64,000 nucleotides of DNA from Mitosporidium daphniae (taxonomy: Eukaryota > Microsporidia). This document shows positions 1-64,000 of this stretch, piece by piece. Where the stretch lies: NCBI RefSeq assembly GCF_000760515.2, contig NW_013546645.1, positions 1 through 64,000 on the forward strand, read 5' to 3'. Made by a program: the position numbers and the translations under genes. Every line of letters starts with the position of its first letter. The stretch's first letter is position 1. Below the pieces are notes generated by a model. It was not told the DNA's origin and searched no databases. It was given only the letters and a program-made list of their open reading frames with translations.

Positions 1-960
1 GCTGCCTATCGTCCAGCTAATGCCACCGATCATCTGACTAAGGCTGCCTATCGTCCAGCTAATGCCACCGATCGTCCAGTTAATGCCACCGATCGTCCAG
101 TTAATGCCACCGATCGTCCAGTTAATGCCACCGATCATCTGGTTAAGGCTGCCTATCGTCCAGCTAATGCCACCGATCATCTGACTAAGGCTGCCTATCG
201 TCCAGCTAATGCCACCGATCGTCCAGTTAATGCCACCGATCGTCCAGTTAATGCCACCGATCATCTGGTTAAGGCTGCCTATCGTCCAGCTAATGCCACC
301 GATCGTCCAGCTATTTCTATGCATCATCTGGCTAATGCCACAGATCGTCCGGCTAAAGATACAGATCATCTGCCTAAGGCTGCCTATCATTCGGTTAGTT
401 CTATGCATGATCTGAATAATTCTACGAATCGTCCAGCTAAAGCTACCGATCTTCCACTTAATAGTACCGATCGTCCAGTTAATATTACCGATCATCCAGT
501 TAATACTAACAATCGTCAGGTTAGTTCTATGCATCATCTGGCTAATGCCACCGCTCGTCCAGTTAACTCCGTATATCGTCCGGTTAGTTCTATGCATGAT
601 CTGGCTAATGCCACCGATCGTCCGGCTAGTTCTATGCATCATCTGGATAAGGCTGCCTATCGTCCAGCTAAGGTTACCAATCGTCTATCTAAGGCCGCAT
701 ATCGTTCAGTTAATGCTACAGATCGTCCGGATAGTTCTATACATCATTTTGCTAAAGTTACCGATCGTCCGGTTAGTTCTATGCATCATTTGGCTAAGGC
801 CACCCATCATCCTAGCAATTTTATCGATCCTTTACTATATGCTACCGATCCTTTACTATATGCTACCGATCCTTTACTAGATACTACAGATCCTTTACTA
901 TATACTACAGATCCTTTACTAGATACTACCGATCTTTTACTAGATACTGCAGACCCTTCA
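1..960 (+). repeat. 21-bp tandem repeat array
   Basis: The array consists of 21-bp units such as GATCGTCCAGTTAATGCCACC. They are nearly identical in the first 300 bp, degenerate between about 300 and 810, and reappear as a different 21-bp family (CCTTTACTATATGCTACCGAT type) at about 828-960. It lies wholly inside the open frame and probably continues past the left edge. Confidence 0.9.
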
Positions 961-1398
961 ATAAGTTCCAACGCTTTATCGCCTAGAAAAGCATCCAAAA
1001 TCCATCAGCTACCGCACAACTTCAGGATTTTAAATATAATTACAGCATTGCTAAACAAGTCCTTATCTAATTCTGATGCTAATCAATTGAAATATCCAAA
1101 CTCTCCTAGTAGAGCCAGAAAATTGGGTTCACCTAATGATGTCTCAATTCTTGATAAGAAATATAATATTTCTATAGAATCTGGTATACCACTTCACAAT
1201 CGTTCCTCCAATAGGCATAAGAGGAAATCCCATCGAAGGAAAAACCAAAGCAAATGGCAAAAGCAACCGCAAAACAAAAGGCAAAGGGAAAGGGAAAAGG
1301 AAAGGGAAAGGGAAAAGGAAAGGGAAATGCAAATGCAACACAAAAGGCAAAGGCAACACAAAAGGCAAAGGCAAATTCAAACCAAAAGGCAAGGATAA
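1..1398 (+). CDS. Heptapeptide-repeat protein, 5' end beyond window
   Basis: I do not recognise this protein. Frame 1 is open from the first base of the window to a stop at 1396-1398, giving 465 codons, so the N-terminus lies outside. Residues 1 to about 320 are tandem heptads, mostly variants of D-R-P-V-N-A-T, A-Y-R-P-A-N-A and D-P-L-L-Y-A-T, interleaved with S-S-M-H-H-L blocks. Many units contain the N-x-T glycosylation sequon. A non-repetitive linker of about 90 residues follows, then a very basic tail rich in K, R, Q and E encoded by a purine-rich tract. Because 21 bp is a multiple of three, unit gain or loss keeps the frame. A cell-surface or spore-wall repeat protein is a guess; neither signal peptide nor anchor is visible. 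Confidence 0.6.
   Translation, partial: AAYRPANATDHLTKAAYRPANATDRPVNATDRPVNATDRPVNATDHLVKAAYRPANATDHLTKAAYRPANATDRPVNATDRPVNATDHLVKAAYRPANATDRPAISMHHLANATDRPAKDTDHLPKAAYHSVSSMHDLNNSTNRPAKATDLPLNSTDRPVNITDHPVNTNNRQVSSMHHLANATARPVNSVYRPVSSMHDLANATDRPASSMHHLDKAAYRPAKVTNRLSKAAYRSVNATDRPDSSIHHFAKVTDRPVSSMHHLAKATHHPSNFIDPLLYATDPLLYATDPLLDTTDPLLYTTDPLLDTTDLLLDTADPSISSNALSPRKASKIHQLPHNFRILNIITALLNKSLSNSDANQLKYPNSPSRARKLGSPNDVSILDKKYNISIESGIPLHNRSSNRHKRKSHRRKNQSKWQKQPQNKRQREREKEREREKEREMQMQHKRQRQHKRQRQIQTKRQG
1262..1390 (+). repeat. Purine-rich hexamer-like repeat (AAAGGG/AAAGGC)
   Basis: This is a nearly pure purine tract of AAAGGG, AAAGGA and AAAGGC steps on the plus strand. In frame with the upstream protein it encodes the K/R/E/Q tail. 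In another frame it encodes an alternating Lys-Gly run, so a frameshift or splice here would completely change the C-terminus. Confidence 0.75.
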
Positions 1399-1491
1399 GG
1401 GTAAGGGCAGCCCCAAAAAAGCGCACACAACACCCTTTTATGTATGTTAATAAATTAGCCAAGATGGTACCACCATTTAAATTGACGTCGT

Positions 1492-2998
1492 TTATAAATT
1501 TTTTGTACATGAGCCAAAATCACCTACAATAAACGGATGACGGAGAGAATCGGCGGCAGATATTCTATCCGACGTTTTTAAAGCAAGGAGACGATTTAAA
1601 AGATCAAAGGCCTCATCTGGAAGGATTTTAAAAAGATTTGGATTGAAATGCTCAACGAGCTTTGAAAAAGGCACTCTTTTTTCTGGAACCGAGGGAGTGT
1701 TACACTTCCACTCCCGGGAATAAAACAATGCAGCGTCTTTCATGGCCTCATTCCCAAAAATACATGCAATTTCAACAGCAGCATCAAAATCGTCAGATGA
1801 ATTGAACAAGGGATAATGGCCAATAAGGATGGTTAAAAAAATAACACCAATCGACCACATGTCTATCAGGGGAGTCTGGTGAGCACATTTAAATAGAACT
1901 TCAGGGGCGCGAAATCCACGTGTCCCCGCTCTCGGGGCTTTAAATGCTGGGCGTTTGTCGTTGACCAAATACCCGGACCTCGAAAACAAAGGATGGCGGT
2001 TTTCAGAAGGAACAGAAGGTAAATCTGCAGAATTTGCCGGCTCCGTAAGAGGAGAATATCTCTAAAAAGGTCAAGTAAAGCCTCTTACTTGAGCCAAGCC
2101 AAAGTCGACCAGAAGACCCTTTTTGGATTTGGATGAATACAGGAAATTTGAGGGTTTAAGATCTCTGTGCAAGATGGAACAATCATGGACGCGTCTGACG
2201 GCAGACAACAGGCTTTTCATGTAGCATTGAAGCTGGGTGAGATCCATTGTCTGGTAGTAATCCTAGGACATTAAAATAAAATGTAACTCTGAAATCGGAA
2301 TGCTGGAAGTAAGGGGTAACCACAACTATCTGGTCTTCATAACGCTGAACAGAAATAATGTTTACAATGTTCTCGTGAAAGCTACAATGTAAGAGTAAGG
2401 CGGATCTCCTCCGTACCTGACGTCGGATATGAAAGAGACCTCATCGAGAATCCTGTCTGGAGAGCTTGTGGGATTTATACGCTTTAAGGCAACAAAGACG
2501 GGATCACAGTTTTTTTCGCGATAAAAAGAAAGAGCCTTGCGAAATAGAGCTCTCCAAATGGCCGTTGAATTGGGGGAGACTTCAGTTAAATGGGAAAACC
2601 GTTCTGGAAAACAAGCATACATTTCAAGCGCAAGCAGCTCTTGAATCTGGTTGTTCTTGGTTTCGCTATCAGTGATTTCTTTGTGCCAAGTTTCGTTATT
2701 GTATTTGTAATGGTTCAGATCTAAGGCCTTATAAACGGTGCTGAATGTTCCTAGTTGTGAGTAAAAAGATGTGTAAACCTTCACCAATCTTTCCGATCGG
2801 CAAAAAATTGTCTGCAAAAGAAGGAAATCCAATCAGAAAATTCTCGATCTCAACGAACACGGGAAAATCAAGTGTTGGATAAGACGGGATATCTGCACAA
2901 TCGCTTGCTGAGTTGGGCAATTCCTTCAACAAGGGTACCATTGGTTCTGTCGCCGAAGCATTAAATTTAAATGGAGTAGGTAAAACTTTTGAAGACAT
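1492..2998 (-). CDS. CDC7: Cdc7 (DDK) protein kinase
   Basis: Catalytic subunit of the Dbf4-dependent kinase, which phosphorylates MCM at replication origins. Five exons (2998-2779, 2750-2417, 2381-2288, 2262-2089, 2061-1492) give 463 residues; the four introns are 28, 35, 25 and 27 nt with GT..AG ends. The first splice restores the glycine loop IGEGTFSTVYK. Then come the lysine motif VALKRI, the catalytic loop HRDLKPSNF, DFG in LVDFGLAQ, and the Cdc7-typical GTRGFRAPEVL, where DFG and APE are separated by a kinase insert. An insert also follows the glycine loop, as usual for Cdc7. The 3' end is convergent with the repeat gene on the left. Family assignment is firm; the N-terminal start rests on the first ATG. 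Confidence 0.9.
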
Positions 2999-5295
2999 AA
3001 TACAATATAAGCATACACGAAAGCAAAGAATCAGCCGGGCAAGAGGAGAGTTGAAATTGGCGCTTGATAATGCAAGTGCAACTTCAATAAATACAATAAG
3101 AATTGGGATTTTAGGGTTGAAATTTTACAACAATTCAATTTCCGAATTTATTAACTTGAAATGGTGTTGTTTGTGAAAGGAAGCAGGGATATCGTCCAGT
3201 GGAAAAGGGGTCCAAGCAGCGCGCCTAAAGCGATCATCAAAACACGGGGGTCAGAAACACACATATATTGATCATCGAAGCACGGGGTGAAAAACGCGCC
3301 CAATCTTTTCGAGTATCTTTGTGTTGCTTTTTGTTGCCATGGCAGTAAAAATCCGATTGTCAGTCCGAAAGATTCCGGAAGCAAGAAATGTGCAAGAAAC
3401 CTTGTTTCATTAAGACGAAAAGATAGAAAAAATGAACAAAGCTTCTTTCAATAAGCAAAAAAGAGCAAAAACTGGTCAATATGCTCAAATATTCTCGAAT
3501 ATGCTCAAATATTCTCGAATATGCTCAAGTATGCTCAAATATTCTCGAATAGCCCAAGTATGCTCAAATATTCTCGAATATGCTCAATTATGCTCAAATA
3601 TGCCTGCAAAATCCTTCCAAGTATATCAAGAAGGCAATAGGTCATAATGCAAACTAACTCGCGCTTTTCTTGCTTTCTCATTTGGCTAGAATCTTCACCA
3701 CCAGAGTTACTGCGTACTTTGCAAAGCTATACACGGTTAAAAAATACGGCTAAAAGGGAAATACAAGAAGCCTTTAAACCCAAAAAAGCATTCAGATAAT
3801 CTGAAATTTCAAGAGGAGAGGGAAAGACTTTATTGTGCATTGGTATCCAAGCTGTTCACAAATCTCTTTAAAAAGATGTTGGTTTCTTCATGCTCATTTG
3901 CACCAAAGCTTCTTATTATCGTATTCATATGAGCTCGCCTAGTCCCATTGTTTGAAAGCACGTAAAAATAAAAGCTAGCTTTTGGAATGATGCTTATGAA
4001 AAACCATAAACACAGCGGACTTGATCATATCGCTTTTAAGGCCAAAGATATAATGAGTGAGCTTAATAATAGAAGAAACCCCAAGAAAGACCTATGCCAA
4101 CATATAGGTAGGTTTTAGTTTTCTTCAAAAAAAAGTTATAAAATTTTGAACCAATGCAAGAGTAATCCAAGTTAGGATAGAGCGGATCGTGAAAATACGT
4201 CGGCTTAACGTTGATTTATACTCAGATTCGCGAATTTGAATATCGAATCCTGTTACGTTGATGGGAATATTCACATCGAGGGCAAATGGCTCAGTTTTCT
4301 TCAAAGGGTTCATATATTGAAAGAGTGTTGGAACGTTAGAAACATCTTCTGATATTGGCTCTTGAGAAAATTCAAATAAAAAAAGAAATTTTAGACAGTT
4401 CGTTTATGCGTAAGCATGCCGCAATAAAATTGAAATCTATATTAACGCTAAAGAAAGAGCATATCAATTATAGTAAACATTTAATCCCCAAATGAATGTT
4501 GTGCAGGGAGAAATGGCATAGGAATGCTTGAATTTTGGTAACACACTGATGAAAACGCCTTTGAAGCTATTGTGAAGAAAAAGCAAGAACCAGCGTGCAA
4601 GATAACAAAGAAAACATGATGAAAAGAATTGAGAATACCATGGCAGAAATGGGAAACCTGAAATCTACAATGGTCCGATGTTGCCATTCACTTTGGAGGT
4701 GATAATATTTGGTAAGAAAATTAATTTACATTTTTATAGCCAATAAACTGGGTGTTAATTTTGAGAGCTTGGTCGCTTGTCAGAAAATTTACTAACAAAA
4801 TCGAAATGCCAATTTTTATTGCCTAACATTATCTTTTGCAATAGGGAGCTTCTTTTTTGCTTTTTTAGAAGGGTTACTTTACACATTATTTATCGATTGC
4901 ATCGATCTAATGAACGGTTATAATGAACAGTTCTAATTCTTAAGCCGCAATCTTGGAGGGTTATTGGTGTGATGAATTAGCTCCCTGTTGTTTCCCTCTT
5001 ATATGTGTGAACTAAAGGACATTTAACACCAATTTATACCTGCACTTTCTTGTTTCCGTTTCAAAGGACACATGTGAGGTAGCGCGCTAAGATATATTAA
5101 CGGTAAAGCTATAAATGGCAACGTAATGGTTTAGGGTTAGGGTAGAATATTGGTAATCAACAACTAAATGCTTTATTGTCCGCATCGTGGAGTACTAATA
5201 TTTGCAGATTTCATAAACATTGGCTTATTTGGATGCGAATTGGGTTGGATTGAAATTATAATGATTAATTATTTATAATTACAATAATATGCCGT
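2999..5295. other. Gene-poor interval, 2.3 kb
   Basis: I see no recognisable gene here. It holds an 18-bp tandem repeat (3480-3602), a TTAGGGTT at 3111 and TTAGGGTTAGGG at 5131-5142. Small open frames have no recognised homology: minus 3151-3384 (77 aa), minus 4125-4313 (62 aa with a hydrophobic C-terminus) and plus 3996-4118 (40 aa). The base composition is more A/T-rich than the gene-dense remainder. Decayed gene fragments are possible but unproven. Confidence 0.5.
3480..3602 (+). repeat. 18-bp tandem repeat ATGCTCAAATATTCTCGA
   Basis: About six full or partial head-to-tail copies of ATGCTCAAATATTCTCGA, with shorter variants (ATGCTCAAGT, AGCCCAAGT) interspersed. It lies in noncoding DNA. 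There are no spacers of constant length and the units are contiguous, so it is not a CRISPR. Confidence 0.85.
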
Positions 5296-5366
5296 GGTTT
5301 CATAGTGTAGCGGTATCACCCAGGACTCTGAATCCTGTAACCTGAGTTCGAATCTCAGTGGAACCA
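5296..5366 (+). tRNA. tRNA-Gln (anticodon CUG)
   Basis: The 71-nt sequence folds as a cloverleaf. A 7-bp acceptor (GGTTTCA with TGGAACC, one G-U pair) is followed by a short D arm, a 5-bp anticodon stem CAGGA/TCCTG with loop CTCTGAA (anticodon CTG), and a T arm TGAG-TTCGAAT-CTCA. It closely resembles eukaryotic tRNA-Gln. The internal B box GAGTTCGAATC is present, there is no intron, and a T-rich stretch follows at 5368-5379 as a Pol III terminator. Confidence 0.95.
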
Positions 5367-5389
5367 TGTTTTAATTTTTACAGAATTTA

Positions 5390-5604
5390 ATGCGCAAGTT
5401 TGCTTTATCTTCGGTTCGTTCTTTTGCCACAGCACCTGATCTCTTCAGCAAAGGACGCTTCAATACAGCCTATGCATTTGGTTCCTTGTGTTTATTTGGA
5501 GCAGGAGTAAGCCTTTTTACTTTAATCACCGACCTTAGTCACTACTGATTTATAATCAGCACTTAGCAAGAGTCGAGGAGCTGCAAGCTAAACGAGCTCA
5601 CTAG
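5390..5604 (+). CDS. Small single-pass, probably mitochondrial protein (60 aa)
   Basis: Two exons, 5390-5506 and 5539-5604, flank a 32-nt GT..AG intron and give 60 residues. The N-terminus (MRKFALSSVRSFATAP) is rich in R and S with no acids, like a mitochondrial presequence. One hydrophobic segment (about residues 28-45) follows, then a charged helical tail. The layout resembles small supernumerary subunits of respiratory complexes or ATP synthase, but I cannot name it. It starts 24 bp after the tRNA-Gln and is convergent with the choline-transporter-like gene. Confidence 0.55.
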
Positions 5605-5691
5605 AAATTAGACATACAGCTATAGTAAACATGTCAAACATCTTTTTCATTTTTTGTTCTTTTATTACAATACACAAGGTGTCATTCTTAC

Positions 5692-7205
5692 TTAAGAGCC
5701 GTCCAAGACACGCCCGTCAGCTGATCTAATATGGCATAAAAGTATACAATCAGCCACATCACGAATCATCCGAAATAGATTTTTGTTGACAGATGATCCT
5801 AGCATCCAATAGGCCAGTATTCCAAAGACAGCTATGTTGATTTCAATGTTGTTGTCGGTAAAGATCACAAAGGTTGCTATGATAAACGACACAAGGAAAG
5901 AAACCAGGTCCAAAAGCAAATGCAAAAGTCCAGGTGCAACTACGTGAACTTGATGATGGAGCAGTATTCGTTGTAATTGGGCATATGAGGAGCAAAGTGA
6001 TAGCGTGGATGAAGAAGAGCCTGGCTGGTTGACGAGATTAATCAACGCCAAAGACGAGGCCGCTGCCTTTTTGAGGTGTATCCAGTGAACTATGTGATGA
6101 ATAAAGCTATTTGAGGAGGAAAGCCAAAATGGCATCCAAAAGAAGCCGATTGTGTATTTCCAAAGGCTTAAGGATGAACAAATAAACAATTCGACAAACG
6201 AAAAAAAGGATAAAATTAGCGATGAACAGCAAAGCTGGCCAGGCGCAGATTTCCACATCCAAAAGAGCCAATCTGTAGCATCTAAAAGGAAATCTTCTCT
6301 TCGCTGTTGATTGTTATTAATTAGTGACGCTGTGGGAGAGGTATTTCCTTGGAGCTCACATGAATGAAGCCTCCACCAGTCGATTATCACGAAGGCAGTC
6401 AACATTTTCTGGACATTTCCAAGAAGGGTGCAAGTCCAAATGTAAAAAAATACCAAAAAGGCACCAACAAGAACAGAAGTAAACGTAAACGAATAGAAGC
6501 TTGCGTCTTTCAAATGATGGAACCCAAGAAGCAGAGAATGTGAAAAAATAACAAACCAAATGCCACTAAGCAGAAGAGTAAAGGTTTGACACAGACAGAA
6601 AATAATTGCCAAGTAGTACGAATTTTTCTTGGCAACAAGACAAGTCAACTGGGCAACCTTTATGGCCTGGGGAATCGCCTTTACGATATTCCTGTAAAGG
6701 CCTAAAAAAAAGATTGGAACAATGAAGAAAACGATGGAAAGAAACCATGGGACTTGATAGGAGAATATCCAGCAACACACGCCCCAAAAAGTCAGAATCG
6801 AAGCTAGTAGCGAGTAAACAAACAGCGAAGTGTATATAGACAAGATGTAAATACAGCCAACACCAACGATATTGGTCAGAAAAAGACCCGCGAATAGTTG
6901 AGACGAGTGCGAGATTATCATATTAAATATCTTGCTGGTAGGCGATATTTTAGATAAGCTCTAAAAAAAATTCATCATAAGCTTACAAACGGAGACATAA
7001 TAAGAATCGTGATAGCTATAAGGAAAAAGAGGATACTGCATCCCAGAAACAATTTGGAGTATAATTCGTCATTTAAATGGGACTCCTCCTGAAGCTCGAA
7101 ATTTTCCTCATTCTCCCGCATATATTCCTTTGCATCGATGGAAGGATGGAACGCATCCAAAATAGGATTTGTTTCCACACCAGATTCTAGATGCTGATCG
7201 GCCAT
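5692..7205 (-). CDS. Choline-transporter-like protein (CTL/SLC44, Pns1 family)
   Basis: Multi-pass membrane protein of 495 residues from exons 7205-6987 and 6960-5692, separated by a 26-nt intron. A hydrophilic, acidic N-terminus of about 50 residues precedes the first membrane segment. Around ten hydrophobic segments follow, with a large loop near the middle. The C-terminal motif DVADCILLCHIRSADG corresponds to the conserved CTL ending in which an Asp-rich turn and a Cys-containing helix precede the tail. Family members sit in plasma or mitochondrial membranes; substrates are proven only for some animal members. It is divergently arranged with the Fmp52-like gene, 84 bp apart. Confidence 0.75.
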
Positions 7206-7289
7206 TTACAAACGAGTTGAAAACATGAAATTTTATTGAAATTTTAAAAACATGGATCAAATTTTGATTTAAACTTTGAGATCTTTTTA

Positions 7290-8021
7290 ATGAAAGCAAT
7301 TGTAATCGGTGCAACTGGCCAAATTGGACGTCAACTAGTCAGTGCGCTTCTACGGTGCCCACAGTTGAAGGAGTCGCGCGTCTCTGCGATCGTTAGAAAC
7401 CTCCCGGAGGATCCACAGTCTTTCTTTGATGCGACTGATGAATCTATTTCTCGACTTTCTTTACGAGTAGTATCTGATTTCAACACTTTTGATTTCTCAA
7501 CCATCTTTGATTGTCCAGACAAGTTTACGCATGCATTCAGCACACTTGGCACAACTTTGAAACAATCACCCAACGCTGCGGATTATTATCGTGTTGATCA
7601 TGACTTTCCCGTGAAATTTGCCTCCGCAGCGCGTGCTGGGGGTGTTCCTTTTTTTGGCATCGTCACTTCGATGAATTCTTGCTCCTCTTCATCATTTGCA
7701 TATCTCAAACTTAAAGGAGATGTTGAAAAAGACGTGATAGCCCTGGATTTCCCGTCCTTAGTGATTTTGAGACCGGGATTCCTTTTCGCTGAAAAGCTCA
7801 GAGATACTGCTCCATGGTTTGAAGCCCTGACACACAAGCTTTTTTATCCAGTTGTGGAGTTTTTCTTTCCGATGAAATATACCGTTCATATTGAAGACGC
7901 AGCTAAGACAATGCTTTATTCGGCGATTCAGGCGACCCCTGGATTGAAAATTATAGAAAACAAGGAGATTGTTCAGATGGCGCTAGCCAGCGACCAGGCC
8001 TTGGCCGAAAATAAAATCTAG
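7290..8021 (+). CDS. FMP52: Fmp52 / HTATIP2 (TIP30)-like NAD(P)-binding protein
   Basis: Atypical short-chain dehydrogenase fold of 243 residues without introns. The N-terminal nucleotide-binding motif GATGQIGRQL is complete. FSTLGTT, the YYRVDHDFP segment and VILRPGFL are positioned as in Fmp52 and human HTATIP2. Yeast Fmp52 is a mitochondrial outer-membrane protein and human TIP30 is a kinase/transport regulator; no catalytic role is certain. The ATG lies just after a T-rich run following TTTGATTTAAACTTT. Confidence 0.8.
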   Translation: MKAIVIGATGQIGRQLVSALLRCPQLKESRVSAIVRNLPEDPQSFFDATDESISRLSLRVVSDFNTFDFSTIFDCPDKFTHAFSTLGTTLKQSPNAADYYRVDHDFPVKFASAARAGGVPFFGIVTSMNSCSSSSFAYLKLKGDVEKDVIALDFPSLVILRPGFLFAEKLRDTAPWFEALTHKLFYPVVEFFFPMKYTVHIEDAAKTMLYSAIQATPGLKIIENKEIVQMALASDQALAENKI

Positions 8022-8117
8022 TTTTTTAGATGGCTCGAGCAATTTATTTTACAGGGCTTTCGTTGGGGTTGTTTGCATCTGTGATACGTCTTCACAGTCT
8101 GCATTTGTGACGCCTTG

Positions 8118-8684
8118 TCACAGTCTTCGCATCAAGGCGGCAGAGATACGTGCTGGGTTCTCTCTCTCTTCTCGTTTAAATTTGTTTTTAACCTGAGACC
8201 TGGTCCGGCTCTTCAGCGATTTTGATAGCATTTCAAAATCGGTGCCAAATACCTGAAGTGCCTGGTAAAACTGGTGAGTATCCTCACTGGACCATCTGTT
8301 TCTAGGAATAGCTTTTCTAAAAGAGGCAGATGTGGTCCATTTGGATGTCTCTTCAACACGCTCTCTATGCTCGTCCAGTATAGATGGTCTATCCAAAACC
8401 AGGGATTCTTCATCAACAACAAGCTTTCCATCAATGATAGTGACTCTAGGGGCGCTTGAGAGGATTGGTGGTGTCTGTGTGGCCGTGGGTGATGCTGTAT
8501 CTTCCGATTTGACACTATTACTGATGCCAAAATATCTGGATGCCCGCTCTTTAGAGCAACCAACAGACATAGGAAGACCATTTAGTGGGTTTTTAGTAAC
8601 AAGCTCAGAAAGTGTCATTGACGATTGTGCTCGATTTGTTGGCCCCTCATCCCTCCAAGACCTTCTTGAAAACGAAGACGACAT
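8118..8684 (-). CDS. BDP1: TFIIIB subunit Bdp1 (B''), reduced
   Basis: Bdp1 joins Brf1 and TBP to recruit RNA polymerase III. The 188-residue product holds the Myb/SANT core near its C-terminus (about residues 128-180: NRWSSEDTHQFYQALQVFGT, then SRTRSQVKNKFKREE). The preceding Bdp1 signatures are also present: an N-terminal block like TLSELVTKNPLNG and the acidic strand GKLVVDEESLVLD. Yeast Bdp1 is about 594 residues, so almost everything outside the conserved core is gone, as expected in a streamlined genome. No intron is needed. Confidence 0.88.
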   Translation of the reverse strand: MSSSFSRRSWRDEGPTNRAQSSMTLSELVTKNPLNGLPMSVGCSKERASRYFGISNSVKSEDTASPTATQTPPILSSAPRVTIIDGKLVVDEESLVLDRPSILDEHRERVEETSKWTTSASFRKAIPRNRWSSEDTHQFYQALQVFGTDFEMLSKSLKSRTRSQVKNKFKREERENPARISAALMRRL

Positions 8685-8754
8685 TTAAAGTGCACTTAAA
8701 AATGGGCCCAAATTTAATTTTAATTATTGGGCCACAGTTGGGGCTGTTTTGTAT

Positions 8755-9414
8755 TTACTTTAAAAGGGTTTCCTTCCAAAACTTGGCCGTTTGAATGGCT
8801 TGAGAGATGGTCTGTTCCGCCAGAGGTGTGTCCGAAGTAGAGCCATCCGGAAGCTTACGCCTTGGAAGTCGCCCAATGAGCGCCATCGGATCCAGCTCTA
8901 ATGGGATGCCATCATCAATTAGCTCGTCAAATAGGATACTGACAACATCAAAAGATTCCAAAATGCTTCGAGATGATATCCCGCCACTAGATAATTTAAT
9001 AAAATTGGGTAGTCTCACTGGATTACAACCCCAAGTCCCTCTATTAGGGTGTTAAGGAGGGTGCTCAATAGCAAAGGATTGGTTGAGTTCTCGGAGGAGC
9101 CAATTATTGTGATAGCGAGATCAGGAGCAACAAGCTGAAATATCGAAATATTCCCGTCAATTACAATAATGTCCGGCTGCGAATAAGCACTACTGCCTGT
9201 GGCTATCAGGGAGGATGAAATTGGAGGGTAAGTTACCATTTTTCAAGTTTTCGATTGAGGAGAGAAAATTGCTCTCAAAGGACCTCTGCTTGGTAAAAGT
9301 GTCCAACCCAGAGGATTCGTCCGACGTGGCCGACGAGTAGTATTGCGAAAACAGACGGCAACCGGTACGAGAATCAAGGATGGCCACGCCCCTGATTGCC
9401 TTGATAAAGGACAT
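8755..9414 (-). CDS. RET3: Coatomer subunit zeta (Ret3)
   Basis: Small longin-fold subunit of COPI, acting in Golgi-to-ER retrieval. Exons 9414-9237, 9202-9019 and 8986-8755 (introns 34 and 32 nt) give 197 residues. Diagnostic features are the N-terminal strand AIRGVAILDSRTGCRLF, the FEKN-like SFESNF, VIGSS-like ITIIGSSEN, the ESFDVVSILFDELIDDGIPL helix-turn (cf. the conserved IVDGG segment), and the C-terminal PLAEQTISQAIQTAK. The length is typical of zeta-COP. An AP-complex sigma chain is the alternative, but the EIVDGG-like region and C-terminus favour COPI. Confidence 0.9.
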
Positions 9415-9527
9415 TGATTTTTTTGAAATTTAAAGTGAAAATGCCTATTTCATTCAGTTTGGATTTAGATTTTAATTTAGGGTTGCCATTGCAATAATGC
9501 AATTTTGGATTTTATTATTTTCAATTC

Positions 9528-12393
9528 ATGAACATTTCTCTTCTTCTCCAAAATACACTCTCCCCAGATCAGGCATTAAGGGAATCTGCAACGGTGACGT
9601 TGGAGCGAGCATCGGTTGAAAATTTCGGTGTATATATCCAGCTCCTTGCAGCAGAGCTTGCAAACGCAGATGCACAGCAGCATTTACGTGTTGCCGCGGG
9701 CGTGGCATTGAAGAACTCCCTTAGCTCCAAAAAAGACCCCATAAAACGAAACCAACAGGCCCAGAGATGGACAGCATTGGATGCTACGCTAAAGACCTCC
9801 ATCAAGTCTGTAATCATCAACACTATGGCATCGGCAAATATTTCAAACACCGTTGGAACCACACTAGCCCAAGTCCTTGCGTCAATTGCCGGCATTGAAC
9901 TCCCTCGTAATGAATGGCCAGAGCTAATTCCACTGTTACTTCAGAATGTAACCAATGTTGGGAGTCCAAACACACTTCGTCGCACCACACTTGAGGCAAT
10001 CGGCTTCATGTGTGAAGATATCGAACACTGGGTACTAGCGCCCTGGTCTTCCCAAATCCTCACAGCCGTCATTCAAGGGGCAAGAAAAGAGGAGCTCGAT
10101 AGTGCAGTTCGCTTGGCCGCCATCACTTCCCTTAACAATTCCCTTTTGTTTGTGGCCACTCATTTTGAAAATGAAACGGAGCGGAATTTTCTGATGACAG
10201 TAGTGTGCGAAGCAACTCAATCGCTATGCGAGTCTATTGCTGTTGCTGCTTTTGAGTGTCTTGTTTCTATCATGACACTCTATTATCAACATATGGCCTC
10301 GTACATGACACATGGTCTATTTATTGCGACCATCGAAGCGATGAAGGTTACCCGCACCGCGATTGCTCTTCAAGCGATTGAATTCTGGTCAACGGTATGC
10401 GAATCGGAGATTGATCGCCTTATTGAACGCGATTCTGACCCTTCGACGCCCGTTTTTTATTTTGCCAAGGCCGCAGCGCCGCTGGTCCTTCCAACACTTT
10501 TAGAGCTACTTGTAAAAAGCAAAGAGGAGCAAGATGCCGACGAAGGTGGCGAGGGCGACAATGGCGAAGATTGGACGGTCTCAAAGGCAGCAGCTACCTC
10601 TCTTTCGCTCTTTGCGGGATGTGTGCAGGATGAGCTTCTATCAATTGGCAATGGGGCTGTTTTTTCATTTATTGAACGCAACATTGCAAAAGCTGATGAT
10701 TGGGCTGCCCGTGAAGCGGCCCTGATGGCGTTTGGATCGATTCTTGATGGACCACCACCCGCTTATACACGGCAATATGCCCAAGGGGCCATGCCCACTT
10801 TTTATTCTTTAGTGCTCAACGACACTTCGCTTGCTGTCAGAGAATCTGCCGCCTGGTACATCTCAAGAGTTTGCGAGCTACTGTGCAATTCTGCTATTGG
10901 CAGCAACGAGCAAGCATCTGGGTTTCACCGAAATGACGCCATCATCAACTCTTTTCTTGATATCAATTCGCTGGTAACGACATTGGAGTCCTTGCTTTCA
11001 GCACACCCTCGAGTGGCATTTCATGCTGCAACGGGATTTATGCATCTCGGCGCAGTTATTGCCGAGGATTCTGCTTCCGGGTTTCCTCCCACAAACATTC
11101 TTTCTCCTTTTCTTCCAAAATGCTTTATGTCTCTCTTCAATTCCTCAATGTAGCCTTTTTTTTTGATTTTTATTATTAGGCGGGCAGATGTTGATGACCA
11201 AAACCTGCGCTCCGTCTTTTTCCAAGCAATGTCTGCATTGATAGATAGTGCTGCAATTGTAAGGACCCACAGCATCACAAATTATTTAGGATTGCGAGAC
11301 CATGGTCCTTCAGCTGACAGAGTCTATTCTGGGCCAGCTTGAGTATGCCCTTTCACTTGTCGGAAATGCCATTAATTTTGACGATTTGATTCGAATTGCG
11401 GATGCCCAGTCAAATTACTGCTTGCTTTTACAATCTGCGTTCAACCGATTGCGCGAAGCTTCATCCTCAATTTCAGACAGGGCCATGGCAGTCTTTCTGT
11501 CGCTTTTAAATTCACCCGTTTGTTGCAAGAATACGTCGCTTCATGAGGACGTTTTGATGGTAATCGATGCACTGTTTGCTGCAGTCGACAAGGAAAAGAG
11601 CTCCTCCTATTTTACATATTTTTATCCCAAGATTATGGAGGTTATTGGCGGTAAAGGGTTTGCAGTCAACCCTCAAGAATCTACTCTGATTTCCGTTGCC
11701 GCAGGAATTATAGGCGAGTTTTTCAGGTCTCTCCCAAAAGATGTGGTCTCAAATTACAGTCTGGAGGTCATTTCATCGCTTTTGGAAGTTATAAAGGTGC
11801 GTGCGTGTTTTTACTTTCAATTCTAGGACGAATCCTTTAATAGAAATGTCAAAATTACAGCAATAAGCTCCATTGGAGACATTATTGACTCAATGGGGAC
11901 GGCCATTCTGCCTTCACTATCTGCAATACAAATGATGCTTGTAGAGGGTGAATCGGTGGCTTCGACGCTTCCAAGATATTCACTAGATGATCTTGACTAT
12001 ATTTCAGAGCTTCGTGAAAAGCTACTTCACACGTGGACATTTATCATCCATATGGCGATGGAGTCTAACAATTTGGAGCTACTCAATAGTATCGCGCCGA
12101 ATGTCATCTCGTTGGTTCATTCTGTCTCCCAGGACGATGATTCAAGCGAAGCGGCTATTCGTGCCTCAATCGGAACGCTAGGGTGAGTTTTTGTCCATTC
12201 AAATTCTCAATGTAGGGATATGGGCCAAGTTCTTTTGCGGAACCAACTAACCACGCCATGGATGCGCTCATTTATTCGTGACCATCTTAAGCGGGGCGCC
12301 AATGCCGAATCAACAATTACAATAGCCACCTGGGCATACAAGGTTTGTCATCTTTGTTCACCTCCAATTTAGCAACTATTCAATGACCAATAA
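9528..12393 (+). CDS. KAP95: Importin beta-1 (Kap95)
   Basis: Nuclear import receptor built of HEAT repeats. Six exons (9528-11149, 11180-11258, 11290-11796, 11827-12182, 12216-12342, 12373-12393) give 903 residues, slightly above the usual 860-880. Introns are 30, 31, 30, 33 and 30 nt. The N-terminus follows the family: LLQNTLSPDQALRESAT, AAGVALKNSL, then the R-W-x-x-L-D segment. An acidic loop (EEQDADEGGEGDNGEDW) matches the Kap95 acidic loop in HEAT 8 that interacts with Ran. The last exon encodes only six residues plus stop; the penultimate splice restores the conserved end ATWAYKQLFND. Confidence 0.92.
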
Positions 12394-12598
12394 AAAGCTG
12401 AAAATCTTTCGTAGGGTTGCTCCAATTTACAAGTTAATCGTGATGGTGGGTGGCCCCAAGCATTGCAAACATTTCAAATAAAATCTTAAATTCGGTTTAA
12501 CTTGACCGACCCGCTTACCCCTGGCGGAGGAACTTTACCTGCGCAAGCCAGCCGATTTTTGGAAACTCATATTCAGCGAATCCCTTGCATCACCTCAA

Positions 12599-14812
12599 AT
12601 GCGCAAAAATTCGGTTCCAAACCCGGATCCCTCCTCTGCGATGTCTGTCGAAAATGTGGATGAATTTTTGGTCTCCTTGAGTGGAAAGGAGTATCCCTGG
12701 AGGCAACAGCAGCCTTCCCTTTTAAATGGAGTGGGCCTCCATGGAAAGTCTTTCAGTGACATGCAGACGACGCATCCTCTCTCGCTGAACCTATCTATCC
12801 TCGACTTTTCTCCTCTTCAAGAGAGACGTGCCCATCATGAGAGCATAATTTCTCCCTTGGCTTCTCGCGTATTTTCTGTGGAAATCTCACAATCTGATTC
12901 CGAGCTTATCATGGAGACGCAAAGAGAGTGTTCACTCAAAGCAATTCAAGAAACTCAGCACCGGAATGCGCACGATTTTTGTAATCTCACTGAAAATGAG
13001 GCTAGCATGCCATCTTCGGGAGAATGGATTGCATCGACTCAGCGAGAGAACATGCCCTTGAGGGTTTTAGAGAACATTGTTACCACCCCATTGACGAAGA
13101 AATCGGTCCGTGAAACCCCCTACAAAGCCGATGTTATACTCGAAACTCCACTCATTAAAAGAAGAATCTCCCAAACCCCGATTCAAAAAAGATGCAACGC
13201 AGATTCCGTTTCCAGCTCCATTTTAACTTGTCATTCCCCAAGTAAAACTAATGTGCCATCTTTTCCCTGCCTGTATAATGACGATATCTCAATTAGAGAG
13301 GACACTGCTTCAATTGGATTGGACGATACCTATGCCAAGCCTAGCTGTTTATCTCCCATTATCGACCATCCTGATAAAACATTTCCAGAGGCGATATATT
13401 CGAACATTGAACCCTCACTTTTTCCAGAGCCTTGTTTGCCTGCATCTATTGCGCTCTCTCCTGCAGAGAACAATCCCTTGGCAAAATTTATACTTGGGAA
13501 TTCACTTTTAGGGAGAGTTGAAAAATCTTGCGACCATGCCGAAATCTGCAGCTCGAACTTGCCAACGACTCCATTGATACGGAAAAAAGGAAACTCAAAA
13601 CCAATCCTGCCATCCATTTCATCAACCTCAAAGACCTGTAAGGAAATACTTGCAAGGCTTTCAGTTAAAAAGGTAGAGGCGCTAAACCCGGCTGTCGCCA
13701 ATAAAAAAGATGTGGAATTTTCGAAATGCTCACTTTCTTGCCTCGGACTTGCATGGGCTCCAAACAAATCGATTCCTTCGATTTTTTCTCCATATAGACT
13801 TGTAGGAAAGGGCAAAAAATGGGTAGCACCCATTTCTTCTAGCACAAGCTACAAAATCACCTCGCAGACTGATGAGCTCATTGAAATCTTGGTCGAATCA
13901 ACGCCAAATGTGATAAAGTCAACCCGCCGTTTGCTTGTTGACGAAAAATTGCAAATCGATGGTTTTCGTTTGTCTCATGGATCCGAGTATTTTATTAGAA
14001 AGGGCAGGTCGAGCGGATGGAGGAAGGCCAAATTAGTTGGGCTTCTTATGGGATCAAACGATAAGGTGGTTGGAAAATTGGGCGATATCTCATTTTCATT
14101 TTTTTGTGGAAACGAAGTGATCGCCATTTCATCTCTTAAGGATATTTCGGTTTCGTTTGATCCCTCTTTTTCGATTTCTTCGGAAGCACATGAGATCCCC
14201 AAATCTACTCTAAAAAAGAAACCTTGCGTTGCTAAACTTAGAAGCGTAGTTTCCAGCTATTTTTGTATCACTGGGAGTAAAACAATGAAAAAGGCATCTG
14301 TCGATCAATGTGGTAAACAATTGTCCACATTGCCTTTACTGATAAGGGCTATCGAGGCTGGTAGTGAAATTCCCCTTGTAATTCTATTTTCTACCACAAA
14401 AAAGAAACAACTCCACTTGTCGCTTGAATATCTATCAAGCTATGCGCATAGGACGGCAAAGCTTTTGGCAGCCGCCGCTGCTGCGATCACTCATCGGCGT
14501 AAAAATATTATTTTTAGGCTCTTCCCATCAGAACCACAAATGCAGTGGACCGTTGATTCCTTATCTGTTCCTTTTCCATGTTTTGGGGAATGGGCTGTGG
14601 TCGGTCCAAGTAGCGAGTGGAGATATATACTGCAATCCGGTGGTGCTTCATTGCAGGACGATAAATCCTCTTGTAAGAATGTTCTTCTTGTCGGAAAGAG
14701 CGTTTCGGAGATATCCTCTTTTGATTCGTTTGAAGGGAAACTCGTTTTCACCACGGAGACACTTTCACGAATGATCATTGACCGTCTTGTGTCAGTACTT
14801 GTGTCCGTTTGA
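12599..14812 (+). CDS. Candidate checkpoint adaptor (Rad9/Crb2/53BP1-like)
   Basis: This 737-residue product is not firmly recognised. The N-terminal half is low-complexity and rich in S/T, with clustered ETQ/STQ sites around residues 105-150 and repeated T-P motifs (ETPLIKRR, QTPIQKR). Residues about 430-520 look like a small beta-rich module. The C-terminal ~220 residues contain a long Ala-rich helix and an ending (EWRYILQSGG, then GKLVFTTETLSRMIIDRL) that suggests tandem BRCT repeats. That order (SQ/TQ and TP sites, Tudor-like, double BRCT) is the layout of Crb2/53BP1/Rad9. No diagnostic motif is unambiguous, so this stays a hypothesis. The upstream frame contains no in-frame ATG before a stop. 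Confidence 0.4.
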   Translation: MRKNSVPNPDPSSAMSVENVDEFLVSLSGKEYPWRQQQPSLLNGVGLHGKSFSDMQTTHPLSLNLSILDFSPLQERRAHHESIISPLASRVFSVEISQSDSELIMETQRECSLKAIQETQHRNAHDFCNLTENEASMPSSGEWIASTQRENMPLRVLENIVTTPLTKKSVRETPYKADVILETPLIKRRISQTPIQKRCNADSVSSSILTCHSPSKTNVPSFPCLYNDDISIREDTASIGLDDTYAKPSCLSPIIDHPDKTFPEAIYSNIEPSLFPEPCLPASIALSPAENNPLAKFILGNSLLGRVEKSCDHAEICSSNLPTTPLIRKKGNSKPILPSISSTSKTCKEILARLSVKKVEALNPAVANKKDVEFSKCSLSCLGLAWAPNKSIPSIFSPYRLVGKGKKWVAPISSSTSYKITSQTDELIEILVESTPNVIKSTRRLLVDEKLQIDGFRLSHGSEYFIRKGRSSGWRKAKLVGLLMGSNDKVVGKLGDISFSFFCGNEVIAISSLKDISVSFDPSFSISSEAHEIPKSTLKKKPCVAKLRSVVSSYFCITGSKTMKKASVDQCGKQLSTLPLLIRAIEAGSEIPLVILFSTTKKKQLHLSLEYLSSYAHRTAKLLAAAAAAITHRRKNIIFRLFPSEPQMQWTVDSLSVPFPCFGEWAVVGPSSEWRYILQSGGASLQDDKSSCKNVLLVGKSVSEISSFDSFEGKLVFTTETLSRMIIDRLVSVLVSV

Positions 14813-15089
14813 ACCTTGGTTAGGGCTGAGGCCAGGGTTAGGAGCTACCTTTTAACCTTTAAAAGTTGTGAATAAATGTTTAATATTAAAGTTACTCCAA
14901 CATTGCACCGATTGTGCTTGTTTTAAATAACGAAAGGCTCACCAACTCCGTTTCACATCTAAAATACTTTTCACTGATCTTTACTTTTTTAAACTCTCAA
15001 TTTATTTTTGCTAATTAATTTAAAATTACGGTTGCACCAATAGCGAATGGTGTAAGTATAATTTCTGTTTTAAGTCCGGGGCTTCTGGT

Positions 15090-16433
15090 ATGCGTAAAAC
15101 AACCAGAGCTTTTTTAATTGTCCTTCATGGCTTTTTGGGCCTGACCCTCGCCTATTCTATTCGTATTATTCTATCCCCTGCAATCATGCGCTTAACCAAG
15201 ATGCATGGGTGGGACGAAGGTCTTCAGGGAATTTTGCTTTCTGCTTTCTATTGGGGATATATGGTGCTTCAGGTCCCCGGCGGCTACCTTTCCCATCGTT
15301 TTGGGGCTAAATGGGTCATGGTACTTTCTCTTTTAGGCTCTGCCTTGCTAAATTCCGTGATCCCTATTCTCGGATCGAGCCTTGAACTTTCCTTCCTTGT
15401 TCGCTTTGCTTGTGGCCTTTTGCAGGGCATGTATTGGGTCTCGACGCTCAATATAATTTCAACCTGGGTCTCCAAAGCACAAATGTCTCTTGCCGTTTCA
15501 TTCGCTCTTGCCGGACAGCACTTTGGAAGCGCTTTAATCCAGGGGCTTTACGCGCCAATTGCCTCTGCTTTCCAATGGTATACTCCATTCCATTTGTTGA
15601 CCGGACTCACCATTCTATGGACCATCTCTTGGACCTTTTTTGGGAAAAGCCGTCTCTCGGAATCAGATAAAAGAGAAGAGGCAATGTCTTCGATAGACTC
15701 GGAGCGCTCCTCGATAGCTCAGTCCGATGCGCCTGGTCAAGACTTGACCTTCAAAGAAACACTTTCTTACAAAGAGGTATGGGCCTTTGTGATTGTATTG
15801 TTCTGCTACAACTGGTCCTTCTACTTTCTCGTCAGCTATTTGGTCAAATTCCTACATCTTCATCTCGGATTTTCTGAAACCACCTCTGGTTTGTATTCGT
15901 TCTCTGCATATGGCCTCTTATGTCTTTCGCTGACTGCAAGTGGAAAATTTACGTCTGCCGTCATTGCTAGCGGCAAAATGAACGTAACAAAAGTTCGAAA
16001 ATACGGCGTTGCCATTGGCATAATTCCATCGGCAGTTTTGATTTTCCTCATCCCTGTGCTCTATAATTATGTATCCGCATCTGCCTTGGCAGCCATTTTG
16101 GTCGCTGCGATTGCCATCTCTGGAATTGCTCATGGTTCGTTTATGACCAATCCTGTTGACTTGAATCCCATTAATCCTGGTGTCATTGGCGGCCTTGGAA
16201 ATACGATTGCCACGATTCCCGGAATAATAGTTCCCATTATTAATGGCGCAATTCTTAATTCTGGCGGCTGCTCCACAGACCCTATATCATTGCAATGCTG
16301 GAATGCATGGAGAATTTTATTTATAGTTTCTGGATCCCTTTATGTGGTTGGCCTAGCCGTTTGGCTCGCGTTTTCTTCTGGAAAACCGTTGAACCAAGAA
16401 TCAAAGAGAGTTTCCAAATTAATTCCATATTAA
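15090..16433 (+). CDS. Major facilitator transporter, SLC17-like anion symporter
   Basis: A 447-residue protein with about 12 membrane segments and no intron. It carries SLC17-like signatures: GWDEGLQGILLSAFYWGYMV after TM1, then QVPGGYLSHRFGAK (MFS motif A region), and in the C-terminal half DLNPINPGVIGGLGNTIAT, equivalent to the ANHxDIxPxYAGxLxGxxNT motif. Family members move organic anions or phosphate with H+ or Na+; the substrate here is unknown. The cytoplasmic loop between the two halves is short and Ser/acid-rich. The 277-bp upstream gap contains AGGGTTAGG at 14834. Confidence 0.8.
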   Translation: MRKTTRAFLIVLHGFLGLTLAYSIRIILSPAIMRLTKMHGWDEGLQGILLSAFYWGYMVLQVPGGYLSHRFGAKWVMVLSLLGSALLNSVIPILGSSLELSFLVRFACGLLQGMYWVSTLNIISTWVSKAQMSLAVSFALAGQHFGSALIQGLYAPIASAFQWYTPFHLLTGLTILWTISWTFFGKSRLSESDKREEAMSSIDSERSSIAQSDAPGQDLTFKETLSYKEVWAFVIVLFCYNWSFYFLVSYLVKFLHLHLGFSETTSGLYSFSAYGLLCLSLTASGKFTSAVIASGKMNVTKVRKYGVAIGIIPSAVLIFLIPVLYNYVSASALAAILVAAIAISGIAHGSFMTNPVDLNPINPGVIGGLGNTIATIPGIIVPIINGAILNSGGCSTDPISLQCWNAWRILFIVSGSLYVVGLAVWLAFSSGKPLNQESKRVSKLIPY

Positions 16434-16457
16434 ATTCCATTAAATTTTAATTTTTCG

Positions 16458-16994
16458 ATGAATGCCGGATGGCAATTGGATGACTTTCTGGAGATAGTAG
16501 AGTGCCTTCCGCAAGAAATCCGCTCATCGTTTTCCCAAATGACCGAGAGGGACAAAGAATTTGATGGAATAAACAAGTCGTTGGTCAGACAAAGACAAAA
16601 GCTGCTTGGTGAGGTGCAAGGAAGCAATCCAAATATTCTCAAGTTGGTTGAGAAAATTTCCAAGGATGAGCAGACTGCATTCTCGATGCTTGACGGAAAG
16701 ATCTCAATTTGCCAGAACTTGATCTCTACATTGGAGGCATATATGCCGATTCTTCAGGCGGAAATCCAGAAAAGCTGTGGTTCCTCCGGAGGCACTTTCC
16801 ATCAGCCCAATCCTGTAAGTATGAGTGTCAATTCGGCCCCCTCTCCTGTTTCCAATTTGGGGCTGTCAAGAGGATCTACACAGTCGCCGATAAACAGTGC
16901 ATCCTCTCCGTTACCCTTTAATCGGGCATTGACACCCATACAAAACGACTCTAGACGAGCTTCAAGTGTAGACCCTGTGAGGCATGTAAGCTGA
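16458..16994 (+). CDS. ING N-terminal-domain protein without PHD finger
   Basis: Residues 1-100 match the inhibitor-of-growth histone-binding helical hairpin: LDDFLEIVECLPQEIRSSF and a following heptad-rich helix (QMTERDKEFDGINKSLVRQR). ING subunits bridge NuA4, HBO1 or Rpd3 complexes to H3K4me3 by a C-terminal PHD finger. Here the remaining 80 residues are a Ser/Pro/Asn-rich tail that ends at a stop at 16992, with no Cys/His zinc ligands. The next 79 bp to Yju2 cannot encode a PHD finger, and no splice site extends the frame. The protein could be a complex scaffold that has lost its reader module. Confidence 0.7.
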   Translation: MNAGWQLDDFLEIVECLPQEIRSSFSQMTERDKEFDGINKSLVRQRQKLLGEVQGSNPNILKLVEKISKDEQTAFSMLDGKISICQNLISTLEAYMPILQAEIQKSCGSSGGTFHQPNPVSMSVNSAPSPVSNLGLSRGSTQSPINSASSPLPFNRALTPIQNDSRRASSVDPVRHVS

Positions 16995-17073
16995 TAGGCA
17001 AGCAAACCCGGTCGATTCCACTTTTTTCTGTAATAAATAGAGCTAAATTTTAAATAAATTTTATTCCTTAATA

Positions 17074-17802
17074 ATGTCTGAAAGGAAGGTTATCAACAAG
17101 TACATCCCTTCAAACTACAACCCGGATGTTGGACTTCCCTCATCACGTCGAGGGAGGGGCCACGTAGTAAGAGTTATGGCGCCATACTCTATGAAATGCC
17201 TTACATGTTCCGAATATATTTATAAAGGAAAGAAATTTAATGCCAGAAAAGAAACCGTCTGGGAAGAGGATTATTTGGGTGTCAAGATTTTTCGTTTCTA
17301 CGTACGATGTCCAATGTGTTCTGCAGAAATAACATACAAGACCGATCCCCAAAATAGAGACTACGCCGCAGAGCATGGGGCAATACGGAACTTTGAACCA
17401 TGGCGAGAAGAGGCAAAAAATGCGGAGGAGCTGAAAAGGCTACGGACGCTTGAAGAAGAAGGCGATCCAATGAAGGCTCTTGAAAATAAGACCTTTGATT
17501 CTAAGCGAGAGATTGACATCATGGATGCTCTGGACGACGTTAGACTATTGAATGCAGCGCATGAAAAGGTTGATCTCGATGCTTTGCTACAAAGCATTTC
17601 CAACAGGAAAACAATAGAGGAGCTCGAAACAGAAGCCAGACTAAAACGGGAGCAAGACGAGGACGATGAAATTATCAAAGCTGCGTTTGCAAGTAAGAAG
17701 ATAAGGATTTCAAAAAAGCCATTCGAAGCGGGGCCCAAGCTTCTCTCATCCCTTTGCAGCTCGATTAGCCCAAGTTCTCTCGGAATTATATTGAAAAAAT
17801 AA
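17074..17802 (+). CDS. YJU2: Splicing factor Yju2 (Cwc16 / CCDC94)
   Basis: Component of the NineTeen complex that helps position the branch helix in step 1 of splicing. The product has 242 residues and no intron. It opens with the conserved block MSERKVINKYIPSNYNP. The zinc site is two Cys pairs, MKCLTC and VRCPMC, around GKKFNARKE. ITYKTDPQNRDYAAEHGA, NFEPWREE and the long charged helix follow as in Yju2. The WEEDYLGVKIFRFYV stretch separates Yju2 from the CCDC130 branch. An AAATTTTAAATAAATTTTA box sits about 10-30 bp before the ATG. Confidence 0.93.
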   Translation: MSERKVINKYIPSNYNPDVGLPSSRRGRGHVVRVMAPYSMKCLTCSEYIYKGKKFNARKETVWEEDYLGVKIFRFYVRCPMCSAEITYKTDPQNRDYAAEHGAIRNFEPWREEAKNAEELKRLRTLEEEGDPMKALENKTFDSKREIDIMDALDDVRLLNAAHEKVDLDALLQSISNRKTIEELETEARLKREQDEDDEIIKAAFASKKIRISKKPFEAGPKLLSSLCSSISPSSLGIILKK

Positions 17803-17969
17803 AATTTGTAAATTTATGTGCTTCCACCGGCAGGCAGGATGAGAGAACACCTAGATAGCGATTTTTGCACAAAGGAGTGGCTATCATAGGTCAAAACGGG
17901 ATTAAACTTTATCGGAATGTTACTGGGAGTCCTGAAATAAATTGATTAAACTTCAGTAAAATTTTAATC

Positions 17970-18755
17970 ATGTCGCCTACACAGAGCAATCCTACATATC
18001 ATTACAAATTGGTGTTACTAGGTTCGCAGTGTGTTTTTAAGCCCTAGGCGAGTCTGCTGTCGGAAAATCTTCACTTGTGCTCAGGTTTGTTCGCGGACGA
18101 TTTATGGAAAATCAGGAGAGTACCATTGGAGGTTCGTTATTTTAACTGCTTATGTGTGACAAGCGTCCTTTTTGACCCAGTCGCTGGCCCTTAAAAGCAA
18201 CCCAAATGTAATCATCAAATTTGAGATTTGGGACACAGCCGGGCAAGAACGATATCACTCTCTTGCTCCGATGTATTACAGGGGCGCACATGCTGCGGTT
18301 GTGGTTTACGATGTGACGTCAAAAGTAAGTCGATGGCCATCACTTTCTACGCAAATAGTCCTCCTTTGAAAGGGCAAAAGGGTGGGTAGACGAACTGCGT
18401 GCACATACACCACATAACCAGAAGAGGGTTGTTGCTCTTGTTGGAAACAAGGCAGACTTGCTTTCCTCAATCGAAGAGTTGGGGCAATCAACATCCAGAA
18501 GCTCTATTGTCTCAAAAGAAGAGGCAGAGCAATTTGCAGCGGATAATGGGCTGATTTTCTATGAGGCATCTGCAAAAAATGGATCAAATGTCCAAGAGCT
18601 ATTTGAATCAATTGGTAATTGATAAGCCGTTAATTATAGCCGAATTACTGCCGAAAAACGAATCGACAAAGGCTACAATGCACCGAAGTAACATAAGCCT
18701 CGCATCTTCCACGGGTCGAGCCTCGTCCTCCTCAGTGAGCAGTAGCTGCTGTTAA
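17970..18755 (+). CDS. Rab5-type GTPase (Vps21/Ypt5)
   Basis: Early-endosomal Rab. Exons 17970-18021, 18048-18131, 18164-18324, 18359-18614 and 18640-18755 give 222 residues; introns are 26, 32, 34 and 25 nt. The first splice falls inside the P-loop codon and restores [14 protein letters not shown]. All G motifs are intact: QESTIG effector loop, [16 protein letters not shown], and ASAKNG. The combination FxTQ after switch I with [11 protein letters not shown] is Rab5-specific. The protein ends in Cys-Cys for double geranylgeranylation. Introns interrupt the gene next to each early GTP-binding motif. Confidence 0.95.
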
Positions 18756-18817
18756 ATTGTAAAATTAAAATTTGGTCAAGTTGAGGTCTAATTTGGTTAC
18801 CTATTGAAGCAATTGTA

Positions 18818-19821
18818 ATGGTCACTGCCTTTCAGTTGACGGGTTACGACATTTTCGCAAAACTTTCCAACGAGGCTGTGGCAGGATTTACGGCGGGGGC
18901 ATGTGCTTCCATGGTCCTCCACCCCTTTGACTATGTCAAGGTCAAACTTCAAGGTAATCACGTTTTGTGTCGTTATGTCTAGTTCACGATGGCATTCGCG
19001 CAAGAGACCTACTTGAGGCTAATTCGCAATCCACCTTCTCGTTTATCAAAAGAAGCATAAAGGCTAATGGAATAATGTCCTTCTACCAGGGGGTTGGATG
19101 CAATGTTTTTGCTGCCTCATGTACGTGGGGAACCTATTTTGTATTGTAAATGTATTTTCTTATTTCAGGTACCGGGTAGCTAAAAGAGAATTCGGGTCTA
19201 TTTTGCAGAACAAGTATCCCAACTTGACGGTATTTTTATCATCGAGCGTTTCAGGTAATTTGTGGCATTTAAGCTTAAGGAGCCATATGCACATTAATAA
19301 TGAATCCACTTTGGGTTCTGAAGACCAGAGCTATTCTTGACTCTTCAAGAAAATCTTATTTCAGTAAGCTAAATCGGTTGACGCTAGGATTATTTGGTGA
19401 AATTGGCGGGTTTAAGATGCCTTCGGGATATTACGCTGGCCTTGGGCCGGGTCTTTTTTCATGCCTCCATGGTGGAGTGTACTTTTTGGCATACGAAAAG
19501 CTAAAGGGCTTAAGACCCTTTGCCTTAAAAGCGCAGCTAGATGACATCGAGATTGCATCCTATTCGTTTTTGTCCAAAATTTCGGCCACGGTTTCCACAT
19601 ATCCTCTTCAACTGCTGCGATCTCGATTGCAAGATGCAAGGGGCGACACGACGGGAAAACTATATAACAACGGGATGCTTGAAGCAATTTCTCGCATCTA
19701 CTCTAGAGAGGGTGTTCGGGGCTTTTATAAGGGGATTTTGACGTCTTTTCTTAAAATCGTACCAAGCAGCATGATTACCCTTGTCGTTTATGAAAAAGTA
19801 CAAAAGTCACTTTCTTGTTAA
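18818..19821 (+). CDS. Mitochondrial carrier, FAD/folate type (Flx1/SLC25A32-like)
   Basis: Inner-membrane carrier of 308 residues from exons 18818-18953, 18983-19145, 19169-19254 and 19280-19821; introns are 29, 23 and 25 nt. The three carrier signatures are PFDYVKVKLQ, NPLWVLKTRA and YPLQLLRSRLQD. The tryptophan in the second signature (PLWV) and GPGLFSCLHGGVYFLAYE are characteristic of the Flx1 / SLC25A32 / pyrimidine-carrier clade. Flx1 supplies FAD to mitochondria, so its presence would fit functional flavoenzymes. A pyrimidine-nucleotide or NAD carrier remains possible. Confidence 0.82.
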
Positions 19822-19936
19822 GCGGCTGATGGCGCCCTTCCCTACCTAGCGAAATGCTTTTTTGCACCTGGGAACTGGCGTTTATTTAAGTGCCTTAGAG
19901 ATACGCTTCTTTTTAATTTCCAATTCAATAAAGCTT

Positions 19937-21538
19937 CTATTTATATAAGTTAGGCGGCGGCGGCACGCTCCTATAATCGTTTGAAGACCCAATAGCAAAA
20001 GGATCTATCTCCTCGTCTTTGGGAGCGGCGCTATTCTGCACTACTTGACAAGTAGAAGAGGCAGAATTAAGAGCAACCGAAGCATAATAGGCAGCATATT
20101 GCTGCCTTTGCTGAAGCTCAAGAAAAGCAGCTGCGGGGTCATTTTTTACCGATTCAGAGGGAACGGCCTCGCCAAGAGAATTAAAGTAATACTGGTAATA
20201 ATAGGCATATAGTGCATTCGATGCGTCAGGAAGCACATTGTTGCTTACCCCATAGGATGAAGATACAGTTTGCATCAATGTAGAGGAATATCCAGAGGAG
20301 GTTTGTTGATTATTGTGCGACGAGTAAGAAGATTTTTTGTAGGTTTCGAGTTCTTTTTTGACGTCAGATATCAAATCATGACAGAGCTTCCTGGCTGTTT
20401 CGATGGACTCTTGGGATGGACCCCTACACGGAATTAGAAGAAACCTCAATACATTATGTGCAAGAATAGATCCTCGTTTGACTCTATGCTTGTGTCCGTT
20501 TCTGAATATCCAGATCCTCTTCCTTTGATTTGAACACGGGCCTTAGTCTTGGCATTGATGGCTTTTATATTTGCACCCTATGAAAAAGATGAAAATTGCA
20601 GCGGCATACTGAAAACCCGACGATTTTCGAGCGAACATTGAATCCCCTTTCTGATTGAACCCCAATCGGAATTTTAAGCTCAAACTACAAAATACGATAA
20701 ATCATTGCGTACGTAGCCAAAAGAGGAAAGCTGTGGCTTGCTGGCATCTTTGGCAAGAGACTTTTGGATGAGAACTTTTATGATTTTCAATGCCTCTAGA
20801 ACAGGCTCATCCGAGACTTCTGAACTTATTCTGATGTACAGTGGAGGCTCTGAATATTCATTACAATCGCTCTTATCTGAATAATACTTTCCCTTGGTTT
20901 CAATCTTGGCGCCCGAATCTTCCATTATCTAGAAAAACACAACCACTGCTTACCTTGCTTTGGATGTCTTTACGCATCAAAATAAAGCGATGCCTTGTGT
21001 CGTTCAATTCGAGATTCTTGAAAAATTCTTTTTTCATCGTAAAGTCCTCATCGGGAGCTGACATTTGGATCTACAGCTTATAAAGCAAAAAAGATACCCT
21101 GAAATAGGCTTCTGGATTTTCATACAGCGGATCCTTTATATGAATATATTGCGAGGGCAACATGTCATCTTCTTCGTTAGCGATTGGCTTTGATTTTTGG
21201 ATCGGATGGGTTTCCTTTGCAGCTTTTGGCTCTTCTAGTTGATCCTTTACAACTTCCAGTTGGGATGCTGTTTTTTTGCACAGTAATTGATTGATCCTAT
21301 CGGCAGCCTCTTTTGCTGCATTACTAGGATCGATCGAGAAAGATGACTGTGCATTATTTGAGGGTGCAATAAATGGCAAGCTTGGAGGTGTATCTGTCGG
21401 TGCAGACTCGTCCCATCGTCTTCTACGCCTATAAAGCATTAGTATTTTTGTGTGATGTTTCAAAAAAAGGCATCAAAATAGGAAAAAAGAATACTTTGTA
21501 TTGGGGAGGCTAGGATTTTGATTGGGGTCCAACCCCAT
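19937..21538 (-). CDS. KHDC4/BLOM7-like KH-domain RNA-binding protein
   Basis: Seven exons (21538-21495, 21428-21098, 21070-20954, 20928-20713, 20684-20610, 20577-20453, 20423-19937) give 464 residues; introns are 66, 27, 25, 28, 32 and 29 nt. An Arg-rich start followed by WDES resembles the U2-linked N-terminus of KHDC4. A first degenerate KH module (residues about 140-225: LNDTRHRFILMRKDIQSKIMEDSG, then KGKYY) is followed by a second KH with the GxxG loop in FNVRSKIVGFSGANIKAI and the LHIMGPSQESIETARKL helix. The C-terminus is Gln/Ser/Tyr-rich. KHDC4 acts in splice-site choice. An alternative start is the in-frame ATG near 21443; the 66-nt first intron contains TACTAAT. Confidence 0.78.
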
Positions 21539-21648
21539 TTGAAAATGCTCCAAATGAAAAATTAAAATTGAAGCTCCATCATTTTAAAGTGAAATTTGCA
21601 AATTACATACCTGGATGATTTGCATGATAAGGGATTGCATTTTTACAA

Positions 21649-22620
21649 ATGTCTGCTGCCCCCACACTCGTTGCCAATCCCAATCCCACCAGCGCTGTTA
21701 AGACCAAAAGAAGTCCCGTAGAGTCCTTTCTGATTGACTTGGCCGCAGGTGGTGTTGCCGGTGGTGTTGCAAAAACCGCAACTGCTCCAATTGAAAGAGT
21801 CAAAATTCTCCTCCAGCTTCAAGATTCGTCAACCCAAATTTCGGCAGATAAAAAATACACCGGTATTGCCAACTGCTTTTCCAGAGTTTCAAAGGAACAG
21901 GGAATTTTGTCTCTATGGAGAGGAAACACGGCAAATGTGATCCGTTATTTCCCCACCCAAGCCCTCAACTTTGCCTTCAAGGACAAATATAAGCAGATTT
22001 TCATTCGCTGGAACCGTAAGACCGATCCGTGGAAGTTCTTTGCCGGTAATTTGGCGAGCGGAGGTGCTGCAGGCGCTACATCTCTTCTTTTCGTGTATCC
22101 GCTTGATTTTGCTAGAACTCGTCTGGCTGCAGACGTGGGTGTTGGTGCTAACCGCCAGTTCACCGGTCTTGGGCAATGCATCTCATATATCTTTAAGCAA
22201 GACGGCTTGAAGGGGTTGTATCGCGGCTTTGGTGTTTCCGTTACCGGAATCATTGTTTATCGCGCAGCATATTTTGGAGGCTTCGATACGCTCAAATCGA
22301 TGATTTTGAAAGATCCCAAAAACCCACCAATTTTCCTTTCATGGGTCATTGCCCAAACGGTCACAACCATTGCAGGTGTTGTGTCATATCCGTTTGATAC
22401 CGTTCGTCGCCGTATGATGATGCAAGCTGGAAGGGAAAAAAAGCAATATTCTTCGACCTTTGATTGCTGGAAGAAGATTGCCTTCACAGAGGGACCAAAG
22501 TCATTCTTCAAAGGTGCCCTCTCAAATGCTCTTCGCGGTTCCGGCGGTGCAATTGTTCTTGTTCTTTATGACCAATTCCAGAAATACTTGGGGTTTGAAG
22601 GCGGCGCTGGTGGCGAGTAG
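21649..22620 (+). CDS. AAC: ADP/ATP carrier
   Basis: Mitochondrial inner-membrane adenine-nucleotide exchanger of 323 residues, uninterrupted. Three carrier repeats carry [20 protein letters not shown] and [11 protein letters not shown]; the RRRMMM hexapeptide is the AAC hallmark. There is no long N-terminal extension. It is the canonical AAC rather than the NTT-type nucleotide transporters that microsporidia acquired from bacteria, so it argues for ATP export from a respiring mitochondrion. It is divergent from the KH gene (110 bp between starts). Confidence 0.97.
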
Positions 22621-22672
22621 ATCTTAGATTAAATGATACACTGAGATTTAGGGTTGGGTCTGGGATTGGTGT

Positions 22673-23716
22673 TTAAATTAGGCATTTATTATCCGATTTT
22701 GGAACCTGGATGACCATATTTTGACCATTGCCATTGGGAATCGTAATCATAAGACAATAGTCTTGACTGGAATTTGCGGTAAATACATTCGACTTGTTTT
22801 GCTGGCCTGACTGGGCTTGTTTACTTATCTGGGCTTCTTGGCTTATCTGGGCTTGTTTACTTATCTGGGCTTCTTGGCTTATCTGGGCTTGTTTACTTAT
22901 CTGGCTTTGTTGACTTATCTGGGCTTGGCATGCTGAAATGGTAACTGTAGTTGGACTTGAAGGTAATGATGATGGATAGATATGCGTTGCAGCCGTAAAC
23001 GAGCTTTGCGTGGGATTCAAGCTGAATGCTGTAGAAGAAGACCTAACCGAAGATAAATAAGCAGATTTAGCCAAAGTGGAAAATAATTCGACCGAATGTG
23101 AAGATGATCCGACTGAAGACAAAGAAATGGATAAAGAAGAGTCACTTAAAATGGGACAAACATTTTTGCTAGCAAGCGGAATCGTTGAAGTAGGAAAAAA
23201 GCACCCCTGCGTGGTTTTAATCACAGTGCTGGTAATATGAACGACAGAGGTGGTTGCTTTAGGCGATTTCTTGCAATCTGCCGTGGGAAGAGATAATGAT
23301 GCAGATGTAGAAATCTTCCCACTTCCAAGTAGTATTGCAAGCGATTGTATAAAATTTTCAATCTGAAAAGCAGAAGTAACTGTAGCTGTAACAACCGCCT
23401 TAGAAGGGGGAAACGGAAACGACCTTGTAGGCGCCTCGGAGGATGGAAGGATAAACATAAACGGCGATAACGATGGCGATGGCTGTTGCTTATCGGCAGA
23501 TATTAATTTACACTTTTCTTCCATCGAAATATCTGAAGATCGATCTGGTATGATAGATTGTATCGATTGAGGCTGCGAAAACAGAGTTATAATCTTTGGG
23601 GAATCAAACGCCTGAAGCTTGGCTCCGGAGGATACCAAAAATGGATCATCAATGTCATCCGCCACTGCATGTCCAAAAAATATCAGGGCATAAGCCAAAG
23701 CAACATAAAGATTCAT
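22673..23716 (-). CDS. Secreted Ser/Thr-rich repeat protein
   Basis: I do not recognise the family. The 347-residue product begins with a strong signal peptide (MNLYVALAYALIFFGHAVA, then acidic DDIDD). The middle is Ser/Thr-rich (runs such as SSLPSSPTT), suitable for heavy O-glycosylation. Residues about 265-302 are tandem copies of the 12-mer QISKQAQISQEA. The tail returns to a mixed sequence with two Cys residues. No GPI signal or membrane segment is seen at the C-terminus. A wall, spore-coat or polar-tube-associated protein is plausible from composition only. Confidence 0.6.
   Translation of the reverse strand: MNLYVALAYALIFFGHAVADDIDDPFLVSSGAKLQAFDSPKIITLFSQPQSIQSIIPDRSSDISMEEKCKLISADKQQPSPSLSPFMFILPSSEAPTRSFPFPPSKAVVTATVTSAFQIENFIQSLAILLGSGKISTSASLSLPTADCKKSPKATTSVVHITSTVIKTTQGCFFPTSTIPLASKNVCPILSDSSLSISLSSVGSSSHSVELFSTLAKSAYLSSVRSSSTAFSLNPTQSSFTAATHIYPSSLPSSPTTVTISACQAQISQQSQISKQAQISQEAQISKQAQISQEAQISKQAQSGQQNKSNVFTANSSQDYCLMITIPNGNGQNMVIQVPKSDNKCLI
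22808..22922 (-). repeat. 36-bp in-frame tandem repeat (12 residues)
   Basis: Three units alternate an 18-bp half ending in ...GGGCTTGTTTACTTATCT with a diverged half ...GGGCTTCTTGGCTTATCT (plus-strand view). They encode QISKQA/QISQEA. The half-unit similarity points to growth from an 18-bp ancestor. Confidence 0.85.
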
Positions 23717-23833
23717 CGATCGATAGAGTTGCGGAAATTCGGCAATTGCTAAACATCATAAGCCGGCACCACGGTGATTGGTAGGAATGCAAGGATTTGT
23801 ATTAAAATTTGCAAATAAAAATTAATTCTTAAA

Positions 23834-24659
23834 ATGGTAAGCTTTGCTCAATAACTGCAGCTTAGTCTTCAAGACTGTCCTTCGATGAAAAGCGAAAGCG
23901 GCTTTGCGACCTTTTTTATGAAAAGGTTTCAACTTGGTGTTTATTTTGGTAGAAAGACTTTTTCCAACTGCGGGATCTTGAAAAAATGGCTCCAAAGCTA
24001 AAGGGAATCGGTACGGTCGATGGTGTTGCATTACTTGGTAGTTTCTCAAAGTGTAAAGGAGGTTTTGCAGTCTCTTGTTGATGACAACCTTGTGTGTCGA
24101 GAAAAAATCGGAAGCTCCAATTACTTTTGGTCGTTTCCATCAACCGCCATTCAAAGCGTATGCAACTGCTTGTCTGATTTGAATTTTAGCGCAAGGTGCA
24201 AATCAGTCGACTGGAAGAGAGTGTTGAAAAGATTAGGTCCTCCATTTCAGAAATGCAAAGTAAAATCGAGGAGGCAAGCATTGATAAGGAAGAAACGGTA
24301 CGTACATGCTTGTGAGACAATCGTTTTGTAGGACGAGTATTTGGCATTCCAAAGCCAATATGCAGATCTGGACTCGCAGCGGAAAAAATTCTCCGAAGAA
24401 ATCGATAAATATAAGGAGGTCGATCCCGAGCTGTTCCGTGCAAAGAGTACCAACGCATACGAGTAGTCTCATTTGATAGAAATCGAAGTGGAGGAAATCA
24501 AAAAGCGCGTAAATATTTGGATAGGTTCTGCGTTTTGCCGGCTAATTTTTAGACAACATCTTTACACTGCGCTCGTATTGCATCAATAATTTTGGCACTT
24601 CTGAAGCCGATTTTAATGCCCAATTTGAAATTCCCGACGATCTGGACTATGCTGATTAA
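23834..24659 (+). CDS. MND1: Meiotic recombination protein Mnd1
   Basis: Partner of Hop2 that stimulates Dmc1/Rad51 strand invasion in meiosis. Eight exons (23834-23836, 23866-23925, 23953-24010, 24042-24157, 24190-24297, 24332-24446, 24480-24524, 24553-24659) give 203 residues; introns are 29, 27, 31, 32, 34, 33 and 28 nt. The first exon is the ATG alone. Joins restore the family blocks: LSFDEKRKRLCDLFYEKKDF, LRDLEKMAPKLKGI, SVKEVLQSLVDD, IGSSNYFWSFPS, and the C-terminal DNIFTLRS...FEIPDDLDY. Coiled coil occupies residues about 80-160. Its presence implies a sexual cycle. Confidence 0.92.
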
Positions 24660-24697
24660 TAAAATTTAAATTATATTTTTCAATTGCAACCATCGTA

Positions 24698-25053
24698 ATG
24701 GTACGTAGCGGCCCCTGGCCTTCCCTTTTGATGATAGATCTTTTACTCGCTGTTTAAAACACTTGTTGGCGGGATCGTCTCTGTTGAACTGAAGAATGGA
24801 ATGATCGTCACAGGAACGCTGACAAATGTCGACCAATATCTAAACATCAGGCTTGCAGACATCCAAGTCTCGGATCAGATCACCTATCCCCACATGGTAT
24901 GTTGCCGCAGCTCATTGTGTTTAGATCAGCGTTAAGAACTGTTTCATACGCGGATCTGCAATAAGATACATCAGCATTGCACCAGAGTCGATAGACACCC
25001 CATTGCTGCAAGAGGCGTCAAGGCGAGCACTGATAACTACAAATTCCAAATAA
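24698..25053 (+). CDS. LSM2: U6 snRNA-associated Sm-like protein LSm2
   Basis: Subunit of LSm1-7 and LSm2-8 rings. Exons 24698-24700 (ATG only), 24738-24896 and 24925-25053 give 96 residues; introns are 37 and 28 nt. The Sm1 motif is LVGGIVSVELKNGMIVTGTL, followed by VDQYLNIRLADI, and Sm2 is VKNCFIRGSAIRYI. YPHM before Sm2 is typical of LSm2. Only 38 bp separate it from Mnd1 and 31 bp from Gaa1 downstream. Confidence 0.94.
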
Positions 25054-25084
25054 ATAAAATTTCACATTTCATTCCATCATTGCA

Positions 25085-26730
25085 ATGGGTAGCCCCCTTT
25101 TAGACCGGCTTGGCACTTTTTTGGAGAGCAGCGTTCGTCCTCGCTTAAAGGCGATCTCGATAATTTTATTTGCACTCTCCGTGGGGCTCTTTTTGGCCTC
25201 GCCCTTTTTGTCCAAAAAAACCTATATCGACGAGAGGGCACTGCTAAACGAATATGTATGACAGCTTTGTAATTATTTAGGCATGGAATATTTACAAACC
25301 AACCGATGCCATTGGTATTTCTGGGTATCAGACCATTATCTCGTCAATATTAAATGAGAACAACAGTGCGAATGTAAACCCCCTATCAGCGGCTATAATT
25401 AGTCTATTTGAAAAATCGGGCTTTGGCGCATTCCAAGAGGACCGGTGGACAGCATCAAATGTATGTGCCTGATTCGCTCTTTATTTAGAACTTGACCCTT
25501 GTCAATATTATTGGATTGTACAAAGCGCCCCGATCTGATGGCTCAGAGTCGATTTTGCTCGGGGCCAATATGGGGTCCAAAAACTTTGCCCTAGAAGCAA
25601 GCTTAATCCTTTCATTGGTCTCGGCTCTATCAAGTAATTCCAATAGGCTCAATAATTTTATAGAGGATGTCCCATGGTCTAAAGACATTCTTGTAGTCTT
25701 TTCTGGTGCGGGAGCTGCTGGATTTGAAAGGTTCCTTCAGCAATATCACAATGGCCGGACGGCGAATTATCTTCCCATCTCAGCATCTTTCATTCAATGG
25801 GCGTTATTGTTGGATTTTTCAAAAAATGCAGGCAGCTCCATTATGGGGCTGGAGCTTGACATTGGTATCATGAAATGTTCTTGCCATAGGCGGACCAAGA
25901 GGACTGCTTCCAAATCTGGATTTTGTGAATGTAATCATCAAAGCGTGTGAGGTGAGAAAAATTCCGGTGTCTATTAAGGGGCCTTGCGTAGGGAGAGCCC
26001 TTGGGGAATCTTCCTCTAGTCTTTTGGCTAATGGTCTTTTGAATATTGCAAGCTTTTTGGCCAAAATGTGCTTCTCTCGGCTTTTTCAAAGCTCTCTGCA
26101 TTTCAAGTTCCCAGAGTAGGGCCTTTTGATTTACTTGCATTTTAGACGTAGAATTTCTGCACTTACCATTGCTTCAGTATGTGATTCAGACTCCCTTTCC
26201 ACATCACAGCCAATTGAGCTCCATTCGATAGCAGAGTACTGTGATTCCCAATGCCTTATTATCATAGAGTGCTTGAAAGCATGATCCGGAGCTGTAGTAA
26301 TCTTATAGAAAGGTTCCACCATTCCACCAATACCTATGTCTTAATATCCAAAGATAGATACATTGACGGAGTGATTTTTTTTCTGGTAGCCCTGATTGCT
26401 ATTGCCGCTTTGTTTCTGATTGCATATCACTTTGGAGAAGACTCAAGCCCCATTTTGTTCCGATGGAACCCTGTATTTTCGGTACTTAGCCTGTGCAATT
26501 CTTATTTTGCTATATTTGAATATCTTTCCTTTGATATGAACTACCATTCATCCATAATCTTGTGCTCCCTTTCTTCTATATGTTTTTTCAAGAGACTTCA
26601 AGTGCATAGTGCTTATCTTTTGGCCCTTGATATTCTTTCCTGCTTCTCTCTAGCTTTTACTAACATATTTTGTGGAATACTGTTATCTTGGCTAACATTT
26701 CTAAAATTTTTAATTTTAATAAAAGGTTAG
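25085..26730 (+). CDS. GAA1: GPI transamidase subunit Gaa1
   Basis: ER membrane subunit of the GPI-anchor transamidase. Six exons (25085-25255, 25281-25460, 25489-25864, 25890-26115, 26146-26235, 26268-26730) give 501 residues; introns are 25, 28, 25, 30 and 32 nt. An N-terminal membrane anchor ends at SKKTYIDERALLN (cf. RRTYISENAL). The luminal domain has LVNIIGLYKAPRSDGSES, the GGPRGLLPNLD segment created by a splice, and ALGESS. SCSNLIERFHHSTNTYVL precedes the C-terminal multi-TM region. The C-terminal membrane part is shorter than in yeast (614 residues) or human (621). Confidence 0.88.
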
Positions 26731-27139
26731 TTGTCCGTAAATTTTAAACCCTGCTATGGTCATCATTTTTGTGGCAAAGCAGCGGCTGAATGATCGAATG
26801 GCTGGCCCACAATTGAACCTGAAATTTAATTAATTTTTAGGGTTAAAGAGGCTATTTGGTAACAAATCCGATCAAATTCCAACGTGTTGTTTTTTGAACA
26901 AATTTCGTTTTCAGATCGATTTTGCATGCAATTTTAGGGTTTTTTCTCAGCATACAGAGAATGTTCCAAAAATTGACCCCCTCAAGTTTTGTGTTGGCCT
27001 CTCCATCGCCATGACAAAGAAAATAGCTTCAAACAATGCACGTCGTTTTGAAATAATGTACCTCATTTCGAGGTTTCCTATATGCCCTTTGCATGTGATG
27101 TGAGCAAACCCTCCAATTTTGGGTTGAATTTTAAATTTT
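26731..27139. other. Intergenic gap with two TTAGGGTT motifs
   Basis: No gene is recognised. The gap holds TTAGGGTTA at 26837 and TTAGGGTT at 26934, A/T-rich blocks, and an AATTTTAAATTTT box abutting the next ATG. A 70-codon open frame at 26894-27103 looks random. Confidence 0.5.
27127..27139 (+). promoter_or_regulatory. A/T-only box AATTTTAAATTTT abutting start codon
   Basis: This 13-bp A/T-only palindrome-like box ends directly at the ATG of the following gene. Similar boxes occur shortly upstream of many starts in the window, so it may be an initiator or TATA-like core-promoter element. It implies a very short 5' UTR. Confidence 0.45.
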
Positions 27140-27511
27140 ATGCCCTTTCTTTCATCTCTGCTTTATGATGAAATAACTTTGAAGCGGCGAAACGATGTTG
27201 ACTATACTTGCTTTTATAGAGTGCACGCCTCCATCAAAGAGCTACAAATAAGGAAGAGGCTCCTATTGGTGCAGCTGTATGGTGCAAGAAATGGGTCTCT
27301 CCTCCTTATAGACATTTCAAAGATTTGCATCGATCCCGGCGTAAATGTTTGCGACGGTGATATTCTTGCTTTGTGCAAATTCGAAGGCGTATTTATTTCG
27401 CACACAAATGGAGACGTGCTGCCGCTGTTTGAGGCGGTCCTCATCAGACCAATCGTGCTGGCATCCAGTGACGATTTGAGGCTATTTCATGATGCGGTCA
27501 GTATTTTTTAA
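27140..27511 (+). CDS. Small OB-fold-like protein, Ten1 candidate
   Basis: A 123-residue intronless product. The pattern resembles Ten1 of the CST telomere complex: a basic N-terminus, strand RVHASIKEL, RLLLVQLYGARNGSLLLIDI, VCDGDILALCKFEGV (cf. GSLYxVLGEL), EAVLIRPIVLAS, and a terminal helix DLRLFHDAV (cf. the family's ending at a Leu-rich helix). These are alignments by eye over a poorly conserved family, so another OB-fold subunit is quite possible. Neighbours (Gaa1, Mrp10) give no functional hint. Confidence 0.4.
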   Translation: MPFLSSLLYDEITLKRRNDVDYTCFYRVHASIKELQIRKRLLLVQLYGARNGSLLLIDISKICIDPGVNVCDGDILALCKFEGVFISHTNGDVLPLFEAVLIRPIVLASSDDLRLFHDAVSIF

Positions 27512-27568
27512 ATGGAGTAAACTCAATTAATTTTTGAATTCTTTCTATTGATTTCCCCAACCAATCTG

Positions 27569-27869
27569 ATGAAGCCCCATAATTATAGCTTGAACTTTAA
27601 AAAGTTCAGATTGTCAAGGGACCGAAGCGGCATGGAAACGCCGTGCTTAACTGAATTGGTTGCGCTTTTGGCATGTTGGCGTACCCAGGGCGTGGATTGC
27701 AGCATATGTGCCTCTCTTGTTAGCGCGCTCACGAGCTGCCGGAGCTCGATAAATGTTGGCGCCCATTTGGACTGATCATTTTTTACTTTAGAAAGCCCAA
27801 AGAGCCCCGGACAACACATACCTTGTGGAAAACTTGATCAAGGCACACAGGAAAACCCCGGAATCTTAA
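27569..27869 (+). CDS. MRP10: Mitochondrial ribosomal protein Mrp10 / mS37 (CHCHD1)
   Basis: Small-subunit mitoribosome protein imported through Mia40. Exons 27569-27754 and 27792-27869 (37-nt intron) give 87 residues. A twin CX9C fold is visible, C-LTELVALLA-C and C-ASLVSALTS-C, with the Mrp10-like LACW after the first pair. The basic N-terminus (NFKKFRLSRDR) and the tail NTYLVENLIKAHRK agree with Mrp10, whose tail contacts rRNA. Another CHCH protein is the alternative. Its presence implies mitochondrial translation and hence a mitochondrial genome. Confidence 0.75.
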
Positions 27870-27919
27870 ATTATTTTTGTCAGTAAAGATTTTTGTAAAA
27901 TACTTTGTTTCCAGAATTT

Positions 27920-30417
27920 ATGTCCAAATTCGGCCAAAATTATTCGGAAAATATCCTCACCATTGACGATGATGATAGCGAGGATGGTATTTTGACGACC
28001 AAAGATGGGCACAAAGAAGACACTGATTTTGGAATTCTTGTCTCAGACGCAAACCTCGACAATGTCCTAAGGATCCTTTCCCACCAAATCGATCTCGAAA
28101 TTCTATACAAGCACCAGGAAAAGATGCTGCTGCTCAAGTGCATCAAGTATTCAGAAAATCTTCTGGATGTCCTTTCACGACTTGCATATCTTGGTATTTC
28201 GGATTGGTTTATTATATTTGTAGAGTGTTTCAACACAGACAGCGGAGAGCTACAAAGACTTTCCGCCAGAGAAACAGATGGTTTCCACTCTTCGCCATCA
28301 TACAGTAGAAAGCGAAGGTCAGACCGAACAATTCAATATGAGATTCTTTCAGACGGCTCTTTTGTCAAGTTTGGCTTTGATCAATGTGTAACCTTAGGCT
28401 TGTATGCCCCATTTGCAAAGAAGAGTTGTTTGCAAATATCCTTGGGCTGAAGAATCATTGCAGGATAAGACATGGGCTGGAATTGTATACACGCGAAGCG
28501 TGCATTGCCAAGTGTGGCATCGCCGTGGTATGTCTATTTCAACGCTCAAAGTCCAGGATGTATCGGAAGTGCCCACTTCCTTTTTTGAGAAAAGACAGCG
28601 TGTCCTCACCTCAGATATGCAGTTGGCAAAGATCACAACCATGGATAATGAACTCAGGCGCTCAACTAGTCCTCCTACGGTGGACGGCCAAACCGAGGAA
28701 AGCAGATTTTATGTGTACAAGAAAATTGTCATCGGGGCCTTTGTCAAGAAGCTGCTTCTGGCCGATGAACATACAAGCCATGATGGATACCAATATTCGT
28801 ACAAATGGAAGCTGTTCATCAACGGCCCCCCTGAAGTATGCACGGTTTTTAATGGTAGGACAGAGACATCCATCTATTCATTCGCGCGGTGACATTCACA
28901 ATTGTGGATACCGGGGAGAGTGTGAGAATATTTAGGCCTCCCTTTTTATTGTCAAAATTTGCCATTCAAGAATTGGCTGTTAAAATCGAGATTTTCTTTT
29001 TCAACGATTGCCATCCGATGAAGGAGCTCGTTGTCGGCATCGGATTTGAAAAGGCCAAATACTACTCGTATTGCATGGCCTTCCAGAAGGAGCACATCTG
29101 CGCCATTGACAGGCGCATTCCGCTTCAGACAAGCGAGGAATATGAGAACATATATTTGTCCCAACTCCACGGGCTCCATGTCGTTGAAAAGAGGGAGGAT
29201 CATGAAGAGAGTCTCACAAACGAGCTCGAAAATGCGGTTCCGAAAAGGAAAAAAATACTGACGCCTCGAATCCAAGCTATCGACTCTTCTTCGCCCACGT
29301 TGCAGGCGCAAGGCTCAAAGACTTGCCCTCCATTGCTGTATTTTAGAAGAGAATCCAAAAACATCACACCATCTGATTTGGATTCCATGCTCAAAATATT
29401 GTTTCCTGCGATTTTTCCCTTGTGGGGAGAGTGTTGTAAAGTAAATCCCTATTACTACTATCCAATTGCCGGGTCTTCCAAGGAGTTTCATGACATTTGG
29501 AGCATTTATAAAAGAAAATCCGTGTCGTTTATTTGGTCCAAAAATATTTCCCTTGCTGCAAGGATCTACTGGAGGCTAAAAAGCCCCATTCCTCTATCTC
29601 AAATCATATCTTGGTCCACTAACCCCGCCATTCAGCTATGTGACATCCGTCCCTATCCACATGCCGATAAAGTTGTTGCTGCTTTGGGGTCGGCGTCTCA
29701 TTTTTCGCCTTTGCTCTCGAAAGATGTATTTCAAAAGACCTCAAGCAGGGATCATTGGAAGGATATGATATTATCTTTGCAAGGACAGGGTCATTTGACC
29801 GACCAAGCGCTGTATTGTCGATATTGCGGCAGACCTTTTCCGCTAAGCCAAGTATCAGGGTCAAACTTGGCCTCTCATTACAAGAGGTGTCCACTGAAGC
29901 CTTTGCGAAATGACCTATCCACAATACTGCAAACATCGTCTTCCAATTCACGGCTGAATTTCCCCAGAGAACTGTGGAGGGATGTGGAGTTCCGGCGGTT
30001 TTGGCTGGCCCCGGTATTTTTTTCATCCCAAAAGCCTCTGATCTCAAAGAAAGAGTCAATCGATATATGGTGGATTTGGGAGAATTTGCCAAAAAAGCCG
30101 CTTGCAACCCTGCCCCGGTTTGGCCTGCTTGAAAAAAGCGACTTTATCCCGATTGGCGTGCTGTTTTCAAAGGTAACATCATGCGGTAATTGCTTACAAA
30201 TTAGGTACTCGAGCTATTTGTTGAAGAAATGCTTGCACGATCAATATACCAAGCACGCCTGCATACATCGGAAAAAAGCGAGTATCAAGAACGCTGCATA
30301 ACGCCAATGCATGTGTTTAGGGCAATTTTCAGCCATACCCACCATCTTCACAACCAGTCTCAAAAGAACGACAAGATCGATGGCATTCTGGCCTTGTTTT
30401 CAAGTAAATTCAAATAA
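27920..30417 (+). CDS. YEATS-domain protein with C2H2 fingers (YEATS2-like)
   Basis: Five exons (27920-28368, 28398-28527, 28557-28835, 28859-30172, 30205-30417) give 794 residues; introns are 29, 29, 23 and 32 nt. Order: an acidic N-terminus; a C2H2 finger (LVCPICKEELFANILGLKNH) at about 150; a YEATS domain at about 250-390, with YVYKKIVIGAF, YKWKLFINGPPE, RAVTFTIVDTGESV and RPPFLLSKFA; a second finger (CRYCGRPF...HYKRC) at about 610; and a C-terminal helical region (VEEMLARSIYQAR...TPMHVFRAIF) resembling the histone-fold tail of YEATS2. YEATS2 is the ATAC-complex acyl-lysine reader. Aromatic cage residues were not mapped. Confidence 0.75.
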
Positions 30418-30567
30418 ACCAATCAACCCCTCCCCCTCCCCACTTGAGGCTCAGAACTGCACGGTAATTGTAAATTTTAGCTGCAATGAAAGTTGGTGAT
30501 TTGAATGAGATGGCCACATCATGGTGACATTAAATTATAAATTGGTGTCCATGCATTTTTAAATATC

Positions 30568-32262
30568 ATGGGACGCCCCCTTTCTCCGATAGATCAAGAG
30601 ACCGCTACTGTTGAGCCGATTTCTGTTTCTGGAGACGACTTTGAATGCGCACAAGTTGTTTCCAGCCATGCTGAGAGATGCCCAGAGCCCGATGTCGGGG
30701 CTGTTGATTTGATATCCGAGGATGTCAATAAAATCATGGATTCGCTAAAGCTCGCCCCCGCTCTTAAAGAAGACCCACTGGCCATCAATGAGCATTTTGA
30801 TGTCTCCGAGGAAATCTCCGGCCGCACTGAGGAGCCTCATGTTGCCAATGAGGAGAAACCTTTTCTGCCAATTAATAGATCATGTCTTGATGAGGAGTGC
30901 GAGGCCTTTTGTAGGCACATCAACTGCATCTTGCCGGTTGAAAAGTTTGCGATCCTCGAAAAAAACAAATATTTACCGTTGAAAGTAAGCAGCTTTTTCG
31001 ACTCTCTTCGAGATGGAGTTGTTCTGGCATTTCTTTTAAATGCCATCCAGCCAAATATGATCCCCATTTCATCCATTTGTATCGGCATCAAGATATCGAA
31101 AATGAAGTCGTCATATAAGGCCCTGCACAATTTGAATGAAAATCTCAGACTTGTCCTAGATGGTGCAAAGAAGATCCGCTCCATTCATCTTGTAAATATC
31201 GGTGCCGAGGATATTCAGTCTGGAAACAAGCATCTGATTTTGGGACTTGTTTGGCAGCTGATCCGTCAATGGTATGTGTCCGGTCTCAATAATTTATCCC
31301 CGCCTGCTTCAGAAGATAAGATCGCCTCGACATCCCAGAAAGACCTGTCTGCAGAAGGTATTCTGATTCGCTGGATCAATGACATACTTTGTCTTGACCA
31401 GCCAATCAGCAACCTCGGTGGCGATATGGCAGATTGCAAAATATACGCAATGCTGTTGGACAAAATCTTTGAAAGCGACCAAAATGGCCAGAAAATTGGC
31501 GAACTCGTCGAAAAGGAGCCCAACTATGAGGCCAGAGCAGCCTTGATTACGACTTTGATGTCCTCAAAACTTCCATATGTTCGAGCTGAAGATATCTCCA
31601 ATCCAAGATTGAATCTATGCATCGTTGCAGATTTGTTCAAGTGCTCCCAATCCGTGGTGAAGAACCATGCTGAGGAAGTCAAGAATAGCCGGGCAGAAAT
31701 TAGTGGCTGGGAGGCTACTCTTCAAGCGGAACGGTCGTCATATGCTAGCCAACTGGCCAGCCTTTCCGAGCAACATTCAAAGACCATCGAAGAGTTGGAG
31801 CAAAAGCTGTCCCAAACGTACACGTTTTTCAATGAGCAGCAACGGGCATGGGAGCAGCAATCGGACTCTGTCGGCATAGCCATAGCAGCATTGGCCACCA
31901 GGATCAACCACATTTCCCCCGAGGGCGGAAAAGATCTTCTTCCACTGTCCACCCTGCTTCAAAACAGCTCATCATCTATGGAGCTGATATCATATTGCCA
32001 GACACAGCTGGACAGGATTGAAGCCTTTCAAAAGCGATTGCTTGACGATAAGAGCAAGCTTTGTACGACAATTTCCCTCAACAAGCATGCAAATGAATTG
32101 ATGTCTGCACGCGTGCGCGAGTTTTCGCAAGAGCTTGCCGAGAAAAAGAAAGCTCCTAGTGTGTCTTCAAGGGGCGCAAAATCGCTTTACTTCAAAAGCA
32201 AAATTCTTTCCTGGGGATCTGGAGCATCTTCTGCAAGAGGAGTGAGATCGGAATTGAATTAA
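30568..32262 (+). CDS. Fimbrin-like protein with CH1-CH2 only and coiled-coil tail
   Basis: A 564-residue intronless product. Residues about 105-230 are a calponin-homology domain of fimbrin type (FFDSLRDGVVLAFLLNAIQP, then NLRLVLDGAKKI, HLVNIGAEDIQSGNKHLILG). CH2 follows (AEGILIRWINDIL, DCKIYAMLLDKI, LNLCIVADLFKC). That is the first actin-binding domain of fimbrin/plastin. Fimbrin normally has a second CH pair for bundling. Here a coiled coil of about 190 residues replaces it and the protein ends in a basic Ser-rich tail. EF hands are absent. It may still cross-link actin by dimerising. Confidence 0.82.
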   Translation: MGRPLSPIDQETATVEPISVSGDDFECAQVVSSHAERCPEPDVGAVDLISEDVNKIMDSLKLAPALKEDPLAINEHFDVSEEISGRTEEPHVANEEKPFLPINRSCLDEECEAFCRHINCILPVEKFAILEKNKYLPLKVSSFFDSLRDGVVLAFLLNAIQPNMIPISSICIGIKISKMKSSYKALHNLNENLRLVLDGAKKIRSIHLVNIGAEDIQSGNKHLILGLVWQLIRQWYVSGLNNLSPPASEDKIASTSQKDLSAEGILIRWINDILCLDQPISNLGGDMADCKIYAMLLDKIFESDQNGQKIGELVEKEPNYEARAALITTLMSSKLPYVRAEDISNPRLNLCIVADLFKCSQSVVKNHAEEVKNSRAEISGWEATLQAERSSYASQLASLSEQHSKTIEELEQKLSQTYTFFNEQQRAWEQQSDSVGIAIAALATRINHISPEGGKDLLPLSTLLQNSSSSMELISYCQTQLDRIEAFQKRLLDDKSKLCTTISLNKHANELMSARVREFSQELAEKKKAPSVSSRGAKSLYFKSKILSWGSGASSARGVRSELN

Positions 32263-32439
32263 ATTCTATCAGTAAACTTTGCAATGTTAAAGCTAATTAA
32301 TCGCCGGGCCTTCCAACGCATCATCTCATCATGTGCGCCGTGATGGCACCAAAGTTAACTAAAAACAGGCGCGATAAAATGATGTCACGTGTATTACAAA
32401 ATGGCTCACTATGTGTGTTACGGTCCGGTCCGATGCTTC

Positions 32440-33668
32440 TCACCAGTCTTCATCTGAAGATGGCGTCATACCGGGGGCCGAATCATTCATCATTCGCTTT
32501 GAGCGATCATCCAGTGCTTGTTTGAGGAGGCTCGCCATAATGTTTGTGGGAGAGGACGGTGCCTGCGATGCACTAGTGCTTGGAGGCGGGGGGCATGCTG
32601 GTGCTGCCTTAAGAGACTTGACACCGGCAGACCTGATACTATCCATCAGCGAATCCCTGCTGAAGCCTGACGAGGTTGCAGGCGCTAGAGTGGTGTCAGC
32701 TCGCTCCGAATAACCACTGTGTGGCGGAGATCTAGTCCCAGTAGTCATGATGGGCGGTGGGGGTGGTGTACGGGTTTTTTCCATAGGCGGCGGCACAGGA
32801 ACTTGTCTAGCCACGCTTGGCGCAGGGACTTGTTCAGACACGCTTGGCGTAGAGAGCTTTCTAGGCGCACTTGGCGCAGGTCTGGACGGCTTGGAGGGGG
32901 GTGGTAGTTGCGCGGAAGAAGGTTTCGTCTCATTCTCTTCGTGGCCTTGAGCTGTGTTTTTGTTCATAAATTCGTAGATAAATGTCGCAGTTTCCTTGTT
33001 CTGGAGCTGTTCCTGAGTGATACCGGCATTGGAAAAGACCGTTTTCCAGTCATCTGGAATGTTTTCCATGCTAAATCCGCTCTCTGGATCAAACCCAACA
33101 TGGCTCAAGTGTCTATCGAGTGTTAATAAAGCTACAAGTACTTGAATCCAAGCGGTGCGCCGATGCTTGGTCGCTTCGCTGCGCTCGACTTGCTGGAGGG
33201 AGCGGGTGCAGACACAGATCTGTCTGCAGGCCTGCCGGTGGCATTTGAGAGCTTTTTGTGCACCAGATCGTAAAATTGGACAGCCTCTGGCGTCTTTGCA
33301 AAACAGATGCCGATCATACAATCCTATCGAATTAGCGCGCGTCGCATACATCTCCGGGAAAGGAATGGAAATACGGCAGATCTTGCACATAGTCGACCGA
33401 GGTTTTCAACGCAAATTGCCAAAGAACCATCTCCGCCTCCATGTCGACGAGCTTCAGGACCAGCTGTTGCGAGGTAGGCTCCGTTAGCAGAGTCAACGCA
33501 CCCACCAACGCAACATCGGTCCATGCGTTCGGGTCCGGCTTTGCATAATAAATCTTTACAGCCACAGCAGTATGGATCTACAACACATCAATGGCCGCGG
33601 GGACATACCTGGGCAGCGGAGCCTAGGATTCTTTTGATTAGGCCTCTGCACTCCACGGGAATAGACAT
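32440..33668 (-). CDS. LAS17: WASP / Las17-type Arp2/3 activator
   Basis: Four exons (33668-33609, 33577-33350, 33323-33142, 33112-32440) give 380 residues; introns are 31, 26 and 29 nt. The WH1 domain spans residues about 15-125 (KIYYAKPDPNAWTDVALVGA, FHSFPGD, CMIGICFA). A GBD/CRIB-adjacent segment LSHVGFDPESGF and GITQEQL..ETATFIYEFM follow as in WASP. A proline-rich region (SPPPP/TPPPPP) precedes one WH2 motif (RDSLMDSIRSAG). The acidic Arp2/3-binding end is SSDEDW. It is compact compared with yeast Las17 (633 residues). Together with the fimbrin-like gene next door it indicates branched-actin machinery. Confidence 0.9.
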
Positions 33669-33769
33669 GTAATTAATTAAAATTACCGAAAATTATTTAA
33701 TTAAATGGTCAATAATAAAATAGAGGCCAAGCTGAGAGTAGTCTGAATTGGGTTCTTTTCCATCTTGCG

Positions 33770-34114
33770 ATGCAAAAGCTCTCATATTGCACTATCGAGC
33801 TACTGCCACAGGTGCTTCCAGCACTGCCAGCAGCAGCGTCGCGGATTTCTCCGGTCGTCCGCTATAGCGACTGGCAGAGTTTTTTTCTGTTGACCTGTTC
33901 CGCCTCTCGGCGGAAGCCCTCTCGGGCAAGTTTGCAGGCGATCTCAGACCTTCCCGAGGAGCATAAAACATATGCCCCTCAATTGAGAGCTTCAGCTTGG
34001 CAGCACCACAAAAAAATCGCCAAACTTAAAAGCAGGTCTGCAATTTTCGCTTGTGGGAAATTAGGGTTAGAGGGGACCATAAAGTTTAATCTTCAATTTA
34101 GCACGTCCAGTTAA
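33770..34114 (+). CDS. Hypothetical small basic protein
   Basis: An open frame of 114 codons between two convergently flanking genes. I do not recognise it. The sequence is Ala/Leu/Ser-rich, then basic (HHKKIAKLKSR). An upstream ATG at 33703 could be joined by a 41-nt GT..AG intron, giving a slightly longer N-terminus; that join is unproven. TTAGGGTTAG lies near its 3' end, which is usual for intergenic DNA here, so the frame could be fortuitous. Confidence 0.25.
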   Translation: MQKLSYCTIELLPQVLPALPAAASRISPVVRYSDWQSFFLLTCSASRRKPSRASLQAISDLPEEHKTYAPQLRASAWQHHKKIAKLKSRSAIFACGKLGLEGTIKFNLQFSTSS

Positions 34115-34170
34115 CCCGTTGTGCCTTCAAAATGGCCACATAGCGGCGGCGAGGGTAACATTCAGCCACA

Positions 34171-35353
34171 TTATAGAGACTTGAGGCGGTCGCGAAAGTA
34201 GGACTCAAGTACATTTGCACACTTGTAGTATGGTGTATGTTCCTGATTATATGCACGGCAGTTGTTGAACACCAACATCACGTCTTCGACGAATTCCTCG
34301 ATACTAACATAATGTCCTGCGAAAATACGTGTCCCAACTGTTTTGAGATCCATCGGTTGTTTAACAATGCTAAGATAGTCGGGCACATCTGAGATTTTCA
34401 CCGGCTCAAGGAACGGCCATGCTGAGTGATGCGTCTAGAATCAGAAAACAAAATACCTGAAGATCAACCAGCAATGATGCAAGTGCATCCTTGACAGAAA
34501 GGGGCCTTTTCAGCGGGTGTTGTCCATCTTCACACGAAGATTGCCACGGCCTCCCGGAAAGTCCTGCAATAGAAGACGGGTCTGCCACCGGAAAAGTGGC
34601 AAGCCCCGCATGTCGAACAAACGGTTCAGACGCTTTTCGTTGAATGGCGTTCATAAGTGCCTCGCGCTGGCACCCAATAAGCCGTCGCATGGAGAGGTAA
34701 TCTACAATTTCTGGGATCAGGCGGCATTCCATCAACGTGCCACCATCATAGTCTTTGATGAGCCCACCCCACACGGTTCTATCCAGCGTTATTTGACGTG
34801 AAAAGCCCTGTTTTTTAAAATACCCGACGGCGTAGTTGTCGGCATATGTCAACATAAATGTGATGCAAGGGTAGGTGGTGCGCACCCAGCTTTTCAGGAC
34901 GCTCATAAGGAATGCACCGTAGCCACGCACCTGCTCGGCAGATGAAATGGCACAAAAAACGATCTCTAGAAACGGGCGGTCAGGCCCGAAACGCCGTAGC
35001 GTAATACCGCCAAGTACACTTAGGTTCATGAGCGCGTGTGGAGGAATCTCTTCGCGGACCATCACATAGTCGACGGAAAGAGATGTAGAGGCATCTAACA
35101 TGTTGTCTTCACAAGGCTTTTCCGATGATGGCCGCAGTAGCTTCTCTGGAGTTGATAGGAGGATGATGCTTTCATGACGCCGGTCATAAATGAGCCGCGC
35201 AATGTATTCCCGTGGCATCTTGGGCAACTGCCGCTGGAAGATAATTTTCAGTTGGGTTAAATAAAAAAGACTGGCTCGTGTCTTATCGTTCCGTACCAGG
35301 AAACACCCGATGTGTCCCTCGCGATGCATCACATAGGGATCGCTAGTGGACAT
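34171..35353 (-). CDS. GCN5: Histone acetyltransferase Gcn5
   Basis: Catalytic subunit of SAGA/ADA/ATAC complexes. Exons 35353-34457 and 34434-34171, separated by a 22-nt intron (the shortest here), give 386 residues. The GNAT domain shows LPKMPREYIARLIYDRRHES, GGITLRRF, LEIVFCAISSAEQVRGYGA (acetyl-CoA loop; catalytic Glu in the ..LEIVF.. strand), YADNYAVGYFKKQGF and KDYDGGTLMEC. The bromodomain has AWPFLEPV, VPDYLSIVKQPMDL and NNCRAYN with the acetyl-lysine Asn. The start is the ATG 8 bases after TAATTTTA; a longer frame upstream lacks an ATG. Confidence 0.97.
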
Positions 35354-35406
35354 ATTAAAATTAGCCTCCAAGTGTTTAATTTTGTCTGTGTGCAGAATTT
35401 AGAAAT

Positions 35407-38400
35407 TTAATTTTTGTCCTTCAACAGCCGCGTAAGCAGACTGCCAGAAACCTCGCGCACCCGCCCATCGGGGCAGTGCCTTAACAATGCAAGGAGAAAT
35501 GGCCGGAGGGCGTCAATACCAGCCCCCAGCGCCTCCAACCGAAAAAGAAGCGAAATGAGAAAAGGCACAGAGTGCATCCTAAAATTATTTCCAATATTTG
35601 CATACCGCTCAGCTGGCAGTGTTGAGAAGGCCAGCACTTGCGGCGCAGTCGATGCATTTTCAATTTCAGTCAACAAAATTTCGATTGCGGCAAGTGCAGA
35701 ATGTCGTAGTGTGCCATCCATCATTGCCACAAGATTGTCAAGTGCTCTCAAGGCGAGCCGTTCCCTGAACACGCCAATTTTATGACGTGCTGGTGCCAGC
35801 GCAAATGTGATACACCGCACCAGCATTGAAAGATATCGATGCAAACAAGTTTTGGAGATCCATTTCCCCAGTATCTCTTCTGAATCAACGACCATCAGAT
35901 CAAGATTTGTAACGAGTAACTCCTCCTCTCGCTCGGAGGTAGCATCCACAGCGGCTCTAAGTGCTGCTGTGGACGCATCAAAGAGGGCTTCGCCCATATC
36001 GCCAGTCAAGGATGGCCCCAAACCATGATCCAACATCCATCTTAGGATTTGCGCGATCTGTGACAGCAACAGCCGTAGAAGGTTAAAAGTGACACTCCGT
36101 AAGGGTTCCCCTTGCGACAGTCGTTGAAGGCCATCCATCAGTACGATAAAAAATGCTCCCGTTGTCCCAAGAACGTGACAATGAAGACCGCGTACCAATG
36201 CCAATTTGTGTCGATCTTGGTCGCTGGTATTGGTACCCGCAGAGGGGAATCTATGGCCCGCGTTTCTATCGTCTCTATTACCACAAAGCCCATTTTGATC
36301 TTCTTTGCTTTTGTCGCCATCATTGCTGGGTCTGTACACCTGTCCGAATTCGTTTAGTAAGCGTTCAAGAGACACAACCAACTCATAAACGATGGGATCA
36401 TCCACTAGCCTCTGTACAAGATTGAGATGCCATAAAGAAAGTGCTCGGCCCAGTTTCACGGCCGTATTCTCGTTTTCTACCGAAATTTGCAACAAAAAGT
36501 CGATCATCGAAGCGACAACTCGTAAGACAGCATCCCTTAGCCGCCTGCTTGCCATCTGCATGGCCGGCGAATAGTTCCGGTGAAGCTCCTCAATGGTCTG
36601 CTCTCCCATCTCGCCAAAACCACCTTCGATACAAATAGAGAACAATACGGGAAGCCCTTGGTTAAAGAGGCGCTCGAGAAATTCCCATTCATCCCCAGCC
36701 ACACGGTCGCCACCAATGGATGTAATGAAAATTTCCCGGAAAACTCGCACCATTTCCAACATCGCATCTGTCCTGAATACATTTGGACATTTCTGGACAT
36801 TCTTGGATGCGTGGGCTTGTGGTGCCGTCTTTGCGCGGTGTTTTGCTCCAGAAACATGGGTTGTTCTGCAATTTCCTTCGTGTACCTTATCACAAATGGT
36901 AAGCCAAGTCTCAAAAACAATACATAATGTCTTCTGTCTCCAAGCACGGCCTTGTATCGTGCTCCCTATAGACGTCACAAACGTTACCAGATTGCCCAGT
37001 AATGCTAGGCGCATTTTTTCAGAGCCATTCAACATTACGGGTACGAAAATCTCCTGCAGTATCGTAGAAATCCAGGCGCTCTGCAGGTCCGCAGCATATA
37101 TGACGAAAATATCGATAATTCCCTCAACGCCGACGAGGACAAGAGCCGATCCGCCATCTGCTTTTGTTTCTGCCGGTAGCCGCCATAGCAATGGAATTAG
37201 AATCCGTTCAAAAATGGCTGTCCAATGCGCAGTCCCTTGTCGCTGATGCAAAGATATGGCTCTGAAAAGCATCTGAAATGCACCCTCCCGGACAGGCAGT
37301 CGCAGTGAAGCTGCCGCAATTTCTGCCAATGCGCCATAAAGATGCAATTGAAGATCGACTACGGCAGTTTCTTGCGAAATGCCGTCTACCGTCTTTTGGG
37401 GGGTGAACTGTACAGCTGTCTGCACTGTCTTGTTATTTGAAGAAGCTCCGGCCTTCGTCTTTGTAGAGCTACTATTTGCAATACGAGAAAGAATTTCATC
37501 AGAAACTGTCCAGAGCAATCCCAGCAGCGTAATCTGTGTGTTCAGCTCGATAGTGGGCAAATGTAGTACCAGTGCAATGCTCGAGATCAGCTCGGCACAA
37601 TGGCCAGCGGCCAGCTTTGAAAGCGCATCGTTTTGAGAGATCGTCGTAAGTAACGGAACAAGCTTGCGCTCAACGAGCGCGCAAAGATACGGCATCTCTA
37701 GGACACGAAGTAATAGCGCTTTGATGGCACTAAGCAGGCGGCCCCAGCTGCATGAAATTGACGAGCTGGTGGCAGTTATATGGCAAGCGGATGATGCCAC
37801 CAATGCAGTTTTTTGATCGATACTGCTATGGCTCATTGCGTTAGGCCCTTCTGTTTGGCTAGCAAAAGAGCCTTCAAGGTCGTCAATGCAACTTTGGGGA
37901 CCATCATGACAACTGGGTATATTGTTTCCAAAAAGCCTGTTGGTAAGTGCAGGAATGTAGGCTGCATCAATAGGACGACAGGTATCTGTTGAGGCTGGCC
38001 ATGGGCCTACCCAACAACATTCTTGGCAGCCTTCTCCAGGACCTGCGATATAGCCATCATCTACCAACTGGAATGCGAGGGCAATTGTTGCTGAGAGCAT
38101 TACTTCATCGTCAACACTCTCCATGACCACGGCGATGACTTCCAAAGCACGAGCAAGACTCGATGGCAAATTTTTGGTCAAATATTCCACCATGGCCGCA
38201 AAAAATGAATCTCTCATGTGACCACTGGGATGAGGTATCACCATTTCAACAAAAATGGACCGTGCGAGCAAAATCCAACCATCATCAGCATGCTGCAGTG
38301 GCAGCATTGTTCCGAAAATTAATGGCAGCAATACATCCTCAAAAATTACAGATGGTAGCGGAGGTAGAGCACGCAAAGGGCCGGTAGCAGATCCAAAACC

Positions 38401-40271
38401 CTCTGCGCTGCTAGATTCGCTCAGGAGAGCACCCAGTAAATCTCCTGCGAACGAGACGAAAAAAGAGGGGTGAGAAATGATTTCTGGACGTCCATATATG
38501 TGGTCCACAATTTCCCCAAGCTGGCGTGGAACCGTTGCTCCTTCAACTAAGGCTCTTTTGATGGTGAGGTAGAGTATGTGGACCCTCAGCCAGGCCCATG
38601 GAGACAGATTGGAATGGGCAATTTCAACTACTTCGAGCACCATATCTGCGCCTGCAAAAAGGGCATCAGAAATGCAAGTGTCAATCCATTTGACCCAAAG
38701 TGCCTCAATTTCTGTTTGAGGTCCTGGCGAGCAGAACCCCATCACGCAAAGTGTACGAAAAAGCCTGTTTTCCGCATCACCTACAAAGCCTCTGTCAATC
38801 AATGTTGTAGCCAAAGAGGCAGCAGCAGCATAAGAATGCCTGTCGGCAGACGTTGTGGGCCACGAGCACTCCGCAGCCGAAGAGGTCGATTTGCCGGCAA
38901 CTTTGGGCATGTTGCCGAGCGTTTCAAAGAGCGAAAAGATAATTTGGAGCGCGAGCTGCATATTTGCGTCATCTTCATCGCTGTGATTTGCGCCATCGTT
39001 CAAATGCTGTTGGATAAGTGAGATCGTCGCCTGTAGAAGCAAAGCAAAGCTTTCATGTGTCAGAATGGACGGGAAAATATCTGCTAGCAGTTCCAAGGCG
39101 AGTCTCGTGTGGTTAGGGTGCGCCGAGGAAAGCCATGTTGAGAGGAGCTCCAACAGGCGTGCAATGCTGCCATGATTATTTGGACTTCCATGCCCATCTG
39201 ACTTGAGGGACCCGTCAGCGCATTCAGGTGTACTGCGTACCGTTCCAATTGCGCTTTCCGTAGGCACAATCCGCTTTACAGGGGCGTAGTCTAATAAGAC
39301 CAACCTTAGCAGCGAAAAGTAGTGTTTATCTGCAGGACTGAGCACAGTGCGGTAGTGTTCGGGCGCGAGGAACTTTTCCAATGCAGGTGAGAGCACACCT
39401 TCGACCTGGGCGAACAGGGCACTAGATGTTCGAATTAACGTGGCGTAGGAGCCGAGAATTTCTATGAGCAGGGTTAAAGCAAGCTCCAGGTCCAAGCAAA
39501 GATCGTGCAGAAAGAGCATGGGATGCCCGCCGCTTCGTAAAGCAAGGTCCTTGAATTAGGATATATACCTACTTTGAGAAAAGCAGTGGCATCTTCCATG
39601 TTCAGCAGTGAAACCGCATTTTCCTGTTGGGTATTTGTGTGAGAATTCCCCGTGACTTGGGAACTCTTTTCGACGCGCTCAAAGACAGATGTAGCAAGCT
39701 GTCGAATGGAAGCAACGGCAGTATGATGAACCATCTGCACGGAGCTCTTGTTTCCATAAAGGAAAAGAGCAATGGAAAAAAGCAGTCTAAGTTGCTCGCC
39801 GTGGATCTGTTCTGAATAGTTTGCAATTAATGGCAACAATGATTGTAGGATCCGCAGTTGGATCTCGGGGACCCCACCGCGCAGTCTCCAAAGCACGTCA
39901 ACAAGAGCGGCTACTTGGACCTAGGAATGAGCGGTACCCCGTACGTCTGGAACTTGGTGGTGAGCCACAAGCCGCTGCATGGCACTGACCGCTGGCGTTG
40001 CTACTTTCGGATTTTCGGTCAGAGCCGCCTGATTCAGAGCGGGATAGAGCTCTAAAAGGTCATTGGTCCCCTTTGGGCCGCTGCCGGCAAATGTGGATCT
40101 CTTGGAGCGGGCCATTTCCAAAGCCGTGTGAACGCGCTCCAGAACCTGCGGTGATGCGGAAAAGCATACCTCTCTAAACGGATAAGACGCGCCTTTTTTG
40201 CGTGTTTCTAAAAGAATATGCTGAAGGTCACTGGCAAGCGCTCCGAGCAGGGAGCTATTGATCTCCAGCAT
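35407..40271 (-). CDS. MON2: Mon2 (large Arf-GEF-related HEAT protein)
   Basis: Golgi/endosome scaffold that recruits Dop1 and Neo1. Three exons (40271-39945, 39920-39573, 39549-35407; introns 24 and 23 nt) give 1605 residues, the family size (yeast 1636, human about 1717). The N-terminal DCB-like region has DLQHILLETRKKGASYPFRE, the conserved AVSAMQRLVAHH and SSVQMVHHTAVASIRQLATS, VFERV, and TAFLKDLALR made by the second splice. The remainder is long alpha-helical repeats in one 4.1-kb exon. A Sec7 catalytic domain is absent, as expected for Mon2. Confidence 0.88.
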
Positions 40272-40369
40272 TCCCACGAAAGTTTAATTACAAATTTGCA
40301 ATTCAAAAGTCAATGCCAAGGCAATGAAAGATTTGGAAGTTTACTTTTTACGATCATATGGCTGGGGAG

Positions 40370-40786
40370 CTAGTTGCGCTTGCCGTTGCGAAGCTTCTTC
40401 ATTTTGAGCGGCTTTGGGGTGCGCTGGCTTCTGAAGATGGCGCACACGCGGGCAACACCGGCATCAACAAGGTCGGCACGGTCAGAATTGGCTAGGATAT
40501 TTCTTACGGCGCAGATAGACGCTTTTCGTCCACGGACAAGTGAGACAGTTTGGTTGCTCGATTGTGGGAAGCGCTCGAATTTTGATCCGCTCTTTTGGGT
40601 CAATAGCAGCTTGCCCTTGGTAGATGCAGCGAGTCCGAAGGAGGATTCGGAAGAAAGGCTGACATACTTTGCAGCATTAAGATTCATCAGGTTCTTCGGG
40701 TCTGATGAGAATTCGCATCCGCCGCGGCGGACAACATAGCACGAATTGGCTTTAACAAGCTCCCAGCAAAGGTCTGCAGATATCAT
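40370..40786 (-). CDS. RPL28: Large-subunit ribosomal protein eL28
   Basis: 138 residues, no intron found. The family pattern is MISADLCWELVKANSCYVVR, then SSDPKNLMNLNAAKYVSLSS, KGKLLLTQKSGSKFERFPQ, AVRNILANSDRADLVDAGVAR, and a basic end. Human eL28 is 137 residues. The gene is absent from budding yeast but present in many other fungi. The ATG at 40786 was chosen because it gives the family-length N-terminus; an in-frame extension upstream adds a poorly conserved stretch. Confidence 0.85.
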   Translation of the reverse strand: MISADLCWELVKANSCYVVRRGGCEFSSDPKNLMNLNAAKYVSLSSESSFGLAASTKGKLLLTQKSGSKFERFPQSSNQTVSLVRGRKASICAVRNILANSDRADLVDAGVARVCAIFRSQRTPKPLKMKKLRNGKRN

Positions 40787-40923
40787 GGGTAAAAAAATAG
40801 CCCTGCTGCAAAATGCGAGTATTTTCCATCCGGTATTTAATCGGGTGGTTTTGTAAATTACCAAATTAAAATTTAAATTAAATTAAATTCAAGAATTAAA
40901 TCCAAATTATTCGATTGTTATTC

Positions 40924-41799
40924 ATGTACGGCGCGCCTCCCCATCCGCATCAGCAGCCACATGCGCCCTTCCAGTATGGGGCGCCCCCGCAGTCAGATGC
41001 CTTGCATTCCAGCTCGTTTTTGATCCGACCGCACATCGGATCGCCACTTGCCCCCAAGCCCAGCACTGGACTCAAGGTTTTTCTCCGTCGGCTCTATTAT
41101 AGAGCCTCGGCTTTTATAGAACGTTCGCAGCCATACTATGGGCCCCGCTGGGCACTTTCTGCAATCCTGCTGACACTATTCATGGCGCGGGTAATTATTT
41201 CTCAGGGCTGGTATGTGATCGCCTATGGTCTCTGGATTTATTTGTTGAACGCCTTTCTGGCATTCTTGTCGCCAAAATTCGATCCATCTGGCGAACTTGA
41301 TAACGATGCCGACTTGTCTGACCAGTCTGGCCCGGCGCTTCCAACGGTTTCCTCCTTTGGCATGGATCAGCGTACAGCCGACACAGATGACGACGAATTC
41401 CGCCCCTTTGTTAGACGCCTTCCGGAATTTACCTTTTGGCATTCTGTGACGACCGCAATAATCCTTTCTATCTGCATTTCTTTCTTTTCAATATTTGATA
41501 TCCCCGTCTTCTGGCCCATTCTATTGGTATACTTTATACTGCTCTTTGCAATGACAATGAAAAGGCAAATCAAGCATATGATCAAGTACAAATACATTCC
41601 GTTTGATCTCGGTAAGAAGAAATATAACAGTAGCAATAAGACCTCCGGAACGGGCCCCTTTAGTGCATTTTCGCTTGCCAGCTCGCCACAGACCGCATAT
41701 CAGCCACCGACCAAAGGCAGTCTGACGTCGCCGCTTTCTGCAGCACAGATGCCGCACTATGTGCCGCCGGCCCCCTTTGTCCCGCGGCCTAGCGAGTAG
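40924..41799 (+). CDS. RER1: ER retrieval receptor Rer1
   Basis: Golgi receptor returning ER membrane proteins by COPI. 291 residues, no intron, against about 190 in yeast and human. The conserved core starts near residue 55: YYGPRWALSAILLTLFMARV, YLLNAFLAFLSPKFDP, FRPFVRRLPEFTFWHSVT, PVFWPILLVYFILLF, and KRQIKHMIKYKYIPFDLGKKKY. Extra length is a Pro/His/Gln-rich N-terminus of about 45 residues and a Ser/Pro-rich C-terminus. The start is the first ATG after an A/T-only block; a longer frame begins with TTG. Confidence 0.95.
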   Translation: MYGAPPHPHQQPHAPFQYGAPPQSDALHSSSFLIRPHIGSPLAPKPSTGLKVFLRRLYYRASAFIERSQPYYGPRWALSAILLTLFMARVIISQGWYVIAYGLWIYLLNAFLAFLSPKFDPSGELDNDADLSDQSGPALPTVSSFGMDQRTADTDDDEFRPFVRRLPEFTFWHSVTTAIILSICISFFSIFDIPVFWPILLVYFILLFAMTMKRQIKHMIKYKYIPFDLGKKKYNSSNKTSGTGPFSAFSLASSPQTAYQPPTKGSLTSPLSAAQMPHYVPPAPFVPRPSE

Positions 41800-41910
41800 T
41801 GGTTTAAATGAAAATTTACAGTTGTAATCAAGCTACCCATTTGTGGCCGTAATCATTAAGCATAGGAGGGAAACGTGGGCCACATCATATGTGGCCAGTG
41901 GTGTAGTGCT

Positions 41911-41922
41911 TAATTTTAAATT
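41911..41922 (+). promoter_or_regulatory. A/T-only box TAATTTTAAATT before SMC5
   Basis: The box lies 4 bp upstream of the ATG of the Smc5 gene, the same position as boxes before other starts in the window. It is a candidate core-promoter or initiation element. Confidence 0.4.
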
Positions 41923-41926
41923 CTGA

Positions 41927-44900
41927 ATGCGGCCCGGGTCGCTGTAACTTTGTCTCCTCTTACCCTGTAGAGATGCATATGCACCCGGGGGCATCGTACA
42001 CCTGCAGCTGGTAAACTTTGTCACATACGACCGGCTTGAGCTCAGTCCAGGCCCATACATGAACATGATTGTTGGCCCAAACGGCTCTGGAAAAAGCTCT
42101 ATTGTGTCGGCAATTGCGCTTGGGCTCGGCTTTGGTACACAAGTGACCACAATTATAATTTCTGATGCCTAGATCCTCGGAAGATCCTCCCATTTAGGAA
42201 GCTTTGTAAAAAAAGGTCGGGAGTCGGCAACCATCGAGATTACGCTGTGCAGGTCACCTGCAGAAGGCTCCGTGGTCACCATCCGAAGAGAGTTCTCCTC
42301 CATATGCGGATTCCCATTAGCCGGCGCACGTGCCACAGACAAATGGTTTATTGACGGAACGCGCGCTACCAAAGAAGCTATCGCTGATTTAGTTGAAGTT
42401 ACCTTCAACATTCGCCTTGGTAACTTGTGTCAGTTCTTGCCTCAAGATCGACTTTCAGAATTCTCACGGCTTTCAGAAAGCGAACTACTGGTGGCAACTG
42501 CAGAAGCTATTGAACCGCCAGAAACATTGGCCATGCAACGACACCTCATCGACATGGGTGAACAACTACGGCGGGCACAGCTTGAAATTTCGGGAATAGA
42601 AAAAGAACTTGCCACCCTGTCCGCAACAAATAGCCACCTGCTACCGCAGGTCGAACGCTATCGGGCAAATGCAGCACATCAAACGCACATTTCACTACTA
42701 AAGGCCAAACGACCGTGGCTTGAGTATAACGAAGCGAGAACAACTTTTCTCTCAGCAAAAGCGCAACGCGATAGTGCCCAGCAAATCTCAAATCAAGCGG
42801 CTTCTGCCATCATTCCACTGAGAGAGTCATTAGCTGAGCTATTGAACAAATTGGAAAACCTTCATACTAGCGACCTTTGGTGTCAACTAGATGTCCTGGA
42901 GGAGCGAAGAATTGCTCTGCAAGGTCGATTGGCTGCAAATCCAGTGGAAATTTCCAAAGAGCAACTAACAAATGCCAGCAATCGTGAAGCGGCCCTTCGT
43001 CAGCGATCTCAGGAAATTTTTGCCGAGTTGGAAACACTTGCTGTGCAAGAGGCACAAGGAAGCGAAAGCCGCAACCAACATGAGCGAACTCTAGAGTTAC
43101 TCGGCCCAGAGCTTACAGAAGCTGGAGAGCGTCGCCGCCGCCTTCAGAGCTCCATACAAGACGTCGCAAACCTCCGTGCTGATATCGAGGCAGAGGGTAC
43201 GGAACTTCAACGCAAAATCAATGGCGCTCTCTCCAGGTAAGCGTCCTAGCTAATTCTGACTTTTTTTCGGTCTCTGTATCTGTTTCCTTATTTTTTTCTT
43301 TATTCCACTTTATCTTGTGTCTTTGCTTTTCTTATACATGTAGGCTGGCAGGATCTCAAGACCATGTGCGACTTGAGTTGATACGACAATCAGATCCGGA
43401 CACCTTTCGGGCATTAGAGTGGTTCCGCAAGCACAGGTCGCGGTTTAGTGGGCGTGTATCTGAGCCGATCTGTCTTGAGCTTATCGTCAAAGATCCACGT
43501 TACGCTGCCATTTTGGAGACTGCACTTTCAAAGCAAGCAATGATGAGCTTTGTCTTTGAAGATGGGTCTGATTACGAGCTCTTTCTAGCCTCATGCAGCG
43601 ATTCTATGGGACTGCGAATCAACGCGATTCATATCATCAAGTCTCGGCCGGAAGAATATCGCCCATTTATTTCTCATGAAGAGATTATTGAACGGCTGCA
43701 CTTTGATTGCTACTTGCGCGACATTATTAATGCGCCAGACATTGTCATTGCTGCCTTGTGTGACCAATTCAAGATTCATATCCAAGTATATAATTGCACT
43801 AATGCTAGCCCGTGGCTCTAGGCACAGTCGATCATGCTGCCGTGGACAAACATCGCGAGATTCTCAAATATTATGCGGCTGGACAAGCATTTGAAGTGCG
43901 GCATACCAATTCGCGGACCTCCAACGGACATGGCTCGTCGCCAGTAGTCATTTCAAAGGCAATTCGTCCGGCACGTTTGTTAAGGGATCCTGGACAAGAG
44001 GCCAGAAGAGCTTCAGAGGAGATCGTCAAAACATCTAGGTACGCTGGCTCCGCTATTTCTTACCACTAATAGAGAGAAATTGGCGCAGAATGAACGACGG
44101 ATGCGTGAACTGGTAGAACAGGAAGAAAAATCCCGAACATCACTCGAGGGTGTCCAAACTACTTATCGGCTACTTCTTGAGCGTCGTAAGTCCTTACAGC
44201 TGGAAATTGATGCGCTGGACTCCATCGCCCGCATCCAAGGTACTTTTTCATTTCGCTCCTTTTTGCCTTTTTGATTCGGTGGCTTTATTTTTGAATGTCC
44301 TTTGACTTAATTTCAGGATTGCGGAGGGCAGAGCTGACACATGTGCAGCAGCAGCTAACGGAATCTACAGAGTGTTTGGCAGCAGCAAGGGCTGCGCTTT
44401 CGGATGCATATCTAACTAAAGCACGACTTTTTCAGCAGCTAGGACGTGTCTTAGCAGAGGCCCCCAGCCTACTGGCGACAGCAGCTACAAAATTAGCACA
44501 AAAAAGTGCCCTTGAAGTGCAAGCTAATGAAGCTCGGACCGCGCTAGCTCACAATGAAGCTTCTTTGGCGCAGCTTCATGATGCGTTGGAAGTCTCAGAA
44601 CAAGCACTAGCTTCGGCTCGCAGTGTTGCAAAAAGCCTTCTTGCAGAAGCAAAGAAGACACCATTAACGGATGAAACGAAGACACACTTTGAACGCCTCC
44701 CAGAGTCACTGGATGAGCTTGATGGTGCTATTGCTGAAGCGGAGGCAATTGCCGCTCTTACTGCAGACATATCCCGTAAAACTGTTGAAGAGTGGGAACT
44801 TCGCAATGCACATGTAAGAGGTGGCCCTTCCTAGAACTAGATTGCGGAATTGAACGAAAAAGTGTCTCGATGCTCCCAAGAGAAAGATGTCCTTTATGAC

Positions 44901-45488
44901 CGGCTTAAAGAAATTGAAGGAAGCTGGATAGAGGTTATTACCCACATGGTTGAAGGGATAAATTCCCGCTTTTCTTCCTTCTTTCAAGCGATAAACTGCG
45001 AAGGGCGCGTTCTTTTAAGTATGTATCAAAAGTTGACGTGTTCTTTAGAGCGAGCAGGAAATTTCCAATTTGAGCATTGGGGAATCAGTGTGCTGGCCAA
45101 GTTCAGAGCTGAAGAACGGTTGGTTCCATTGGACTCTGAGCGGCAAAGCGGCGGCGAGCGCTCGGTCACTACAATTCTTTACCTAATGGCGCTGCAGCAG
45201 AATGCTCTGTCGCCATTTCGGATTGTCGACGAAATTAACCAGGGCATGGACCCACGAAACGAGAGACTCATTCACAAATTAATTGTGCATGCGATTGCGC
45301 CACGTAGTGCCGATGCAAACACGAATTCGGAATGCGTTAAGTCTCTGGGATCGCAGTATTTTCTGATCACGCCAAAGCTCCTACTTGACCTTGAATATGC
45401 AGAGCATACCAAGTTATTGTGTGTTTTAAACGGCACAGGGCTAGCGGATCAGCTTCCGCCGACATTAACAACCCCTTGGGCATCTTGA
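41927..45488 (+). CDS. SMC5: Structural maintenance of chromosomes protein 5 (Smc5)
   Basis: Core ATPase of the Smc5/6 repair complex. Nine exons (41927-41937, 41971-42142, 42173-43236, 43344-43785, 43809-44038, 44073-44239, 44317-44813, 44841-45018, 45049-45488) give 1066 residues. Walker A is IVGPNGSGKSSIV. The Smc5-specific CQFLPQDRLSEF follows, then coiled coil, a hinge beginning near FRALEWFRKHR, return coil, ABC signature QSGGERSV and Walker B FRIVDEINQGMDP. Introns are 33, 30, 107, 23, 34, 77, 27 and 30 nt; two are far longer than the local norm. The last is a stop-free multiple of three. Confidence 0.95.
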
Positions 45489-45641
45489 CTCGCTTTAACT
45501 TTAATTGATTGAAAATATTCGCCCACTGGCTGATGGTTCTCTTTAAAATCGTTCAATTAATTTTCAGCATTCCAATTAATTTTACTTTTAAATTAATTTC
45601 CATTCTTTTCGTCCCAGAAAGCCAATCTAGCCTTTACTCAG

Positions 45642-45953
45642 ATGGACTTTGAGAATCTCTCCGCTCATGAAAAGAAGCAAATGGTCACTCTGATAGAGGA
45701 AAAGCAGGTGTGTCGCCGTACTAATGTATAGGCCAAGCAATTTGTTACGTTGTTTGCTTATGTGGTGGAAACATGCTTTGCAGACTGTGTGTCGGATTTT
45801 ACATCCAAGTCTCTTACGGATAAGGAGGTACACACATCAGTTTCATCATAGGCTTCCTGTGCATCTATCTGCACAGAAAAGATTTTGAAGCTGACAAATA
45901 GAATTGGGCAGCGGATGAGCGAGAAACAGGCAGCAGCACCAGCTCTCCAGTAA
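45642..45953 (+). CDS. TIM9: Mitochondrial intermembrane chaperone Tim9
   Basis: Small Tim protein that with Tim10 escorts carriers such as the ADP/ATP carrier. Exons 45642-45707, 45732-45827 and 45852-45953 (introns 24 and 24 nt) give 87 residues, the family length. Two CX3C motifs are C-FAD-C and C-ASI-C. The flanking sequence FTSKSLTDKE and RIGQRMSE is specific for Tim9 rather than Tim8, 10 or 13. Confidence 0.93.
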
Positions 45954-46193
45954 CTCCATAGGCTTGCCAATAAAAATTCACCATTGAGGCAAATTTTGCC
46001 GTTACACTTGATTTTCTGATTAACTTGGAATTACCGGCAAATTAAAATGCTAAATTGTACAGAAAGGTTCCGTGCTCTTGCTGGGCTTCTGCCCCCACAC
46101 GCACATGCGCACAGTGGTGGATAAGATTTTCCGTCCATGCTACAAATTTACGAACACAAACTCATCTGGCCGCGCACCTAAAAGTTGTCTCTT

Positions 46194-47874
46194 TTATTGA
46201 GGATGATAATCGCAAGTTTTTTCTTTCGTCTTATAGTCAGCAATGTGGGAGATCTTAAGCTCTGGATCCTCAATGACATTAGAATACTCCAGTGTAATCT
46301 GTAACAAGACGGGATTGCATTTTTCAGACTCCATTTCTTTGGAATTAATTAGGTCATAGGCAACTGATGGATAAAGCAATATGAAACATACCTTTTTTTA
46401 ATTTATGCACAAACGACACCGCAAACGACTTGATGTCGGAAGTAAAAGAAATAGGGTCTTCTTGGTTGAATTGTTTAAAGTTTCCAATGGAAAAGCTAAA
46501 CATTCCATTCTGCTGTGTGGTAACAAAGATGTTTGTGACCACAATGTTTCCATGACTAATATTGTGCGATCTCAAGCTATTTATCGAGGCAAACAGGCGT
46601 TTAAAAGCCTCAATAACCTGGGGGCTGTTTGCAGTCTCCGGCTTAGATTCAAAAAATGAAGATAACGACTGTCCGGTCTCTGCATATTCATCTTCATACA
46701 TATATCCCAATAGGTTCATTTTGTTTTCTTGCAAATCAATCAACAGGCCCTTTGGATAGCGAAAGTCTTTGGATTCATTTTCATCAAAATAACGTATTAT
46801 CTTGAGCTCGTCACCATATTTGAACTCATAAGTAAAGGGGGGTATCTTTAATATACCTTTCTTGAATTTTTCCAACGAAAATTTGAAATTTAAATCGTTT
46901 CCAGCGTCTGGGTTGTTCAATTCCCAACGAGCCAAATTTTCCCTTTTAGAAGAAAGGGTGTTGTCTTCTTTCACGGTAATATTTACACCGTGGGATTGAA
47001 TTACAGCTGGCATCAGTACATGAGAATTCCATTCGAAGAAGTAACGAAGAATATCATTCCGTAGTTCCTGCTCCTCTTCAGTAGCATTTGAATAATTGCT
47101 TTTGAAAAACTTTTGTACTAAATCTTCGTTTTTTAGAGTTGTCTGGCCAAAAAACTGCGATATTTTGTCGTCGTCCTTGAGAAAAGACTCCAAGGTTTCT
47201 GTAAGGATCAAGCGAAACATGGATTTGGACATAATATTCCAGACACTGAGTTCGAATATTTTTATAACAAAGGGTTTGTTATTAACAAAGCCTCTAGAAA
47301 TGAAAAAGATTTTGAGAAATGATTCGATAGACTCGGTGCAATAAAAAGACCTAATCCATTTGGGTGGGCTGCTAGTTTCGTTGGACGGGATTTTTTCTGC
47401 AGTAAAAAAGCCATCCTGCCTGGGAAAGTAAAACATGGGCTTCAATGCTGAAGGAAAATACGTCCTATCTTGAGACCCATTGAAGAAAACATAAAAGTCG
47501 GTCACATTTTTCAACCTCCATGTGTAATCAGGATATTTACCTGCGAAATTACAGAATAATCCATTAGCTCTGTTGTATTCAGCTTTTTGATCTTTGGAGG
47601 AATCTGTGGGGGAATCTGTGGAGGAATTTTTGGAGGAATTTGTGGAAGATATGAAATAAGCGCTAAAGCCGATCACCGTGCATATCCCAGCTAGCTTGAA
47701 TATATAAGTATGAAGATGCTTCGATCGAGAACGTGCCGGAACGGCCAGACCATATGCAACTCTTAACGCAAGTAGCGTAGCGATGCAAATACACGCTGTA
47801 ATTGCTACAGTCAGCATGCCATCTAAACCCGTATAGTGGGTCTGCATCTTTTTTATGGAATTTTTTAGCCACAT
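46194..47874 (-). CDS. Membrane protein with pseudokinase-like C-terminus (copy A)
   Basis: No named family is recognised. Exons 47874-46392 and 46363-46194 (28-nt intron) give 550 residues. Two hydrophobic segments near residues 17-40 and 58-75 are followed by a Ser/Thr/Asn linker of SS-T-N/D-SS units and a region with many N-x-S/T sequons. The last ~150 residues resemble a protein kinase C-lobe without catalytic residues: HNISHGNIVVTNIF (HGN for HRD), FSIGNFKQF (NFK for DFG) and FTSDIKSFAVSF (cf. DIWSFG). The start ATG matches that of its inverted copy; an upstream GTG-initiated extension is not credible. Confidence 0.65.
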
Positions 47875-47879
47875 AAATG
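47275..47879 (-). repeat. Left arm of near-identical inverted repeat
   Basis: This 605-bp arm is almost identical to 48053-48693 in inverse orientation; stretches of 40-50 bp compared base by base show no mismatch. It covers the 5' third of copy A plus five bases before its ATG. The spacer between arms (47880-48052) is 173 bp. Confidence 0.92.
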
Positions 47880-48052
47880 AGTCCTGTTTTTGGAGTGAGA
47901 TTATCCGCGATGTTTTGGAGGAGGCGTTTTCGACTTTGGGGATCAAGATGGCACTGGGCGTGGCAGCTGCAGCCGCAGTTGATGGCTCCCCAGACGATGT
48001 CGGGCTTTTCAAAACCAGAGCCACAACGATTAAAAACACGAGAACGGTGACA

Positions 48053-48693
48053 CATTTATGTGGCTAAAAAATTCCATAAAAAAGATGCAGACCCACTATA
48101 CGGGTTTAGATGGCATGCTGACTGTAGCAATTACAGCGTGTATTTGCATCGCTACGCTACTTGCGTTAAGAGTTGCATATGGTCTGGCCGTTCCGGCACG
48201 TTCTCGATCGAAGCATCTTCATACTTATATATTCAAGCTAGCTGGGATATGCACGGTGATCGGCTTTAGCGCTTATTTCATATCTTCCACAAATTCCTCC
48301 ACAAATTCCCCCACAGATTCATCCACAAATTCCTCCAAAAATTCCTCCACAGATTCCCCCACAGATTCCTCCAAAGATCAAAAAGCTGAATACAACAGAG
48401 CTAATGGATTATTCTGTAATTTCGCAGGTAAATATCCTGATTACACATGGAGGTTGAAAAATGTGACCGACTTTTATGTTTTCTTCAATGGGTCTCAAGA
48501 TAGGACGTATTTTCCTTCAGCATTGAAGCCCATGTTTTACTTTCCCAGGCAGGATGGCTTTTTTACTGCAGAAAAAATCCCGTCCAACGAAACTAGCAGC
48601 CCACCCAAATGGATTAGGTCTTTTTATTGCACCGAGTCTATCGAATCATTTCTCAAAATCTTTTTCATTTCTAGAGGCTTTGTTAATAACAAA
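48053..48693 (+). repeat. Right arm of near-identical inverted repeat
   Basis: This 641-bp arm exceeds the left arm by 36 bp because the AC-AAATTCC-type minisatellite encoding S/T/N units has 12 more codons. The identity ends abruptly after the codons for GFVNNK; the downstream coding sequence is clearly diverged. Confidence 0.92.
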
Positions 48694-49332
48694 TCTTTTC
48701 CTGGGGAAACCTTTCGTGATGAATTAGATCACCACATGAAATGTGTTGACAATCGACAAAGCTTTCTTTTGATCCTTACGGAAAACTTGGACTCTTTTCT
48801 CAAGAACGACGACGAAATATCCCAGTTTTTTGACCAGAAAACTCTAAAAAACGAAGATTTAGTACAAAAGTTTTTCAAAGGCAATTATTCAAATGCTGCT
48901 GAAGAGGAGCAGAAACTACGGTATGCTGTATCTACTCATTTCAAGAAATGGGCTGATCATGCACTGGTGCCAGCTGTAATTCAATCCCATGGTGTAAATA
49001 TTACCGTGAAAGAAGACAACACCCTTTCTTTTAAAGGGGCAAAAGGTAAAATCTGGGAATTGGGAAACTATGTTGCTAAAAACGATTCAAATTTCACCTT
49101 TTCGCTTCAAGGCTTGACGAGCGGTGTATTAAAGATACCCATTTTGGGTGAAAAGCTCGAACCTTTAGATCTGCTCAAGGGAATATATATTTGGAATCAA
49201 GATAAAATGGATAACTTGGATCATATGAATATGAATATGAAGGCTGCACAGGGCGCGTTGATTGATGCAAGTAATTCCACAATTACGCTATTGGGATACA
49301 TGTATCGGAATTTAACCGCCAAAAATAGTTAG
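48058..49332 (+). CDS. Membrane protein, shorter paralog (copy B)
   Basis: 424 residues, no intron. Residues 1-211 equal copy A except for a 12-residue insertion in the Ser/Thr/Asn linker. After GFVNNK the two diverge, but homology persists in LILTENLDSFL, LKNEDLVQKFF and PAVIQSHGVNITVKEDNTLS. The frame stops shortly after LLGYMY, where copy A continues into the pseudokinase-like part, so B is a truncated form. Function is unknown; both have two membrane segments near the N-terminus and sequons in the remainder. Confidence 0.65.
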   Translation: MWLKNSIKKMQTHYTGLDGMLTVAITACICIATLLALRVAYGLAVPARSRSKHLHTYIFKLAGICTVIGFSAYFISSTNSSTNSPTDSSTNSSKNSSTDSPTDSSKDQKAEYNRANGLFCNFAGKYPDYTWRLKNVTDFYVFFNGSQDRTYFPSALKPMFYFPRQDGFFTAEKIPSNETSSPPKWIRSFYCTESIESFLKIFFISRGFVNNKSFPGETFRDELDHHMKCVDNRQSFLLILTENLDSFLKNDDEISQFFDQKTLKNEDLVQKFFKGNYSNAAEEEQKLRYAVSTHFKKWADHALVPAVIQSHGVNITVKEDNTLSFKGAKGKIWELGNYVAKNDSNFTFSLQGLTSGVLKIPILGEKLEPLDLLKGIYIWNQDKMDNLDHMNMNMKAAQGALIDASNSTITLLGYMYRNLTAKNS

Positions 49333-49376
49333 TTCGAAGTTTGTTGGTGCGCCAATCGCCATTAAGAGGGGTCTAT

Positions 49377-49396
49377 AAAATTAAAATTTAAAATAT
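49377..49396 (+). promoter_or_regulatory. A/T-only box before PRP18
   Basis: A run AAAATTAAAATTTAAAATAT ends 9 bp before the ATG. It is the same class of A/T-only element seen before Smc5, Yju2 and other genes. Confidence 0.35.
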
Positions 49397-49405
49397 CAAT
49401 TCCAC

Positions 49406-50414
49406 ATGCAAGCATTGAAAGCCGAATTAGAGGCGAAAAAGGCATCACTTGAATATACACGCTCAGAATCACGTAAATTGTACGTTGCAAGAAGAGATAT
49501 TGAAAAAGAGCGCGTGAACTCGTATCTATCTGCACATGAGGAGCGCCAATTGGTCAAAAAGAGATGCATTCCCCCACAAGAGACTGTTCCGTGTCAGCCT
49601 ATTTCTTCTGCAGAAAAAAAGGAAGCATTACCCCACCAAGCTTCTTACAGCAAAGCTGCAACGATAAAGATAAACACAATTGAAAATTCAGAGGAGAACC
49701 GATTTTCCACGCTTCTTTTCGAGCATCAAGACACACTTTCTCTCGATCTCAAGATGAACAAAGAACACGGCATGACATCACACGAGTTCCTTTTCCTATT
49801 TTTCAAGTTTGTTCATTTTAATTTCTCACATTAGAAAATTGCTACTAGAATGGGAAAAGGCCGAGATCCGGCAAGAACCAACCAACGGACAGGTGCTCCA
49901 TCCTCAACTGCCCCACGAGCATAAGCCCAGGGCATTTCCGGAAAATCAAATGGCCCTGAAGGGCGTCGAAACGAAAATGGACCAGCCTGAATCTTTGCAT
50001 CTGAAGGTGATTAGCGAATTGCAGCCTGTTGTCAGGAACAAGCAGTTTCTTTCCGAAATTTTTACCCAAACCAGCCAATATTTGATGCCGTTTTTTGTGC
50101 TTTTGCAAGAACAAAATATTCCGGACTCGGTGATTGAACACCTTATGGAGATTGTCGGCTTTTTGCAGACGAAACAATATGTCAAGGCAAACGACGCCTA
50201 TATACGCCTCTCAATAGGTAATGCGCCATGGCCTATTGGCGTAACCATGGTTTGTATACATGAGCGTTCAGCTCGGGAGCGTATTCACTCGAATCAGGTA
50301 GCACATGTGCTAAACGATGAGCGTCAACGCAAGTGGATCCAGTCCATCAAGCGGTTGATTTCCTTTTGCCAACGCGCATACCCACCTGCCCGTATTACGC
50401 AGGCTCTAGGCTAG
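49406..50414 (+). CDS. PRP18: Pre-mRNA splicing factor Prp18
   Basis: Second-step splicing factor. Exons 49406-49785 and 49835-50414 (49-nt intron) give 319 residues. An N-terminal helix (MQALKAELEAKKASLEY) matches the human Prp18 N-terminus. The C-terminal five-helix domain contains the conserved loop YVKANDAYIRLSIGNAPWPI and VTMVCIHERSARE, then VAHVLNDERQRKWIQSIKRL. The splice joins HE to KLLLEWEKAE. The conserved loop is complete, so the protein should be functional. Confidence 0.95.
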
Positions 50415-50529
50415 CTATAAATACCGCAGGGTCTCGTCTCATTTGGAAATCGGGGGGGGGTTTAATTTCCATTTCGCTAGCGTTCTGACTCCGCCCTTTG
50501 ATTTGTTTTGGTCTAGTTGTATGATTAGT

Positions 50530-51543
50530 TTATTGAAGGCTCCTTGGTTTAAGCCAGCGCGCCTGTATGAATGTGCGCTCGAGATCGAGGCCATCTCTCG
50601 CGTTCACGGTCCGCCGCGTGACGTACCTGTTTTCCAGGACTACAAATCCTGCTCCTGAAAAAAGCGCCTTCGCGTACTCTGCCAATAAATAGTAAATGGG
50701 CATGTCAAATGGGATCGGTGAAGGGTATGGTTAATGGTAAAGTTAGCCCGAATCACGGGTGATGATAGGAAACATAAAAAGTAAAGCGTGGAGGCCTACC
50801 TGCAGAAAAGAAGAAGGAAAGCGTCCCATCCTGCCGTACAAAAGTATGTTCGTCAATTTTTCTGTCCTCTTTAAAGCGGAGCTGTGCCAAATCATTAACT
50901 GCATAATCGCGGAAGAAGAGCACACTACCTGGCCGGAGGAGCTAGGATTCAATGCAGAAAGGCTTACCTCAAAGGCATTCCGGACCACTAGATTATGGCT
51001 GGCTGGAGGTACTGCTGAAAGCATAAAGACGAGCGTCGCGAGTGTAAAGCTTGGATGCATCTTGGTCGTGTCAAGTAGGGAGTAAAAATTCTTCCATGTT
51101 GGGGCTGGACTGGCATCCAAGCACAGGCCTTGCATGCCAAAATTACAGTTAATGTCTTGATTCTTGTGCATGGGAAGGCCAAGGGCCAATTGACCCTGAG
51201 AGATATCTGTGGCAAAATCAAAAGCGGCCACCCAAAGCCGATGTGCAAACCGCTCATATTCGGGTGATTCCATGATCAGCTTTACTGCCTCTGTGGATAT
51301 CTCGACACCATAGCAACGCAGCAATGGAAACTCTCTAAGTAACGGAAAAAGCAGATTCCCTACACCACACCCAATCTCAAGCAGGAAATGACCTTCCCCC
51401 TCTCCAGACAACTCTGCAAATTCAGTACCGAGCCAGTGACGATCACGGAAAAAGTGGTCCTTGTTACGACGATAAAAGAGATTCCAGCTCTTCTCACCAC
51501 ACTCAGAAAGGTATTTGGACGTCCAAAATGGCGGTATCACCAT
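50530..51543 (-). CDS. tRNA (cytidine-32) N3-methyltransferase, METTL2/6 family
   Basis: SAM-dependent enzyme related to Trm140/141 and METTL2/6/8. Exons 51543-50968, 50941-50800 and 50678-50530 (introns 26 and 121 nt) give 288 residues. The signature KSWNLFYRRNKDHFFRDRHW is followed by motif I LLEIGCGVGN, then VFMLSAVPP, and LLRPGSVLFFRDYA restored by the first splice; the tail ENRYVTRRTVNAR matches the RR-x-x-N-R ending. The second intron contains no AG between its 5' TAGG and the acceptor, so the 121-nt length is well supported. The length fits METTL6 (about 284), not the longer METTL2. Confidence 0.88.
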
Positions 51544-51745
51544 CACTTAAATGTACAAAATTTATTCAAACTTCGGACACCTCTGATAAGTGCGCATCCT
51601 TCAATTGAGCCGCGGCTATCGACCAAAAATCGGTGAGCCAAAGATCAGCATACCAAGGCACACGCTAATGATAGATGGCAAAAGGAAATTTCAATTTCGA
51701 TGCCACGACCACCGGGAGTCTGACTTGGTGACCATCAGGGTTAGG

Positions 51746-54700
51746 TCAGAATTCAGGATGCCATCGTGGGTCCACGCCAGAAATATCTTGACAGGCCTTC
51801 GATGCCTGTGAAATGAGCTCGACGATAGGTGCATAAAGTGAGACTGGCAGTGGTTGCTTGACCTTGGATTCGCTCTGGACGGTAGCTTGGGTTCCGGCTG
51901 CTGTTGATCCCCCATCCTGAATGTCTTCTTGGGAAAAGACGACCTGGCTCACGTAAGCAGAGACATGTGCAGAAATGATGTCCTTTTCTTTCTCGCAAGC
52001 AAGAACTTTGATGCGTTCTAAAGCCCCTCGTGCATGAATAGAGGGACCACGAACCCGTTGCTCCATCGTTGGCTGGCTACCAGCTAGAAGATCAAAGAGA
52101 TCGCTAATTTCTTCAGAGCGATGGGAAAGTTCATCCGCAAGGGCATGCACGGATGGCACAAAGAGCCCATCTACAAAAACACGGCCCAAGAATGTTTGCA
52201 GTGCAGGTCCCATACGGAACACAAGGGGAGCATGCAGCACACGCATACCCGGTGCTTGGGTATCATAACGCAGCGATGAAGGGTCAATTTTGATAGCACA
52301 AGCAGAGTTGGGCTGCGTCGACATTTCTTGCGAGGCATTTGGAGCCCGTTCAGTGGCTGATAAAGCCAGTTCATGTGCCGTAGCGTCAAGACGCTCAAAC
52401 AGCGCAGCGCCAATCCAGGAGAGCCGACCGTGCGCCAAAGGGCCTAACCCAATTGAGGCTAAATCGCGCTGCCGTACGCTTCCCAGGATGCTCCATCCCG
52501 TGATCAGAGCAGCCCATTGTAGTGCAAACGACTTGCGATAAAGCCAATAGTCTTGAGAATTGGCCAGCCGTGCAGCTACGAATGCTGCCAGTACTGAGGA
52601 ACACGCCATCTGTATGTCCTGTTCTTTAGCCGGCGTTTGGGGCTTCATTGGCCCTGCCGTTGCAATTTCTACTTCCGCCGGCTGAGCAGCGGCGCCGGTG
52701 GTCGTATTTAAGCATTGAGCCATGGAGAGCGGGTCTACAATGATGTCTGGAGATGCAAGAACAACCATGCAGGATCCATTTCCATTCAGAGCATCAGAGG
52801 CAATTAGTGGCAACAAAGATGAATTCCACGTGAGCAGCGGAGATGCCCGTTGGCGAACCAGACGCCCCTTTGAGGCAACTCCGCCCAGCATCCAAAGAAG
52901 CCGCGATGCTGTGGCCGCACCAAGTATGGCATTGACCCTTTCGGTGTCATTAAAAATGGTAATAGCCCGCACACTGCCATCACTAAGATATACCACAAGC
53001 CCATAATGACCATCTGTTTGGCGCAGGATGGCACCAAAGGAGTCGATTTTTGTAGATGATGCCCCAGTATCGCCTTTGCGTGGTAATACCAAACGCTGAC
53101 CAGGTAATTCGAGCTCATCATCCATTGGGAGACGTGGGAACGAAGAAAGCCAACGCGAAGTTACATGCACAGGGCTCACTACCACATTGCACCGTTTCTT
53201 TTTTGAGGGCAGGTGATTGTTTTTCTTTGCCGACATTAGGCTGTTTTGCACTTCCCCCAAAAAGATGATCATTGTCTCCGTGGCCAAAGGATGGACTGCC
53301 CGTAGCATAGACAATAGCGCTGCCATTTCGTCTCCATTAGAATCCAAAGCTTTGCTTCGAATACGTGCTGAAAGCGGATAAAAGAGAAGATTCGGGAAAA
53401 GGCGTCCAATGCGCTGCAATAAGCTTCGTAGCCTGGAGCCTAGCTCCATGGTTGAGCTAGAGCCCGGAGAATCTCGCAAGTCATCAAGCATTTCTTCCAG
53501 AAACGGTAGCCACGGAGCCAAAGGAAGCTCTGCCAAATACAGATCAAAAATGCCTGCAAGCTCTGGCGCCATTCGCAACATCTTCAAAATCATAGAAGCA
53601 AGTAACAAAGCTTGACTGTGCGTGCACCCATTGCTCAGTCCAGAGCCATAGCGGAGATCCTCAGCATCTTCATCGCAAAAAGAGCGCTCATGCGAAGATG
53701 AGTTTGTCCCGTTTGGATCAGAAGAAGAGGCAGATGCCACAGAAGATGATGCTGTTGAAGGATCATTGCGTCTTTGGTTGGCATTTTGGTGATGAGACGC
53801 AGAAGAGGAAGAGGATGTTCCAAGAATCATTGCCTGCAAGTAACAGTGAATAGCATGCATTGCAAATGTTTGTGCGTTAGGCTCCTCCGGATACGGTGTC
53901 AATGCAGTAAATGAGGTCAACGTCGACGGAGAGGTTGTCCCCAGTGAAGTGGCGGATGTGATATTCAGCGAACATGGTGGTGGTTTTGCTAGGCCAGGAG
54001 ATCTTCCAGCGGTCAATGAGGATTCATCTGCGGAGCACGTGCCAGCAGCTTCCACGCCCAAATCATGATTTTCTTCTTCTTTTTTGGCGATAAATGCACG
54101 GAAGCGGCGGCGATTATAATGACCCCAGGCAGCCCAGGCGCGTCCGTGGTTGATGTCCAGCTGTACTGCTTGCGAGTGAACCTTGTTTGCTTCTTCAATT
54201 CCGGTGAGGTTAAGAGCCTCCAAAAAACGGCCTTTAAGGGAAAAAAAGTCCGACTTTTGAGAGGCGCCAAAGTATGCCAAATTTGTAGAGTTGATAATCT
54301 CAAGCCCAGCTACAAGCAACAACGTTCCCGGAGACGCACAGCATGCCGTGGAACTGGATTTGGCTGCGCCTTGGTCATCCGCACATCCTTCGGTGGCTTG
54401 TGCCGTGCTGCTGTTGGTGTCCGTATTTGCACTTGTAGCCCCTCCACTAGCACCACCAAACGTAGCAGCAGCGTGAAGTGGTACGGCCGCTGTCAGCCAT
54501 GGTGCTGACAGCGGATCGTAAAATGCATCAAGATAGCATTGTGCTTGCTCGCTCAACTTCCAAAAAGCATCTTGAATCTCGATGTTGGGCAGCGTGTAAA
54601 TCTTATTGAGCAGCTGTACGCAAATATCTGGAAGACGATGGCGACGAGCTACAGTCGCAAAGCGATTGATCAGCCATGCGCTTTCATGATAACCGCGATA

Positions 54701-57700
54701 AATCAGGGTTCCTCCAGAAGATGCAGCAGAAGAGGCCGAAGATGGGGCCGTAGATGGGGCGTTCATATTGCCAGGACCTGCGGCTCCACCCATTATCACC
54801 ATGTTGTCTAGTTCCGTAACGGTGGCTGCAAAGAGCCCATTGATGGCCGAAAAGAGAGACTGCCTCCAAGCAGCCAGCTCAGACCATGCCCCAATGGAAT
54901 CATAATGGATGGAGGGAAGCCGTTCCCGCCAGGTGCCCAAGATTCCTCTGAGCTCTTGCACCATAGTCAATTGGGGCTGGAGCGGTGATGCATTGGAAAG
55001 GTGAAGATTGCCCGCTCCACCGCCTCCAGCACCAAGGAAAAGTCCGGCAGCTTCCTGCACTTCCACAAAAAGCTGAAAGAGAATTGATAGCGAATCATTT
55101 TGAGATGAGCCGATAAGTGGCCATGGCATGGCGGCCCATTGTGCAAGAGTCACCTGGAAACCTTCCTCGATAAGGCGGCCCAACTCAGCGACACGCCGAC
55201 CAGAGAGGACTGTTGATCCAGAGGATGCGTTAGCTCCTGGCCCATGGATCCCACCAGAAAGGCCAGCACCAGCGCTGGTACCAGTACCGCCCCCGCCGAT
55301 ATTTCCAACAACTCCCGTGATGATTTGATGTAAGTGAAGCAGAGCATCGTAAAAAAGACGCTTAGGTGTTGGGGCATCCGCAACAAGCTCTAGTGCCGCG
55401 CGCACAGCGGCTTGATCTTTAGAGGTGCTCCAGTCCAACAAGCGCCAAGATGCATCAAGTGAGAGGTCGATGTCATTGTCTACCTTTGCAAGTTCAACCA
55501 AAACGTCCCATTGTTGCAGCCGCCGCGCAGCAGCGATCCATCGCTCCTGCCATTGTTGCATTTCATCCCCGCCTTCTCCGAATGAATGGGAAGAGGCATT
55601 TTCAGACTTTTTTGCATCACAAGATGAACCTTTCCGGGCACCATAAGCATCATAATAAAAGGAAGATCCATCACCGCTAGGGCAAGCGGTACTATCACAC
55701 GGATCTTTCATGATGTTGACGATGTTTCCAACTTCGTTCTTGACAAGTGGTTCTGTGGCAAGACGTCCTGCTCGCGCAACAGCCTGCGCAGCCTCCAAAA
55801 CTACTTGTGCACCTTCAAGATATTCGGCCTGTTCCAGCGAGCTCGCAAGAATGGTCTGCCCGTGGCGTGCCTGGCATCTCCGTGCCCCGAATGCACCATC
55901 ACTCTCTCCCATTGCTTCATATAAATAGCCGAGAGCCTCATAATTTTGTGAAGCCCTACACATGGTCTCAAGAGAAAGTACAGGTGCAAACCAATTGAAG
56001 TTTTTGGCAAGGTACCGTAGCAGCATCTCACTGAGCCCAAACTGTACCATGATTTGGGGATGATGTAATGCGAGAGCTGAAATAGCCTCCAACAGCGTAC
56101 ATGCCGGTAGCGTGTGGTTTCGCGGGGACCAAGAAGTGGAAGAAGAGGAGCTAAGCAAATGATATGGCCGTGATAGATTGTATGAGAGATCAGCCCCTAT
56201 GGTTGAGAGCAATATCATGTCGGTTCCTTCGCGTTCGCGGTTTTGAGAAGCAGCTATGGCGATTTCGCCAAAACATCGTACCCAGCATACATGAGCCCAA
56301 GCTCCATCTACACGGGCTAGGGCTGAAATCGGACCTTGAAATTGGGAAAGTAAAGGTCCTCGAGCACGTTGTATGAGGGCCAAAGCTTCGTGGATCCAAT
56401 ATGAGGTCGCAATGGCCTCCCAGTTCTGAACGCCAAGAATATAACGCAGGGCTTTAAAGGGACCCTCCAGTGATGGTTGCGCAAATTCAAGAGAAAGATA
56501 AATCACCTCAATTAGCTGATCATACAGCTCAGGCTCGCCTCGACATTCTACCATCAAAGATAAAAAGTCTTTCTGTAGTTGAAAGGTTACTTCTGAATGT
56601 GCAAATGACGAGCAGGGCATCGCTTCAGGGGTAGATCGGGAAGGAAGATCCATTGATACATGGGACTTTCCATACACCAGACAAAGTAGCTGAACCATAG
56701 CCCGGCGCACTTTTCGGATACTTCCGAGCCGAATCTTGGCTAGAAGTAGGCCCAAATCACCCCAATGGTGAAGATTATGATCACCATCTTGGCCATTTGG
56801 GTGATCATCACGGCCGGCTCCAAAGTGACCTTCCATGGCCTGATGGCCCGAATCAGAGGAATTTTCGCGGAGCTTCGCGTAACAAGAGGCAGCCATAAAA
56901 AGCAAGTCCATTTTCTCTTTCAACATGAAAGTTCCCCCGTTGAGCCAGTGAAAAATTCTCACCAGAATATCTTCGATTACGGCAAGAGGATAAAGCATCG
57001 GATGCGAGGTAATCATTCCGATCACGCCAAGGAATTTTTGTCGCTCCTCGCTAGATGAGACCAAGTTAGATGCCAAAGCATCCCTTTCAATGATATCAAA
57101 AATGAGTATCATTGCTAAGCCACGAATGGTGGAGAGTATCTCTTGAGGACCGCCCATTAAAATATCCTTTTCCGTGATAATGGCGGTACAGAAAGCAACC
57201 TCAGAAGCAGAGGCCGGGGCTCCCGGCGCAAGTGCTTCGCGTGCCAGATCTGACAGCATGCTAATTAGCACCGAAATAGGAAGCAATGTTGGAGGTGCAG
57301 CTGCGATGGAGGCGGTAGATTTCGCCTGAAAGTCATTGTTATCTTCGTGAGCGTACAACACTTCACCAGCTATTGTCGGCAAGGCGGCAGTTGTACGTTT
57401 TGAAGAAACAGCGCCAAAGTTCGACCAAATAAAGAGCAAGACAGGCAGCAGTGAAGGAAGCGAAACTATGAGTGCCGGATTGAAATCAGAGGGAACAACA
57501 TCCAGTCTTTCCACAACTTGACCGTTTTTCTTATAAAATAAAAGACCAGAAAGCGACAGTGAAATACGAAGCGAGAGCACAGATGAAAGAAGAGGAGAAG
57601 ATGTCATTGCAGACGAGAATGAGTTTGCTCCCCCACTAACACCATGTTGAAGCAGCGATGTTGGGTATGAAAAAAAGAACCCAGGAAAAAGCGAAGGGAT

Positions 57701-60700
57701 ACGCTCCATAATTATCTTCACATATCTTTCTCGCTCTTCCTTGGCATTTACGCAAAATATCATTTCAAGCAAAAAGAGGGCATTAAGAATCGATCGTAAA
57801 GGCTTAGGCAATTCCGAAAACGATGTCGCAAAAGCTTGAGTAGCCATGGGAGGTTCGGCAGACGAGGATGCCTGAGCTGCGTTTGCAGGCAGTGGGATCA
57901 TGGACGCAGTTTGTGCTGGAGAGGATTGGAAAATCTCATCAACCAAATGCCATGGCAAGGAGAGTCCAGCTTCTGCAGCAGACATAGCCAGTTTTAATGC
58001 ATATGCATCATACTCCAGGCAAGGCATTGATGATACCGATGCTGCCAAAGAGGCACCACCACCATTACACACCGTTGATGAGGGGTTCACCGGTGGCGTA
58101 AAGGTAGGCTTTGCCATGAGAGAAGAAGAACACAGGGTATACCCTTGGCCAGAAAGGATGATTCGAAAAAGGGTTTCAGAGGTGCCCTCCCAAACACCAG
58201 GCCCAAGGATCGGTATCAAAGGCAAAGGTTGAGCCGCCTGGGCGACGCGAGTCCTTTTTCGCACGTGATGCTGCTTGGACGAAGATGTTGTTGATACTGG
58301 AGAAGGAGTCGTTGCAGATGAGTTGTTAATGGAAAGAGTTATAATGCAATCGATAATTAAGAGCTGGCCACTTTTCATAAGATCAGAAATAGGTGATTGT
58401 GGCTGCGAAAGTAGCGAGCTTATCACTTCCAATGCCGAGTACCACCACCAACAAGGAGCTTGCCCCATTGCAGCCGTGATCTGCAGGGGAGATATGGTTT
58501 TTATTGGCGATGGGACACCTGCTGTTGAATTTTCTATCTTTGCTGATGAAGGAATCCCCAAAAAGGGAGGAAACCCTGGAGCTTTGTATGAAAACGAGGT
58601 TGGTATCACGCGAGCTTGATTTGAGCAGGCGGTCATTGAAGCAAGAGCGCTCCAAACAATTCCGTGTTGTTGAGAAAGTGACGCCATAACATGCTCGGAT
58701 CCAGATATTGAGCCAAGGCCTTTTGTCATAGGTGGGCCATAGCCTGCAAGTACATGCAGAATGGCGGAAAGTACGCGTTCGAGCGACATTGATAACGCTA
58801 TTGTCAGGATCTCTATCACTGCAAATAGACGTCGAGAATCAACAATAGTGCTGTTTGAGCCACCAAAATCTAGCAATACACGGAAAGAAGACTCGAGTTC
58901 TCCATTTGCACCTACTTCATTTGGATGAGATGCATAAAGAAGCACCTGAGCCGCAGCGAGATTGTACCGATCCTCGTCACCGTCGGTAGGAAGTTCCTTG
59001 GCAACAGTAGTAATGGTAGTGTGGCACCACTCGTTTAAAGACTCCGAATTGAGACGAACCGACATTTTCGCGATGGCAAAGAGAAGGGCAGAAGAGCAGA
59101 ACCCCCGCTTTTCGATGATTTTTACCAATTTTTCTTGTGAAACCTTGTCAAGTTCTTTCAAATCATTGATCCAAGAAACAAGAAAGGCCTCCCGAGCAGC
59201 CCAATTAGGAGGGTCATCACAGGGATCAACGGCATCGATAAGGCTGCAAATAAAGTTAAGATCACACTGTATACGCTGCTCAAGAACCTGTGGAAATGAA
59301 TCCACCAATGCAGCTAGTAGAGGTAGCAGCAGAGGTGCATTTTCGTTGCAATGAAGCACACCATCGCTAGAGGACACCTTCGCTATATCAGATGCCTTAG
59401 GAGCTGTGGCGACCAGCAGGGCGGTACCTGCTTGCCAAAGAACATCTTCGAGTGAAGTGGCAAAGGCATCTCCAAAACGAAGCAGTATCCGCTCTCCTCC
59501 CTTGCGGGGCTTAACCTTATGTCTTTGGATCATCCGCACAATGAGGGTTGAGACACTCTCTGCAAGCTGCGGGCTCAGAAGCTTGCATACTGAAGAGGAT
59601 CCGGAAGCGGAGGGATTCTTGCAAGACAATGGATCTTTGTCTTGTTGAAGATGCCCAGAAAGAGTACCTCTTTGTAAAGAAAGAAGCATGGAGGCAACGA
59701 CTTCGGAAAAATTTGCATTGGCCCCTGGGCTGTCCCTCCAGCTTTGATTGTTCTCTCCTAGATCGAGACGACTGGCCAGAAGCTCCCAAGTTCCTGGAGA
59801 AAGCACAATGTCCCGTGCCTCACTGTGCATCGCCATGAGCTCACAAAAAAGCCCAACAATACGATCATCCTTCAGTCGTTCTCCCCCAACAATCACTTCA
59901 ATGGTAACCGAAAGGTGTTTGCAAAGATAGCGCAGTACGGGCCTCCTGAAAGGCGAGGCTCTTGTCCTGCGAACCATTTCTTCAAGTGAGCACAGAGCGA
60001 CCAGCGTCTCTTCTAGAAATACTGATGAGGTTGGTGGAAGCAGATGGAAGACATCCAAAATGGCTACGATGATGCCGATTTCTGGCGCCAAGATTTCTGG
60101 AGGCCCAGAAGGAGACGCCGCCTTGGCAGCTTCAGCCCATTGCCTGAGATGCTCTAGCAACTTGCGACCAATTTCGGCTTTAAAATAAGAAGTGAGAAGC
60201 TCAAGTAAGCGGCCGAGACCCTCTAGCCCAGGTATGGTTAACCGCTTATAATCGGAGAGGTTCATCAACACGGGACGAAGACCGTGCTGCATTAGCTCTT
60301 TCGGTAGCTTGTGCTGCATGGCTATGACGAGAGCAAGACCTGTTTTACTTGCGCCCACTATATCAGGATTTCGAGCATAAAGAGACTTGAAAAAGATGGA
60401 CACAATTCGATTCCTGAGTGCCAAATGGTTTCCCGGTGCTGAAAAAGTAGGCGAGCCCATGGCTGCCGTAAGGAGCCGGATGCAAGCTATGCGAAGCCGG
60501 GCCCCGAACGGGCCATTGCTTCCCTTGGCCACTGCTGATGTGACAGAAGGTGAGGAGGCAATCTGTGACCCTGAAGGAGTGGTGGCGCTCGGTGCAGGCG
60601 ATGAAGAGGTTGTGTTTGAGGCTGCATGTGCTGGACCTGCACTTGAAGGTGTAGCAAGCGATGCTGAGACCGAATTTACTCCCATTGAAATTGAAGATTG

Positions 60701-63700
60701 ATCTTCAATGGTATCAGCCATGCCCACACAATCTGTAACCAAAGCAAGAAAAGATGGGGAAAATTCCAAAAAAGACGGATCTTTTTTCATGACAAAAGCT
60801 ATCGCTTCAATTATTCCGATCTGATGAGAAATAGGAAGCAAAGAGATGTCTCTTCCTTCTGGACCGCCAAGCCACTCTTGCTCAATGATTGTAGATCGGA
60901 TGGGCTCAAGTAGCTTACAAAGAGCCCGACCTGCAGCAGATGATACCACAGGAACGGGTGGGGTAGTTATTCCGGCACTTGGAATAGAAGGCCGTGCATC
61001 TTGTGTGGGGACCGATGAATTGAGTGTTTGCGATGATGTAATCGCAAGCGCTGGCTGCGCAGCGGGAGCTGAAGATACCGGTATATGGGGTAAAGCACCA
61101 AGAGCCCCAGACTTTGCAGCAATAACATCCCCATCCTGCTTTTCAAATTTCTTAGCCAGCTGTTCAAGCATCCCTTGTGCCATGGCCCTATTTTTTTCCA
61201 GAGGAGATGCAAGCTCCTGCGTCAAAACCCCAAGCAACCCTAAACAAGGAGTGTCGTTCCTTTCCTCAATAAGAACAAGCAAAAGGGAATCAAGGGCACG
61301 CTCGGGCGCTATCTGTAGCGAGCAAATGCCAACCAAATGCTGACTAGCCAACTCAAGGGACTTGAAAAGGGCTTCGGCACAAAAAGTGAGAGTGGTATCT
61401 GCAACTGAAAACCTTTTCTTTTTGGAGAATATTTCGCGTAACAGGTCAGATCCAGAGAGACGGGCATAGATGGACTTTTCTCGGAAAAGCCCGCATATTC
61501 GAAATAGGATGTCCTCGACGCCATGCTGGAACTCCTGTTGAGACAATTGCTTAAAGGCAGGATGATTTTGATAACATGTCCCGCGCAAAACTCGAAGCAA
61601 AAGAGAACACGCACAAATTCTCAGCTGTGGATTTTCAGAACATAAATACTCGTCAAAAAAAATATCAATAATATCGCTACTGCGCTCGCTATCCCTCATA
61701 GCATCGGCAAGCCCCAGTTCGAGGTTTTCTCTGATTTGATGCAAGAACGAGGCCGAAGGGAGATGATGATGATGATGATGATGCTTGTCGTCCATCTTTT
61801 GGAAATCATCGAAAGTTTTATCGAGAATTACGGGGTCATTAACGCAAAAGAAATGCCCGTCCACGGTACTAGTGTGGTCCGACTCGTCGTGATTAAACCA
61901 AGAAAAGTAGGCTAGATATCTGATCTGGATGCCGATCAGCTCTTTAGTATGCCTTAAGCGCTTTTCCTCCAAATAGGAACGAGTGATACGAGGAAGATAA
62001 TGAGCAGGTGATGAGGGAGATGCGCTATCTCGCTTCTTGAACGACTGCTGTGATTCTGGCAGCCACAAGAGCTCATTCCACTGTGAAATAAGCCGATGCA
62101 AAAAAGCCTGCTCGTGCTGAGCCTCTAAGGGCACCTGCAATGATGAAGAAAGATGCGTCTTGAAATTTAGTTGCCGTATGGGTCTCTTATTACGTCCTGC
62201 AAGCTTTCCAAGGATCCTAAGCGCAGTATGAGCAAATTGGGAAGGATATGGGAGAGGTCTGCAATGAGCCCAAAGAGCCTCAAGCAACTCTGGCATGACA
62301 CTGGACAAAATGGGATCGAGAAAATCCTGCGTCAAATTATCAATACAAAGCTCCAGAGTCCGCAAGCCTTGAGACAGCAATTCAGGCGTCATAAACGTTG
62401 AAGACGATGAGGAAGATGAGGAGGAGGATGACGAGCCACTCGAGATGTTAGACGTAGGTGCTGACGCTTGTGAGGCGGCAGATGTTGCTGATAATGGTAG
62501 AGTAAAGCCGCCTTGATTCTGTGACGCCGTACCAGAGGCGGATGGCATCATAATCATCATTGACATTGAAGGTGAGCTTATAACTTTTAACGAATACACA
62601 AGTGGCTTCATCAAAAGTGAAAGATATGGAAGCAGCACAGAAAGACGCACAGGAATGGTAAGCGCCAGCTCGACAACCAAATCCTTCAGCAAATCCGTGG
62701 GTTGTGGGTATGAAGGCGTTAGCGGTGTGTTTGATTCATGGCTACCTCTGGAAAATGTCTGAAGAATCTCAATGGAGTGAAGCAGGGCATTGAGTGTCTC
62801 AAGAATTGTTGGCAGAATAGGAAGAATTTCACGATAAAGAATTTCAAAGCGGCCACCCCCAATGGCTCGAAAAAGAGTTCTAAGAAGCAAAAGGGCATGA
62901 AAAGGCTCCTGTGACACTTTGGAAGAACCGCAACGTAAACACGAAAGGATCAGTTCAGGAAGAAAAGCTGCCCAAACACCCTCGATTTCTTCTGGATAAG
63001 CCCCCAAAGCCATCAACATTAATTTCATTATACGCTGCAGACGGGCTGCACTATCAATATTCATCACTTGGGATAGCTCATTGCCGCCGAAAAGATTCTT
63101 GGAAAGCCATCGAAGCAAATGAAGAAGTGTGATTTTGGCAACCTCCGGCCCTCCAGGTCCAACCAAAAAAACTTGAAGAAGTGCGGAGAGTGCAGGCACA
63201 GATGTAATTGCATTGTATATGTTTGGGCAGTTGGAGGAAATGATGTCCGAAAAAACAGAAACCTCCAGCAAAATGAAAATCTGCGCAATCTGCTCCACCA
63301 TGTCCTTTTCCTCTTGTGCGAGCTGGCTTTGCAAAAGAGACGCATCATATGCCAATCCTTTGGCAAAAAAATTGATCGTCTCACACGAAAGCGAAGAGGA
63401 AAGACCAGAAGAAGGCTCTTGGATGCATTTTTGATCGGACGCACAAAGACGCACCAATGTGGCTACAAGATCCCCAAAAAGACGGACAAACCAAATCGAC
63501 TCCTCATGAAGGATACCTCGAACCGAAAAGATTGCGGAAGACAAGGGGGCAGGTGATGGTTGAAGCGAGCGAAAGGCGAAAAAGATCACTTTAAGGCCTG
63601 TAACTAGTGCACGAAACAGAATTCTAAAATTTTCTATGCCAGTTTCTTCAGAACCGAAAACAGGCGTTTCCGAAAGCATATGAATGGCCCTACAGTACGA

Positions 63701-64000
63701 GTAAAATATTCTCCAATAGGCCTCTTTCCTATTGGCCATTGTAAGTTGCGGGTGGGAAGCAAGAGGAAGCCCGACCACAAAGTGTTCCGCAATCGTACTT
63801 AGCAGCCTAGCCGCCACGGCCCTGACGCCAAAAGAAAGACCGGAGCGGTTATGCTCGGACTCTAGCAAGCTTACAAATGCCGGTATCAAAGTCCAATTGA
63901 AAAGAGAAACCGGGATTTCCGTTCTAAAATGGACTATAAAATCAGCAAATGTGGTAATAATAATCGGTCGCAACGTACGCGCCGCTGTTGATTGCAGAGA
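51746..64000 (-). CDS. TRA1: Tra1 / TRRAP, 5' end beyond window
   Basis: Activator-binding scaffold of SAGA and NuA4. The frame is open without interruption from the right edge to the stop at 51746-51748, 4084 codons with no intron, and longer than yeast Tra1 (3744) already. The HEAT region includes low-complexity inserts (His7, Ser tracts). FAT-domain sequence lies roughly in the last third. The C-terminal PI3K-like domain lacks HRD and DFG motifs, as in all Tra1 proteins. The FATC end is LISQASKACQDISGVDPRWH plus PEF. It is the largest gene here; Gcn5, its SAGA partner, lies 16 kb away. Confidence 0.93.
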   Translation of the reverse strand, partial: SLQSTAARTLRPIIITTFADFIVHFRTEIPVSLFNWTLIPAFVSLLESEHNRSGLSFGVRAVAARLLSTIAEHFVVGLPLASHPQLTMANRKEAYWRIFYSYCRAIHMLSETPVFGSEETGIENFRILFRALVTGLKVIFFAFRSLQPSPAPLSSAIFSVRGILHEESIWFVRLFGDLVATLVRLCASDQKCIQEPSSGLSSSLSCETINFFAKGLAYDASLLQSQLAQEEKDMVEQIAQIFILLEVSVFSDIISSNCPNIYNAITSVPALSALLQVFLVGPGGPEVAKITLLHLLRWLSKNLFGGNELSQVMNIDSAARLQRIMKLMLMALGAYPEEIEGVWAAFLPELILSCLRCGSSKVSQEPFHALLLLRTLFRAIGGGRFEILYREILPILPTILETLNALLHSIEILQTFSRGSHESNTPLTPSYPQPTDLLKDLVVELALTIPVRLSVLLPYLSLLMKPLVYSLKVISSPSMSMMIMMPSASGTASQNQGGFTLPLSATSAASQASAPTSNISSGSSSSSSSSSSSSTFMTPELLSQGLRTLELCIDNLTQDFLDPILSSVMPELLEALWAHCRPLPYPSQFAHTALRILGKLAGRNKRPIRQLNFKTHLSSSLQVPLEAQHEQAFLHRLISQWNELLWLPESQQSFKKRDSASPSSPAHYLPRITRSYLEEKRLRHTKELIGIQIRYLAYFSWFNHDESDHTSTVDGHFFCVNDPVILDKTFDDFQKMDDKHHHHHHHLPSASFLHQIRENLELGLADAMRDSERSSDIIDIFFDEYLCSENPQLRICACSLLLRVLRGTCYQNHPAFKQLSQQEFQHGVEDILFRICGLFREKSIYARLSGSDLLREIFSKKKRFSVADTTLTFCAEALFKSLELASQHLVGICSLQIAPERALDSLLLVLIEERNDTPCLGLLGVLTQELASPLEKNRAMAQGMLEQLAKKFEKQDGDVIAAKSGALGALPHIPVSSAPAAQPALAITSSQTLNSSVPTQDARPSIPSAGITTPPVPVVSSAAGRALCKLLEPIRSTIIEQEWLGGPEGRDISLLPISHQIGIIEAIAFVMKKDPSFLEFSPSFLALVTDCVGMADTIEDQSSISMGVNSVSASLATPSSAGPAHAASNTTSSSPAPSATTPSGSQIASSPSVTSAVAKGSNGPFGARLRIACIRLLTAAMGSPTFSAPGNHLALRNRIVSIFFKSLYARNPDIVGASKTGLALVIAMQHKLPKELMQHGLRPVLMNLSDYKRLTIPGLEGLGRLLELLTSYFKAEIGRKLLEHLRQWAEAAKAASPSGPPEILAPEIGIIVAILDVFHLLPPTSSVFLEETLVALCSLEEMVRRTRASPFRRPVLRYLCKHLSVTIEVIVGGERLKDDRIVGLFCELMAMHSEARDIVLSPGTWELLASRLDLGENNQSWRDSPGANANFSEVVASMLLSLQRGTLSGHLQQDKDPLSCKNPSASGSSSVCKLLSPQLAESVSTLIVRMIQRHKVKPRKGGERILLRFGDAFATSLEDVLWQAGTALLVATAPKASDIAKVSSSDGVLHCNENAPLLLPLLAALVDSFPQVLEQRIQCDLNFICSLIDAVDPCDDPPNWAAREAFLVSWINDLKELDKVSQEKLVKIIEKRGFCSSALLFAIAKMSVRLNSESLNEWCHTTITTVAKELPTDGDEDRYNLAAAQVLLYASHPNEVGANGELESSFRVLLDFGGSNSTIVDSRRLFAVIEILTIALSMSLERVLSAILHVLAGYGPPMTKGLGSISGSEHVMASLSQQHGIVWSALASMTACSNQARVIPTSFSYKAPGFPPFLGIPSSAKIENSTAGVPSPIKTISPLQITAAMGQAPCWWWYSALEVISSLLSQPQSPISDLMKSGQLLIIDCIITLSINNSSATTPSPVSTTSSSKQHHVRKRTRVAQAAQPLPLIPILGPGVWEGTSETLFRIILSGQGYTLCSSSLMAKPTFTPPVNPSSTVCNGGGASLAASVSSMPCLEYDAYALKLAMSAAEAGLSLPWHLVDEIFQSSPAQTASMIPLPANAAQASSSAEPPMATQAFATSFSELPKPLRSILNALFLLEMIFCVNAKEERERYVKIIMERIPSLFPGFFFSYPTSLLQHGVSGGANSFSSAMTSSPLLSSVLSLRISLSLSGLLFYKKNGQVVERLDVVPSDFNPALIVSLPSLLPVLLFIWSNFGAVSSKRTTAALPTIAGEVLYAHEDNNDFQAKSTASIAAAPPTLLPISVLISMLSDLAREALAPGAPASASEVAFCTAIITEKDILMGGPQEILSTIRGLAMILIFDIIERDALASNLVSSSEERQKFLGVIGMITSHPMLYPLAVIEDILVRIFHWLNGGTFMLKEKMDLLFMAASCYAKLRENSSDSGHQAMEGHFGAGRDDHPNGQDGDHNLHHWGDLGLLLAKIRLGSIRKVRRAMVQLLCLVYGKSHVSMDLPSRSTPEAMPCSSFAHSEVTFQLQKDFLSLMVECRGEPELYDQLIEVIYLSLEFAQPSLEGPFKALRYILGVQNWEAIATSYWIHEALALIQRARGPLLSQFQGPISALARVDGAWAHVCWVRCFGEIAIAASQNREREGTDMILLSTIGADLSYNLSRPYHLLSSSSSTSWSPRNHTLPACTLLEAISALALHHPQIMVQFGLSEMLLRYLAKNFNWFAPVLSLETMCRASQNYEALGYLYEAMGESDGAFGARRCQARHGQTILASSLEQAEYLEGAQVVLEAAQAVARAGRLATEPLVKNEVGNIVNIMKDPCDSTACPSGDGSSFYYDAYGARKGSSCDAKKSENASSHSFGEGGDEMQQWQERWIAAARRLQQWDVLVELAKVDNDIDLSLDASWRLLDWSTSKDQAAVRAALELVADAPTPKRLFYDALLHLHQIITGVVGNIGGGGTGTSAGAGLSGGIHGPGANASSGSTVLSGRRVAELGRLIEEGFQVTLAQWAAMPWPLIGSSQNDSLSILFQLFVEVQEAAGLFLGAGGGGAGNLHLSNASPLQPQLTMVQELRGILGTWRERLPSIHYDSIGAWSELAAWRQSLFSAINGLFAATVTELDNMVIMGGAAGPGNMNAPSTAPSSASSAASSGGTLIYRGYHESAWLINRFATVARRHRLPDICVQLLNKIYTLPNIEIQDAFWKLSEQAQCYLDAFYDPLSAPWLTAAVPLHAAATFGGASGGATSANTDTNSSTAQATEGCADDQGAAKSSSTACCASPGTLLLVAGLEIINSTNLAYFGASQKSDFFSLKGRFLEALNLTGIEEANKVHSQAVQLDINHGRAWAAWGHYNRRRFRAFIAKKEEENHDLGVEAAGTCSADESSLTAGRSPGLAKPPPCSLNITSATSLGTTSPSTLTSFTALTPYPEEPNAQTFAMHAIHCYLQAMILGTSSSSSASHHQNANQRRNDPSTASSSVASASSSDPNGTNSSSHERSFCDEDAEDLRYGSGLSNGCTHSQALLLASMILKMLRMAPELAGIFDLYLAELPLAPWLPFLEEMLDDLRDSPGSSSTMELGSRLRSLLQRIGRLFPNLLFYPLSARIRSKALDSNGDEMAALLSMLRAVHPLATETMIIFLGEVQNSLMSAKKNNHLPSKKKRCNVVVSPVHVTSRWLSSFPRLPMDDELELPGQRLVLPRKGDTGASSTKIDSFGAILRQTDGHYGLVVYLSDGSVRAITIFNDTERVNAILGAATASRLLWMLGGVASKGRLVRQRASPLLTWNSSLLPLIASDALNGNGSCMVVLASPDIIVDPLSMAQCLNTTTGAAAQPAEVEIATAGPMKPQTPAKEQDIQMACSSVLAAFVAARLANSQDYWLYRKSFALQWAALITGWSILGSVRQRDLASIGLGPLAHGRLSWIGAALFERLDATAHELALSATERAPNASQEMSTQPNSACAIKIDPSSLRYDTQAPGMRVLHAPLVFRMGPALQTFLGRVFVDGLFVPSVHALADELSHRSEEISDLFDLLAGSQPTMEQRVRGPSIHARGALERIKVLACEKEKDIISAHVSAYVSQVVFSQEDIQDGGSTAAGTQATVQSESKVKQPLPVSLYAPIVELISQASKACQDISGVDPRWHPEF
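61756..61778 (+). repeat. Trinucleotide repeat (GAT)n encoding poly-His in TRA1
   Basis: On the plus strand (GAT)n-like repeats read as CAT/CAC His codons on the coding minus strand, giving seven His in a row inside the HEAT region. Such tracts vary in length between strains. Confidence 0.8.
62398..62434 (+). repeat. Serine-codon repeat in TRA1
   Basis: A GA(T/A/G)-rich trinucleotide tract encodes a run of about 12 Ser residues on the minus strand, in a low-complexity insert of the HEAT region. Confidence 0.75.

What the first reader, a model, noticed from the sequence alone, without database searches (positions are those of the whole stretch)
47275..48693. Head-to-head inverted gene pair with near-identical 5' thirds and diverged 3' parts
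Arms of 605 and 641 bp are practically identical around a 173-bp spacer, while the remainder of the two proteins is clearly diverged and one lacks the whole C-terminal module. An abrupt identity boundary after the GFVNNK codons suggests gene conversion or a fold-back (palindrome-forming) event renewing only the membrane-anchor region. The only arm difference noticed is a 36-bp change in minisatellite number.
Basis: seen in the sequence. Interest (0 to 1): 0.75.

Follow-up and report, generated by a model that had tools for sequence, protein, structure and literature searches.

The report
Head-to-head gene pair, probably misassembled
Two look-alike genes of a water-flea parasite appear fused head to head in this contig, but other contigs of the same draft genome point to two separate copies about 53,000 bases apart in the same direction, so the inverted arrangement is most likely an assembly error around a duplicated stretch.

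Summary
The sequence observation is exact: arms 47275-47879 and 48053-48693 are reverse complements without a substitution, differing by 36 bp of minisatellite, around a 173-bp spacer; past GFVNNK the genes diverge sharply. The window is contig C56 of Mitosporidium daphniae. The arrangement is probably not a real palindrome. The spacer is N-terminal coding sequence. In contig C118 the right gene (B) has a complete 5' end behind an M1 aminopeptidase; from the junction on, C118 and C56 agree over 17,109 bp with one mismatch, inside the junction, and end on the same base. The left ends of C56 and C118 look like two halves of one repeat gene, which would put A and B in the same orientation about 53 kb apart. 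Contig C55 ends 64 bp inside the same block, coming from a second aminopeptidase. This fits a collapsed two-copy block of about 3.5 kb plus one fold-back link with 3-bp (6 of 7) microhomology. What remains is an aminopeptidase and membrane-protein pair whose middle is identical between copies while both ends are diverged (recent conversion or duplication, partly inferred). A real ~53-kb inversion variant is not excluded. The published 2025 long-read assembly would decide.

The parts
46197..48055 (-). Left gene A (DI09_17p270, P0002): annotated protein matches 46387-47847 and 46197-46343; the open frame runs on through the spacer; kinase-like C-terminal part
47275..47879 (-). Left arm, 605 bp, identical to the right arm except for 36 bp less of minisatellite
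47880..48052 (-). 'Spacer', 173 bp: N-terminal coding stretch (hydrophobic VTVLVFLIVVALVL by eye) of gene A here, and of gene B in C118 and C80
48049..48058 (.). Inverted junction: the left-hand parent matches through 48055, the right-hand parent from 48053 (CAT shared; GAC[A/T]CAT, 6 of 7)
48053..48693 (+). Right arm, 641 bp
47590..47646 (-). 12-bp minisatellite, about 4.8 copies, in the left arm
48286..48375 (+). 12-bp minisatellite, about 7.3 copies, in the right arm
48058..49332 (+). Right gene B, 424 aa here; in C118 the same gene starts 72 codons further upstream (ATG at C118:8165 against 8381)
48053..64000 (+). Sequence repeated in C118 and, from 48319, in C80 (continues to C56:65157); holds the Tra1/TRRAP gene
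1..958 (+). 21-bp coding array with a C-terminal flank; the same array with an N-terminal flank is at the left end of C118

Best explanation
The head-to-head palindrome is an assembly error in the short-read draft of Mitosporidium daphniae. The genome holds two copies of a block of about 3.5 kb (most of an M1 aminopeptidase plus the 5' third of a membrane-protein gene), in the same orientation, about 53 kb apart. One copy lies before gene B and Tra1/TRRAP, the other before gene A and an SMC gene. The assembler could not separate the copies. One fold-back connection inside the block, at a 3-bp (6 of 7) microhomology between sites 165 bases apart on opposite strands, linked the A exit of the collapsed block to the B exit. 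Shown: the duplicated contig sequence, the intact B, the array at the two left ends, the C55 end, the junction. Inferred: that the unseen 2.6 kb of the second block copy is identical, that the two array halves are one gene, which aminopeptidase goes with which gene, and that the fold-back arose in vitro or in the assembler. The biological remainder is a diverged paralog pair whose middle block was made identical by recent gene conversion or duplication.
For: (1) C56:48049-65157 equals C118:8372-25480 over 17,109 bp with one mismatch, which is inside the junction; C56:48319-65157 equals C80:431-17269 with two mismatches; C56 and C118 end on the same base. (2) In C118 gene B has a complete 5' end behind an aminopeptidase; relative to it C56 costs A its start (first 35 coding bases) and B its first 72 codons. 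(3) In the own-genome search the 21-bp array of C118 was found again only at the left end of C56; both sides read in one frame, one with an N-terminal and one with a C-terminal flank, which would put A and B in direct orientation. (4) C55 starts with a second aminopeptidase N-terminal half (44.7% identical over 197 aligned positions, the identical last part included), which becomes identical for exactly 64 bp, and then the contig ends, as at a repeat entry; the catalytic half was found once at high identity. (5) The spacer was found at 3 places in the 147-contig set, none of them a reciprocal inversion junction. (6) The A body and SMC flank are single copy apart from the A/B likeness. (7) Of 3 other contig ends tested, 0 had a kilobase duplicate and 1 had a 103-bp match, so the 17-kb triplication is special to this locus.
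Against: No reads were available. If the assembler was of the de Bruijn kind, some read should carry the junction. The assembler and library method of the 2014 draft were not seen (paper not held). About 1 Mb of the 5.64-Mb draft, probably the contigs under about 17 kb, is not in the held set, so a reciprocal junction or a different upstream of A could hide there; the search tool also calls its counts lower bounds. Linkage through the repeat gene is an inference: the longest exact match between the two array ends is 32 bp. The pairing of the C118 aminopeptidase with B crosses the same block and was made by the same assembler, so it is not independent proof. C80 carries two single-base differences and the short minisatellite joined to the B body, which this reading does not explain well and which could mean further real variants. 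The 3 control ends do not show that this assembly commonly makes such errors.
Confidence: 0.75

Rival explanations
1. A real inversion variant: in part of the sequenced parasite population the ~53-kb segment between A and B is inverted, with breakpoints in the 5' ends of the two paralogs, formed by microhomology-mediated template switching. C56 would hold one of its two junctions and C118 the standard order.
For: Both orientations of the spacer relative to B are in the assembly; the junction has microhomology; the left ends of C56 and C118 look like halves of one gene, as the standard order would need.
Against: The reciprocal junction would carry the spacer and is not among its 3 places; four short patterns for it were absent from the 4 contigs C56, C118, C80 and C144. 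Homologous recombination between direct repeats does not give inversions (established knowledge). The two breakpoints would have to fall 165 bp apart in paralogous positions by chance. Both genes would lose their starts.
Confidence: 0.15
2. The contig is correct and the pair is a true head-to-head palindrome kept similar by conversion between its arms; C118 and C80 would be the misassembled contigs.
For: The contig as read; arms without substitutions.
Against: C118 gives B a complete start and a sensible upstream region, while C56 removes the start of both genes. The single mismatch between C56 and C118 in 17 kb is inside the junction. It leaves the aminopeptidase half at the end of C55 without a partner.
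Confidence: 0.06
3. The 17-kb Tra1 region is really present two or three times in the genome, once behind an inverted A.
For: Three contigs carry it.
Against: One or two mismatches in 17 kb and a shared last base for two contigs point to one assembly path rather than to separate loci.
Confidence: 0.04

Closest known systems
Artificial palindromes (inverted chimeras) from whole-genome amplification and their effect on assemblies (PMC6218980, passages seen)
   Same: Inverted arms around a short loop that can assemble into false inverted duplications.
   Different: Whether amplification was used for this isolate is unknown; here two paralogs stand on the two sides, which needs a collapsed repeat as well.
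Collapsed two-copy repeat in short-read assemblies (established knowledge)
   Same: Two entries (C118, C55), two exits (A, B), a contig ending 64 bp inside the block.
   Different: An extra inverted link joins the two exits, and the flank behind one exit is printed three times.
Gene conversion tracts between paralogs (established knowledge)
   Same: Identical tract with abrupt edges inside genes and diverged flanks.
   Different: The full tract is not seen twice, so its length (about 3.5 kb) is inferred.
Invertible N-terminus or promoter switches such as shufflons (recalled)
   Same: A segment that would change which gene it heads.
   Different: The junction removes both gene starts; no recombinase or recombination sites were searched for; not supported.

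Membership tests
True chromosomal palindrome with arm-to-arm conversion | Both arms and both flanks have one place each, in this order, in the genome | tested here: not met
   the right flank also lies behind a different left flank in C118; 17,109 bp shared
True chromosomal palindrome with arm-to-arm conversion | Arms near-identical relative to the diverged remainder | tested here: met
True chromosomal palindrome with arm-to-arm conversion | Single molecules cross both arms | not testable with these tools
   no reads and no long-read assembly held
Inversion polymorphism | Both reciprocal junctions exist | tested here: inconclusive
   spacer at 3 places in the 147-contig set, none reciprocal; four patterns absent from 4 contigs; about 1 Mb of the draft not held
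Collapsed two-copy repeat | Two distinct entries and two distinct exits around one assembled block | tested here: met
   C118 and C55 entries, A and B exits
Collapsed two-copy repeat | Doubled read depth over the block | not testable with these tools
   no reads
Protein kinase superfamily (gene A C-terminal part) | Pfam kinase match above the curated cut-off | tested here: not met
   PK_Tyr_Ser-Thr E 0.11, 12.2 bits against a cut-off of 23.1
Protein kinase superfamily (gene A C-terminal part) | Catalytic HRD and DFG motifs | tested here: not met
   SHGNIVVTNI and SIGNF stand in their places, judged by eye (sequence; motif rules recalled)

The most novel reading that the evidence does not exclude
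A real, segregating ~53-kb inversion (or in vivo fold-back) in Mitosporidium daphniae whose breakpoints lie in the 5' ends of two paralogous membrane-protein genes, so that the N-terminal anchor segment is moved from one gene to the other, on top of ongoing conversion of an aminopeptidase and membrane-protein block.
Probability: 0.13. Interest if true: 0.55.

Novelty: not a real feature. Interest (0 to 1): 0.18.

Why it matters
It warns that inverted gene pairs in this draft genome, and gene models drawn from them (DI09_17p270 on C56, DI09_39p10 on C80), should not be read as biology before long reads are checked. What stays of interest is modest: a two-gene unit in an early-branching microsporidian whose middle looks identical between copies while both outer parts have diverged, the membrane-protein part with dN slightly above dS.

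Tried and rejected
Structure prediction of gene A on 4 rows gave mean pLDDT 32.1 and pTM 0.20; it was not used and no fold search was run. Two protein searches, with B and with A, returned the same three proteins at E up to 1: two named M. daphniae and one without a name, from source 'lgn'. That one, P0003, 387 aa on a 2,620-bp contig, joins the front of B to the tail of A. I considered it as evidence of real recombination and set it aside: A and B share a 40-base identical stretch at the switch (read from the alignment), which an assembly with short k could join (that this source is a k=31 assembly is recalled). The third search, with the aminopeptidase, listed 120 of 7,986 matches; one is named M. 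daphniae (P0004, partial) and I saw no second M. daphniae copy among those listed. PDB sequence search with A: best E 0.75. Pfam at E up to 10 gave only sub-cutoff hits for A and B. Paper searches: Mitosporidium with 'Ray assembler' (my guess at the assembler), fold-back library artefacts and whole genome amplification with this species each returned 0 papers. The passages of PMC12534020 and the listing were seen and not used. An invertible switch was considered and not pursued, because the junction removes both starts; no recombinase search was made.

Full report
What the window is. The protein search names the left gene DI09_17p270 of Mitosporidium daphniae, on a contig of 65,157 bp. The own-genome search places the window at contig C56, 65,157 bp, in a set of 147 contigs and 4.66 Mb. 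The published draft size is 5.64 Mb (table passage of PMC5701793), so about 1 Mb is not held. The contig lengths that I saw fall with the contig number (C55 69,022; C56 65,157; C80 38,735; C118 25,480; C144 17,928), so the missing part is probably the contigs under about 17 kb.

The observation. Arms of 605 bp (47275-47879) and 641 bp (48053-48693) with a 173-bp spacer are confirmed. Within the aligned arms there is no substitution; the 36-bp difference equals three units of the 12-bp minisatellite. After GFVNNK the likeness falls: 19 of 40 aligned bases in columns 851-900, then 68-96% per 50 columns. By a simple Nei-Gojobori count the diverged part of A and B has dS 0.36 and dN 0.43 over 201 codons; the 5' part has 1 synonymous difference over 200 codons, which comes from where the minisatellite gap was placed.

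The spacer is coding. In C118 and C80 the same bases lie in the opposite orientation relative to gene B and read straight into it: in C118 MHVSSSIVRRAVCVTVLVFLIVVALVLKSP...SFMWLKNS, 72 codons before MWLKNS. In C56 the left gene keeps this stretch except for the first 35 coding bases, and the right gene starts only at MWLKNS.

The rest of the assembly speaks against the palindrome. C56:48049-65157 and C118:8372-25480 agree over 17,109 bp with one mismatch, at C56:48052, inside the junction; C56 and C118 end on the same base; C80 shares 16,839 bp with two mismatches and runs on. So the same Tra1/TRRAP region (Pfam Tra1_ring, Tra1_central, FAT) stands behind two different left flanks. Of 3 other contig ends tested as a control, 0 had a kilobase duplicate and 1 had a 103-bp match in another contig; the duplication is therefore special to this locus and not shown to be a habit of the assembly. 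C118:1-8175 matched elsewhere only at the C56 array, at C55:1-105 and over 129 bp of C121 at 75%. Window 42000-47260 is single copy apart from the A/B likeness.

Linkage. The 21-bp array at the left end of C118 was found again only at the start of C56. In one reading frame the C118 side carries an N-terminal protein half running into a 7-aa repeat (ATDRPVN type), and the C56 side carries the same repeat running into a C-terminal half. The longest exact match between the two ends is 32 bp, so this is an inferred join across an array, not an overlap. Taken together the order would be: A - SMC gene - rest of C56 - repeat gene - phosphodiesterase - aminopeptidase - B - Tra1, with A and B in the same orientation. 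The distance between the block copies is 47.3 kb of C56 plus 5.5 kb of C118, about 53 kb, give or take the unknown array length.

The second block entry. C55 begins with a second M1 aminopeptidase N-terminal half: 44.7% identical to that of C118 over 197 aligned positions (the identical last part included), then identical for exactly 64 bp until the contig ends. The catalytic half was found once at high identity; the only other match, on C121, is 27% identical. This is what a contig entering a collapsed repeat looks like; 64 would be k-1 for k = 65 (inferred; the assembler is not known to me). The block would run C118:5508-9016, 3,509 bp. Only its A-side part (window 47275 to the junction) and the first 64 bp on the C55 side are seen in a second copy; about 2.6 kb between them are inferred. 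Pairing: the C118 aminopeptidase with B, as assembled, and by exclusion the C55 aminopeptidase with A; the other pairing would close the C56-C118 segment into a circle. Since C118 itself crosses the block, its pairing is not independent proof.

The junction. The left-hand parent (reverse complement of the C118 5' end) matches C56 through 48055 and the right-hand parent from 48053: CAT shared, with GAC before it and one mismatch between, 6 of 7 (the script printed 48052 for the second number through an off-by-one, and one search lists 48052 as the mismatch). The two parental sites are 165 bases apart on opposite strands. Fold-backs of this kind are known from amplified DNA, where palindromic chimeras reach assemblies (PMC6218980, passages seen). 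Whether the 2014 library was amplified I could not find: the paper is not held and a text search found nothing. A reciprocal inversion junction was not found among the three places of the spacer nor by four short patterns in the four contigs C56, C118, C80 and C144.

A result that fits badly. C80 starts with the short minisatellite, as in the left arm of C56, but goes on into the B body, and has two single-base differences (C80:7 and C80:759) not seen in C56 or C118. It may be a chimeric path through the collapsed block or a further real variant.

The genes. A and B share N-terminal hydrophobic stretches; A alone has a C-terminal part with weak likeness to kinases (Pfam PK_Tyr_Ser-Thr E 0.11, below the cut-off; PDB entry of VRK3 at E 1.7). 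SHGNIVVTNI and SIGNF stand where HRD and DFG would be (judged by eye, motif rules recalled), so it would be a pseudokinase at most. Two further distant relatives lie on C144 and C135 (28-30% identity). Two searches of 5.8 billion proteins returned only two M. daphniae proteins and one unnamed chimera of the same two genes. The structure model was of no use.

Verdict. The sequence feature is as described; the head-to-head arrangement is most likely a false join in a short-read draft, made possible by a two-copy block that is probably real. The 2025 long-read assembly (PMC12449221; passages and the species section seen) can settle it in one alignment.

Noticed in passing
window 1-958; C118 1-154 (L009): A coding 21-bp (7-aa) repeat array stands at the left ends of two contigs, with an N-terminal flank on one and a C-terminal flank on the other; the C-terminal half ends in a KRQREREKEREREKER-type tail.
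   Followed up: yes
C55:1-4000 (L045) and C118:4977-7767 (L009): Two M1 aminopeptidases with diverged N-terminal halves and an abruptly identical continuation; introns predicted by eye are only 24-34 bp long, one at the same place in both.
   Followed up: partly
window 46354-49332: Mosaic divergence of the A and B bodies with dN 0.43 and dS 0.36.
   Followed up: partly
C80:1-487 and C80:759 (L012): C80 joins the short minisatellite to the B body and has two single-base differences (C80:7 and C80:759, the latter Ser to Leu); another variant or a chimeric path.
   Followed up: no
C144:4349-5260 (L035) and C135:2571-3080 (L037): Distant paralogs (28-30% identity) of gene A; by eye their kinase-like motifs are degenerate too.
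   Followed up: partly
window about 1400-2200, minus strand: Open frames with HRDLKPSN and VDFGLAQ: by eye a conventional protein kinase gene.
   Followed up: no
C80:38630-38732 and C116:26136-26238 (L049): 103-bp identical match between the end of C80 and a stretch of C116.
   Followed up: no
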